Of a stretch of 37,726 bases of DNA, positions 1 to 37,726 are shown one piece after another; position 1 is the stretch's first letter; every line of letters starts with the position of its first letter. Made by a program: the position numbers and the translations under genes. Under the pieces are notes generated by a model. The model did no database searches. It saw only the letters and a list, made by a program, of their open reading frames with translations, and had not been told where the DNA came from. The stretch covers positions 1-37,726 of the IMG/VR virus record IMGVR_UViG_3300020159_001169. One strand, 5' to 3'. This DNA comes from a virus.

Positions 1-284
1 GTTACGCTTCCAGTGGGAGCACTTTGAGTTTTTGGGTCACCAAGTGGTAGGGAAATTGCGGAAGATGTTAATGATTTACCACCACTTCCAGGCATTCCTC
101 CGGCAGATTGTATCCCCTTTAAAGCGTTTAAAGTTTTATTAAGTTCTGAGTTAACCGCTTTAAGGCTTAATTTCAAAGCATCAAAATCAGTACGAATAGA
201 TTTAACACCTTTGACCAACTTCTCCATTTGGTCAACATCAACTTTAAACTTAGCTCGTAAGTCTCCTAAGTTTTTTTCTGCCAT
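1..284 (-). CDS. Tape measure protein, N-terminal part (runs off left edge)
   Basis: The first 94 codons of a protein that starts with MAEKNLGDLRAKFKVDVDQM and continues beyond the window. The visible part is a charged, heptad-like helix (residues 1-60: DQMEKLVKGVKSIRTDFDAL) followed by a Gly/Ser-rich stretch. This is the usual start of a tape measure protein, which sets tail length and fills the tail tube. Identity rests mainly on position, directly after the frameshifting tail chaperone, plus the coiled-coil start. The ATG at 284 has an AGGAG box about 7 bases upstream, and the gap to the frameshift extension stop (297) is 12 bases. The rest of the gene is not seen, so length and any lysozyme domain are unknown. 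Confidence 0.7.
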   Translation of the reverse strand, partial: MAEKNLGDLRAKFKVDVDQMEKLVKGVKSIRTDFDALKLSLKAVNSELNKTLNALKGIQSAGGMPGSGGKSLTSSAISLPLGDPKTQSAPTGSV

Positions 285-296
285 GATTACTCCTAT

Positions 297-443
297 TTAC
301 GTTTGTTTACGCCAACGACTCATCGCCGCCCAATAGGTGCGCTGGCGCACCGTCATGTTTTGTATGTCGTTGAGCGAGAAGCCCTTGTAAACAGATGCAA
401 TAGCATCGTAATCCCAATATGTACTTACTAGATTAGCCGAATA
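297..443 (-). CDS. Tail assembly chaperone, +1 frameshift extension
   Basis: An open frame without its own start that begins inside the end of the upstream chaperone gene and ends at a TAA at 297-299, 12 bases before the tape measure start. Read from a +1 slip at the CTT codon at 445-447, it encodes about 48 residues, including YWDYDAIASVYKGFSLNDI and RQRTYWAAMSRW. That pattern (W-D-Y-D, K-G-F-S, R-Q-R-T-[YF]-W) is typical of the C-terminal 'T' part of tail assembly chaperones, made as a minor fusion by programmed frameshifting just upstream of the tape measure gene. The -1 frame hits a stop at once, so +1 (or -2) is required. The product would bind the tape measure protein during tail assembly. 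The slip itself is inferred. Confidence 0.75.
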   Translation of the reverse strand, partial: YSANLVSTYWDYDAIASVYKGFSLNDIQNMTVRQRTYWAAMSRWRKQT

Positions 444-1227
444 AAAGGGAGGCCCAGTTTAGTGCGATTGGGAAAGGTTTTTCGCAATGGGCACAGTGGG
501 CTTCCACCTCCTTGATTTCTGGGCCTGGTTGTGCTTCAAGTAACTTGTCAATGATCAAGGCACGATCTTTCATGCCAAGACTTTTAGCCCATTTTTCAAT
601 GTCTGTTGGTTTGTCACCATCATCCCAAATAGCGCAACGAGAAATAAGAATAGTATTTTGTTCAGGAATACTCTTGGCTTTTTTACCAACAGTCTGACTA
701 TCTTTTCCTGAAACAAGACGAAACTTTTGTTTTGTCCCATTACGTAGAGTTACCACGATTGGTTCTTGTGGGTTACCTTTTGATTTTTTAATTGGAAATT
801 CTGACATCTCAATTAACACGTCGTTTGATTTTTTGCAGTGAGGGCAGTTAATTTCATACTCACGATTCTCACCGTAAGTTGCGCGAACAGTTGCAAGAAA
901 CAAAGAGTCTCTGTCACCTAAAATAAGAGCGTCAATGATGTCTGGTTTGTCTACTACTTTGGTGTTACCAATGGTGACAACACTTCGTTTTAAAAGTGCT
1001 GCCATGTATTGGGCATAAAGCAAATCATCATCAGCATCTAACGATGCCAATGCTTCTTCATCTTCGCCAGTTAGTTCTTTGACTACAGCCGTAGTTTCCC
1101 ATTCTTTAGTAGTCTCATTAAAAATACCACAGAATAATTCTAAAGTGGTATTTGGTGTTGACACTATTCGTGGAACTGGATCGGAGATAGCCGCCGAGAC
1201 AGCCAGTGCATCTTGTTGTGTACCCAT
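433..1227 (-). CDS. Tail assembly chaperone / T4 gp26-like baseplate family protein
   Basis: A 264-residue protein between tail tube and tape measure, the normal place for the main tail assembly chaperone. Its core (residues 80-140) has the pattern of the T4 baseplate (gp26-like) family: an Asp-rich turn, then DSLFLATVRATYG, then a CPHC pair (C128, C131). A second CAHC pair (C245, C248) lies near the end, so one zinc site may join the two halves. The 0-frame ends in ASLLFG and a TAA at 433; just before that is a CTT-TTA site where a +1 shift would enter the extension ending at 297. The start at 1227 has an AGGAG box. Family placement is from motif recall; chaperone role is from position. Confidence 0.72.
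   Translation of the reverse strand: MGTQQDALAVSAAISDPVPRIVSTPNTTLELFCGIFNETTKEWETTAVVKELTGEDEEALASLDADDDLLYAQYMAALLKRSVVTIGNTKVVDKPDIIDALILGDRDSLFLATVRATYGENREYEINCPHCKKSNDVLIEMSEFPIKKSKGNPQEPIVVTLRNGTKQKFRLVSGKDSQTVGKKAKSIPEQNTILISRCAIWDDGDKPTDIEKWAKSLGMKDRALIIDKLLEAQPGPEIKEVEAHCAHCEKPFPIALNWASLLFG
440..450 (-). promoter_or_regulatory. Putative +1 ribosomal frameshift site (TCC CTT TTA TTC)
   Basis: On the minus strand the 0-frame reads TCC-CTT-TTA-TTC-GGC-TAA. A P-site tRNA on CTT (445-447) can slip one base forward onto TTT, the same CUU-to-UUU slip used in bacterial release factor 2. Reading then continues TAT-TCG-GCT-AAT for about 48 codons, past the 0-frame stop. No strong downstream hairpin was seen by eye. 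Confidence 0.6.
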
Positions 1228-1248
1228 TTTATACTCCTATGTTTTTAA

Positions 1249-1878
1249 TTAGTTTGCTTGTTCAATTGCTGCAATTTCATCATCTTTCCAAGCTACTACA
1301 AAACCTTCGTGGTGGATGTTCAACTGTTGAATCATAATACCGTTGTCACCAGCATTGAGGTCGCTAAGCCCATAAGCACCTGGCCAGCAGTTAAACAATT
1401 TAAAAGCTAGTTTGACGTTTCCTGGTTTAAGCACTCTATTTGAATCCGAACTATCGTAAGCATACTTTGCGTCACCTGCAGTGTACGGGTGGTCAAAAAC
1501 TTTGACAATGATATTGCAACGGTAGTTAGTTGAATTTCCTGATGCACCGCCAGCAAAGCCACTTGTGCCTCCGCCAATCCATGAGTGCATGAATTTTTGC
1601 CAATCGTACAGTTGAGATTGTGCTGCAAAAGCTCCTCGTGCAAACGAAATTGGTGGAAAATCTGATTGACCAATCATCTTATGTGGGTGGGTGTTCATTC
1701 CACCTTCACGATATGCAATCAGCTCATTCTGTACCGAAAGACCGCCCATTTGAGCAAAACCCAAATCGCCAATTCCATTAAGCAAAGTCGTTAGTGCAGA
1801 GTTTTCGGAATCAACTGGGATAAACCTAACCGTAAATTTAAAATTACGAAGAGGGTCTGTGCGTTGTGTTCTTGTCAT
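1249..1878 (-). CDS. Tail tube protein (T4 gp19-like)
   Basis: A 209-residue protein that forms the inner tube of a contractile tail. It begins MTRTQRTDPLRNFKFTVRF, the 'DPL-xx-F-xF-V' opening of the T4 gp19-like tube family, and continues with a short GLSVQNELIAYREGG segment that matches the family's middle ('...E.I.YREGG'). A conserved-looking Trp segment (LYDWQKFMHSW) follows. It lies 8 bases after the sheath gene, the standard sheath-tube order. The start is set by an AGGAG box 6 bases before ATG at 1878. Tube subunits usually have 140-210 residues, so the length fits. Confidence 0.85.
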   Translation of the reverse strand: MTRTQRTDPLRNFKFTVRFIPVDSENSALTTLLNGIGDLGFAQMGGLSVQNELIAYREGGMNTHPHKMIGQSDFPPISFARGAFAAQSQLYDWQKFMHSWIGGGTSGFAGGASGNSTNYRCNIIVKVFDHPYTAGDAKYAYDSSDSNRVLKPGNVKLAFKLFNCWPGAYGLSDLNAGDNGIMIQQLNIHHEGFVVAWKDDEIAAIEQAN

Positions 1879-1886
1879 GGTATCTC

Positions 1887-3431
1887 CTAGATTGATGTTG
1901 CCGTTGAACCACCAGTAAATTGACTGATGGTAATTACAATGAATTCAGCAGGAGTTTGCAAAGCAACTCCAACTTCAATATTTACTTGTCCGTCTTCTAC
2001 CGTAAGGTTTGTATTGTTTGTTGAGTTACATACAACGTAAAATGCCTCGCCAGTAGTTTGTCCTTTCAAACCTCCAGTGCCCCAGAAGTTAGTAAGAATA
2101 GCCGAAACCTTAACGCTAATGTCTGACCACAAACGCTCATCGTTTGGTTCAAACAAAGCATACGCTGTTGCTTCCTTTAGTGTTTGCTTTAGGAAGTTAA
2201 GTGAACGACGAACAGTGATGAATTTATCAGTCGTGCCTCGTGCTTGTGTACGAGAGCCATTGATGATTACACCAACTCCAGGGACAATGCTAAACAAGTT
2301 CAGTTGTTCTGTCTTATACAAAAGCCCTTGTTCTGCTTCGGTAAGAGTTGCAACAAGACCAAATACATTGCGCAAATCCAAACCGTAACCAGCTGGGGCT
2401 TTAGAAACTCCTCGTGCAACCTCAGAACGAACCATTGCACCAACAACGGCTCCGCCTGAAAAAGTATTGCGAATTGCTGCAGCACCAGATTTTGTTGGGT
2501 CATACATTTTAAGGGCTGGGCCATAGACAGCTGCATAGCTAGATTGCGTGTACCCAGCAACTGCTGAGGACAATGTGGCTTTAGTGGATGCGGCTAATGG
2601 TGTGTCCACAACCAAGAATGAGTTGCCACGTGAAATCATTTTAGCAATTCCGTTGTTCACAATCGTAGAAGAGGTTTGCCCAACCAAGTTAAAAATTAGT
2701 GATTTAGTGTTTGTATTATAAGCATCCAAAGCTGTTGACCAGTCGGACGAGTCAATTGCTCCAGCGCCATCGCTACCGGATGCAAATGTTTTTGTAACTA
2801 CGTATGAAGATGATGTCAATCCGCTAATTGTGAGTTCAGTACCAGCGGCAACAGTAGCAACACTTGCTGTTGTTACATACGACGAGTACAGGTCAAGAAC
2901 TGTTGTAATGTACCTGTTTTGTTCAGGGTCAACTGACAATCCCGACCATTCTTCTACTTGCACACCGCTAAGTTTTACAGTTACGGAAAACAATGTGTTT
3001 TTTGTAAACTTCGGAGTTGTTGTAGGGTTAACCAATGTGGTATCGTCAAATGTGTAGTCAACAGTTAAACTGTTTCCCCAAGCGCCAACTGACTTAGCTT
3101 CTAATGTCCAAATGTCGGCAGCAGACCCTGCTGAAGGTGTTCCTTGAATAGGGCTGGTAGCTTCTACAGCAGAACCATCGGCTACACGGGTAACGTAAGC
3201 TGCTTGACCACCGTTTGCAAAGAAATGGTAAACCGCATAACCAAGGTCGTAAACATTGTCTAACGCTCCAAACAAACTTGTGTATTGTGCCCAGCTTGTC
3301 ACTAGTGCTGGTGTAGTTGGTCCTCGTTCAGCTGTGCCTACAAAAGCTGCAGCTGTAACTCCTGTGTTTGCTTGGATGTTGGTAGTAAACGCTGCTTCCG
3401 AAACGTATACTCCTGGACGCTCATATGCCAT
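1887..3431 (-). CDS. Contractile tail sheath protein
   Basis: A 514-residue sheath subunit, which polymerises around the tail tube and contracts during infection. It starts MAYERPGVYVSEAAF, the classic 'PGVYV-E' opening of phage sheaths, followed by the GVTAAAFVGTAERGP segment typical of the N-terminal domain. The C-terminal part contains GSRTQARGTTDKFITVRRS and a FEPNDERLW motif, both typical of the conserved sheath C-terminal domain that binds the tube. It precedes the tube gene, has an AGGAG box before ATG at 3431, and its length is normal. The middle (about residues 130-250) is Ser/Thr-rich and variable, as expected for the exposed domain. This gene makes the contractile-tail assignment firm. 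Confidence 0.93.
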   Translation of the reverse strand: MAYERPGVYVSEAAFTTNIQANTGVTAAAFVGTAERGPTTPALVTSWAQYTSLFGALDNVYDLGYAVYHFFANGGQAAYVTRVADGSAVEATSPIQGTPSAGSAADIWTLEAKSVGAWGNSLTVDYTFDDTTLVNPTTTPKFTKNTLFSVTVKLSGVQVEEWSGLSVDPEQNRYITTVLDLYSSYVTTASVATVAAGTELTISGLTSSSYVVTKTFASGSDGAGAIDSSDWSTALDAYNTNTKSLIFNLVGQTSSTIVNNGIAKMISRGNSFLVVDTPLAASTKATLSSAVAGYTQSSYAAVYGPALKMYDPTKSGAAAIRNTFSGGAVVGAMVRSEVARGVSKAPAGYGLDLRNVFGLVATLTEAEQGLLYKTEQLNLFSIVPGVGVIINGSRTQARGTTDKFITVRRSLNFLKQTLKEATAYALFEPNDERLWSDISVKVSAILTNFWGTGGLKGQTTGEAFYVVCNSTNNTNLTVEDGQVNIEVGVALQTPAEFIVITISQFTGGSTATSI

Positions 3432-3466
3432 GATAACTCCTATTTGATTTTAGTATGGACGAGATA

Positions 3467-4135
3467 TTACACATTAAAAACTGTTAGTTGATGTTCAATT
3501 GTACTATTAATTGTGGACACTGGTTTAGCAGTAGTAAGGGCGGTATATGTATCCCCTGTGATTTCTGCTGACATTTTTAAGGTATAGACTTTACGGAATA
3601 TGCGTTTTCTAAAACCTGATTCTTGGTCTAAAAGGTCCGCGTTTGTCCAATCCAGAAGGTCAAACCGCCTTGTCGTATTGTCGGCCTGGATACGGATAGA
3701 GTTATATCTAAAAGGAACAACTCGTTGAAGTAGCCGAGCAGTTATCTGACGGTCATGTAGCGCCGTTCGGCAATAGGTAGATACTTGATACAAAAGGTCT
3801 ACAGGTATAAATTCTTCTGTTTGTTTATATGTAACTGAAGAACTTCCAGAAACACTGGCACTAACACTAGGCCAATAATCAAAATATGCTGGATTGTCTG
3901 ACCACCCACCAGCGTTTCCAGAATAAATAGAAACATCGGAATGTTGTCTGTCTGTTGCGTGTAAGACGTCAATAAGTTCAATTGTGATAAATGGGTAGTT
4001 TCGCTCTGTTTCAGATTCTGGATATCTAAAAAATACGTCTACTTCCCTAGAGTTGTTGCGATCATCCGATACGGTGCAATTAGAAAAACGCAGTTTAACT
4101 GCCTCGTCTTCAGCCAATAAAAATCCAGTTTTCAT
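3467..4135 (-). CDS. Tail completion / terminator candidate, unknown family
   Basis: A 222-residue protein of no family I can name. It is rich in Tyr, Arg and beta-forming residues, with a RYPESETERNYPFITIELID segment near the start and IRIQADNTTRRFDLLDWTN in the middle. Position between the gp10-like neck gene and the sheath is where myophages place a tail terminator or sheath-tube initiator. Its ATG overlaps the previous gene's TGA (ATGA at 4132-4135), so the two are probably translationally coupled. There are no membrane segments or catalytic motifs. Virion role is inferred from neighbours only. Confidence 0.6.
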   Translation of the reverse strand: MKTGFLLAEDEAVKLRFSNCTVSDDRNNSREVDVFFRYPESETERNYPFITIELIDVLHATDRQHSDVSIYSGNAGGWSDNPAYFDYWPSVSASVSGSSSVTYKQTEEFIPVDLLYQVSTYCRTALHDRQITARLLQRVVPFRYNSIRIQADNTTRRFDLLDWTNADLLDQESGFRKRIFRKVYTLKMSAEITGDTYTALTTAKPVSTINSTIEHQLTVFNV

Positions 4136-4527
4136 TTCTTATCACCTAAAAACTCTTTAACTTTAGTATTAATTTGTTTACCAAGAGTTTTATTTACATT
4201 AATAATCTCATGTCTTAACAGAGACTTGGCAGGAGGGCCATATTCCAAACGAGCAGCTTTTGCGTCAGAGTCCCCAGCTACATCGTAGTAAAAAGATAAG
4301 TCTTTGGAATCCCAAGTAATACTAAAGTCTTTGGCAACAGACTCCCATTCTTTTTCTTTTTGAGGCAAAGATTTCTTAATTCGTTTTTCTTCTTCAATTA
4401 CCGCCCCCCCAATAATCATGGAAAGGTGTTCTTCTAAGTTTAGGAAAAGGTCAGCTAAATAGGTAATAGGAGCAGGACAACCTGTGACAATAGGGCTAGA
4501 GGATGCGTTCGTAGATTTGCCAGTCAT
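4132..4527 (-). CDS. Neck / head-tail joining protein, HK97 gp10-like candidate
   Basis: A 131-residue charged helical protein. The C-terminal part reads AARLEYGPPAKSLLRHEI, which resembles the 'E-Y-G-T-x-x-x-x-P-x-F-L-R' feature of HK97 gp10-like neck proteins. Such proteins complete the joint between head and tail. It follows the connector genes and precedes the tail completion candidate, which fits. Start at 4527 has AAGGAGCG upstream. The N-terminal 20 residues are Ser/Thr-rich and poorly structured. The family link is a weak motif match; the gene itself is well supported by ribosome site and coupling. Confidence 0.6.
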   Translation of the reverse strand: MTGKSTNASSSPIVTGCPAPITYLADLFLNLEEHLSMIIGGAVIEEEKRIKKSLPQKEKEWESVAKDFSITWDSKDLSFYYDVAGDSDAKAARLEYGPPAKSLLRHEIINVNKTLGKQINTKVKEFLGDKK

Positions 4528-4554
4528 TGGCGCTCCTTTAACCCTAGGCGTTGT

Positions 4555-4578
4555 ATTGCTTAGCGCACGCTAAGCAAT
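4555..4578. repeat. Perfect 11-bp inverted repeat (hairpin)
   Basis: Two exact 11-base arms (ATTGCTTAGCG and its reverse complement) are separated by only two bases (CA). The element lies 9 bases beyond the stop of the connector gene at 4588 and before the next ribosome site. No T-run follows on the minus strand, so a classical intrinsic terminator is unlikely. It could be an mRNA processing or stability hairpin between connector and neck genes. Confidence 0.7.
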
Positions 4579-4587
4579 TACAGTTTA

Positions 4588-5118
4588 TCAGGTAAGGGAT
4601 GGCAACGTAGCTGGCCAAGGAAAGTCGTTGACAGATAATGCAGCAGGACCTGGGTCGTTAGGCATTTCATCATTTATATAAATTTCAATTCCTTCTACAA
4701 CGACTAGTACGTCGTCTTTTACACGACCACGAACCCGGTACATCGTTACGCTGTAGTACCTAGCGTCATACATAAATAGATCGTTTAAGTGTCTTTGGTA
4801 TTCGTAAGGCTCGTCAATACCAGCATCACGCATATCGGCAATAGACATAACAATGTTTACTACCTGAACTGGCTGCCTACCTTCTGGAATAGCTCGTTTG
4901 GTATCTTCAGTTTCAGTAACCATCAATATTGGGACAGTAACTTTGTCCTTGTATTTTTTACCATCTGCCCCAGATGGTCCTTCATCGTATACATCGTCGT
5001 ACTCGCTACCTCTAGGCGAAAACGGAATGAAACTAAACCACGCTATAGTTTCCCCAACTTGTCGGTGATATTGACGGTAGTTTTTGCGAATGTGAGCAAG
5101 TTCTCTGCGACTATCCAT
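4588..5118 (-). CDS. Head-tail connector / head closure candidate
   Basis: A 176-residue protein with a basic, Tyr/Arg-rich start (RRELAHIRKNYRQYHRQVGE) and a conserved-looking centre (DLFMYDARYYSVTMYRVRGR, then VVVEGIEIYINDEMPND). I recall similar short proteins between capsid and tail genes in actinophages, usually annotated as head-tail connector or head closure. No catalytic motif or membrane segment is visible. It starts 3 bases after the previous stop with no good Shine-Dalgarno, suggesting translational coupling, and is followed by a strong hairpin (4555-4578). Function is inferred from location. Confidence 0.6.
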   Translation of the reverse strand: MDSRRELAHIRKNYRQYHRQVGETIAWFSFIPFSPRGSEYDDVYDEGPSGADGKKYKDKVTVPILMVTETEDTKRAIPEGRQPVQVVNIVMSIADMRDAGIDEPYEYQRHLNDLFMYDARYYSVTMYRVRGRVKDDVLVVVEGIEIYINDEMPNDPGPAALSVNDFPWPATLPSLT

Positions 5119-5121
5119 AAG

Positions 5122-5955
5122 CTACATTCCGTAGATAGCAGACGAGTTTAACGTTGTGCCAGGTTCTACATCTACGTACACATTGCTAATTTGCTTGTCT
5201 TCAGGTTCTTCAATGTTAATAACCCCATCTCCAATTTCTGGAAAGAGTCGTTCAATTGGACCGTATTCGCCAAGTTCTTTGGATTTGTAGATTGGCACAT
5301 ATCTGTTTGTGCTTCTAGATACACGGCGAAGATTCATTATCTCAATTCTTTCAAGACCAATATTTAGAGCTTTGGCTTGGCGTTCATACGCTTTTGACCA
5401 ATAGTCAAGTAGGCTTTGAACCATCCTAAACCGCTGGCTTGCTGGAATATGAACTGATTCTGAGGTTGTAATGTCAATGTCTCGGCTGTATTCGGTAAGC
5501 AAACCCCACAAAACTTCCACAACACAACTCATGCCGATGGTGTCAATGACAATTGCCGACATGCTTTCAAGTGGTAAATCTAAGTTATAAACATGCTGGT
5601 CAATTGCGTGGGTTGCGTAGAACTCAAGGTCTGAAGGCAAAACCCATTCGTAGTAATAGCCCTCAACTAAAATATTTGCACTAGCAGATGGGGTTTGGTT
5701 AAACCGCAAAATACCATTGCGTGCGTCTAAAGAGTAATAAGAACTTGCAGAAGTGTTTGAGGTTACTTCTACAGGGGTAGCATTGGTGTAGGAAGCAACC
5801 CACAAAGAGTCAGCGTCAATGTTTGGATTACCTAATTCGTACGTCCTACCTACCGCATTAAAAGATACTTGAAAAAATTTAGGAAAATCTCTTAAAAATC
5901 CCCTAGCAATTGTTGTAATGGTGGTTACGGAAGCAGGGTCATATACTGTGGGCAT
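5122..5955 (-). CDS. Head-tail connector / adaptor candidate, unknown family
   Basis: A 277-residue protein with an N-terminal half of beta-like sequence (FFQVSFNAVGRTYELGNPNI, then DARNGILRFNQTPSA) and a helical second half rich in Arg/Glu (SQRFRMVQSLLDYWSKAYER). The C-terminal tail is acidic. The helix-bundle half is reminiscent of dodecameric adaptor proteins that dock under the portal, but no named family is recognised. It is the first large protein after the capsid-adjacent genes. ATG at 5955 lies 17 bases after a double stop (TAATAA) with only a weak ribosome site. Confidence 0.55.
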   Translation of the reverse strand: MPTVYDPASVTTITTIARGFLRDFPKFFQVSFNAVGRTYELGNPNIDADSLWVASYTNATPVEVTSNTSASSYYSLDARNGILRFNQTPSASANILVEGYYYEWVLPSDLEFYATHAIDQHVYNLDLPLESMSAIVIDTIGMSCVVEVLWGLLTEYSRDIDITTSESVHIPASQRFRMVQSLLDYWSKAYERQAKALNIGLERIEIMNLRRVSRSTNRYVPIYKSKELGEYGPIERLFPEIGDGVINIEEPEDKQISNVYVDVEPGTTLNSSAIYGM

Positions 5956-5972
5956 GTTAATAGTTTACTTTA

Positions 5973-6125
5973 TTATTGATCGCCAGAACCAGAACCAGGA
6001 ACAGTGTCTTGCAACTCTTGATTCATTGCGGGCTGTTGTTCTCTAAAACGCCCTAAACTAACGCGGCGAACTCTTGTAATGTCTGCAACAGTCCCCGCAG
6101 GAGTTGGAAGAAGTTCTTCGCTCAC
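5973..6125 (-). CDS. Small protein of unknown function (50 aa)
   Basis: A 50-residue frame starting with GTG at 6125, overlapping the upstream TGA as GTGA, and ending in TAATAA. The product begins (M)SEELLPTPAGTVADITRVRR and ends in a Gly/Ser repeat (PGSGSGDQ). It has a basic centre (RVRRVSLGRFREQQ), no Cys and no membrane segment. The overlap and the otherwise empty 166-base gap support it as a real gene in the connector block. It could be a small linker or decoration protein, but nothing shows this. Confidence 0.6.
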   Translation of the reverse strand: MSEELLPTPAGTVADITRVRRVSLGRFREQQPAMNQELQDTVPGSGSGDQ

Positions 6126-6763
6126 AATCCAACAAGTAAAAATGGATTCAAAGGAACATCAGGAATTACAGTATATACACCTAAGTTTTGCCAAGACCCG
6201 GATTGTTTTACATACAAAGACGATTGTCCCAATGCTGGTGTAAACCCAGTTCTAATGTACAAGTCTCCGTCTACGCCTACTGAAGGTGGAACTCCAGTAC
6301 CACTACGGATAACTGTAGAAGTTAATTTGCGTTTATCTACAGCGCTATTATTACCAAAAGTTTCTCCAGATTTTCTATACAAAGCATAAAGAACAATTTG
6401 TGTAGAAGCTACCGTTGGGAAAATAGGATTGGTTGCATCTGCAGTACCAATCACGGTGTTAAGGGTAAACGTTCCAGAGCTGTTTTGGGCAACAATTAAA
6501 TCAAAACGTGGGTCAGCAGCAGGGGCTGTAAAGGTTAAGGTGTTTCCAGAAACTTGTCCGTAAACACCATCAATGATTACTTCACCAGTAGTAATTGTTG
6601 CTGAACCATTTGAAGCTGCATTAAAGGTAGCAGCTAAACCGGAAAGAACCGCATAGCGATTGTTTCCAACAATTTTAAAATCTAAAGAATCAGGTTCTGC
6701 TTGATCTAAACTTTGGATTGATACACCAAATTGATTTGCGTTCGGTACTAAAAATCCTGTCAT
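6122..6763 (-). CDS. Virion-associated protein, beta-rich, unknown
   Basis: A 213-residue protein that is rich in Thr, Gly, Val and Asn, without charged helical stretches, as for secreted or virion beta-structured proteins. It contains GEVIIDGVYGQVSGNTLTF and a PRFDLIVAQNSSGTFTLNT segment, a pattern seen in phage appendage/baseplate proteins that describe 'default value' beta-strands. The centre DGDLYIRTGFTPALGQSSLY resembles tail-fibre 'G-D-L-Y-I/L' motifs shared with proteins at the right of this window. A head-decoration or fibre role is possible. GAGG precedes ATG at 6763, and its stop overlaps the next gene. Confidence 0.6.
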   Translation of the reverse strand: MTGFLVPNANQFGVSIQSLDQAEPDSLDFKIVGNNRYAVLSGLAATFNAASNGSATITTGEVIIDGVYGQVSGNTLTFTAPAADPRFDLIVAQNSSGTFTLNTVIGTADATNPIFPTVASTQIVLYALYRKSGETFGNNSAVDKRKLTSTVIRSGTGVPPSVGVDGDLYIRTGFTPALGQSSLYVKQSGSWQNLGVYTVIPDVPLNPFLLVGL

Positions 6764-6773
6764 TGTTTAAACC

Positions 6774-7025
6774 TCAGAGCGTGTCGTAGATGTTTCCGGA
6801 TTTCTTAAGATAGTTAAACAGTTCACGAGGAAGTTTGTAGCGTTGTCCATCAGCAAATGAGTAAGTTGACTGGCTCCAAAACATAACCCAACTACCTTTG
6901 ACTCTCGCTGAGACCAAATCGTCTTTGGTGTTTGGGTCAAGTATTTCTGCATCATCACGCTCAATTGCATACAAACTTTGATCTTGTTCAACAAATTCTT
7001 TAATTTCTTTTTTAGCACGTGCCAT
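6774..7025 (-). CDS. Small conserved-looking protein downstream of capsid gene
   Basis: An 83-residue protein beginning MARAKKEIKEFVEQDQSLYA, with a basic helix first and a Trp/Tyr/Phe-rich second half (SWVMFWSQSTYSFADGQRY). No family recognised. It has a strong AAGGAG site and follows the hairpin after the major capsid gene. An alternative overlapping frame starting at 7078 has no ribosome site and is rejected. Its placement suggests a minor head or connector component. Confidence 0.6.
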   Translation of the reverse strand: MARAKKEIKEFVEQDQSLYAIERDDAEILDPNTKDDLVSARVKGSWVMFWSQSTYSFADGQRYKLPRELFNYLKKSGNIYDTL

Positions 7026-7056
7026 TTTATGGCTCCTTTTTGTGTAGTTAAGAATA

Positions 7057-7080
7057 AAGTGGGGGGATTAACCCCCACTT
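7057..7080 (-). terminator. Hairpin after capsid gene, possible attenuating terminator
   Basis: Perfect 9-bp stem (AAGTGGGGG pairing with CCCCCACTT) with a 6-base loop, 17 bases beyond the major capsid stop. On the minus strand it is followed by a moderately T-rich TATTCTTAAC. A leaky terminator or 3' stabilising hairpin here would allow more capsid mRNA than mRNA for downstream genes. Confidence 0.6.
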
Positions 7081-7096
7081 ACATCTTAGAGATTAA

Positions 7097-8176
7097 TTAA
7101 GCGATTGCTCCACCCTTGGTGTTAATCACAACACGGGATTCTCCAGTAATCATACCGAAGCCCCAAATTGCGTACCAAGCAAGACCATGCTCACGACCAA
7201 AGTCAATGACACCACCGTCACGAAGCTCTACTGGCAATGCAATAGCGTGACCGAAAGCGTTGTCACCAATCATGATGGCGCTGTATGAAGTTGCTGTTGG
7301 TGCTTGTGCACCAGTTGTACCTGTCACAAGGTCAGCAGGACCGCCGCCAGCTACAACTTGAGTTGTCTCAATAAATACTACGTCGTAGATACGACCAATT
7401 TCACCGAGCATGAAGTTGCCTGGAGCAGCGTACTTTGTTACTTCAATAAATTCTGGCCAATCACGAAGAGCACGGCTCTGTGATGGGTGAACGAAGCACA
7501 CGTATGTGTCACCAAGACGTGGGATGTTCTGACCAGCAAGGATCTCAACAGCATCTTTAATTGCTGCTGGCGACAAGTAACCTGGGCTGCTGTATGTGCC
7601 CACAGTACCTGCATCGTATGGTGAAATCGTTGTACGAGCACCCGACGCAACGTTACGACCAAACACAACGCTTGGAGGAACAGCTGCACCACCAGCAAAC
7701 GGAACAGCGTTCTGGTAGAGCGTGTTGCGTGCTTGGATGTCCATTGATTGTGCCATGTGACGACCAAGCAAACGGCTTGATGAAGCCATCACGTCGTCAA
7801 ATGCTGCGTTAAGCAACAACTCGGTTACGGCAAGAGCCTGACCTTGTTCGCCAACTGTGATTTGAATCTGTGATGCTGACAGAGCTACTGGCTCCATACG
7901 AACACCTTCAGTCAATGTTGCACCTGTGTCTTGGTCTGTTGACAAGTTTGAGTAACGCATGAAGTTGATTGTCAAACCAGGCATTACACCAAGTTCAGTC
8001 TTCTTTACTGCGAACTGCTCAAAACGAAGAACAGGCATTGCTTGGAACAAAATTTCTTTTGACCAAATCTGTTGAATTGCTGGTGAGAGTGTTGCATCAC
8101 TTGAGTAGCCTGTCGTGGTAATTGAACCAAGACCTGCTCCTGTAATTGCGCCACCTACTGGGCCTGGAATTGCCAT
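7097..8176 (-). CDS. Major capsid protein (HK97 fold, N4 gp56-like family)
   Basis: A 359-residue protein, the shell subunit. Diagnostic stretches are ILFQAMPVLRFEQFAVKKTE (N-terminal arm to E-loop), TLTEGVRMEPVALSASQIQI with VGEQGQALAVTELLLNAAFD (spine helix), and YVCFVHPSQSRALRDWPEF in the P-domain, together the layout of the N4-gp56 type capsid family. It sits directly after a coiled-coil scaffold candidate and before the connectors. AGGAG precedes ATG at 8176, and a GC-rich hairpin follows the stop. Codon use looks more C-rich at third positions than neighbours, as expected for the most expressed gene. There is no large N-terminal delta-like scaffold domain, since scaffold is separate. 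Confidence 0.88.
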   Translation of the reverse strand: MAIPGPVGGAITGAGLGSITTTGYSSDATLSPAIQQIWSKEILFQAMPVLRFEQFAVKKTELGVMPGLTINFMRYSNLSTDQDTGATLTEGVRMEPVALSASQIQITVGEQGQALAVTELLLNAAFDDVMASSSRLLGRHMAQSMDIQARNTLYQNAVPFAGGAAVPPSVVFGRNVASGARTTISPYDAGTVGTYSSPGYLSPAAIKDAVEILAGQNIPRLGDTYVCFVHPSQSRALRDWPEFIEVTKYAAPGNFMLGEIGRIYDVVFIETTQVVAGGGPADLVTGTTGAQAPTATSYSAIMIGDNAFGHAIALPVELRDGGVIDFGREHGLAWYAIWGFGMITGESRVVINTKGGAIA

Positions 8177-8211
8177 AATTTATCTCCTAAATTTCTTGTT
8201 GAATATGGACC

Positions 8212-9015
8212 TTAAAAACGACCCTTGTTGGATCGTGAACTTAATAGCCTGTCTCTCATTTTAACATACTGGTCCATTGTCATGTTTCGGATATCATCCG
8301 AGTTCAACGTTTGGTATTCCTGTTGGTTATCCATTGGTCCAGACACTGGCGAAGTAACCGATACCCCTTTAAGTTGGCGTGGTTGCGTCGCTTGTTGGAC
8401 ACTTTGAAGTATAGCAGCACTGCGTTGGCGCAAGATATCTACTGAAGCGTCTACCTCTTCAATAGTGTTACCAGCAACAAGATCAATCAATTCTGGAATG
8501 ATGTTTTCTTGTTCCTCGTGAAGCTTGCGCTGACGATAGGTTTCTAATTCGCGCAATTCGCGCTCTTTATCAAGCAATGCTTGTTGCGATTTGCGGTCCT
8601 CTTCAATTGCTGCAAACCGAGTTTGCCATTCAGCGTCAATGTTTTGAATCTTGGCGTTGAACTCATCTTCGGTTTTGGCCAACAATTGCTTAGAGGTAAG
8701 TTCCTCAAATTCGCGTTGTTTGCGGATTTCTTCTTCCTTACGAGCAGTATCTTCAGCTTTTTTAATAGCTGATTCACGGTCTTGAGCAAGAACTTTAAGT
8801 TGTTCTTCCATTGCTTTTGTTCGTGCATCGGCTTCTTCAAGACGCTTGTACATCTTGTCTTTTTCCTGCTTACGGATGTTTTCAACATCTGTCTCAGAAA
8901 AGATTTTACCCGTTGGGGTACTTTGGTTATTTGGGGCTACTTGCTGAACCGCCTCATTAAATGCATCAACTGCAACTGCAGGGATGGTGATTTCATCTGT
9001 TTCTCGCTTTGCCAT
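8212..9015 (-). CDS. Capsid scaffolding protein
   Basis: A 267-residue protein dominated by a long charged coiled coil (about residues 45-175, rich in Lys, Glu, Arg and Gln, e.g. EEADARTKAMEEQLKVLAQD). A basic, Arg-containing C-terminus (YVKMRDRLLSSRSNKGRF) follows, as in many scaffolds where the C-terminal helix binds coat protein. It lies between portal and major capsid, the standard scaffold position. No protease triad is visible, so capsid maturation protease, if any, must be elsewhere. AGGAG precedes ATG at 9015. A structural protein fused to a protease is not supported. Confidence 0.78.
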   Translation of the reverse strand: MAKRETDEITIPAVAVDAFNEAVQQVAPNNQSTPTGKIFSETDVENIRKQEKDKMYKRLEEADARTKAMEEQLKVLAQDRESAIKKAEDTARKEEEIRKQREFEELTSKQLLAKTEDEFNAKIQNIDAEWQTRFAAIEEDRKSQQALLDKERELRELETYRQRKLHEEQENIIPELIDLVAGNTIEEVDASVDILRQRSAAILQSVQQATQPRQLKGVSVTSPVSGPMDNQQEYQTLNSDDIRNMTMDQYVKMRDRLLSSRSNKGRF

Positions 9016-9066
9016 AATTTTCTCCTATGTGTTGTTTAGCGAATATTTACTGATGTGGTTTACGGA

Positions 9067-10761
9067 TTATTTGTCTTCGTCAGGAACACGACGCTGTGCA
9101 AACCTTGCGCCATATGCCCGACTAGTCATTTTATTAATTAAATCTTCCTCAATTGGTGGAATACCACCAACACCTGGAAGCGGTCCACCCGTTTCCGAAT
9201 TTCCCGCACTAGATACATTAGCACCTCCAGCAGAAGTCGTTTGCATGCCGGATGTGTCAGGCAATAAGCCTGTAGCAAGCATCACTGCCTGACCAATCTG
9301 TGCACGTACCATATCAAGTGCACCCTGATCAATTGCGTCGTCCATAAGTTCATCAAAGATTTCAATCATCTTTTCATTCGGGAATTCTTCGCCCAATGAA
9401 CGAAGAGCACCTTTTTTGGACTCAATACCCAATGCCATTTTTGCTTGGGCTTCATTAAGTTTGATAAGTGCATCAACAGGAAGTGGTTCAGGCCAATGAA
9501 TTGTTGTCTTGTAAGTATTTGGGTCCATCGGGTCTAGTTGTGTTAATTGATCCGCTTCCGGCATTGCTGACTGCGATGGGTCGTACACCAAGAGTTCTGG
9601 CAAAAATACTGCTGCTGTTCTAATAATAATTTCATTAAGCTTTTCTAAACCATTAGTAAAGTGAACTTTCTTCATTTGATAACGGTTCATCAAAGGCTGA
9701 TACTGAATCGCCAAAGCAACACCAGAAGTGTTAGATACTGGTTGGAATTGTCCTAATGCTGTTTCTGGAACACCAGTAATCTCGTGCATTGCTCGCTTAA
9801 TCAATTGAATGTACTCAAGCGCTCCAGCCATTTCTCCACGAGATTCAAGGTTAAATACTTGCGCATCTTTTGGTAAACCAGCCCAAACTTTCTTCGGCCC
9901 TCGCTCAAGTTGGCTTGCTTTTGCACCAGTAATAATTGTTACAGGAGCAGCATGGTAGTTGATGATGTCTGAAACTTCAGTCATCTTTTCGTTCAGTTCA
10001 CGATTTAGTTGGATGACATCCCAAATGTCCGATTGGCCCCAAGGTGAAGAAGTAATGGTTACGTTTGGAATGTGGACAATAGGAACGGTTCCAATTGGGT
10101 TTGGATACGAATCAATTAGTTCGTCGTTTACATATTGCTGAACTAGTTCGTCAGTAAGGATTTCTGTAAAAGTGTAAACCTGACGAGTACCTTCTGGAGA
10201 TGTACCCCAAAAGCGATATTTAAGTTTAAAACGCAACAAACGTTCACGATCATGTGGATGGTATTCAGGAAAGCAATGCGCTGGGTTAAGAGGTAAAATG
10301 CGAACACGACCTGGACGAACAACACCAGCACCATCTTCGTATGGTTCATCATACGCAACTTTTACAAAGCAGTCTCCAGTAACACTGGCTAACTGACCCA
10401 TCTGCCAAAGCAAATAGTGTTTGTTGTTTTGGTTATCCCAAACCTCGTGAAGAAGTCGTGGAATGATTGCTTGGTTTTGCTCAGGAACTTTAAATTGAAT
10501 TCCTTTACCAAAACAAAAGTTGGTGATAAAGTCCGACATTGTTCGGACGTAATTCATTGTAATGTTGTTGTCGCCCATTTCGCGACGGTATGACCAATGG
10601 TGTCCTAGATACCAAGCCCACGCAGCAGAGTAGCGGTTAAGGCGTGGACCGTGAACTTCAAACTCTTCGTCCGCAAGTTCAACTAGTCCTAAAGGGCTGA
10701 TAGCAACTGTTAGATCGCTAGATGCAGCCCTGTAGGACGGTGACCAAAAATCAATAGGCAT
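9067..10761 (-). CDS. Portal protein
   Basis: A 564-residue portal, the dodecameric ring through which DNA enters and leaves. It begins with a helical region (RLNRYSAAWAWYLGHHWSYR) and contains MNYVRTMSDFITNFCFGKGI, and a central PVSNTSGVALAIQYQPL segment that matches the 'SG-x-A-L-x-x-x-xx-P-L' stem/clip signature of SPP1 gp6-like portals. EITGVPETALGQF just before it is also typical of portals. The C-terminal part has a Pro/Gly-rich run (GPLPGVGGIPPIEED). It is the first gene of the structural module and is followed by scaffold. GAGG lies upstream of ATG at 10761. Length is normal for the family. Confidence 0.92.
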   Translation of the reverse strand: MPIDFWSPSYRAASSDLTVAISPLGLVELADEEFEVHGPRLNRYSAAWAWYLGHHWSYRREMGDNNITMNYVRTMSDFITNFCFGKGIQFKVPEQNQAIIPRLLHEVWDNQNNKHYLLWQMGQLASVTGDCFVKVAYDEPYEDGAGVVRPGRVRILPLNPAHCFPEYHPHDRERLLRFKLKYRFWGTSPEGTRQVYTFTEILTDELVQQYVNDELIDSYPNPIGTVPIVHIPNVTITSSPWGQSDIWDVIQLNRELNEKMTEVSDIINYHAAPVTIITGAKASQLERGPKKVWAGLPKDAQVFNLESRGEMAGALEYIQLIKRAMHEITGVPETALGQFQPVSNTSGVALAIQYQPLMNRYQMKKVHFTNGLEKLNEIIIRTAAVFLPELLVYDPSQSAMPEADQLTQLDPMDPNTYKTTIHWPEPLPVDALIKLNEAQAKMALGIESKKGALRSLGEEFPNEKMIEIFDELMDDAIDQGALDMVRAQIGQAVMLATGLLPDTSGMQTTSAGGANVSSAGNSETGGPLPGVGGIPPIEEDLINKMTSRAYGARFAQRRVPDEDK

Positions 10762-10791
10762 TTAAAACCTCACTAAGAAAGTAATAAGATA

Positions 10792-11043
10792 TTACTTCTT
10801 TTTTGCAGGTGTTTTTTTAGCAACAGGCTTTGCTGGGGCTGCGGCTACGGCTTTTGTAGCCAATTCAATCAACATTGTTGTGTTTTTGTTGCCAATCTTG
10901 GTTGAAACAAAAGACAAAACAAGGGCTGCTACTGGAACGCAAGCTGCAATTACTTCGGCTGACAAGTCATATTTTGCACCAGCGTATGTCAATAGGCCTA
11001 ACAAGGCTCCTTTGGCTGTTGCGTCTACATGTGCTGTTTTCAT
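10792..11043 (-). CDS. Small membrane protein, holin-like candidate
   Basis: An 83-residue protein with two hydrophobic segments: about residues 12-25 (GALLGLLTYAGAKY) and 33-52 (VIAACVPVAALVLSFVSTKI). A Lys/Pro/Ala tail ends it (PAKPVAKKTPAKKK). Size, membrane segment and basic tail fit class II holins or other small phage membrane proteins, but it lies away from the endolysin, next to the portal. A strong AAAGGAG site precedes ATG at 11043. It could equally be a histone-like or DNA-binding membrane anchor because of the KKTPAKKK tail. Holin function is a guess. Confidence 0.5.
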   Translation of the reverse strand: MKTAHVDATAKGALLGLLTYAGAKYDLSAEVIAACVPVAALVLSFVSTKIGNKNTTMLIELATKAVAAAPAKPVAKKTPAKKK

Positions 11044-11071
11044 GGTATTACTCCTTTTGTTGGTTTGTTAA

Positions 11072-11707
11072 TTATACAGGTTTACGCGATTTACTGCGCA
11101 CTTCGTATTCTTGCACAAAGGTGTGGTATGGCGCACCCGTGTATGGGTCAAACTTAGCAGAGATTGCTATGGCTTTTATGGCGTTGGATTTTGCTTGAAC
11201 TATCGTCTGTTTTTTGTTATGCACTAAAGCCTGTAATGCCCCAAGAGCATATGAAGATCCAGTACCAATTGCGTATAGTCCAGTAAAATCGGAATACCAC
11301 GAATAATCTCCATCAATCAAGTACAGCGTTCCGTTGATTGCCAAAAGAATAGTTGATCCTTGTTCAGCCATGTGCTCTTTATCGTCACGATCAGGAACTG
11401 AGTATCCTTGAGAATCAAAGCATTCTCGCAATGCAGGAATAAATTTGCTAGTAATAAACTGGTCTAATTTTTTACCCCTAGTATTAGGCGTTGGGGTTGG
11501 TGGTTGGAACACATGTTGAAGAATATTGATTGCTCTAAGATCACCAGCAGTTGCCAATAAGTACTTTCCATTGACGGCTACTTTTCCAGAACCTTCACGT
11601 AGAGTTCCTATTTGTGAAATCAACCCATCGGAATAAGAATCGCTAATACGTGAGTCAGCACAAATTACTGAAAACCCATCTCCTTGAATAGCAATAATTG
11701 TTGTCAT
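11072..11707 (-). CDS. Proteasome/HslV-like Ntn-hydrolase (threonine peptidase candidate)
   Basis: A 211-residue protein resembling 20S proteasome beta subunits and HslV. It begins M-TTIIAI; removal of Met would expose Thr1, and ADSR then places Asp at position 17, as in proteasome active sites. KVAVNGKYLLATAGDLRA follows, matching the 'K-[IV]...A-x-x-G-D' region (here Lys41 after an apparent 8-residue insertion relative to Lys33). YAIGTGSSYALGALQAL matches the 'G-S-G-S-x-x-A-x-G-x-L' motif, and AISAKFDPYTGAP matches the final Asp motif. I infer a threonine peptidase acting in the infected cell or on the prohead. It lies 5 bases after the phosphoesterase gene with a weak ribosome site, so coupling is likely. 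Peptidase activity is untested. Confidence 0.8.
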   Translation of the reverse strand: MTTIIAIQGDGFSVICADSRISDSYSDGLISQIGTLREGSGKVAVNGKYLLATAGDLRAINILQHVFQPPTPTPNTRGKKLDQFITSKFIPALRECFDSQGYSVPDRDDKEHMAEQGSTILLAINGTLYLIDGDYSWYSDFTGLYAIGTGSSYALGALQALVHNKKQTIVQAKSNAIKAIAISAKFDPYTGAPYHTFVQEYEVRSKSRKPV

Positions 11708-11712
11708 GTGTG

Positions 11713-12882
11713 TTACGCACTGTACTCTTTACCGTGGTACATTGCCCAACCATCGTAAATTGGAATTACCTCATACGCAAACTTGTGTGCTCCAGTGTCT
11801 TCGTAAGTAACTACACCAAGACCCTGTTGCCAGTTCTCATAGCGAACTAGTGGTCGCCCATCTAAATCTACGCCACCTTTAGTAGAAGGGATAGCACCAT
11901 CAATGCGAGCGAGACAGCCAGGCGACGCCGCCATGATTGTGCGAGGACCATCAAAGTCCTCTCTAGTCTTATACGCAGTTTCAATTCTGTGAATGTGTCC
12001 ATAAATTACGCTCGTTTTCTCTGCATTTAAATAAACGTGTGCTGTTGATCCTGATGACTTAACTCTATCTCCATGTATTACTCGTAACTTTTCGTTAATC
12101 CAAAAATCCGATGCCGGATACCCTGGTCGGTACTCAACACCAAATTCATCCATTCGGCACAGATACGGAACACTTAATACGGGCCAAGATTCTGGGATGT
12201 TTCCCTTTCTTAAACCGTAAGCAGCACCAGCGTTTACTAATAAATACTTTGGCATTCGTTCTTCGTGGTTTCCTGCCAACCAAATTATTTGTGCACTAGG
12301 AGCAGCGTTTCGCATCTCTGCGCAAAAAGCTGTAGCCCTATCAACAGATGCTTGCGTTGTTTGTGCGTATGCTGGATACGTAAGATACTTGCCCATTTCT
12401 GGCAAATCCAAGTTATCACCAACACAAACAATGACGTCGGGCTTTACAGTTTTAATTATGGATAATGAAACAGCAATTGCTTTTTCATCATGTGTAGGTT
12501 CAAGGTCGCCAGACCTGCCGCGATAAAATCCAATTTGCAAGTCAGGAACAACAACGCATGTTTTGAATCCCGTAGTTGGCTTAGCAGAAACTTTGTTTAC
12601 TGGAACTTTAAAAGTTGGACCTTGTTTGACAACAGGCCATTCTGGTCCAACTTCCCATTTAGGAGATAGTTGAACAACGACTGTTTCTTGAGTTTGTGGT
12701 TCACCTTCTTTGTCTTTAGAAAAACGCTGTGTAACAGTAACTTTTTTGATGTCACCTATTTCAGATACATCAATATCTTTTTCAAGCAACACGTCTGCTA
12801 AAGAACTAAGCAGCTTATCCTTGCGTTGTTTTTTTTCTTGTTCAGACGCGATATTAGTTAATTTGTTTTGTAAGTTGCTCAT
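11713..12882 (-). CDS. Calcineurin-like metallophosphoesterase
   Basis: A 389-residue protein with the metal-binding motifs of the calcineurin-like family: VVPDLQIG (D114; the usual His is Gln116), VGDNLD (D156, N157), AGNHEE (N205, H206), VIHGDR (H270), and YGHIHR (H296, H298). The N-terminal 100 residues are charged and not part of the catalytic fold, and may bind nucleic acid or a partner. Substrate could be a nucleic acid or a phosphoester small molecule. Its start overlaps the preceding gene's TGA (ATGA at 12879), with GGAG upstream. In related phages such genes sit between terminase and portal. The Gln in the first motif is notable but also known in some members. Confidence 0.85.
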   Translation of the reverse strand: MSNLQNKLTNIASEQEKKQRKDKLLSSLADVLLEKDIDVSEIGDIKKVTVTQRFSKDKEGEPQTQETVVVQLSPKWEVGPEWPVVKQGPTFKVPVNKVSAKPTTGFKTCVVVPDLQIGFYRGRSGDLEPTHDEKAIAVSLSIIKTVKPDVIVCVGDNLDLPEMGKYLTYPAYAQTTQASVDRATAFCAEMRNAAPSAQIIWLAGNHEERMPKYLLVNAGAAYGLRKGNIPESWPVLSVPYLCRMDEFGVEYRPGYPASDFWINEKLRVIHGDRVKSSGSTAHVYLNAEKTSVIYGHIHRIETAYKTREDFDGPRTIMAASPGCLARIDGAIPSTKGGVDLDGRPLVRYENWQQGLGVVTYEDTGAHKFAYEVIPIYDGWAMYHGKEYSA

Positions 12883-13172
12883 TGTTTTTTCTCCAGGTTG
12901 TTAGGAAAGCATAAACATTGATCATCTGTTCCTGTTTTAAAACAATGACGTTTATGGTTGATTGTAGTTCTTGATATTGAAAATCCTTCTGTAATTAATG
13001 CTTTATGTATTTGACTTGTTGAAGCAGGACTTTGTAGTGCAGATATAAAAGCCTGCGCTGTTTCTTTGTCTAATCGTTTGTAAAGTTTCCCCAACGGACA
13101 AGGTGCTTCAACTGATTCTGACATCACTGCTAGTTTTGAAAGCAGTGTTTCTTTTTGTGTACCTTTTGTCAT
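12879..13172 (-). CDS. Small helix-turn-helix-like protein, terminase-small candidate
   Basis: A 97-residue protein. SPASTSQIHKALITEGFSIS followed by RTTINHKRH looks like a helix-turn-helix with a recognition helix starting 'SRTTINHKRHC'. The C-terminus has a Cys/His cluster (HCFKTGTDDQCLC) that could hold zinc. Size, HTH and place, upstream of the phosphoesterase and portal genes, are compatible with a DNA-binding packaging factor such as a small terminase, but a transcription factor is equally possible. Its ATG overlaps the previous gene's TGA (ATGA at 13169), and its own TGA overlaps the next ATG. Function is inferred. Confidence 0.55.
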   Translation of the reverse strand: MTKGTQKETLLSKLAVMSESVEAPCPLGKLYKRLDKETAQAFISALQSPASTSQIHKALITEGFSISRTTINHKRHCFKTGTDDQCLCFPNNLEKKQ

Positions 13173-13312
13173 TTTGGTTCCTTTTTAGCCAATTTGTTTT
13201 TCTTCTCCAACAACAGCTTGTCTATCAAGTTTACTAACTCTTCTTCTTCCATTTTCCCTGGATAGACTTTTCGTAAGAAGTAAACAATTAGATCAATATC
13301 TGAAACCCGCAT
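13169..13312 (-). CDS. Small acidic/basic helical protein (47 aa)
   Basis: A 47-residue frame: MRVSDIDLIVYFLRKVYPGK, then a Glu-rich and Leu-rich helix, then a Lys tail (EKKNKLAKKEPK). Its stop overlaps the ATG of the HTH-like gene (ATGA), which supports translation. No clear ribosome site precedes the ATG at 13312. Nothing in it identifies a family. It could act with the HTH-like protein, since the pair is coupled. Confidence 0.55.
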   Translation of the reverse strand: MRVSDIDLIVYFLRKVYPGKMEEEELVNLIDKLLLEKKNKLAKKEPK

Positions 13313-13363
13313 ACAGGCATACTATCAACTCAGTGGCGGGTCGTCAACAGAGTGTTGTAATGT

Positions 13364-14140
13364 TTACTTTAAGCCGAGAAGTTCTTTCACTTTTGGACCG
13401 ACAACAGAATCAGCGTTAAGTTTGTTGGCAACTTTAAACGCCTTAATTGCTTCTTGGGTTTGTGGCCCAAGATCGCCATCAACTGCGCCTTTATAAAAAC
13501 CTTTGTCTTTAAGGGCTTGTTGGAGTTCTTTTTTCTCATCTTTATGAGCAGACGTTGGTGGGGCTACTGCCAAATTAACAACAGGTGCCGCAACTGCTGG
13601 CTGCCCGCTAGTGAAAGCAACTACTGCTGGGGTTGGGTTATCACCAGTTACTAGTCGCAAATGCCAGGGTTCGCTTGGAACCACTTCCCAAGAAAATCCA
13701 AAATCTTTAACGTTTGCAATCAACCAATTAAGGCGCTTTGGTTCACCTGCTGAATGCACGTCAACAGCAATACCAAGGTTATGGTTTGATTTTCCTGGCG
13801 TGGCAAGCATTGCCATTCCTTTTTTTAAGTACCAGGTTTTTCCCTCAAATGATTTTGTGCTTGTTCCTGAAATCGGTTCCAAAACGTAGCGCTGTTTAAA
13901 GCCCGCCAATTGCGACTCGTAAGAGCGATAGAGGTCGCCCGATGATGTGGGCTTGAGTTCAAGCCCGTCTGCTTTGGCTTTGGCGACCATTGCGTTCCAT
14001 GCGTCGGCTGCTCGCCAGTGAAGTTTTCCGCCTCCTGGGATTGGTCTAAGTAGAGATTCGGGCAGTTTTCCAGGATCAACTCCTTTAAGGTCTTTGGGCA
14101 TAACAATAGGAACAATGTAGTCCCACGCAACTTTACTCAT
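13364..14140 (-). CDS. Endolysin: M15 (VanY-like) peptidase with peptidoglycan-binding domain
   Basis: A 258-residue lysis enzyme that cuts peptide links in the cell wall. Residues about 40-170 form an M15-type D-Ala-D-Ala carboxypeptidase domain with zinc ligands in SNHNLGIAVDVHS (H120, D127) and EPWHLRL (H160). A Pro/Ala/Val linker (about 172-200) leads to a C-terminal PG_binding_1 domain (about 203-257) with the 'LQ-x-x-L-x-x-x-G-x-Y-x-G-x-x-D-G-x-x-G-x-x-T' pattern (KGFYKGAVDGDLGPQTQEAI). No signal peptide, so a holin should release it. Its ATG overlaps the stop of the holin candidate (ATGA at 14137). Confidence 0.9.
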   Translation of the reverse strand: MSKVAWDYIVPIVMPKDLKGVDPGKLPESLLRPIPGGGKLHWRAADAWNAMVAKAKADGLELKPTSSGDLYRSYESQLAGFKQRYVLEPISGTSTKSFEGKTWYLKKGMAMLATPGKSNHNLGIAVDVHSAGEPKRLNWLIANVKDFGFSWEVVPSEPWHLRLVTGDNPTPAVVAFTSGQPAVAAPVVNLAVAPPTSAHKDEKKELQQALKDKGFYKGAVDGDLGPQTQEAIKAFKVANKLNADSVVGPKVKELLGLK

Positions 14141-14439
14141 TGTACATCCTTTGTTTTGGGTTTAACTGCTTTATTTGGTTCTTCTTTTATTGCAGACTCT
14201 TTGCCATCAACTTTGTTAAAAACATCATTAATTTCCGAAAGAGTAAGTTTTCCGTCATCTAGGAAAGAACGAGACAAGCCTTCCACGACAAAAGCAACAC
14301 CAGCAATACCAGCCATAAAGCAAGCTTTCCACAGTGGAACTCCGGCAATTGCGCCTGCACCAATTACACCCAAACCAGAGGCTGCAAAGGTTGCAAGTAT
14401 TCTGAGTAGGACATTAACAAACAAATCTTTATTTTTCAT
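14137..14439 (-). CDS. Holin candidate 1
   Basis: A 100-residue membrane protein immediately before the endolysin gene and overlapping it (ATGA). Two hydrophobic stretches (about residues 8-32, LLRILATFAASGLGVIGAGA, and 36-54, LWKACFMAGIAGVAFVVEGL) are followed by an acidic and Lys-rich tail. DDGKLTLSEINDVF resembles the C-terminal segment of several actinophage holins. It would form the membrane pore that lets the endolysin through. Position and topology support this; the family is not certain. Confidence 0.72.
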   Translation of the reverse strand: MKNKDLFVNVLLRILATFAASGLGVIGAGAIAGVPLWKACFMAGIAGVAFVVEGLSRSFLDDGKLTLSEINDVFNKVDGKESAIKEEPNKAVKPKTKDVQ

Positions 14440-14641
14440 AGGTGTGCCAATCTATGTGTTTATCTAATTTCTTTCCTACTTTTTTAACGTTCTTTGTTAA
14501 AATTTGCATTTCTTCCATGACTTTATTGTGGTCATCTTTATTTGTTTTTGCAAGGGTAATTAAAAGTTTTAGTACCCAACCAGTTCCCGTAGCCAAAACA
14601 GGAATGGATGCAGCAATAACTATTGCCCAGGCGTCAGTCAT
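14429..14641 (-). CDS. Holin candidate 2 / membrane-anchored coiled coil
   Basis: A 70-residue frame taken from the ATG at 14641, which overlaps the end of the preceding gene by 8 bases. A longer reading from 14710 is possible but would sit fully inside the upstream gene. It has one transmembrane helix (AWAIVIAASIPVLATGTGWV, then LKLLITLA) and a charged coiled coil (DHNKVMEEMQILTKNVKKVG) ending KHIDWHTYEK. This one-TM plus coiled-coil form is common among phage holins and antiholins next to an endolysin. With the second holin candidate and the endolysin it forms a three-gene lysis cassette. Confidence 0.65.
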   Translation of the reverse strand: MTDAWAIVIAASIPVLATGTGWVLKLLITLAKTNKDDHNKVMEEMQILTKNVKKVGKKLDKHIDWHTYEK

Positions 14642-15815
14642 TTCCCAATTGCTTTCTTGACTGCTCGCGGCTACCAAAATCTGATCTTGTGTTAAGCCTA
14701 CGACGAACATTGTTGTGTAATTCCGATGTTTGAGGATCAGTTACAGGAGATGGTCCTTCAAAATTAACTCCTGGTTCATACGGCGTGTGGTCTCCTGTTA
14801 AAAACCTTTCTGCCATTCGTTGTCTAGGGGTGCTTCGTTTTTGCCCCCATGTTGGATTTTTTGCACGAAGTATTCCTGCTGAACCTGTAAATGGACGTAA
14901 AGATATGTTGTCATGTTCGTCGTAGTCAGCCGCAGGCAACACTAAAGAACCACCTTCAAACTGAACACTAACGTGTGATGGTACTGGTTTGGGATTTGTA
15001 GAACTTCCATAGTTTGTTGCGGGAACAGCAATGTCAATACCTCTACTTCGCAATTGCTGCCCACGTGCAAGAGTTGTTTTTTCACTCCAACTTGGAACTC
15101 TGGTTACGTTAGGTTGTCTACTAACAGGTTCAGGGCCTGAGAGTACGTCTTTAGCATGCTCTTTAGCGTACTCTGGAACAAGCAAGCGAGGTAATCCCTT
15201 GAAAGGACCTTCCGTGTGCAGAGTAGCGTGCCTACCCATTATAAAATCGCCTGCCTCCATGTTGTCTATTTTCAATTCACTCGTAGCGTCATAGCGAATT
15301 GCTGGAATATATGGGCCACCTTTTAATCGTGAATAGTTTTCTGATTCCCGAACATGGTCATCAGTTTCAGCCGCAAGAATTGCAAGTGCATCAGGTCCCA
15401 TTTGCTCTAAAGCCTTTGTTCGGGCTATTTGGTTAGCTAAATCCTGAAAACCAGTATCGTGTAAACACGCCGCTGAACAAGGACCAGTTTTATGACCACA
15501 GCAGTCAGCCGTTCCGTATAATCCAGCTGGCATAAGGTACATCCCCCTTTGACTGGTTTTGCGTACCATGGGGTCTGATGATGTTCCTGCTTTGTCAAAT
15601 TTAATACTGCTACTTAAAAATTTAATATTTCCTGAAGCTGTCCTTGGTTTGCCTGTTTTTTTGTCTATCCTTTTTGGGTTTTCAGTTTCGCTAGCAATGC
15701 TTTGAAATTTGTCTTGTGCATTTTTTAATTTGTCAGTATCTCTGTAAGTACGTTCAATGTCCCTAACTGATATCCCCGACAAAAGGTCAGTCATTAATCT
15801 TCGTCCAGTTGCCAT
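14634..15815 (-). CDS. Cys-motif protein, GP88-like candidate
   Basis: Start taken at ATG 15815 (residues MATGRRLMTDLLSG), which has GGGAG upstream; a frame open from 15872 overlaps the previous gene and lacks a good site. The product is about 393 residues. Residues about 90-120 contain PAGLYGTADCCGHKTGPCSA then ACLHDTGF, a Cys cluster similar in spacing to the mycobacteriophage Gp88 family. The rest has no recognised domain, although a C-terminal GDHTPYEPGVNFEGPSPV repeat-like Pro-rich region is present. Function unknown; zinc or iron-sulphur binding is plausible. It lies between the terminase block and the lysis cassette. Confidence 0.55.
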   Translation of the reverse strand: MATGRRLMTDLLSGISVRDIERTYRDTDKLKNAQDKFQSIASETENPKRIDKKTGKPRTASGNIKFLSSSIKFDKAGTSSDPMVRKTSQRGMYLMPAGLYGTADCCGHKTGPCSAACLHDTGFQDLANQIARTKALEQMGPDALAILAAETDDHVRESENYSRLKGGPYIPAIRYDATSELKIDNMEAGDFIMGRHATLHTEGPFKGLPRLLVPEYAKEHAKDVLSGPEPVSRQPNVTRVPSWSEKTTLARGQQLRSRGIDIAVPATNYGSSTNPKPVPSHVSVQFEGGSLVLPAADYDEHDNISLRPFTGSAGILRAKNPTWGQKRSTPRQRMAERFLTGDHTPYEPGVNFEGPSPVTDPQTSELHNNVRRRLNTRSDFGSREQSRKQLGND

Positions 15816-15819
15816 GTTG

Positions 15820-16353
15820 TTAACTCCCGTAGTCGTATTTGTCTTTGCGACCTTTTTCAACATGCAATGCACGCCTGCGGAGATCGGTTTCTTTGCTCAA
15901 TCGCCCTTCTTCTTCCGGACGCTTAACATCACGAACACCAGCATCTAAATGCGGAGACTGTGTACTAAATGCGGAATCAACTGGGTCTGCAGGTTCTTCT
16001 GAAAACTGTTGGTTAGAAAGCGCAGTTGGTTGCAAACCAGAACCTGCTAAATTCTTTGGCATGGCATAACCCGTTGGTTGGTAAACCGAAACACCAAGTG
16101 TATTCTTTAAGTACGAGGTAAGGACAAACGGATGTCGTCGTTCTCGCAATTCAGCAGATGCTGGTGGGGTGCGCAGAACAAGGTTTTTAAAAATACCTTT
16201 TCTGCTTTGGTAACCTCGTGGGTTAAACGCACCAACAGGACTTAACCCGTAGGTTTGCGCAATACTTTCAGATAGTTCCTGCGTTCCTGTGAGACCGCTG
16301 TCTCCAGATGAAAGACCGCCAGACTCAGATGCGGAAACTGTTCCGCCGTCCAC
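15820..16353 (-). CDS. Unknown protein, low-complexity N-terminus
   Basis: A 177-residue protein beginning with a GTG codon (16353), 2 bases after the stop of the gene at 16356. The first 30 residues are Gly/Ser/Thr/Glu-rich (SASESGGLSSGDSGLTGTQE). The middle contains GLSPVGAFNPRGYQSRKGIF, and the end is Arg/Lys/Glu-rich. No catalytic or membrane motif is visible. Together with the next two genes it forms a block of unknowns downstream of the terminase. It may be a virion or packaging-associated factor, but this is only location. Confidence 0.5.
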   Translation of the reverse strand: MDGGTVSASESGGLSSGDSGLTGTQELSESIAQTYGLSPVGAFNPRGYQSRKGIFKNLVLRTPPASAELRERRHPFVLTSYLKNTLGVSVYQPTGYAMPKNLAGSGLQPTALSNQQFSEEPADPVDSAFSTQSPHLDAGVRDVKRPEEEGRLSKETDLRRRALHVEKGRKDKYDYGS

Positions 16354-16355
16354 TG

Positions 16356-16763
16356 TTAGTCGCTAACGACAGTTACGTTTGGACGGTTCATGTGGCCACC
16401 GCTGTTGTAGGAATACTCCCACTTCGGCATGTCGTCGCCAGACATAGCACCTTCCACAAACTCACTGAGCACCGATGGTGCTTCAACCCACGAAGCTGAA
16501 CCTACGTGTGCACGCTCGCGCATAGTGTCTGCGGCATGCTTGTAGAACATTTCAGGGTTGTTATGGTTCATTCGCATTGGTGATGGAGCTGTGTCCTCGT
16601 ATGCGCCTTTGGCAAAGTCGTTTGGAACGTCGGTGTCTGTAGCAACGCCTTCTTCAAAGCGAAGCGGACCCTTGTTGCCTGGGATGCTTGGGGCGTACTC
16701 GCCTTCAAACATGATTTCATTACGACCTACTTCTGGAAACATAGGTACTGGTGATACTGTCAT
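16356..16763 (-). CDS. Unknown protein, terminase-neighbour
   Basis: A 135-residue protein starting MTVSPVPMFPEVGRNEIMFE, acidic, with many Pro, Asp and Asn and two His/Met-rich runs (MRMNHNNPEMFYKHAADTMR). No family recognised. It has a good AAGGAG site before ATG at 16763, and a 3-residue gap to the following GTG start. It lies just after the large terminase, so a packaging or head role is possible but unproven. Confidence 0.5.
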   Translation of the reverse strand: MTVSPVPMFPEVGRNEIMFEGEYAPSIPGNKGPLRFEEGVATDTDVPNDFAKGAYEDTAPSPMRMNHNNPEMFYKHAADTMRERAHVGSASWVEAPSVLSEFVEGAMSGDDMPKWEYSYNSGGHMNRPNVTVVSD

Positions 16764-16803
16764 GTGTCACTCCTTAGAGTTAATCGGATATTACAGAATA
16801 CCA

Positions 16804-18360
16804 TTAATTAAAGAACGGGTTTTCCCCAACTTGGATTGTAGGCATTGTGTCATGTAGGGTTGTAGAGCACGCCAAAGCAAGCGAATCCGGGTAGTCGTCA
16901 AAGGCTCCTTTTTCGTCTGGGGCTTCTGCCAACATATACGGACCTTTATAAACTTTTTCCAAATCGTTCATTTGTTGGTTAAATCGTTTCCATGATTTGG
17001 TGCGTCTGGCTTTTGAGTGTCCAGGAATAATAAGTTGTTCTCTTTGAATTAATTCTGTTAAATGCACCCATCGTTCATTTTGGCTTTTTGAATCAGACGA
17101 GGTAGCCGTTACTTCCATATGTGGCAAAAGGATTTGAAGACGCTCAGCAACCGCACCACCAACGCCTTGGGCGTCTACGGCAACTTTACAGACTTCATAA
17201 TTGCGCAAAAAATCAACAATTTGAAAGTATTGACTTTCCCATTCCTGATCGTTAATTTCTAACCAATTTAGAATTCTGTGTTCGTAAAAACCAAATGGAT
17301 CTGGATGGTCCCAATCCACCCACACAACAGTTACTACCGTAGAGTCATTGGATCTAGCAACGTCAATTCCGGCAACTACAGGAGTTCTCCACCACTGCTT
17401 GACCAACGGCATAGACGGTTCGTACAACCGTTCCATACGCTCTTCGGTAACAAACATACCTTTCTCAAGCATCCAACGGTTGCAATAAGACATTTGGAAT
17501 TCGTCCGAATCTTCGCCAATCCTTAACTTTTCTTTGGAGATGAATTTTAGGTAGTTCTGGTTGTACTTGGAAGCAACTCGCCAGTCATACTCAAAATGAC
17601 AATCTCGCATGCTTTTTTTACTGCTGGTCATTCGTCGTTTGTTGTACTGAATCATCTTGTAGAAATAGGATTTAGTGCGCGAAGCTGTACCAGTTAACAT
17701 GATGCTTCCGTTGTTAAACGCCAACATTGGTTTTATGGATTTTGCAATTACGTATTCGTCGGCTTCTTGAGCTTCGTCAATCAATACAAAGTGATATGTT
17801 TTAGATTCAATTTTGGCTTTGGGGTTACAGGTTTGCATACGGCATAACGATCCAGCATTTTTTAAAGCCAGAATCTTTCCTTTACCTCGTGTGCCACCAG
17901 CCTTGGTACTGTCGTCAATTTCTGGATCTAACAAAAATGTCAAAGCATGGTCTGATGTCAAACGATTAACTATGCGACTAAACACAGTATCGGCTTGGTC
18001 TTCAACGGGAGCAAACACACCGCACCAAAAGCCCTTACTAAATTTGGACAACCATGTCGGATATACGGGAGCTAACTTTGGAAGAATGACCATCATGGAT
18101 GCAAGCACATTAGAAATGACTTCTGATTTACCGCTTTGACGAGTTGCAACTAATGTTATTTCTTCGCCGTCACCCAGCACGATGGATTCAATTACCCGAT
18201 AAGCAATGGGAATTTGATAAGGAAAAAACTCAATGTCACAGAATTGTTCTGTAAACAAAACCAGTTTTGTGACGAGTTGCTCTACAAACTCAGCCGAGGT
18301 TTCGTCTAATTCTTCAACTAAATCCTCTGGTAATTGTTCGTCAGTTAGTATTTCGCTCAT
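16804..18360 (-). CDS. terL: Terminase large subunit
   Basis: A 518-residue DNA packaging motor. The N-terminal ATPase has Walker A ATRQSGKS (72-79), Walker B FVLIDEAQ (191-198) and a TGTASR coupling motif (223-228). The C-terminal RNase H-like nuclease has the acidic set GIDVARSND (D333), VAVDAQGVGG (D396) and FDDYPDSLALA (D492). The full set of motifs and length are typical. No strong ribosome site precedes ATG at 18360. Together with the portal 6 kb downstream it supports a headful-type or cos system; which one cannot be read here. This is the strongest single marker of the phage. Confidence 0.96.
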   Translation of the reverse strand: MSEILTDEQLPEDLVEELDETSAEFVEQLVTKLVLFTEQFCDIEFFPYQIPIAYRVIESIVLGDGEEITLVATRQSGKSEVISNVLASMMVILPKLAPVYPTWLSKFSKGFWCGVFAPVEDQADTVFSRIVNRLTSDHALTFLLDPEIDDSTKAGGTRGKGKILALKNAGSLCRMQTCNPKAKIESKTYHFVLIDEAQEADEYVIAKSIKPMLAFNNGSIMLTGTASRTKSYFYKMIQYNKRRMTSSKKSMRDCHFEYDWRVASKYNQNYLKFISKEKLRIGEDSDEFQMSYCNRWMLEKGMFVTEERMERLYEPSMPLVKQWWRTPVVAGIDVARSNDSTVVTVVWVDWDHPDPFGFYEHRILNWLEINDQEWESQYFQIVDFLRNYEVCKVAVDAQGVGGAVAERLQILLPHMEVTATSSDSKSQNERWVHLTELIQREQLIIPGHSKARRTKSWKRFNQQMNDLEKVYKGPYMLAEAPDEKGAFDDYPDSLALACSTTLHDTMPTIQVGENPFFN

Positions 18361-18375
18361 TCATATAAGGATACA

Positions 18376-18627
18376 CTACATCTCAAATAATGATAGTTGG
18401 TCCGGATGTACTTCCGTTGGGCGCACTAATCCTTTGTGGTATTCATAAAGATCTTCAACACAAATTAGAAAATTGTAAAGGTCGTTAACATCAGCAACTA
18501 AACGATAGTCTTCCCGTTTAATAATGTTGTTTCGTGGAAACGACCCAATGTCGTTTGCCATCTTTCGTAGCATCACTACGACTTTATCCATTTTTAGTTC
18601 TTCTGGTGGTCTACTTGTGTCGGTCAT
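18376..18627 (-). CDS. Small unknown protein upstream of terminase
   Basis: Start at ATG 18627 (AGAGG box), overlapping the preceding gene's end by 17 bases; an upstream ATG at 18663 lacks a site. The 83-residue product begins MTDTSRPPEELKMDKVVVML and continues with NIIKREDYRLVADVNDLYNF, a helical and charged pattern. No Cys cluster or membrane segment. Adjacent to terL, it could be a small terminase partner or unrelated, with no direct evidence. Confidence 0.5.
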   Translation of the reverse strand: MTDTSRPPEELKMDKVVVMLRKMANDIGSFPRNNIIKREDYRLVADVNDLYNFLICVEDLYEYHKGLVRPTEVHPDQLSLFEM

Positions 18628-18865
18628 TTTTCCTCTTTTCAATTTCTGACCATACCACAGCAATAGCCTCTATGCATGAAGCAACTTCCGATGATGGGGC
18701 ACTTTTAAAACGCCAGTTATCAAAAGAAGCACCCAAAGACATAATGGAATTATCCATCCATGTATACAGAGATGAAGTATCTAATCTTTCTGCACGCATC
18801 TGTGCACGAGTTCTTTCTTTTTCCTCAGTAAGCAGTTTGTTAGTCTTAAACAGTCTCAACGCCAA
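18611..18865 (-). CDS. Small unknown helical protein
   Basis: An 84-residue protein starting MALRLFKTNKLLTEEKERTR, rich in Arg, Glu and Lys, with a Trp/Ser-rich centre (TSSLYTWMDNSIMSLGASFD). Overlaps its neighbours on both sides by 10-17 bases, which is typical of packed phage genes. No family recognised. Confidence 0.5.
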   Translation of the reverse strand: MALRLFKTNKLLTEEKERTRAQMRAERLDTSSLYTWMDNSIMSLGASFDNWRFKSAPSSEVASCIEAIAVVWSEIEKRKNDRHK

Positions 18866-19131
18866 TCTCCAATTTCGCTAGTAAGTGTTGTCATCATCCT
18901 ACCTTCAAGAACGTTCAACGTGCCCTCTTCTTCATTTGTAAATTCTCGTTTTTTACAAACGCCAACTTGTGTAATGTACTTTCCTGTTTTAATTTGAATC
19001 CCTTTTCCAACACGCCAGTACCCACCCAGTTCACGAAGCCAACCTACAGCCATCCTTGGCGTGGGTTTCGTTGCAGTATCACGAACTATCCAATAGACAA
19101 ACCAAAAGCCGTGAACCGTGTTAATAGACAT
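18856..19131 (-). CDS. Small unknown protein with aromatic N-terminus
   Basis: A 91-residue protein starting MSINTVHGFWFVYWIVRDTA, with PRMAVGWLRELGGYWRVGKG in the middle. The aromatic start could be a membrane-associated segment but is short and contains charges after residue 16. Overlaps the next gene by 10 bases. No family recognised; function unknown. Confidence 0.5.
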   Translation of the reverse strand: MSINTVHGFWFVYWIVRDTATKPTPRMAVGWLRELGGYWRVGKGIQIKTGKYITQVGVCKKREFTNEEEGTLNVLEGRMMTTLTSEIGDWR

Positions 19132-19157
19132 GTTGTGTAGCCTAACGTAATTTTAAA

Positions 19158-19745
19158 TTAAGTATTGTCCGATTGTTGTGGGATTCCAATACCTGACTCA
19201 TAAGCTTTTTCTGAAAGAGGGTTAGATTTAGGAACTCCTGGAATTGGAGGAACGTTCCCGTAATTACCTTTTTGAATTTTTGCACCAAACGGAGTTGCTG
19301 GTTCTAAAGAATATTTAGTTGTGTCTCGCGTATACCCGCCGGATAGTCCCATCGTGTTGAATGTTTTACCCTTGGACAATGCAGTCATGTAACGTTTTGC
19401 AACAAATGCTGGAACATTATTAAATACATAATAAGGTCCATTTGTCCTCTTTGCCTGTCCTCTAAATTTTAAATAAATGTCTCCGGTTAACGTTTCTTTG
19501 TTAAAGAAGTACTGAGCAGACAACAACCGTGTGCTGTCTTGTCCGTTTGTTCGTTCACCTAATTGACTAGGGTCTTCATTGTCAGCACCTTGTGTGGCTG
19601 CTGTCCATGGATCAAACCGTTCTTCAGCATAAAACAATGCTTCTTTAGCTTCGTCTGATGCAAGTGCAAAAGAACCTTTAGTATCTTGAAGAGCAGCGCG
19701 AATGCGGCTGCGGGCGTCAGGGTTAATTCCTCTTTGTCTAGCCAT
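19158..19745 (-). CDS. KTSC-domain-like protein
   Basis: A 195-residue protein. Residues about 75-130 read SAQYFFNKETLTGDIYLKFR then YYVFNNVPAFVAKRYMTALS and KGKTFN, matching the KTSC fold pattern ('Y...TLxVxF...Y.Y..VP..v......A.S.G..FN'). KTSC domains are often found in proteins linked to nucleic acid or nucleotide handling, but their role is unclear. The C-terminus is a Gly/Pro/Asn linker (NVPPIPGVPKSNPL). No Shine-Dalgarno precedes ATG at 19745; instead an AT-rich TATAATATAAT lies right before it, so a leaderless or coupled start is possible. Confidence 0.6.
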   Translation of the reverse strand: MARQRGINPDARSRIRAALQDTKGSFALASDEAKEALFYAEERFDPWTAATQGADNEDPSQLGERTNGQDSTRLLSAQYFFNKETLTGDIYLKFRGQAKRTNGPYYVFNNVPAFVAKRYMTALSKGKTFNTMGLSGGYTRDTTKYSLEPATPFGAKIQKGNYGNVPPIPGVPKSNPLSEKAYESGIGIPQQSDNT

Positions 19746-19765
19746 AAATTATATTATAGAACAAA

Positions 19766-20848
19766 CTACAAGGCTAGTATTTGAGTCATTACCTCATGCC
19801 AATCGGCGCCAATTTGGGTCATTGTAAAGTTTTCTTTTAATATCTCATAGTTAACGTCGGCTTCGTCTTTGCGAAGTTGCGGGTTGATTAATTCGCTTAA
19901 ATGATATTGCCATTCTTCAGCGCTACGAGCCACCCTACCGACCCCAGCATCTGCTAGATACTGGTACTCAGGAGAATATGAAGATACAAACGGGACGCCA
20001 GCAGCAGCATATTCAAGTCCTTTAATATAAGACTTGGCGTGGTTAAATGGCAAATCATTAAGAGGAACAATGCCAATATCCATCTTAGTAAACAACTTAG
20101 GATACTCTTTAATAGGACATAACGGAGTGTCTGTGCAGCGTTGTTTGTCTATGTTTAATTGTTCTCTAGCTAATGGCGAATTTCTAGTGTACCCAGAGTG
20201 GTGAAACAACAAATTGTTCTTTTTTATAAATGGCCCGATCCACGATGACAAAGTTTCTAAATCCCTGGATCTCCAAGGAGTTGCTCCAACCCAACCAATA
20301 GTTGGTCTACGTACGGCTCTATCAGTGCGTCGCGTCCATCTATCTAAATCAATACCGTTTCTAACTAGATAGACATGTTTGTGTTTAGTTGAATAATAGT
20401 CATACAAAAAAGGAGTTGATGTAATAAGGGCGTCTGCTTGGTTAATAATAGAATTATAATGTTCTCTGTTATTATCTTCATTTCTCTTGGGGTCTGTAGA
20501 CGCAAATGCTTGATTGCTTTCATCTAGCCCATCAAAAAAATCATCAATATCAACTACTATTTTTTGTCCTAAAGCTTTTGCAATGGGCATTGCTGACGCA
20601 ATCTCTTTTCTCATCAACAATTTAAAAACTAAAATGTCCCAACCGTGAACGGCTTTGTCTTTTTGTAAAATCATCCCAAAACCGTGTTCTTTGTTAAACT
20701 GAGGCAATCCTAAGCCAACTCGCCAATTGTATTTTTCAAGTTCACGCATGGGTAGCAAACAGCGATACCAAGCGCACCCGTTAGGTTGTAATGGTTGTGT
20801 TCCAACTGCCCAATCGTATGTTAAAAACCCTATTGTGTTCCGCTTCAT
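19766..20848 (-). CDS. Glycosyltransferase, GT-B (group 1-like)
   Basis: A 360-residue enzyme. It starts with a Rossmann-like half containing KIVVDIDDFFDGLD (97-109), then a GT-B C-terminal half with RPTIGWVGATPWRSRDL (181-197), DIGIVPLNDLPFNHAKS (257-273) and IKGLEYAAAGVPFVSS (275-290). The last motif, E-[YF]-x-A-x-G-x-P-V, is the nucleotide-sugar binding signature of group 1 glycosyltransferases. It would transfer a sugar to a cell-surface or virion acceptor. It precedes (in transcription) the KTSC gene and follows the small membrane protein and secreted repeat protein. AAGGG precedes ATG at 20848. Donor and acceptor are unknown. Confidence 0.85.
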   Translation of the reverse strand: MKRNTIGFLTYDWAVGTQPLQPNGCAWYRCLLPMRELEKYNWRVGLGLPQFNKEHGFGMILQKDKAVHGWDILVFKLLMRKEIASAMPIAKALGQKIVVDIDDFFDGLDESNQAFASTDPKRNEDNNREHYNSIINQADALITSTPFLYDYYSTKHKHVYLVRNGIDLDRWTRRTDRAVRRPTIGWVGATPWRSRDLETLSSWIGPFIKKNNLLFHHSGYTRNSPLAREQLNIDKQRCTDTPLCPIKEYPKLFTKMDIGIVPLNDLPFNHAKSYIKGLEYAAAGVPFVSSYSPEYQYLADAGVGRVARSAEEWQYHLSELINPQLRKDEADVNYEILKENFTMTQIGADWHEVMTQILAL

Positions 20849-20854
20849 GCACCC

Positions 20855-21019
20855 TTACTCGTCTTTAGATAAATACGCACTTCCTAGCGAGAGAACTATA
20901 GCAGCAATGCTGATCCAAATACCAGTTGTGCGAGTACTTCCAGACAGGGTGATTAGCACCAACCCAGTTCCGGCTAAAGTCCAAATAAGGCCTTTTAACT
21001 CTTTTTTAAGGTTTTCCAT
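20855..21019 (-). CDS. Small two-segment membrane protein (54 aa)
   Basis: A 54-residue frame starting at ATG 21019 with GGAG upstream. Two hydrophobic stretches (LIWTLAGTGLVLITLSG and TGIWISIAAIVLSLGSAYL) are separated by STRT, with charged ends (MENLKKELKG; SKDE). It lies between the secreted repeat protein and the glycosyltransferase. Possible roles are membrane anchoring for the cassette or a superinfection-exclusion factor; none is shown. Confidence 0.65.
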   Translation of the reverse strand: MENLKKELKGLIWTLAGTGLVLITLSGSTRTTGIWISIAAIVLSLGSAYLSKDE

Positions 21020-21091
21020 AAAACTCCATATACGCTCGTTTTGATAAAGTCCGCTATCAAGTAGCTCATGTGGTATTTTGTCGCTTGTAAC

Positions 21092-21109
21092 GGCCTCCTA
21101 GAGGCCTCT
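21092..21109. repeat. Palindrome cluster (GGCCTC-CTA-GAGGCC and AGAGGCCTCT)
   Basis: A 6-bp inverted repeat with a 3-base spacer overlaps an exact 10-bp palindrome in the 113-base gap between the secreted repeat protein and the 54-residue membrane protein. No T-run follows on either strand. It may be a protein-binding site or mRNA hairpin; on the minus strand it includes AGGAGG but no start codon follows. Confidence 0.5.
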
Positions 21110-21132
21110 AATGCGATTGTAGATGGTTAACC

Positions 21133-23226
21133 TTACCCAACTCGCACGCGAACTGGGACACTTAATAATACAGCACCCACGCCAACTAGGACACGGCGAT
21201 CACTCACTGGCACTCTGGAACCCATGGGGACATACACATCAAATACACCTTCAAAAACATTTAATTCTTTTTCAAATGATTTTCTAACTTCTTTGGGCGC
21301 TTCCTGCACGGCTTCCGAAATTGCTAACCCATCCTCTGGCGACACCTCAGACGCAACCACGGCATCAAACACTTCCGTTGCTTGTTCCCCGTCAATGCTT
21401 TCCAACACCTTTTCACTTGTTGCGAGTTCTGTTGCTTGCTCTTCACTAACCCCACCTTCTTGCTCAATAATCAAAGTAACTACTTCGGAGACTTGTTCGT
21501 TGGATATAACTTCAGATTCAAGGACATTAACAATCGCTTCAAACTTTTCTGTATTAAGTTCGGTTTCTAACACAGCAGTAAATGTTTCAATCAAAACCTC
21601 GTCGGTTACTACTTCGTCAAAGATGGCGTCAATGACAGTTCCAAATTCTTCGGTATTAAGTTCGCCCTTAAGGACGTCTTGAGCCAATTCAATTGTTTCT
21701 TCGTCCGATAGGTCTCCGTCAAACACAGCATCAAAAACTGCTGCCAATTCTTCTCCAGACAAGTCTGCTTCTAAAAGGTCATCCACAACTGCGTTCATTT
21801 GCTCAACAGAAGCCTCTTTGCTAAACACCGCTTCCATAACCGATACAAGTTCTTCTTCGCTCAAATCCTCAGATAGCAAGGATGTAATAACCGCAGTTAC
21901 TTGTTCTGTGTCTGAGATATCCTCAAATACCGTGTCAAGTACTGCTTCAAATTGTTCTTCAGAGATATCGGCATCAAGGAATGAGCCGAGAACTTCTGTA
22001 ATGCCTTCTGTGTCTTGTAGGTCGTCAAAGATTGCGTCAATTGCTTCGCTAAAATCATCGTCAGATATTTCGGTGAAATCAACGTTGTCGTCAAAAATAA
22101 ATGGTAACGTAGTAGGTGATGAATCCTCTACTTCTACTAGCGTTGTTTCTGTTGTATATTCCGGCAGCTCTAATATTTCTTTTGGCTGTTCTGTTTCGTC
22201 AGGAAGAATCACGTCTACGAGATCAGGAACGACTGTCTCAGGAATGGTTGTCTCAACAGGCTCAACGATATCTTCAGGAAGATCGGGAAGATAGGTTGTA
22301 GATGTTTCTGGTTCTGTGGTATCGGGCAAATCAATTGTGGTATCGGGTACGGTTATGGTGGTTACGGGTAGAGTCTCAATGGTGGAAATAGTTGTAGTAG
22401 TTTGAGGAGGCGTATATGGTGCAGAAGTTGTGGTGGTTACTTGAATTGGGATGGTCGTCGTTGTGCTTGTTGTTGTCGTTTGCATGGTTGTTGTTGACTG
22501 AACTGGCTCGCTCGTTGTGGTCGTTTCTTGAGGAAGGGTTGTTGTAGATGTTGAAGATGTCGTTGAAGTTGATGTTGTTGTTTGGGGCAACGTGCTTGTG
22601 GTTGTTGTGGCAACTTCCGTGGTACTTGTGGATGACGAGCTAGATGATGTGGTTGTCGTTGAGGATGTGGTTGTTGAAGTGGTTGTTGAAGGTGAAGTTG
22701 TAGTAGTTGTAGTAGTTGAAGAGGTAGCAGTGGTAGTTGTCGTTTCTGGCGCCGCTGTCCACAATGAAAGATTGCTGATGGTCAAATGACCTGGCTGGCA
22801 GCAAGAGTCAGTGGAATACTGACGGAACGTAAAGATATCACCCTCTTGAACTGGAATTGACTTTGAACCTGTCGCATTGTTTGCGTTAGTTAGCTGGACG
22901 TACGCACCGTTGACTGCGTACTGCGGAGGGTCGTAGCTAGCACCATCGTTGGTTTGATATGCCCAAGTAAAATCCACTGTGCTTACACCCTGAGGAATTG
23001 TGGTCTCAATTTTAACCCAATGAGCGGCACCGCTACAACCACCGTAATCAGGTCCGTGAAGAGTAATCACATTACCAACTACCTCAACAGAACCATTGCA
23101 TGCTTGCGATTGGCTATATGACCAGTTTCCAAGCACGTCTGCTTTTGCTGGAACACTCTGTGCAAAAAAAGGAAGTAACCAAATAAACAATGGAAGCAGT
23201 TGCAGTGGGCGGAATTTAAATCTCAC
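21133..23226 (-). CDS. Secreted Thr-rich surface protein with acidic helical repeats
   Basis: A 697-residue protein that starts with GTG (23226). Residues 1-29 form a signal peptide (RFKFRPLQLLPLFIWLLPFF, AKA|D). About 30-157 is a beta-rich, Cys-containing domain (QACNGSVEVVGNVITLHGPD; CCQPGHLTISNLSLW). About 160-300 is a Thr/Ser mucin-like stalk. After a Pro/Glu/Thr linker, about 375-650 holds roughly ten acidic repeats of about 25 residues with the pattern 'DLSEEE-[LF]-x-x-V-[LFM]-[DE]-A-V-F'. The end (RRVLVGVGAVLLSV) could be a membrane anchor. Such a layout is that of a wall-anchored adhesin or S-layer-like protein of a Gram-positive host. Its neighbours are sugar genes, so glycosylation of the stalk is an attractive but inferred idea. 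It is unusual in a phage late operon. Confidence 0.75.
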   Translation of the reverse strand: MRFKFRPLQLLPLFIWLLPFFAQSVPAKADVLGNWSYSQSQACNGSVEVVGNVITLHGPDYGGCSGAAHWVKIETTIPQGVSTVDFTWAYQTNDGASYDPPQYAVNGAYVQLTNANNATGSKSIPVQEGDIFTFRQYSTDSCCQPGHLTISNLSLWTAAPETTTTTATSSTTTTTTTSPSTTTSTTTSSTTTTSSSSSSTSTTEVATTTTSTLPQTTTSTSTTSSTSTTTLPQETTTTSEPVQSTTTMQTTTTSTTTTIPIQVTTTTSAPYTPPQTTTTISTIETLPVTTITVPDTTIDLPDTTEPETSTTYLPDLPEDIVEPVETTIPETVVPDLVDVILPDETEQPKEILELPEYTTETTLVEVEDSSPTTLPFIFDDNVDFTEISDDDFSEAIDAIFDDLQDTEGITEVLGSFLDADISEEQFEAVLDTVFEDISDTEQVTAVITSLLSEDLSEEELVSVMEAVFSKEASVEQMNAVVDDLLEADLSGEELAAVFDAVFDGDLSDEETIELAQDVLKGELNTEEFGTVIDAIFDEVVTDEVLIETFTAVLETELNTEKFEAIVNVLESEVISNEQVSEVVTLIIEQEGGVSEEQATELATSEKVLESIDGEQATEVFDAVVASEVSPEDGLAISEAVQEAPKEVRKSFEKELNVFEGVFDVYVPMGSRVPVSDRRVLVGVGAVLLSVPVRVRVG
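21276..22101 (-). repeat. Tandem acidic repeats of about 25 residues in the secreted protein
   Basis: The coding stretch encodes about ten degenerate copies of a unit resembling 'ADLSGEELAAVFDAVFDG'. Each has an Asp/Glu start, hydrophobic spacing that suggests a short helical hairpin, and Val/Phe anchors. Copies differ at nucleotide level, so the repeats are old rather than recent. Confidence 0.65.
22380..22745 (-). repeat. Thr/Ser-codon low-complexity stalk region
   Basis: Plus-strand runs of GTTGTT/GTGGTA triplets translate on the minus strand to Thr/Ser tracts such as TTTTSTTTT. They are the mucin-like stalk of the secreted protein and are prone to slippage and expansion. The plus-strand reading frames across it are shadows. 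Confidence 0.75.
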
Positions 23227-23234
23227 ACCACATT

Positions 23235-24113
23235 TTAGCGCATAAATTTTATTGCCCTTGCAATTCCTTCCTCAAGAGATATTTTTGGAGTATAGAAGGA
23301 AAGCATTTTTGTCGGGTCGCTACAGCGATACTGAACACCTTCTGGTGCTCCAATTATATGTTCTATTTCTGGAGAGTATCCACATTCACTGGAAACAAGC
23401 TTTGCTAACTCATTGAATGATGTTGGTCTTCCAAGTCCTAGATTGACTGGTCCTTGTATATCTTGTTTGACGGCTTCCAGCGTTGCTGCAACCACATCTT
23501 CCATATGTATAAAGTCTCTAACCTGATTTCCAGAACCCCAAATCTTGAATGGATTCGCTTTTTCAACACCACGTTTTATAAACGACGGAAAAGGATAATC
23601 CAGTGACTGGTCTTCTCCGTAGCCAGAAAAGGGCCTAAATACATGTACGCGCAATCCTTCTTTTTCTGCGTAGCCAGCAAGCATTTCTCCGGTTAGTTTC
23701 GCCCAGCCATAGGTATAGTCGGGCGACTGTATGTCAGAAAGGTCTATGTCTGTTTCGGTGAGACTATGACTGGAGCTATAGTCTTGTAATTTTATTGGGT
23801 AAGCAGCAGAAGAAGAATAATAAATGATTCTGCTTGGCTTTGTTTTAAGCGCCCACTGAAATAATTCAGAATCAATTGCGAGGTCTACTGCAACAGATAA
23901 TGGCTCACCCTCTATAGTCGCCCGTCCTCCAACAATTGCCGCAAGGTGAACAACGAGGTCAAAGTATGTGTTGTCATTTGCAAAAAAATATCTAGCGTCT
24001 TGCCACTTAGACAATCCATTTTTTATATCTACACCTGTAATGTCATGGCCATCAAGTGCCTTGTGAAAATATCCACCTACGAAACCTGCGTCACCAGTAA
24101 TAAGAATTTTCAT
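23235..24113 (-). CDS. NAD-dependent nucleotide-sugar epimerase/dehydratase (extended SDR)
   Basis: A 292-residue extended short-chain dehydrogenase. The nucleotide-binding motif is ITGDAGFVGG (5-14, G-x-x-G-x-x-G), followed by LVVHLAAIVGG, a YSSSAAY catalytic Ser region, and the Tyr-Lys pair YGWAK (Y135, K139). FRPFSGYGEDQ and VRDFIHMEDVV are typical of GDP- or dTDP-sugar epimerases/reductases. It would convert a nucleotide sugar for use by the glycosyltransferases. ATG at 24113 overlaps the previous gene's TGA (ATGA). Length (290-340 is usual) and motifs are complete. Exact sugar is unknown. Confidence 0.9.
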   Translation of the reverse strand: MKILITGDAGFVGGYFHKALDGHDITGVDIKNGLSKWQDARYFFANDNTYFDLVVHLAAIVGGRATIEGEPLSVAVDLAIDSELFQWALKTKPSRIIYYSSSAAYPIKLQDYSSSHSLTETDIDLSDIQSPDYTYGWAKLTGEMLAGYAEKEGLRVHVFRPFSGYGEDQSLDYPFPSFIKRGVEKANPFKIWGSGNQVRDFIHMEDVVAATLEAVKQDIQGPVNLGLGRPTSFNELAKLVSSECGYSPEIEHIIGAPEGVQYRCSDPTKMLSFYTPKISLEEGIARAIKFMR

Positions 24114-24670
24114 TTACATCCCCACATTCCATATATGTATGGTTCGCTAAATACTGTCGTATCAAGCATAATAAAAATATCTGGGTTCCATCCAGCATTC
24201 TTTAAAAGAGCCTCAACGTCTTGTCTACCCCAAGCCCAGTAATGCTCCTCGTTTGTATCATGCCAGGCATCAATTGGAGTTGTGAGAACTAGTGTTTTAG
24301 ATTTTTGTCTTATCAAATTCAAGACTGAACTTGGGTTCTCAACGTGTTCAATACTTTCTGAACAAATATACAAATCTACATTTTCAATATTTTTTAAATT
24401 GACTTCTAGCGGTCCAGAGTATTCATAACCCTGCGCATAATCACCCAGTGTTGTCTCTTCAATATTTAGCGCTTTAGCGATTACGCCATTACCACAACTC
24501 AAGTCCGCAACCGATTTTGCTTTTACCTGATAAGCCATATCTTGAGCAAGATGTATTGTCATATTCACACGAATGCCATGTCCGCGTCCATACATCGCAT
24601 GGTCATGTGGCTGGGGATAAATTTTTACTAGTTCTTCAGGTGTATAAAATTCCCGCAGTTTTTTTATCAC
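24110..24670 (-). CDS. SAM-dependent methyltransferase (class I)
   Basis: A 186-residue methyltransferase. Motif I is SVADLSCGNGVIAKAL (53-68), motif II-like LGDYAQG (75-81), and the 'SIEHVENPSSVLNLIR' loop (106-121), with TLVLTTPIDAWHD following. These are typical of small sugar- or lipid-type methyltransferases in surface polysaccharide loci. It begins with GTG overlapping the preceding TGA (GTGA at 24667) and ends overlapping the epimerase start. It could methylate a sugar on a glycan that the neighbouring enzymes build. A DNA methyltransferase role is unlikely because no target-recognition domain is present. Confidence 0.82.
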   Translation of the reverse strand: MIKKLREFYTPEELVKIYPQPHDHAMYGRGHGIRVNMTIHLAQDMAYQVKAKSVADLSCGNGVIAKALNIEETTLGDYAQGYEYSGPLEVNLKNIENVDLYICSESIEHVENPSSVLNLIRQKSKTLVLTTPIDAWHDTNEEHYWAWGRQDVEALLKNAGWNPDIFIMLDTTVFSEPYIYGMWGCK

Positions 24671-25461
24671 CTATGAACCGTCATATCGTGACCACGGGTT
24701 TCAATGGCCCCAACCGCTTCTGGAAAATGTCGCGCAAGACAGTCTTCTCGTACATAGGTTGGGATTTTTAAATAATGAAGTGCGTCGTGATGGAAACATG
24801 GGTCATCTGACATATTTTTATCCATGTCCCATCTCCAACGAATACCCGAAAACACTTCTCTTGCAATAAATATTGCAGCCGCAGATGCCATTGTATCCAT
24901 GACAGGGAATGGATATTGAGGGACTGATGGACCGCGCAATCCATACGTAGTGATATATGGAGCGCATAACGGGTGATCCATCTCTAACATTTTTGGAAGA
25001 ACGTCATCTGGTGGCATTGTGTCAGCAGCCAAAAACAACATATGTGTACATGCAGGATTTGACATCGCAAAATCGTTTACAAGATTTTGCCCAACTGTAA
25101 GGTGACGAATTCTATTTTTGGTACTCACTTCGGTGCGTCCATCGTCAAGCGAGTATGTCCAAAACGTACCCCCAATTGCTTCAAGCCTGTCAGTAAAAAG
25201 TTTAAAAGGTTCTAAACCTCTGGCGTCTACCTGAATTGCTGCGAAATACTGAACATCGGCCCAGTCACCAAAATGCTGATAATTTTCTTTTACTTTTTCA
25301 GCATTACGCATCCAAGAACCCCAGTGATCTTCGTTGTCCATAACGAATGCTGCGAGTGTTGTTCCTATAACTATCATAACTTCAGTATCCTTTCCATAAC
25401 GTCGTTCCAGTCTTGACCAGTCTGGCCTATTTCTTGTTGTTATTCCAATTCCTATTGACAC
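24667..25461 (-). CDS. Glycosyltransferase, GT-A-like
   Basis: A 264-residue enzyme starting GTG (25461) with AGGA upstream. MSIGIGITTRNRPD is a GT2-like opening ('I-x-I-T-T-x-N-R-P'). TYSLDDGRTE and MLFLAADTMPPDDVL (141-155) look like the donor-sugar binding loop with the acidic metal-binding residues, here AAD rather than DXD. C-terminal His/Cys residues (CFHHDALHYL) and a C-terminal RHF motif follow. It lies in front of the methyltransferase and epimerase with overlapping stop/starts. Family is by motif; acceptor may be a cell-surface glycan or a virion protein. Confidence 0.75.
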   Translation of the reverse strand: MSIGIGITTRNRPDWSRLERRYGKDTEVMIVIGTTLAAFVMDNEDHWGSWMRNAEKVKENYQHFGDWADVQYFAAIQVDARGLEPFKLFTDRLEAIGGTFWTYSLDDGRTEVSTKNRIRHLTVGQNLVNDFAMSNPACTHMLFLAADTMPPDDVLPKMLEMDHPLCAPYITTYGLRGPSVPQYPFPVMDTMASAAAIFIAREVFSGIRWRWDMDKNMSDDPCFHHDALHYLKIPTYVREDCLARHFPEAVGAIETRGHDMTVHR

Positions 25462-25484
25462 AGACTAATCCTATCTGAATTTAC

Positions 25485-26093
25485 CTAGATGTACTTATAC
25501 CAATTAACAACTGCATACCTTGTTCCTTCAATAATTGGCTTTACGCTGTGCATATACGGGAATGCTGACGAAAAGACTAGACAATCGCCCTGCTTTGGTT
25601 TGTATTCAATATTAAAATGTTTAAAACAAAGCTCGCCTCCAGAATAGTCATCATTAAAGTAAACAATGGAAGAAACAGTTCTGGGGTATGTTGGGCAATC
25701 ATCGTTATGGTCATTGAAGTAATCGCCTGATTCATACTTTAAAAATATTGCATCATGGTTTTTTATCGCCTCATGAGCGCTGTATTTACTACAAAATTTT
25801 GCAACATTTTCGTCCATAAAACTGTGTACTTGATCTGAAAGAATTCTTAATGGATCTTCAGTATGGCAACCCGGCAAATCACTTCCAGAAAAGATTTTAC
25901 ATTTTCTATGATCTAAATTTACTGTTGAATGGTAACCATCTTCTTTTTTTGTATAAACTGTTCCATAAGCCAAGAGTGGTTCAGAATATGTTTTTAACGT
26001 CAGAAGCCATTCATTTGCTATACCCTTATCGTAAGAATATACAACTATTCCAGGGGCAAGTTCATTCTCTCCTACCATTTGCCTAGTGGACAT
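25485..26093 (-). CDS. 2OG-Fe(II) oxygenase, prolyl 4-hydroxylase-like (1 of 3)
   Basis: A 202-residue enzyme of the prolyl-4-hydroxylase-like family. The Fe(II) ligands are H129 and D131 (FNDHNDDCP) and H182 (PYMHSVKP), and R192 (GTRYAVVNW) should bind 2-oxoglutarate. The double-stranded beta-helix is supported by SIVYFNDDYSGGELCFKHF and KPKQGDCLVFSSAFPYMHSV. It could hydroxylate prolyl or lysyl residues in a virion protein, or a small molecule. GAGGA lies before ATG at 26093. It overlaps the start of a zinc-ribbon gene by 22 bases. Confidence 0.88.
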   Translation of the reverse strand: MSTRQMVGENELAPGIVVYSYDKGIANEWLLTLKTYSEPLLAYGTVYTKKEDGYHSTVNLDHRKCKIFSGSDLPGCHTEDPLRILSDQVHSFMDENVAKFCSKYSAHEAIKNHDAIFLKYESGDYFNDHNDDCPTYPRTVSSIVYFNDDYSGGELCFKHFNIEYKPKQGDCLVFSSAFPYMHSVKPIIEGTRYAVVNWYKYI

Positions 26094-26296
26094 ACTGCAT
26101 TCCTCAGCTTAGTTTTAAGCGGCATAACACAGCCACACTGTTTGCATTGTTTTGTTAAAGCGATTAACTCTGGGCAAGAAAGGCATATATCATATCTTTC
26201 TTTTTCTAAATTCTCATCTACGTAATTAGATGGATCTAAAAGTTGCCAAGGACGAGCAGTTCCCATTTTCTTTTTATATTCTTGCCAAGGACTCAA
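26072..26296 (-). CDS. Small zinc-ribbon protein A
   Basis: A 74-residue protein starting with TTG at 26296 (GGAG box 8 bases upstream). Cys pairs CLSC (38-41) and CKQCGC (51-56) and a final CP-x-GKW hold the pattern 'C-x-S-C-x11-C-x2-C-G-C-x4-LKT-x-L-x4-CPxGKW'. That suggests a small zinc ribbon. The same signature occurs in the small gene at 32262-32426, so the phage carries two paralogues. One flanks a 2OG oxygenase at its 3' side. A role in the virion or in partner binding is unknown. Confidence 0.75.
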   Translation of the reverse strand: MSPWQEYKKKMGTARPWQLLDPSNYVDENLEKERYDICLSCPELIALTKQCKQCGCVMPLKTKLRNAVCPLGKW

Positions 26297-26299
26297 TTG

Positions 26300-26527
26300 T
26301 TACTCCGATGGTGGGATAAAGTTTGTTCCGTCAAAAGTCCAACCAAACGTAACATCGTTTATGACATCATCTGGGACCTCAACTATTTGAGGATTTGAAC
26401 TTAAAGCAGCAATTATGTTTTCTACCTCAATTGGATGACTCATAGTAAAAGCAACGTCTCCTTCTACTACTACAGCAAACGCTTTCATATTTTTCATGTT
26501 TAACCGCGGTTGACTTGTTATAGACAT
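26300..26527 (-). CDS. Small protein, tail-fibre-associated candidate
   Basis: A 75-residue protein beginning MSITSQPRLNMKNMKAFAVV. The end (TFGWTFDGTNFIPPSE) resembles short phage proteins beside tail-fibre genes whose last strand reads 'GW-x-FDG-x-x-FxPP'. Start at 26527 has AAGGAGA upstream. No catalytic residues. Sits between the zinc ribbon and the Pro/Cys-rich protein. Confidence 0.6.
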   Translation of the reverse strand: MSITSQPRLNMKNMKAFAVVVEGDVAFTMSHPIEVENIIAALSSNPQIVEVPDDVINDVTFGWTFDGTNFIPPSE

Positions 26528-26554
26528 AAGATCTCCTTATTGGTGGCCTCAACC

Positions 26555-27085
26555 CTAGCACGGACCACTACATGGTGGAATTGAACAAACTCGTGCAATT
26601 TCGTGGGTTTCTTGTGATGGACACGTAGTGCAACCAGCAGGATTACCATATGGTGCCGTCCAATAATACGTCCTGTAAGTGACTAAAAGACCTTGATCGC
26701 AAACATAGCTGTCTGACGTGTTAGTTGCAATCCCGTTACAAGAAGCGCAATTTGTACTCGGAGAGCCTACTGGTCCTCCTCCTCCTCCTCCTCCTGGTGA
26801 AACTCCTACTGGTGAAACTGGTGCTGGTGGTGCGGGTGGTGCTGGAGCAACATAACCACAAGTCGTACTGTTGCTTTGGTGCAGGGTGCCGTAAACTCCA
26901 CAAACACCGTCGTGGTAAGACCTGTAAAGATTAAACCCAACACAAGAATCTACTCCCGTGTAGACATCCTTGTCTCCGCAAGTAAGGCGATAAGTTCTTT
27001 TAAGTTTATTTCCTGTAAAACGTTCTAATGAAAACTTAGCTTGTGCCGTGCGACTTATTGACGCATTTACAAACCTGTAGATCAC
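26555..27085 (-). CDS. Pro/Gly/Cys-rich protein, appendage candidate
   Basis: A 176-residue protein starting with GTG (27085), overlapping the upstream TGA (GTGA). The first half has about six Cys in a pattern (TCGDKDVYTGVDSCVGF, GVCGVYG) and a centre that is Pro/Ala-rich and then polyglycine (PAPPAPPAPVSPVG; a run of seven Gly). The second half holds another eight or nine Cys (NCASCNG, CTTCPSQ, PPCSGPC). It looks like a disulphide-rich, flexible adhesion protein. The Pro-rich part is a plausible substrate for the prolyl hydroxylase-like enzymes nearby, though this is speculation. Plus-strand CCT repeats behind the Gly run may slip. Confidence 0.65.
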   Translation of the reverse strand: MIYRFVNASISRTAQAKFSLERFTGNKLKRTYRLTCGDKDVYTGVDSCVGFNLYRSYHDGVCGVYGTLHQSNSTTCGYVAPAPPAPPAPVSPVGVSPGGGGGGGPVGSPSTNCASCNGIATNTSDSYVCDQGLLVTYRTYYWTAPYGNPAGCTTCPSQETHEIARVCSIPPCSGPC

Positions 27086-27411
27086 GTGATTTCACAACCA
27101 AAAATGCTAACCGATAAGTTAGCGCTATTGCAATAGATTGTAATAATATCAGACGCTTGCAATGTCAAACCAAGGGTCAAAGCGATTGTGTCGTTTGCCG
27201 CTACGGTGGCGTCATACGCAATGTAATGCTGGTTGGCTAAAACTGCCCCACCATTACGAACGGCAATTCGGTAAAGAGCTGCAGACGCCCCACGGTTACA
27301 AACCGTAACTGTTGAAGCCACGATTTGCAGACCAGCGCCAACGGTGTACATATCCGTGTTTGTTGTGGCTGCAGGGGCAGATTGTGCTAGGACTTTGTAT
27401 GCTTGGGCCAT
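27082..27411 (-). CDS. Small virion protein, beta-rich (paralogue 1 of 3)
   Basis: A 109-residue beta-rich protein (MAQAYKVLAQSAPAATTNTD...) of the same kind as the ones starting at 29403 and 33777: small, Ala/Thr/Val/Ile-rich, ending in short strands ('ANLSVSIFG'). Proteins of this shape are often virion decoration or fibre-tip-associated. It starts after an 18-base motif (27441-27458) also found before the second paralogue. RBS AGAGG lies 5 bases before ATG at 27411. Confidence 0.65.
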   Translation of the reverse strand: MAQAYKVLAQSAPAATTNTDMYTVGAGLQIVASTVTVCNRGASAALYRIAVRNGGAVLANQHYIAYDATVAANDTIALTLGLTLQASDIITIYCNSANLSVSIFGCEIT

Positions 27412-27440
27412 TTTTCCTCTTTATAGTTCTGTAATGTATG

Positions 27441-27458
27441 GGTTAAGTATATCAAACA
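27441..27458 (-). promoter_or_regulatory. Repeated promoter-like motif (copy 1)
   Basis: Minus strand TGTTTGATATACTTAACC, 30 bases before the ATG at 27411. It contains TGATATACT, an extended -10-like site, and matches 17 of 18 bases of the motif at 29440-29457. No good -35 hexamer was found. It may be a late promoter. Confidence 0.5.
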
Positions 27459-27520
27459 GGATTGCTGGTAGCGATATCAGCCACTTAGTTAAATAGCGAC
27501 CCACGCATGTTGCCGTTGTA

Positions 27521-27730
27521 TTAGGCAGGGGTGGCAAAAATGTCGTTGTTGTCTTTCATGGCTTGGATGGTTGTTTCTGCCCATTGCTCAGCTTCTTCTC
27601 TTGTCCAAGGCGCACCGCCATTTTGGGAGTTGGGTTGGATTAAGGTATTGCGAGAAGTCCTTGCCCCAACATTTTCCGTCTGCGTAATAGTGACTTTGTT
27701 GTTGTTATCTATTTCATATGTGTATTCCAT
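27521..27730 (-). CDS. Small unknown protein (tail-fibre accessory)
   Basis: A 69-residue protein starting MEYTYEIDNNNKVTITQTEN. The second part (APWTREEAEQWAETTIQAMK) is a helix with Trp/Glu. AAGGAG lies before ATG at 27730. Short proteins with 'W-T-x-E-E-A' occur next to fibre genes in other phages, but no family is assigned. It immediately follows the DUF1566 protein. Confidence 0.6.
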   Translation of the reverse strand: MEYTYEIDNNNKVTITQTENVGARTSRNTLIQPNSQNGGAPWTREEAEQWAETTIQAMKDNNDIFATPA

Positions 27731-27739
27731 GATGTCTCC

Positions 27740-29029
27740 TTAAACTACGTATTCTATGATGACGCCGCCGTTTGATCCCATCCATGCGTCAGTGGTATAA
27801 CCATTGGCCGCAAAAGCTGCGCCTTTCCCAATCACAAACGAGTATGTTGTTGATGGAACAACAGTGACTTGGAAAACTTCTATTACGCCATCTTGACCAG
27901 GGTTTCCGTATGCGTATGCTCTTGATGTGTGGCTAAATTTATCAGAAGTATTATTGCCGTCCGTGTATGTTAAACCAGTATCCGCAGATGCATATCCAGG
28001 GGCGCCGCCACAGCCAGGATACCTTGCGAACGAGGCTGCTGTACCAGAACCTGAACCAGAACTAAATTGGGAGTTGTACCAATATCCTTGCCCCGAAAAA
28101 GAGGGTCCTGTAATGGAAACGTTTACCCCCTTTTTCCCACCAAGTGCCGTGTATACGGTTGCACCAACCGTGAACGTTGTTGATTCCGCAGTGTCGGCAG
28201 GGAAAGTATTTGAAGAAGAAGACCCAACCGTTATTGCCTCAACGTTGCCAGCCGCTCCACCAGCACCGATGAGTGTCAGTTTTATCTGTGTGACACCAGC
28301 AGGACAAGTCCATGAAGTGTCGGTATAAGTTGTGTACTTTGTGACATAAACTTTAGGTGCCGCTGCCAATGTGCTATTAACCCATGCTGTACCATTCCAC
28401 GTCAGTGCCTGACCTGAAACTGCAACAGGGTTGTCTGCGGCAGTGAATGACCGCACTGGACGCACGTAGATCGCGACGGGGGGCGGGCTGCCGAACATCT
28501 TTAGGTCAGCGTACTGAGCGCCACTGATAAAGTCCTGATACCAAGCAGTGGTGGCGTCGTACTCAGAAGAACTCCAATAGTTGCTCTGAGGAGAACTAAG
28601 AACCGCTCTCTGTGTGTACAACTCGTTCAGTTCATTCTTGGATGGCAAAAACCAATCAGAGAAACCGCCATTTGTGTAATCAGAAGCATACACAGCGGCT
28701 GAAGTTGCAGCCACGTTTCCTGCCTGCGCAACGATGTCTATCGTGTTTTGAGCACCTGTTCCGATTGCGGTACCATCAGCACCAGAAACTGCTGTTGTTT
28801 GGTTTGAATTAGCATATGTTGCCCAAGTTCTAGCTACTTGAGCACTAGATGGAGCTACTTCAAAATATTGACCAGTAGAGTTGCCAGCCGTAGAAGGTGT
28901 GATGAATATTTTTCCACCACCAGGACCCGTATCGCCAATTGCATAAGCAGCTGTTGTGATTGTTACATCCGAAATACCATTTAAAGTAGAGCCTGCGCTC
29001 ACATATCCGAGTTCACGCCTGGTAGACAT
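27740..29029 (-). CDS. DUF1566/Lcl-type lectin-like tail protein with Gly-rich C-terminus
   Basis: A 429-residue adhesin candidate. Residues about 30-196 form a DUF1566 (FGE-fold, C-type-lectin-like) domain: GPGGGKIFITPS, GGFSDWFLPSKNELNELYTQ (121-140), then NYWSSSEYDATTAWYQDF (150-167) and IYVRPVRSF (187-195). The C-terminal 200 residues are glycine-rich with short repeats (GGCGGAP-like, GNPGQDGVIEVF), like flexible tips of phage fibres. DUF1566 domains are known targets of diversity-generating retroelements, and the segment between YWSSSE and YVRPVR has codons dominated by NNC/NNT. It may be the receptor-binding protein. No ribosome site is obvious before ATG at 29029. Confidence 0.75.
   Translation of the reverse strand: MSTRRELGYVSAGSTLNGISDVTITTAAYAIGDTGPGGGKIFITPSTAGNSTGQYFEVAPSSAQVARTWATYANSNQTTAVSGADGTAIGTGAQNTIDIVAQAGNVAATSAAVYASDYTNGGFSDWFLPSKNELNELYTQRAVLSSPQSNYWSSSEYDATTAWYQDFISGAQYADLKMFGSPPPVAIYVRPVRSFTAADNPVAVSGQALTWNGTAWVNSTLAAAPKVYVTKYTTYTDTSWTCPAGVTQIKLTLIGAGGAAGNVEAITVGSSSSNTFPADTAESTTFTVGATVYTALGGKKGVNVSITGPSFSGQGYWYNSQFSSGSGSGTAASFARYPGCGGAPGYASADTGLTYTDGNNTSDKFSHTSRAYAYGNPGQDGVIEVFQVTVVPSTTYSFVIGKGAAFAANGYTTDAWMGSNGGVIIEYVV
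28466..28576 (-). other. Candidate variable region of DUF1566 domain
   Basis: This stretch encodes the residues from WSSSEYDATTAW to the start of YVRPVR (about residues 152-188). It follows the pattern 'W-S-S-S-E-x-x-A-x-x-A-W-x-Q-x-F-x-x-G-x-Q' where x residues vary in related proteins. It is locally more GC-rich and has C or T at most third positions, unlike surrounding coding. That is compatible with adenine-directed mutagenesis of AAC/AAT template codons. No reverse transcriptase or template copy is seen in the window. Confidence 0.45.
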
Positions 29030-29031
29030 AG

Positions 29032-29403
29032 TTACACCGTAATTCTATTAACAAACCCATGAATACAAATCACATTTGCTGTTGCAGCAAAAGCCTTCAC
29101 GACTTTTGGTGTTGCGTTGCCTTGTAACAAAAAGCCAGGAACGACAGTTACGATACCTGCCTCTGGCAGCACTGTGAGTTCAATGTTGCCATCGGGGGCA
29201 GTTGCTTCGCCCCACTCAATAGTAAGTTTTACTGCAGAGGCTGAAGTATTGACTGCATACAACCAAACTTCGTCAATCGTGGTTGCAGTAGATGACGCTG
29301 TATGGATTGCTGTACCTGCAGTTGCAGTAGCGGCAACTTTGATTGCCAAACCTGTTCCTGTTGTACCTGCTGGTTGTAAACATAATTTACTAAATATTGC
29401 CAT
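29032..29403 (-). CDS. Small virion protein, beta-rich (paralogue 2 of 3)
   Basis: A 123-residue beta-rich protein (MAIFSKLCLQPAG...) with ATTIDEVWLYAVNTSASAV and LLQGNATPKVVKAFAATANV, ending FVNRITV. It aligns with the product starting at 33777 (shared TT-[IF]-DEVW-[LI]-YA, P-G-[FL]-x-L-[KQ]-GNATP, [GF]-[YV]-NRIT). Probably a trimeric or ring-forming virion component. AAGGAG precedes ATG at 29403, and the 18-base promoter-like motif lies 37 bases upstream. Confidence 0.7.
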   Translation of the reverse strand: MAIFSKLCLQPAGTTGTGLAIKVAATATAGTAIHTASSTATTIDEVWLYAVNTSASAVKLTIEWGEATAPDGNIELTVLPEAGIVTVVPGFLLQGNATPKVVKAFAATANVICIHGFVNRITV

Positions 29404-29439
29404 AAATGTCTCCTTAAGCTACTACTACCCGAAATGGAT

Positions 29440-29457
29440 GGTTAATTATATCAAACA
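29440..29457 (-). promoter_or_regulatory. Repeated promoter-like motif (copy 2)
   Basis: Minus strand TGTTTGATATAATTAACC, with TGATATAAT, a perfect extended -10 box. Located 37 bases before the ATG at 29403. The only other copy found by eye is 27441-27458. No -35 box is clear. Confidence 0.5.
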
Positions 29458-29478
29458 AAGTATAACAGTGTTACCCTT

Positions 29479-30099
29479 CTACTTCTCAAACTCTATCCAC
29501 GAAGTAAGGATGTATTTTGCGCTATCAAGTGGTGGATTGCCTCTATGCATATGTGTGTAGGCGGCTGGTGCTAGCACCAAGCGACCTTGTGAAGCCTCAA
29601 CACGAGCGGATTGATAAAGAAACTCTGTCTCACCACCGGAGGTAATATCGTTGAGGTAAAGAATAATAAAAGCCATTCTTCGCCCTGTTTCTATAGTTGC
29701 CTGCTCGCAATGCCATACGTGGTAGCCACCTTGGGGGAGTGTTTTTTGTATTTTAATTGTTGACATAACCAATGGCGATACAGCAGTAGACATATTTGGG
29801 TGTTTTTCAACATACATTGGTAGACAAGTTTGCCAAAATTTATTTAAAAATTCGTTAATGAATTCGTCACTCATTGACTGATCCACCAGCAATTCTCGCA
29901 TTTCCAATTCATGCCCGATACTTACAGAAAAATCTTGCTTGTCTGAAGTGTTCCGTTGAAACGCGATCTTAGAACGATATTCGTAAAAATCAATAAATTT
30001 CTGACAAAGTTCTGGTGAAAAAAAGTTATCCCACACCCCTATATGATCACCTTGGTAATACTTTTCTTCCTTTGAAGTTGGGCGAGATAATATAGACAT
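29479..30099 (-). CDS. 2OG-Fe(II) oxygenase, PKHD-like (2 of 3)
   Basis: Start taken at ATG 30099 (MSILSRPTSKEE), 4 bases after the upstream stop; an open frame to 30132 lies inside that gene. About 206 residues. Fe(II) ligands are likely in YHVWHCEQ (H130, E132: H-x-E instead of H-x-D) and the distal His in YTHMHRGNPP (H183 or H185), with GRRMAFIILYLNDITSGGET as core strands. Phage PKHD-like enzymes with YHxWHxE are known. Substrate may be a virion protein or nucleotide. It follows a large unknown gene and precedes the beta-rich virion protein. Confidence 0.78.
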   Translation of the reverse strand: MSILSRPTSKEEKYYQGDHIGVWDNFFSPELCQKFIDFYEYRSKIAFQRNTSDKQDFSVSIGHELEMRELLVDQSMSDEFINEFLNKFWQTCLPMYVEKHPNMSTAVSPLVMSTIKIQKTLPQGGYHVWHCEQATIETGRRMAFIILYLNDITSGGETEFLYQSARVEASQGRLVLAPAAYTHMHRGNPPLDSAKYILTSWIEFEK

Positions 30100-30103
30100 G
30101 TCG

Positions 30104-30904
30104 TTAACCTGCAATGTTCTTTGCAAGTTCATTTAAAATCAAATTACGCATTGGATTTTTATCAAACATATCGTAGCGAGATGCAAGCGTTTTTAGTTTT
30201 GGCCTTCTGTTCAAAATCATGTCGTTAGACAAATCAAACAGTTTTTGACTGCACTCAAAACGAGTAAACACTATTTTTTTATCTGTGGCAAACTCAACAT
30301 AGGCTAAAGGCTCTTCTGCTTTAATTTCAAAGCGAGTGACATCGTCCCAAAGATTGAATTCAAAATTTAATGGTCTAAACCATCTTCCAATATCAAATGT
30401 TCCAGGTATCACAGCACCATACTTAAGGTGAGGCGCATTACCAAACCATGGGGAAGTAAGGCGCATCATTAAAGGCGTGGTGCTAAAAAATAACATTGGA
30501 AAATTGTACACAAAGAGAATTTGATTGTTGATTGATGGTAAGTGAGCCATAGTTGATTCAACCGTTGAGTATCTTGCCAAATGTGGCGATTCTCTCATTT
30601 GGTCTTGAGTTACTCCTGTGATGACTTTATTCTCGTCAAACTCAATATTCGCGTCAGAATCGGTAGGGTTTCTAATTATATAAACAGACTCCATTGTTTC
30701 TCGCACGGCTGGACATTGAAAAATATTAGGAGTGTATTCTTTGTAGTTTGCTTTATTAGAGATTAACGAACTCCACAAATTTTCCGGCTCTTCATATGCC
30801 CAAGGATTTATAAAACCAGTATACAAATCGGGGTTTTTAAGATTGCGCCATGGTGCCCAAAAAACCTCGTGTTCCTTCTTCTCGTTTATCTGTTTGAATT
30901 TCAT
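30104..30904 (-). CDS. Unknown phage protein, 266 aa
   Basis: A 266-residue protein with no recognised family. It begins MKFKQINEKKEHEVFWAPWR and contains QILFVYNFPMLFFSTTPLMM, a hydrophobic core, and several Trp/Phe/Arg-rich segments (FDIGRWFRPLNFEFNLWDDV). Cyanophages often have proteins of this size among oxygenase and fibre genes, which is the basis for calling it real. No membrane helices or catalytic motif are obvious. It lies between two 2OG oxygenases, and may be part of the same modification or adhesion step. Confidence 0.6.
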   Translation of the reverse strand: MKFKQINEKKEHEVFWAPWRNLKNPDLYTGFINPWAYEEPENLWSSLISNKANYKEYTPNIFQCPAVRETMESVYIIRNPTDSDANIEFDENKVITGVTQDQMRESPHLARYSTVESTMAHLPSINNQILFVYNFPMLFFSTTPLMMRLTSPWFGNAPHLKYGAVIPGTFDIGRWFRPLNFEFNLWDDVTRFEIKAEEPLAYVEFATDKKIVFTRFECSQKLFDLSNDMILNRRPKLKTLASRYDMFDKNPMRNLILNELAKNIAG

Positions 30905-30934
30905 TTTAATTTTCCTTTGTTTAGTTGTTGTATT

Positions 30935-31537
30935 TTATTTAAATTTTTTCCCTGAGTACCACACTACCAAGGAATGTCTATTTCCACTAATTACTTTATT
31001 GACCCTATGTGTCATCCAAGCAGGAAATAGAACAGCTGCTCCTAAGTCTGGTTTAATTATGTTACAAGCAGTCCCATCTGGTTTGCGGTCAATCTCAAGT
31101 GCGCCACCCTCGTAGTCCGTCTTATCAGAAAGAAGCAACGACATTGAAAGTTTCCTAACCATCGGGAAAGTGGTGTGTTCTCCTAAGAGTACATCCATGT
31201 GCCAATCATGAAAGTTATCTTCTGTGTAATGAGCGTACTGAGGAGCGGGCATAAACTCTAAATCGTATTGAAACGAGCGTTCATTAACGGAGTCGCCCAG
31301 TTCTATTAAATTATCAAATAACCACCTAACATCAGCATCTGAATCATCAGGGTCTATGAAACGAACGTTGGATTGTCTTACAGAATTATCCACTCCCCCA
31401 TTACCAATTTGTGCTTTTTCCAACTGTTTTGACGACCCTATTTTAATGATTCTATCGCATTCTTCTTTTGTAAAAACTGAGTGAACCACCACGAACGGGT
31501 GCATTGGGGCTGTCTGTGGAGAATCGTACCTTAACAT
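30935..31537 (-). CDS. 2OG-Fe(II) oxygenase, PKHD-type hydroxylase (3 of 3)
   Basis: A 200-residue prolyl hydroxylase-like enzyme. Motifs: DWHMDV (H113, D115), THRVNK (H177) and SGNRHSL (R187) with the core RKLSMSLLLSDKTDYEGGAL. It is diverged from the other two oxygenases, so the three are probably specialised. No ribosome site precedes ATG at 31537, and the upstream stop lies 6 bases before it, which suggests coupling. Substrate unknown. Confidence 0.88.
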   Translation of the reverse strand: MLRYDSPQTAPMHPFVVVHSVFTKEECDRIIKIGSSKQLEKAQIGNGGVDNSVRQSNVRFIDPDDSDADVRWLFDNLIELGDSVNERSFQYDLEFMPAPQYAHYTEDNFHDWHMDVLLGEHTTFPMVRKLSMSLLLSDKTDYEGGALEIDRKPDGTACNIIKPDLGAAVLFPAWMTHRVNKVISGNRHSLVVWYSGKKFK

Positions 31538-31543
31538 AAGTTT

Positions 31544-31933
31544 TTATTTTGAAATTTTGTAAAAAGAAGCCGCTTCTGGGTGTAGTTCTAATAACAGTTT
31601 TTCAAGTTCTTTGGTAGGTAACGATTTTTCGTTTGATACTTTTTTCTCTAAATACTGCCTATATGTCACGTGAGCAAATGAATGAAAAAGTTCCAGACTG
31701 TGGGTTGCTCGGTTTATCAAATCAACATCGGGTTTTGCCTGTTTTGGTAAAGACTCAACTGTAAAAAGGTTTATTGATGAAAAAAACTCAATTACAGAAT
31801 CTTGAAGACGACGCAAAAGTGTTGGGTCCTCATCTACAACATGGATAAGTACGTCTTGATCACTTAAATGTACAGCGATGTCTCTGTACAAAATTATAGG
31901 GCCGTAACTGCTCGGTGTAATTTTTGTTTCCAT
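31544..31933 (-). CDS. Unknown protein upstream of oxygenase
   Basis: A 129-residue protein starting METKITPSSYGPIILYRDIA. Helical with a charged C-terminus; NRATHSLELFHSFAHVTYRQ and VSNEKSLPTKELEKLLLELH are visible. No family recognised. AGGA precedes ATG at 31933. A 15-base direct repeat lies just upstream (31947-31980). Coupled with the oxygenase gene. Confidence 0.6.
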   Translation of the reverse strand: METKITPSSYGPIILYRDIAVHLSDQDVLIHVVDEDPTLLRRLQDSVIEFFSSINLFTVESLPKQAKPDVDLINRATHSLELFHSFAHVTYRQYLEKKVSNEKSLPTKELEKLLLELHPEAASFYKISK

Positions 31934-31946
31934 GTTGTAATCCTAG

Positions 31947-31980
31947 TCTATAAATTGTTGTAAAATCTATAAATTGTTGT
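31947..31980. repeat. 15-bp direct repeat at a gene boundary
   Basis: TCTATAAATTGTTGT occurs at 31947-31961 and again at 31966-31980, separated by AAAA. The downstream copy (31966-31980) contains the stop of the gene at 31967 (Asn-Asn-Asn-Leu then TAG on the minus strand). It is a short tandem duplication of the gene end. Confidence 0.7.
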
Positions 31981-32272
31981 TGAATGTTGCCTGTTCTAGT
32001 AACCCTGTAAATTTGCCGTACGCATCCATTAAGTTGTGAGTTCCGTCAACAGGGAATTCTTCTGTAGGTTCAAGAACAAAGGTGTTATGCATAGCAGTTA
32101 ACAACAATTTTGCGTGGGCTTTAGTTAAGACGCCAACTTCGTCAAGTTGTTCCTGTGCCATGTCTGCTGGTGCTAAAGTCTCAGCGACTGTAATGTAGTA
32201 GAGGGCAGACCATACGAGTTTTGCTAGGTCTGTATCATTTGTGTTGTATGCAATTGTGCGATTATGCGACAT
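31967..32272 (-). CDS. Unknown protein, 101 aa
   Basis: Start at ATG 32272 (MSHNRTIAYNTNDTDLAKLV); a longer frame from 32311 reaches back into the zinc-ribbon gene. Helical, with ADMAQEQLDEVGVLTKAHAK and a Met/Asn-rich end that closes in a run of Asn. It overlaps the upstream zinc-ribbon gene by 11 bases. No family recognised. Confidence 0.55.
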   Translation of the reverse strand: MSHNRTIAYNTNDTDLAKLVWSALYYITVAETLAPADMAQEQLDEVGVLTKAHAKLLLTAMHNTFVLEPTEEFPVDGTHNLMDAYGKFTGLLEQATFNNNL

Positions 32273-32426
32273 AGGTATTCCACTTTCCAATTGGGCAACT
32301 AGACTTAGCAAGTTGAGTTTTTAACAACACGAAACAACCGCATTCTCGGCAAGTTGCAGTATACTTAAAAAGCCGACTGCATGAATAGCAAATGTCAAGT
32401 CTTTTTTTAATTTGCTCTTTGTTCAT
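32262..32426 (-). CDS. Small zinc-ribbon protein B
   Basis: A 54-residue protein starting MNKEQIKKRLDICYSCSRLF. The Cys pattern CYSC, CRECGC, CPIGKW matches zinc-ribbon protein A (CLSC, CKQCGC, CPLGKW) with the same spacing and conserved LKT-x-L. The start lies 3 bases after the stop at 32430 and the end overlaps the next ATG. The paralogues frame the oxygenase/fibre block (26 kb and 32 kb). Confidence 0.72.
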   Translation of the reverse strand: MNKEQIKKRLDICYSCSRLFKYTATCRECGCFVLLKTQLAKSSCPIGKWNTYVA

Positions 32427-32429
32427 GGC

Positions 32430-33405
32430 TTAGTTCTCAAACAATTCAAATGACTCAACAGCCGAACTTGGTCCAACTGTTCCTGGCGCAAAGATTAATC
32501 CAAATTTAGTACCTGGAGTACCCACTAAAGCCGTATTCACTGCGGTTGCTGTATTTTGAGCGTTGGTTTGTGCTGTAATTGTGGCGCCATTTGCTGTTGT
32601 TGCAACTTGTACGAAGTTAACATATTGAGAGGCTGTGTTCGTGGCTAACGCCGTAGTTGAGACAGTGGATACTGTTCCTGCTACTTTTTTAATTATCTTC
32701 AAGTCTGCTCGGTTATACGCTGTTGCTGTACCGCCGTAGGTTACTGAGTTGTAGTTATAAGGAGCATCAACGTTGTAGTAGTAGTATGGAGTAAAGGCGC
32801 CGTTGTATCGCGGTGCTTGATGCCAGTTCTGCCAACTCCAACTGTAGCAAGTTCCTCCTGCTTCGCGCTCTGGACAACCATAAAAGAAGTCGTAATACCC
32901 GCCACCTTGTGCTTGATACGGACCGCCGCCTTGAACGTTATAGGAGCAGTTTCCTGTATTGTTATTTGCACTACCACCTGATGGACAGTTGTATGGTGCC
33001 GCAGTGCTGGATCTTGTCCACAACTGCTGCCCACCAGTTATTATCGTCCGTCACCCAAAAAGATACACCAGCACCCGACGCAGGAGTTGTTGGGAGGGTT
33101 GCCTTGACGGTGGCTTCGGTAGAAACTACATCTACGGCAAGAACTGGATAAGATGCTGCAGCAGTTGCAGTTGTTGCTTGGTTAGCAGTTACTGCCCAAG
33201 TTCCAGATACCGCGGTCCAATCAACTCCGCCTCCAGCAACTGCTCCACGAGTAAACGTATCAGCAAAAGCCGCTAACTTAGCAATTCCTTTTCCAAAGAT
33301 GTAAGCAAAAACATTGTCTGTTTTATTGCCCCTGCCTGAACGAGGAGATAGAGGACCAGCGCCTACTGCTTGACCAACCGCTCCTCGTTTAAGAAATTCA
33401 GACAT
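32430..33405 (-). pseudogene. Split beta-sandwich tail protein, apparent +1 frameshift
   Basis: Two overlapping frames appear to be one gene. Frame 1 (33405 to 32971, MSEFLKRGAVGQAVGAGPLS) ends GAGVSFWVTDDNNWWAAVV-DK then stops. Frame 2 (down to 32430) continues ...TRSSTAAPYNCPSGG... and has only a TTG candidate start (33023) without a ribosome site. Joined near 33023 they give a concanavalin-like beta-sandwich: N-terminal half (GTWAVTANQATTATAAASYP), a Tyr/Asn/Gly/Cys-rich insertion (PYYYYNVDAPYNYN) and the last strands (GTKFGLIFAPGTVGPSSAVE). This would be a fibre or receptor-binding protein. Either a real indel (loss of function or a sequencing/assembly error) or a frameshift is possible; no slippery site was seen. 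Confidence 0.6.
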
Positions 33406-33408
33406 AAA

Positions 33409-33777
33409 TTATGCCGTGATTCGGTTTACATATCCTGACAAAGAAATAACGTTTGTGGTTCCTGCTGCTGCTTTAACAGTAAGCGGAGTTGCATTGCCTT
33501 TAAGGATCAAACCAGGGATTACAAGGTACAAACCACCTTTGGTTTTTACTGTGTATTCAATAATGTCGTCAGGGTCTGTTACGCCACCAAAACCAATTCG
33601 CAAAGCAACATCTGATGTGTGGTTGTTTTGTGCGTAAATCCAAACCTCATCAAAAGTTGTTGATGCTGAAGAGCCAGTATGAATCAAAGTTGGCGAAGAA
33701 CCAATCGCTGTTGCAACTACCTTGAGTGCCCGACCATCAGTACTTGACGAAAGTATCTGTTTACTATATGTTGCCAT
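33409..33777 (-). CDS. Small virion protein, beta-rich (paralogue 3 of 3)
   Basis: A 122-residue protein starting MATYSKQILSSSTDGRALKV. TTFDEVWIYAQNNHTSDVAL, a DPDDIIEYTV acidic segment and GLILKGNATPLTVKAAAGTT match the products starting at 29403 and, less clearly, 27411. Ends GYVNRITA. CAGGAG precedes ATG at 33777. Probably part of the tail tip; beside the split beta-sandwich gene. Confidence 0.7.
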   Translation of the reverse strand: MATYSKQILSSSTDGRALKVVATAIGSSPTLIHTGSSASTTFDEVWIYAQNNHTSDVALRIGFGGVTDPDDIIEYTVKTKGGLYLVIPGLILKGNATPLTVKAAAGTTNVISLSGYVNRITA

Positions 33778-33820
33778 GTGCTATCTCCTGTATGTACTTA
33801 TGTTGTATGTATATATGTTA

Positions 33821-34744
33821 CTAGAACAATTGCCCTGCGATAATGAACTGGTCATTATCTGCGGCACTAAAAACAAATGCCGTAGTAGCAATCTGTGTTG
33901 TACTGGTACCTACTGCTGCCGTTGTTGAAGTAGGCGTTCCAGTCAATGCTGGTGAAGCAAGTGGTGCAAAACCAGAAATTGATGCACCACCGGGAATTGT
34001 TACTGTTCCAGTAAAGGTTGGTGAAGCAATTGGTGCTTTTAGACCAATGGCAGTTGCTGTAGTGGTTGCAAAACTTGCGTCATCACCCAAGGCATCAGCC
34101 AATTCATTGAGGGTATTTAAGGTTCCTGGAGCAGAGTCTACAAGTGCTGCTACTGCCGCATCTGTATAAGCAGTTGTGGCAATTTGAGTGCTGTTATTAC
34201 CAGCAGCCGCGGTTGGTGCCAAAGGTACACCTGTTAATGTCGGAGAAGCAAGTGGTGCTTTGGTGTCAATCTGTGTTTGGATTGCTGAAGTAACACCGTT
34301 CAAATACCCAATTTCTGTGTCAGAAACATCTGTGACTCTTGCTTGGATAACTGCCGTGTCAACGGCAACTGTTGGTGTTGCGCCTTCACCTGAGTTGTTG
34401 GAAAGTGTTACGCCTGTTCCAGCAACAAGTGACGTAACATATGAGCCAACTGTGTCTGTTGCAAGATTTACAGCATCATTAATCCATACAGAAGAACTAG
34501 CATTCCATCGCAAAAAATCGCCGTCAGCGGCACTAGTGATCGTGACATCTTTAAGATTGTCAAGATTGCCTTCGGCTAGTTCAGCCGTAATTGAATAAGG
34601 AAGAGCTGTCCATGCGTTGGTATTGTTACCAATCTTAAACTTTCCAGTATTGGTTTCGTAGCCTAATTCACCAGTTGTGAGTGTTGGGTTGTTTGTTGTC
34701 CAGTTAGCTGCTGTATCTCTTCGGAATCTAATGCGTGTTGACAT
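33821..34744 (-). CDS. Tail fibre protein with Mtd-like N-terminus
   Basis: Start at ATG 34744 (MSTRIRFRRDTAANWTTNNP) with GGAGG upstream; an open frame to 34762 overlaps the previous gene. About 307 residues. The N-terminal 50 residues match the Mtd (major tropism determinant) N-terminal pattern: 'R-x-R-R-x-T-A-A-x-W-T-x-x-N-P-x-L-x-x-G-E', then GKFKIGNNTNAWTALPY. It continues with fibre repeats ('APLASP-[AT]-[LF]-TG-[TV]-[PV]-T', 'QIATTAY'). The C-terminus is a short tail. A trimeric fibre of the adsorption apparatus. Confidence 0.75.
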   Translation of the reverse strand: MSTRIRFRRDTAANWTTNNPTLTTGELGYETNTGKFKIGNNTNAWTALPYSITAELAEGNLDNLKDVTITSAADGDFLRWNASSSVWINDAVNLATDTVGSYVTSLVAGTGVTLSNNSGEGATPTVAVDTAVIQARVTDVSDTEIGYLNGVTSAIQTQIDTKAPLASPTLTGVPLAPTAAAGNNSTQIATTAYTDAAVAALVDSAPGTLNTLNELADALGDDASFATTTATAIGLKAPIASPTFTGTVTIPGGASISGFAPLASPALTGTPTSTTAAVGTSTTQIATTAFVFSAADNDQFIIAGQLF

Positions 34745-34745
34745 A

Positions 34746-35168
34746 TTAGGCAGCGCCTCCATCTAGAACATCTTCCACACCATCGTAGATAGCAGTAGCA
34801 CTGCCACCATCAAGTGATGTTGGAATCGTTGTTACTTCATTCCATGTTGATCCTGATCTGAAATATAATGCGTCATTGGTTGTATCAACGGCTAATGCGC
34901 CATCGGCAAGAGCTGTAGATGGCGCTCCAGCAGTAGCAAGTGTTACTACGCCAGCAAGGGCCTGAAATACATCGTCTGTTTTGAGTGTATCTGCAGCGCT
35001 TCTGTAAAGAGTTGTGTCTCCAACAGCAGACCCACCACCAAAAGTAAGTTTCCCACCAGCATCAACTTTAAGACGGGGTTCATCTTCAGCAGTTACACCA
35101 ACTTCAACAGCAGATGATGCCGCTGTAGCGAACTTTCGTGCTTTAATTTTGTCTAAGAATGCTGGCAT
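34746..35168 (-). CDS. Fibre-associated protein, unknown
   Basis: Start at ATG 35168 (MPAFLDKIKARKFATAASSA), with GAGG about 6 bases upstream; the TTG at 35177 is less likely. About 140 residues, with DALYFRSGSTWNEVTTIP and LDGGSATAIYDGVEDVLDGG, patterns that recur in phage fibre-linked proteins ('LYFRSGSTW'). It sits between two fibre genes and overlaps none. A fibre connector or trimerisation factor is plausible. Confidence 0.6.
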   Translation of the reverse strand: MPAFLDKIKARKFATAASSAVEVGVTAEDEPRLKVDAGGKLTFGGGSAVGDTTLYRSAADTLKTDDVFQALAGVVTLATAGAPSTALADGALAVDTTNDALYFRSGSTWNEVTTIPTSLDGGSATAIYDGVEDVLDGGAA

Positions 35169-35213
35169 TGGCCTCAACCTTACCTGTTATGAACCCCGCA
35201 GGGTTGTTTGATA

Positions 35214-36908
35214 CTATCCTATAACTACTACTCGGTATTGACTTGATGTTGGTGCAACGCTAAATGTTAGCGTTAATGTATCTGCTGTGGTTAATTCTAT
35301 ATCAGTGTACACCTGTGCGTATGGTGCTGCTACTTCATATACCTGAACTTGCAAGTCACGGGTATTGAGCGAGTGAGTGACGACGATTGAAGTTGCCGAA
35401 CCGTTGCCAATGCTTGCCGACACTTTGGTTGTTGCACCAAGGTTTGCACGAGCAGTAGGGGCGGTTGTTGCACCAGTACCACCGTTTGCAATTGGAACTG
35501 CGGTAACGAAGCTTAGATTTCCAGAACCGTTGGTGGAAAGAACTGCACCAGCAGCACCGTCAGCACCAACCGCCGAAATAATTGACGCTTCTGTAGTTCC
35601 AACAATCGTTGTGAAATCCAAGGTTCCAGAACCATTTGTTGTGAGTGCTTGACCAGCAGTTCCGTCACCACCAGCAGCAGAAATGATTGCGGCTGCGGTT
35701 ACAGCAGCGGCAGCAGCCGTGTTAGTAGTTACGATGTCGTAATAGTTTGTTCCATCGTTAGTTGTCTGCCACTTGTCATCTGCTTCGTTCCAACGCAACA
35801 CTGCATTGGCAGATGTTCCGCGCTCAATCTCAATACCAGCATTTGCTGATGGAGTACCAATTTCACCCGAATTAAGGGTGATGATGTTATCTTCAAGCAA
35901 GATTTCTGCTGTATTGACTGTTGTGGTAGTTCCACTAACCGTCAGGTTTCCAGAAACAATTACGTCATTAAAGGTTACGTTGCTTGCTGTACCAACAGCC
36001 TGACCAATGGAAATCGTTGGACTTGCACTTTCGGCATTACCATTGGTGATTGTGATTCCAGTGCCAGCAACCAAGTCTGCAACATAGATGCCAGTCGTAT
36101 CCGTACCTAGTTCAACAGTGTTTGCTGCAGTTGCTGCATTAACTGTATCTACTACGTATGCTGTAGTGGCGATTTGAGTTGTGTTTGTTCCACCAGCCGC
36201 TGTAGGCGCAGTTGGAACTCCTGTCAACGCTGGACTTGCTAAATTAGCTTTCAGCGCATCTGCGGCATCAACATAGGCTGTTGTGGCAATTGCTGTTGTG
36301 TTATTTCCAGGACTTTGTGTGGTAGAACTAGTAGCAAGGCTTGCTGTACCTGTTAAGTTTGCAGTAATTGTGCCAGCAGCAAAATTGCCAGAAGCATCAC
36401 GAGCAACAATTGTGTTGTTACCAGCAGATGCTGTTGCAGTAGTTGCTGAGTTGTCAACTTTTCCAGCGGTAGCGATGGTGGCAAGTTTTGTGTCAACGAT
36501 TGCTGCCGAAGAACTAATGTCAGCGTTAACAATGGTGCCATCGGCAATCATTGCCGAGGTGACGGTACCTGAAGGAAGAGTTACTGTTCCTGTAAAGGTT
36601 GGTGAAGCAAGAGGCGCTTTTGCATCCAATTGCGTTTGGATCGCAGAGGTAACACCGTCTACGTAGTTAAGCTCTGTGGTGCTAAGGGTAGCACCATCAA
36701 GAATATTGATTTCGGCTGCATCAGCAGTGACGCCACTAAGCGCCGCAGCTTCCCAAATGGTACCGTTCCATACTTTAAGGGCATTTTCTACGGTATCAAA
36801 GTAAATCTGACCAGCAGCTGGACTTGCCGGCGCCGTAGCAAGGTTCTGAATTACGGCATTCTGTAGTTCATTCTTGTTAAGGTTAATGTTATTTAAATGT
36901 TTTGCCAT
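35214..36908 (-). CDS. Long tail fibre protein with collagen-like/phage repeat modules
   Basis: A 564-residue fibre. It opens MAKHLNNINLNKNELQNAVI, with a helix-like base (QNLATAPASPAAGQIYFDTV) and then repeats: 'SP-[TA]-[FL]-TG', 'TTQIATTAYV', and a segment NVTFNDVIVSGNLTVSGTTT that is typical of cyanophage fibres. A middle part reads EILLEDNIITLNSGEIGTPS. The C-terminus is beta-rich (DLQVQVYEVAAPYAQVYTDI). Similar modules occur in the gene at 33821-34744, so recombination between them is likely. No strong ribosome site at 36908. The length supports a tail fibre or baseplate wedge extension. Confidence 0.78.
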   Translation of the reverse strand: MAKHLNNINLNKNELQNAVIQNLATAPASPAAGQIYFDTVENALKVWNGTIWEAAALSGVTADAAEINILDGATLSTTELNYVDGVTSAIQTQLDAKAPLASPTFTGTVTLPSGTVTSAMIADGTIVNADISSSAAIVDTKLATIATAGKVDNSATTATASAGNNTIVARDASGNFAAGTITANLTGTASLATSSTTQSPGNNTTAIATTAYVDAADALKANLASPALTGVPTAPTAAGGTNTTQIATTAYVVDTVNAATAANTVELGTDTTGIYVADLVAGTGITITNGNAESASPTISIGQAVGTASNVTFNDVIVSGNLTVSGTTTTVNTAEILLEDNIITLNSGEIGTPSANAGIEIERGTSANAVLRWNEADDKWQTTNDGTNYYDIVTTNTAAAAAVTAAAIISAAGGDGTAGQALTTNGSGTLDFTTIVGTTEASIISAVGADGAAGAVLSTNGSGNLSFVTAVPIANGGTGATTAPTARANLGATTKVSASIGNGSATSIVVTHSLNTRDLQVQVYEVAAPYAQVYTDIELTTADTLTLTFSVAPTSSQYRVVVIG

Positions 36909-36926
36909 GGGGTTTTGCTCTTTCTT

Positions 36927-37376
36927 TTACGAAATGTATGCTTTACCAGTGACGGCGCTGGTAAAGTTTATCACAAGCGCGTTATCACTTGAATGAACAA
37001 TGTCGCCAAATACGACGTTCTCTGAGCTGTCAACAATGGCCACACCACCTGGGCGATATCCGAGATTATGAGTTACAGTCCATGATGCGGATGCACTAGA
37101 TTGTGTATGAGTAAGTGTGGTTGCTTTATTTACCCATGCTGTACCGTTATATACCAAACCTTCTTGGGCTGCCGCACTTGTAATAGTGACATCAAGAAGG
37201 GAATCCAATGATGGGCTGGTGGTGAAATAGTAGAGAGCACTCCAAGCGGATGTTCCATCACCAATTTTGAATTTGCCAGTGTCTGTCTCAAAACCGGCTT
37301 CACCTGCAAATAAAGTTGGGTTTGCTGCTGTCCACGCTGCTGCTGTTGAACGCCTTAGTTTAATGCGATAAGTCAT
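36927..37376 (-). CDS. Mtd-N-terminal-domain protein (tail fibre base)
   Basis: A 149-residue protein starting MTYRIKLRRSTAAAWTAANP, then TLFAGEAGFETDTGKFKIGD and GTSAWSALYYF, the clearest Mtd N-terminal domain in the window ('RR-x-T-A-x-x-W-T-x-x-N-P-x-L'). A C-terminal strand-rich part (TVTHNLGYRPGGVAIVDSSE) resembles another phage fibre domain. Such N-domains attach receptor-binding proteins to the virion. First gene of the leftward late operon, with only a weak ribosome site. Confidence 0.75.
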   Translation of the reverse strand: MTYRIKLRRSTAAAWTAANPTLFAGEAGFETDTGKFKIGDGTSAWSALYYFTTSPSLDSLLDVTITSAAAQEGLVYNGTAWVNKATTLTHTQSSASASWTVTHNLGYRPGGVAIVDSSENVVFGDIVHSSDNALVINFTSAVTGKAYIS

Positions 37377-37459
37377 CGTGTAAAGCCATTTCTATATTGC
37401 GGAGAAATATGTTAACCTAGTATGACACAAATTAGTTACACATGTAGTAGGCTGAGGAT
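37377..37459. promoter_or_regulatory. Divergent intergenic region, possible promoters
   Basis: An 83-base AT-rich gap between divergent genes. On the plus strand TTGCGG (37397-37402) lies 15 bases before TAGTAT, a poor but possible -35/-10 pair; GAGGAT precedes the plus-strand start. No clear minus-strand promoter. Because the two gene directions meet here, control of the right-hand (early?) and left-hand (late) blocks should be nearby. Confidence 0.35.
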
Positions 37460-37726
37460 ATGGCATCAAAAAAGAAACAAACAGAAAAAAAAGTTGCAAA
37501 ACCTCGTAAAAAAACAGCTACTAAAGTAGTAGCACCACCAGTAGTAGACCTTCCAAATGACGATTTTTCAACAAATAGCGACAAATTTGCATTTCGTCAT
37601 TCTGTCCCCGATTTCATTGAACCAGAACAGCCATTGGAAGAAGTAGTTGAAGAAATAGTTGAAGAAATAGTTGAAGAAATAGTTGAAGAAATAGTTGAAG
37701 AAATAGTTGAAGAAATAGTTGAAGAA
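37460..37726 (+). CDS. Lys-rich then VEEI-repeat protein (partial, off right edge)
   Basis: The only plus-strand gene. It starts MASKKKQTEKKVAKPRKKTA (basic, GAGG box upstream), then a middle segment (DFSTNSDKFAFRHSVPDFIE) and an acidic repeat of four residues (V-E-E-I) that continues to the edge. The repeat unit is 12 bases, 6.75 copies from 37646. A basic-then-acidic low-complexity protein could be a nucleic acid or histone-like binding factor, but function is unknown and the gene is truncated by the window edge. Confidence 0.65.
   Translation, partial: MASKKKQTEKKVAKPRKKTATKVVAPPVVDLPNDDFSTNSDKFAFRHSVPDFIEPEQPLEEVVEEIVEEIVEEIVEEIVEEIVEEIVEE
37646..37726 (+). repeat. 12-bp tandem repeat (GTTGAAGAAATA), 6.75 copies, to the window edge
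   Basis: Exact 12-base units, in frame, encode V-E-E-I. The array runs into the window end, so its true length cannot be seen. Perfect units suggest recent expansion or contraction, and the edge could be an assembly break. Confidence 0.85.

Follow-up and report, generated by a model that had tools for sequence, protein, structure and literature searches.

The stretch of freshwater phage DNA considered here (the window, the linear IMG/VR record IMGVR_UViG_3300020159_001169 of 37,726 bases) encodes a lectin-like adhesin with a segment that resembles the variable repeat (VR) of a diversity-generating retroelement (DGR). This raises the questions of whether the segment is indeed of DGR type and, if so, which reverse transcriptase (RT) and which template repeat (TR) have written it. 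DGRs are usually found by way of an RT with its template and target nearby. The answer that is preferred here, with a probability of roughly 0.45, is that a DGR of the host cell writes the window VR in trans.

The record is a myophage fragment, in which profile and PHROG annotation places genes for the tail sheath (1887-3431), portal (9067-10761) and terminase (16804-18360), all on the minus strand. The terminase is closest to that of the Streptomyces phage BRock group (~46% identity) and, since BRock-group genomes measure 112-116 kb, the record probably represents about one-third of the full phage genome. The host is probably actinobacterial; the terminase and the family of the matching DGRs, not spacers or cultures, are the basis for this assignment. 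A 13.8-kb contig (L008/L001), which is 99.98% identical to the window over their overlap, extends the record by ~2.8 kb. The end of the record (37625-37726) falls within a 12-base tandem repeat, (GAAGAAATAGTT)n, past which L001 continues, and this repeat is probably the reason why the assembly stopped. Other features of the record include a direct repeat present five times at 102-base spacing (21614-22060) within an ORF of 697 aa without a confident family (21133-23226), as well as genes resembling those for a glycosyltransferase (19766-20848) and a 2OG-Fe(II) oxygenase (25485-26093).

The adhesin and its variable repeat

The adhesin-like protein of 429 aa (27740-29029, minus strand), as defined by its ORF, translation, Pfam and PHROG matches, is encoded in a segment of ~6 kb (27456-33407). 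Synteny with the closely related contigs L213, L223 and L227 marks this segment as accessory, window positions 27456 and 33407-33409 being only ~1.1 kb apart in all three. Searches of phage collections with the adhesin gene returned no match. A protein search revealed the whole adhesin in none of 50 terminase relatives, so the gene is regarded as accessory; location in a block that relatives lack is as expected of a host-range gene. The protein matches PHROG 4245 (E 2.8e-24) and the tail-related PHROG 863, and is composed of a DUF1566 domain in its first half followed by a long Gly/Ser-rich C-terminal part. The domain (Lcl_C/DUF1566, PF07603, aa 107-192, 28454-28711, minus strand) scores barely above the Pfam gathering cut-off, with E 9.6e-9. 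An AlphaFold2 model of aa 20-196 (pLDDT 87.7, pTM 0.87) has as its top PDB match the C-terminal domain of Legionella Lcl (8q4e, E 1.3e-5, TM 0.50/0.66), a bacterial adhesin domain that is also the Pfam namesake. The domain is therefore predicted by the model to adopt the Lcl fold, that is, the C-type-lectin-like, diversity-tolerant type of domain expected of a DGR target. By analogy with the known behaviour of the fold, the variable codons may form its binding face, and the adhesin would presumably serve in receptor binding.

The motif YWSSSE...AW-x-Q-x-F...YVRPVR, on which the initial annotation had based its suggestion of a retroelement-diversified region, spans residues 151-193 (28451-28579, minus strand), slightly more than the 28466-28576 originally proposed. 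The VR so delimited by its edges, codon composition and match to a TR consists of a constant 5' edge of 18 nt, TATTGGAGTTCTTCTGAG (28579-28562, minus strand), 32 variable codons, YDATTAWYQDFISGAQYADLKMFGSPPPVAIY (28466-28561, minus strand), and a constant 3' edge of 15 nt, GTGCGTCCAGTGCGG (28465-28451, minus strand); both edges are identical in DNA to the TR of the actinobacterial locus L228 described below. At codons 151-193 of 429 the VR is internal to the gene, whereas location of a DGR VR at the 3' end of its gene is usual, although not universal.

The claim that the interior codons are mostly of NNC/NNT type and GC-richer than the surrounding gene was borne out. Among the 32 codons following YWSSSE, 17 end in C, where 7.0 would be expected for these amino acids by the codon usage of the gene (p < 5e-5), and GC content is 0.59-0.61 across 28390-28554 against about 0.41-0.55 in the remainder of the gene. 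Relative to phage-wide usage, the VR is the most C-ending of 9,329 overlapping 32-codon windows of the phage (z 5.1), the best value outside the adhesin gene being z 4.4, which two stretches of the phage besides the VR reach. Such an excess is not general to the DUF1566 fold, since in a related protein with three DUF1566 domains (L002), taken as a control, it was absent from two domains (p 0.26 and 0.31) and present in the third (p 7e-4). In L002 a single 1203-aa protein (7031-10639) contains all three domains, and the excess is confined to the last. The enrichment of shared 3'-edge codons among phages was only modest and is not used as support. An inverted repeat of five bases (TGCGG/CCGCA, ~28435-28455) was noticed by eye across the 3' edge of the window VR and was not seen in the L007 VR or the cellular VRs.

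Templates in actinobacterial chromosomes

A template-shaped pattern, scanned against 84,980 prokaryote genomes, gave three matches, whereas a long pattern for the 5' part had matched no genome. In the actinobacterial MAG PowLak16_MAG33 (L228/G127), a DUF1566 target, Avd, TR and RT occupy one 5-kb contig and are adjoined by apparently ordinary chromosomal genes. The RT matches RVT_1 (2.1e-20), the Avd matches the NCBIfam model DivGenRetAVD (2.7e-12), and the template reads TATTGGAGTTCTTCTGAG AACGACGACAACAAC GCGTGG AACCAGAATTTCAACAACGGCAATCAGAACAACAACAACAAG ... TACGTGCGTCCAGTGCGG. The VR of this locus differs from its TR at 27 of 41 A and at none of 58 other bases; L228 is a complete DGR, with an RT, an A-rich TR, a VR that differs at A only, and an Avd. 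The GC content of the contig (0.50) is slightly low for its bin, of which five other contigs have 0.52-0.54, so mis-binning is possible, although the family contains two more such sets, which argue against it.

Skeleton matches occur in 6 of 222 genomes of this family. Six VRs in the five other genomes carry 0-1 non-A mismatches out of 58 in five cases and ten in one. Relatives of the RT at 68-73% identity were found in G433, G667 and G398, and in the former two a TR and VR of the same skeleton lie beside the RT, the TR skeleton being conserved. One actinobacterial family therefore holds three DUF1566 DGRs with VR, TR and RT (L228, G433 and G667), the TRs of which differ from one another at third codon positions. 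Among 397 evenly sampled genomes of the order, the L228-type system was present in G127 only. The cellular target genes terminate in their VR and have RT and TR adjacent, unlike the window gene with its internal VR; the VR skeleton, edges, DUF1566 fold and A-to-N pattern are shared. The DUF1566 domain of a further actinobacterial locus (L242) has 61% amino acid identity to that of the window.

Phage VRs were compared with the L228 TR over an ungapped stretch of 27 codons that runs from YW through K and contains 33 template A. In the window VR, 16 of the 33 A are changed, while changes at other bases number 0 of 21 at codon positions 1-2 and 8 of 27 at position 3, seven of these eight ending in A/T, as codons elsewhere in the phage tend to do. 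Against all three TRs, which belong to other organisms, the VR has no non-A change at positions 1-2 and 8-10 among 26-27 third positions. An exact template for it was not found. The phage contig L007 departs from the L228 TR at 13 of 33 A and at none of 48 other bases over the same codons, and at 18 of 41 A and 1 of 58 non-A (the last base) over the whole VR. The corresponding counts are 14-15 of 33 A and 3 of 48 others for L004/L005, and 22 of 33 A with 0 of 21 (positions 1-2) and 7 of 27 (position 3) for L006. Where the DUF1566 domain has another origin (L002, L009), mismatches number 2-4 of 21 at positions 1-2 and 8-17 of 27 at position 3, one L002 domain equalling the window in its third-position count. 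Because the protein family constrains positions 1-2 in part, position 3 provides the stricter test, by which L007 fits perfectly and the window is intermediate. As the cellular TRs themselves vary at third positions, the differences of the window could mean either another template or drift.

Upstream of its VR, the L007 gene is ~45% identical to the target gene of PowLak16_MAG33 and 46-49% to other actinobacterial targets, compared with 56-65% to the genes of the window and L004/L005. The VR of L007 thus fits the TR while the gene around it is of other ancestry, which indicates that the VR has had a history different from that of the gene. The L007 contig has one gene in common with the window (65% aa) and, being only 12.5 kb long, its lack of an RT tells little.

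Search for an RT and a template among phages

The absence of RT and template from the window, as originally stated, was confirmed in three ways. A profile search detected no RVT_1 in the record or in L008/L001, and tblastn with the actinobacterial DGR RT found nothing in the window and was positive in four controls. A template scan of the window, L008, G004, G005 and G011, in which A was matched to any base, returned the VR itself only; apart from the VR, no 60-nt match had fewer than 12 unexplained mismatches, which was counted as none. Neither RT nor TR is thus present across 27 kb downstream and 11.5 kb upstream of the VR (window plus L008), and because both are missing within this fragment the gene, although a DGR-type target in codon structure and fold, is not classified as a complete DGR. 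No RT was found in the 50 terminase relatives either, some of which are contigs of 84-99 kb, but this is weak evidence because these relatives also lack the adhesin gene. The sole near-identical contig found (L001/L008) has a VR identical to that of the window.

When a degenerate VR/TR skeleton was scanned against viral contigs, 69 stretches matched, among them many clear VR and TR sets. Of 50 records from this pattern set, 21 contain RVT_1, which shows that the RT test works. By the same test RVT_1 was absent from the larger phage contigs with a VR of YWSS(S/T)E type (134, 130, 102, 82 and 69 kb, and 118, 89, 161 and 180 kb), records that may be incomplete. A scan with the VR 3' edge recovered only known VRs and chance matches, no TR of the window-type skeleton with phage-type edges was found among the 2.9 million viral contigs, and the nearest viral RTs are at most 51% identical to the actinobacterial RT.

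Evidence for ongoing change was found in two strains of another RT-less phage, G004 and G005, which are 98.5% identical over 55 kb. Their adhesin genes differ at 5 of 93 VR positions compared with 4 of 1,389 nt downstream (p 9e-5), and all five VR differences are at template-A positions. Neither RT nor TR was found in the contigs of 134, 102 and 69 kb. The two phages have recombined upstream of about -80 nt, so the VR differences may also have been imported by recombination. The VR of G011 equals that of G004, and the G004 terminase is too distant from named phages for host assignment.

Proposed writing in trans and its alternatives

The window segment is very probably of DGR type by descent; on codon composition and the match to DGR TRs elsewhere, the original assignment to this type of VR is well supported. 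The converse, a normal DUF1566 domain with a loop that is GC-rich by chance or selection, could appeal to the fold, which is common without DGRs, to the marginal Pfam score and to the two other phage stretches at z 4.4. It is nevertheless highly improbable, as the outlier coincides exactly with the DGR VR of the fold, both edges match the TR in DNA and two of the three L002 domains show no C-ending excess. The initial annotation had further implied that the phage genome encodes RT and template at another site. Such an ordinary phage DGR, with both in the missing part, would suit a linear fragment with relatives of ~112 kb, and targets remote from the RT within a single phage are known (PMC8143477), but it appears unlikely: the sequence examined on both sides of the VR, the terminase relatives and the large VR phages are devoid of RT, the viral contigs scanned are devoid of the TR, their closest RTs are distant, and the template and RT sets that were found lie in actinobacterial chromosomes.

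The known templates and RTs of this VR/TR family all belong to chromosomal DGRs of one actinobacterial family. In the reading considered most likely here, writing in trans, the phage would retain the target domain only, with RT, template RNA and Avd supplied by the infected actinobacterial cell. During infection the host RT would copy the host template RNA with errors at A, and the mutated cDNA would replace the homologous stretch of the phage gene via the matching edges (18 nt at the 5' and 15 nt at the 3' side, identical). The transfer would be by retrohoming in trans rather than by recombination, and may still occur in the window phage. Against this stand the lack of an exact template, the identical VR in the second copy, the internal VR, the possible mis-binning of L228 and the third positions, which are off the TR at 8 of 27, mostly toward A/T, and are equally compatible with slow drift in a VR captured long ago and with a template not yet sampled. 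Capture is a plausible, if doubtful, alternative, in which the DUF1566 domain including its VR was acquired by recombination from a DGR target of cellular or phage origin and is no longer rewritten, its third positions drifting to phage usage. It would account for the A/T-ending mismatches, for the confinement of all L006 non-A mismatches to third positions, for the accessory block, for the similarity to L242 and for the identical VRs of the window and L001. It is also in keeping with L046 and L047, where, by comparison with L045/L048, one phage virion protein gene occurs with and without a DUF1566 domain, apparently by clean insertion into an otherwise conserved gene. However, it leaves the A-site-only differences of G004/G005 and the perfect fit of L007 unexplained unless recombination repeatedly imports VRs, and the window VR is incompletely ameliorated. 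With the closest machinery detected in chromosomes of actinobacteria and none in the phage, the phage may have taken the patch, or diversification itself, from its host.

Extended beyond the window, writing in trans would mean, as a tentative generalization at somewhat less than even odds, that large freshwater phages carry DGR target domains with neither RT nor template of their own, and that the infected cell's DGR diversifies these domains. Phage host range could then depend on a mutation system owned by the host, whose hypermutation machinery would retune the adhesin of its own parasite. The L007/L228 and G004/G005 pairs make writing in trans directly testable.

In Bordetella phage BPP-1, A-directed mutagenesis acts on mtd, a lectin-fold receptor-binding protein of a different target family, and, unlike in the window, the complete cassette is in the phage. 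For DUF1566 itself the precedent invoked at the outset is correct, since the 'Bacuni' phages of Bacteroides uniformis diversify two targets, one remote from the RT (PMC8143477). As in the window, the target is a phage DUF1566/Fib_succ_major protein with a variable segment of ~35 codons, but RT, Avd and TR are in the phage genome (PMC8143477), whereas none was found for the window. Searches of the open-access literature found no description of a phage target that depends on a DGR of its host or of another cell. The main global DGR survey states that its method would miss remote targets (PMC8144416), and a class of hypervariable adhesins would have been overlooked if there are phages that possess the target alone.

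Several large phage contigs without RT, of up to 180 kb (L066, L079, L086/L097, L091, L095, L104 and L108), contain VRs of the TATTGGAGTTCT..GAG...YVRAVR type, which resemble the template of a DGR in a Bacteroidetes MAG (L229) and are possibly a parallel case. In L083 (plus strand, near 4393), a VR has an in-frame TAG opposite template AAG, as if a nonsense codon had arisen from A-directed mutagenesis.
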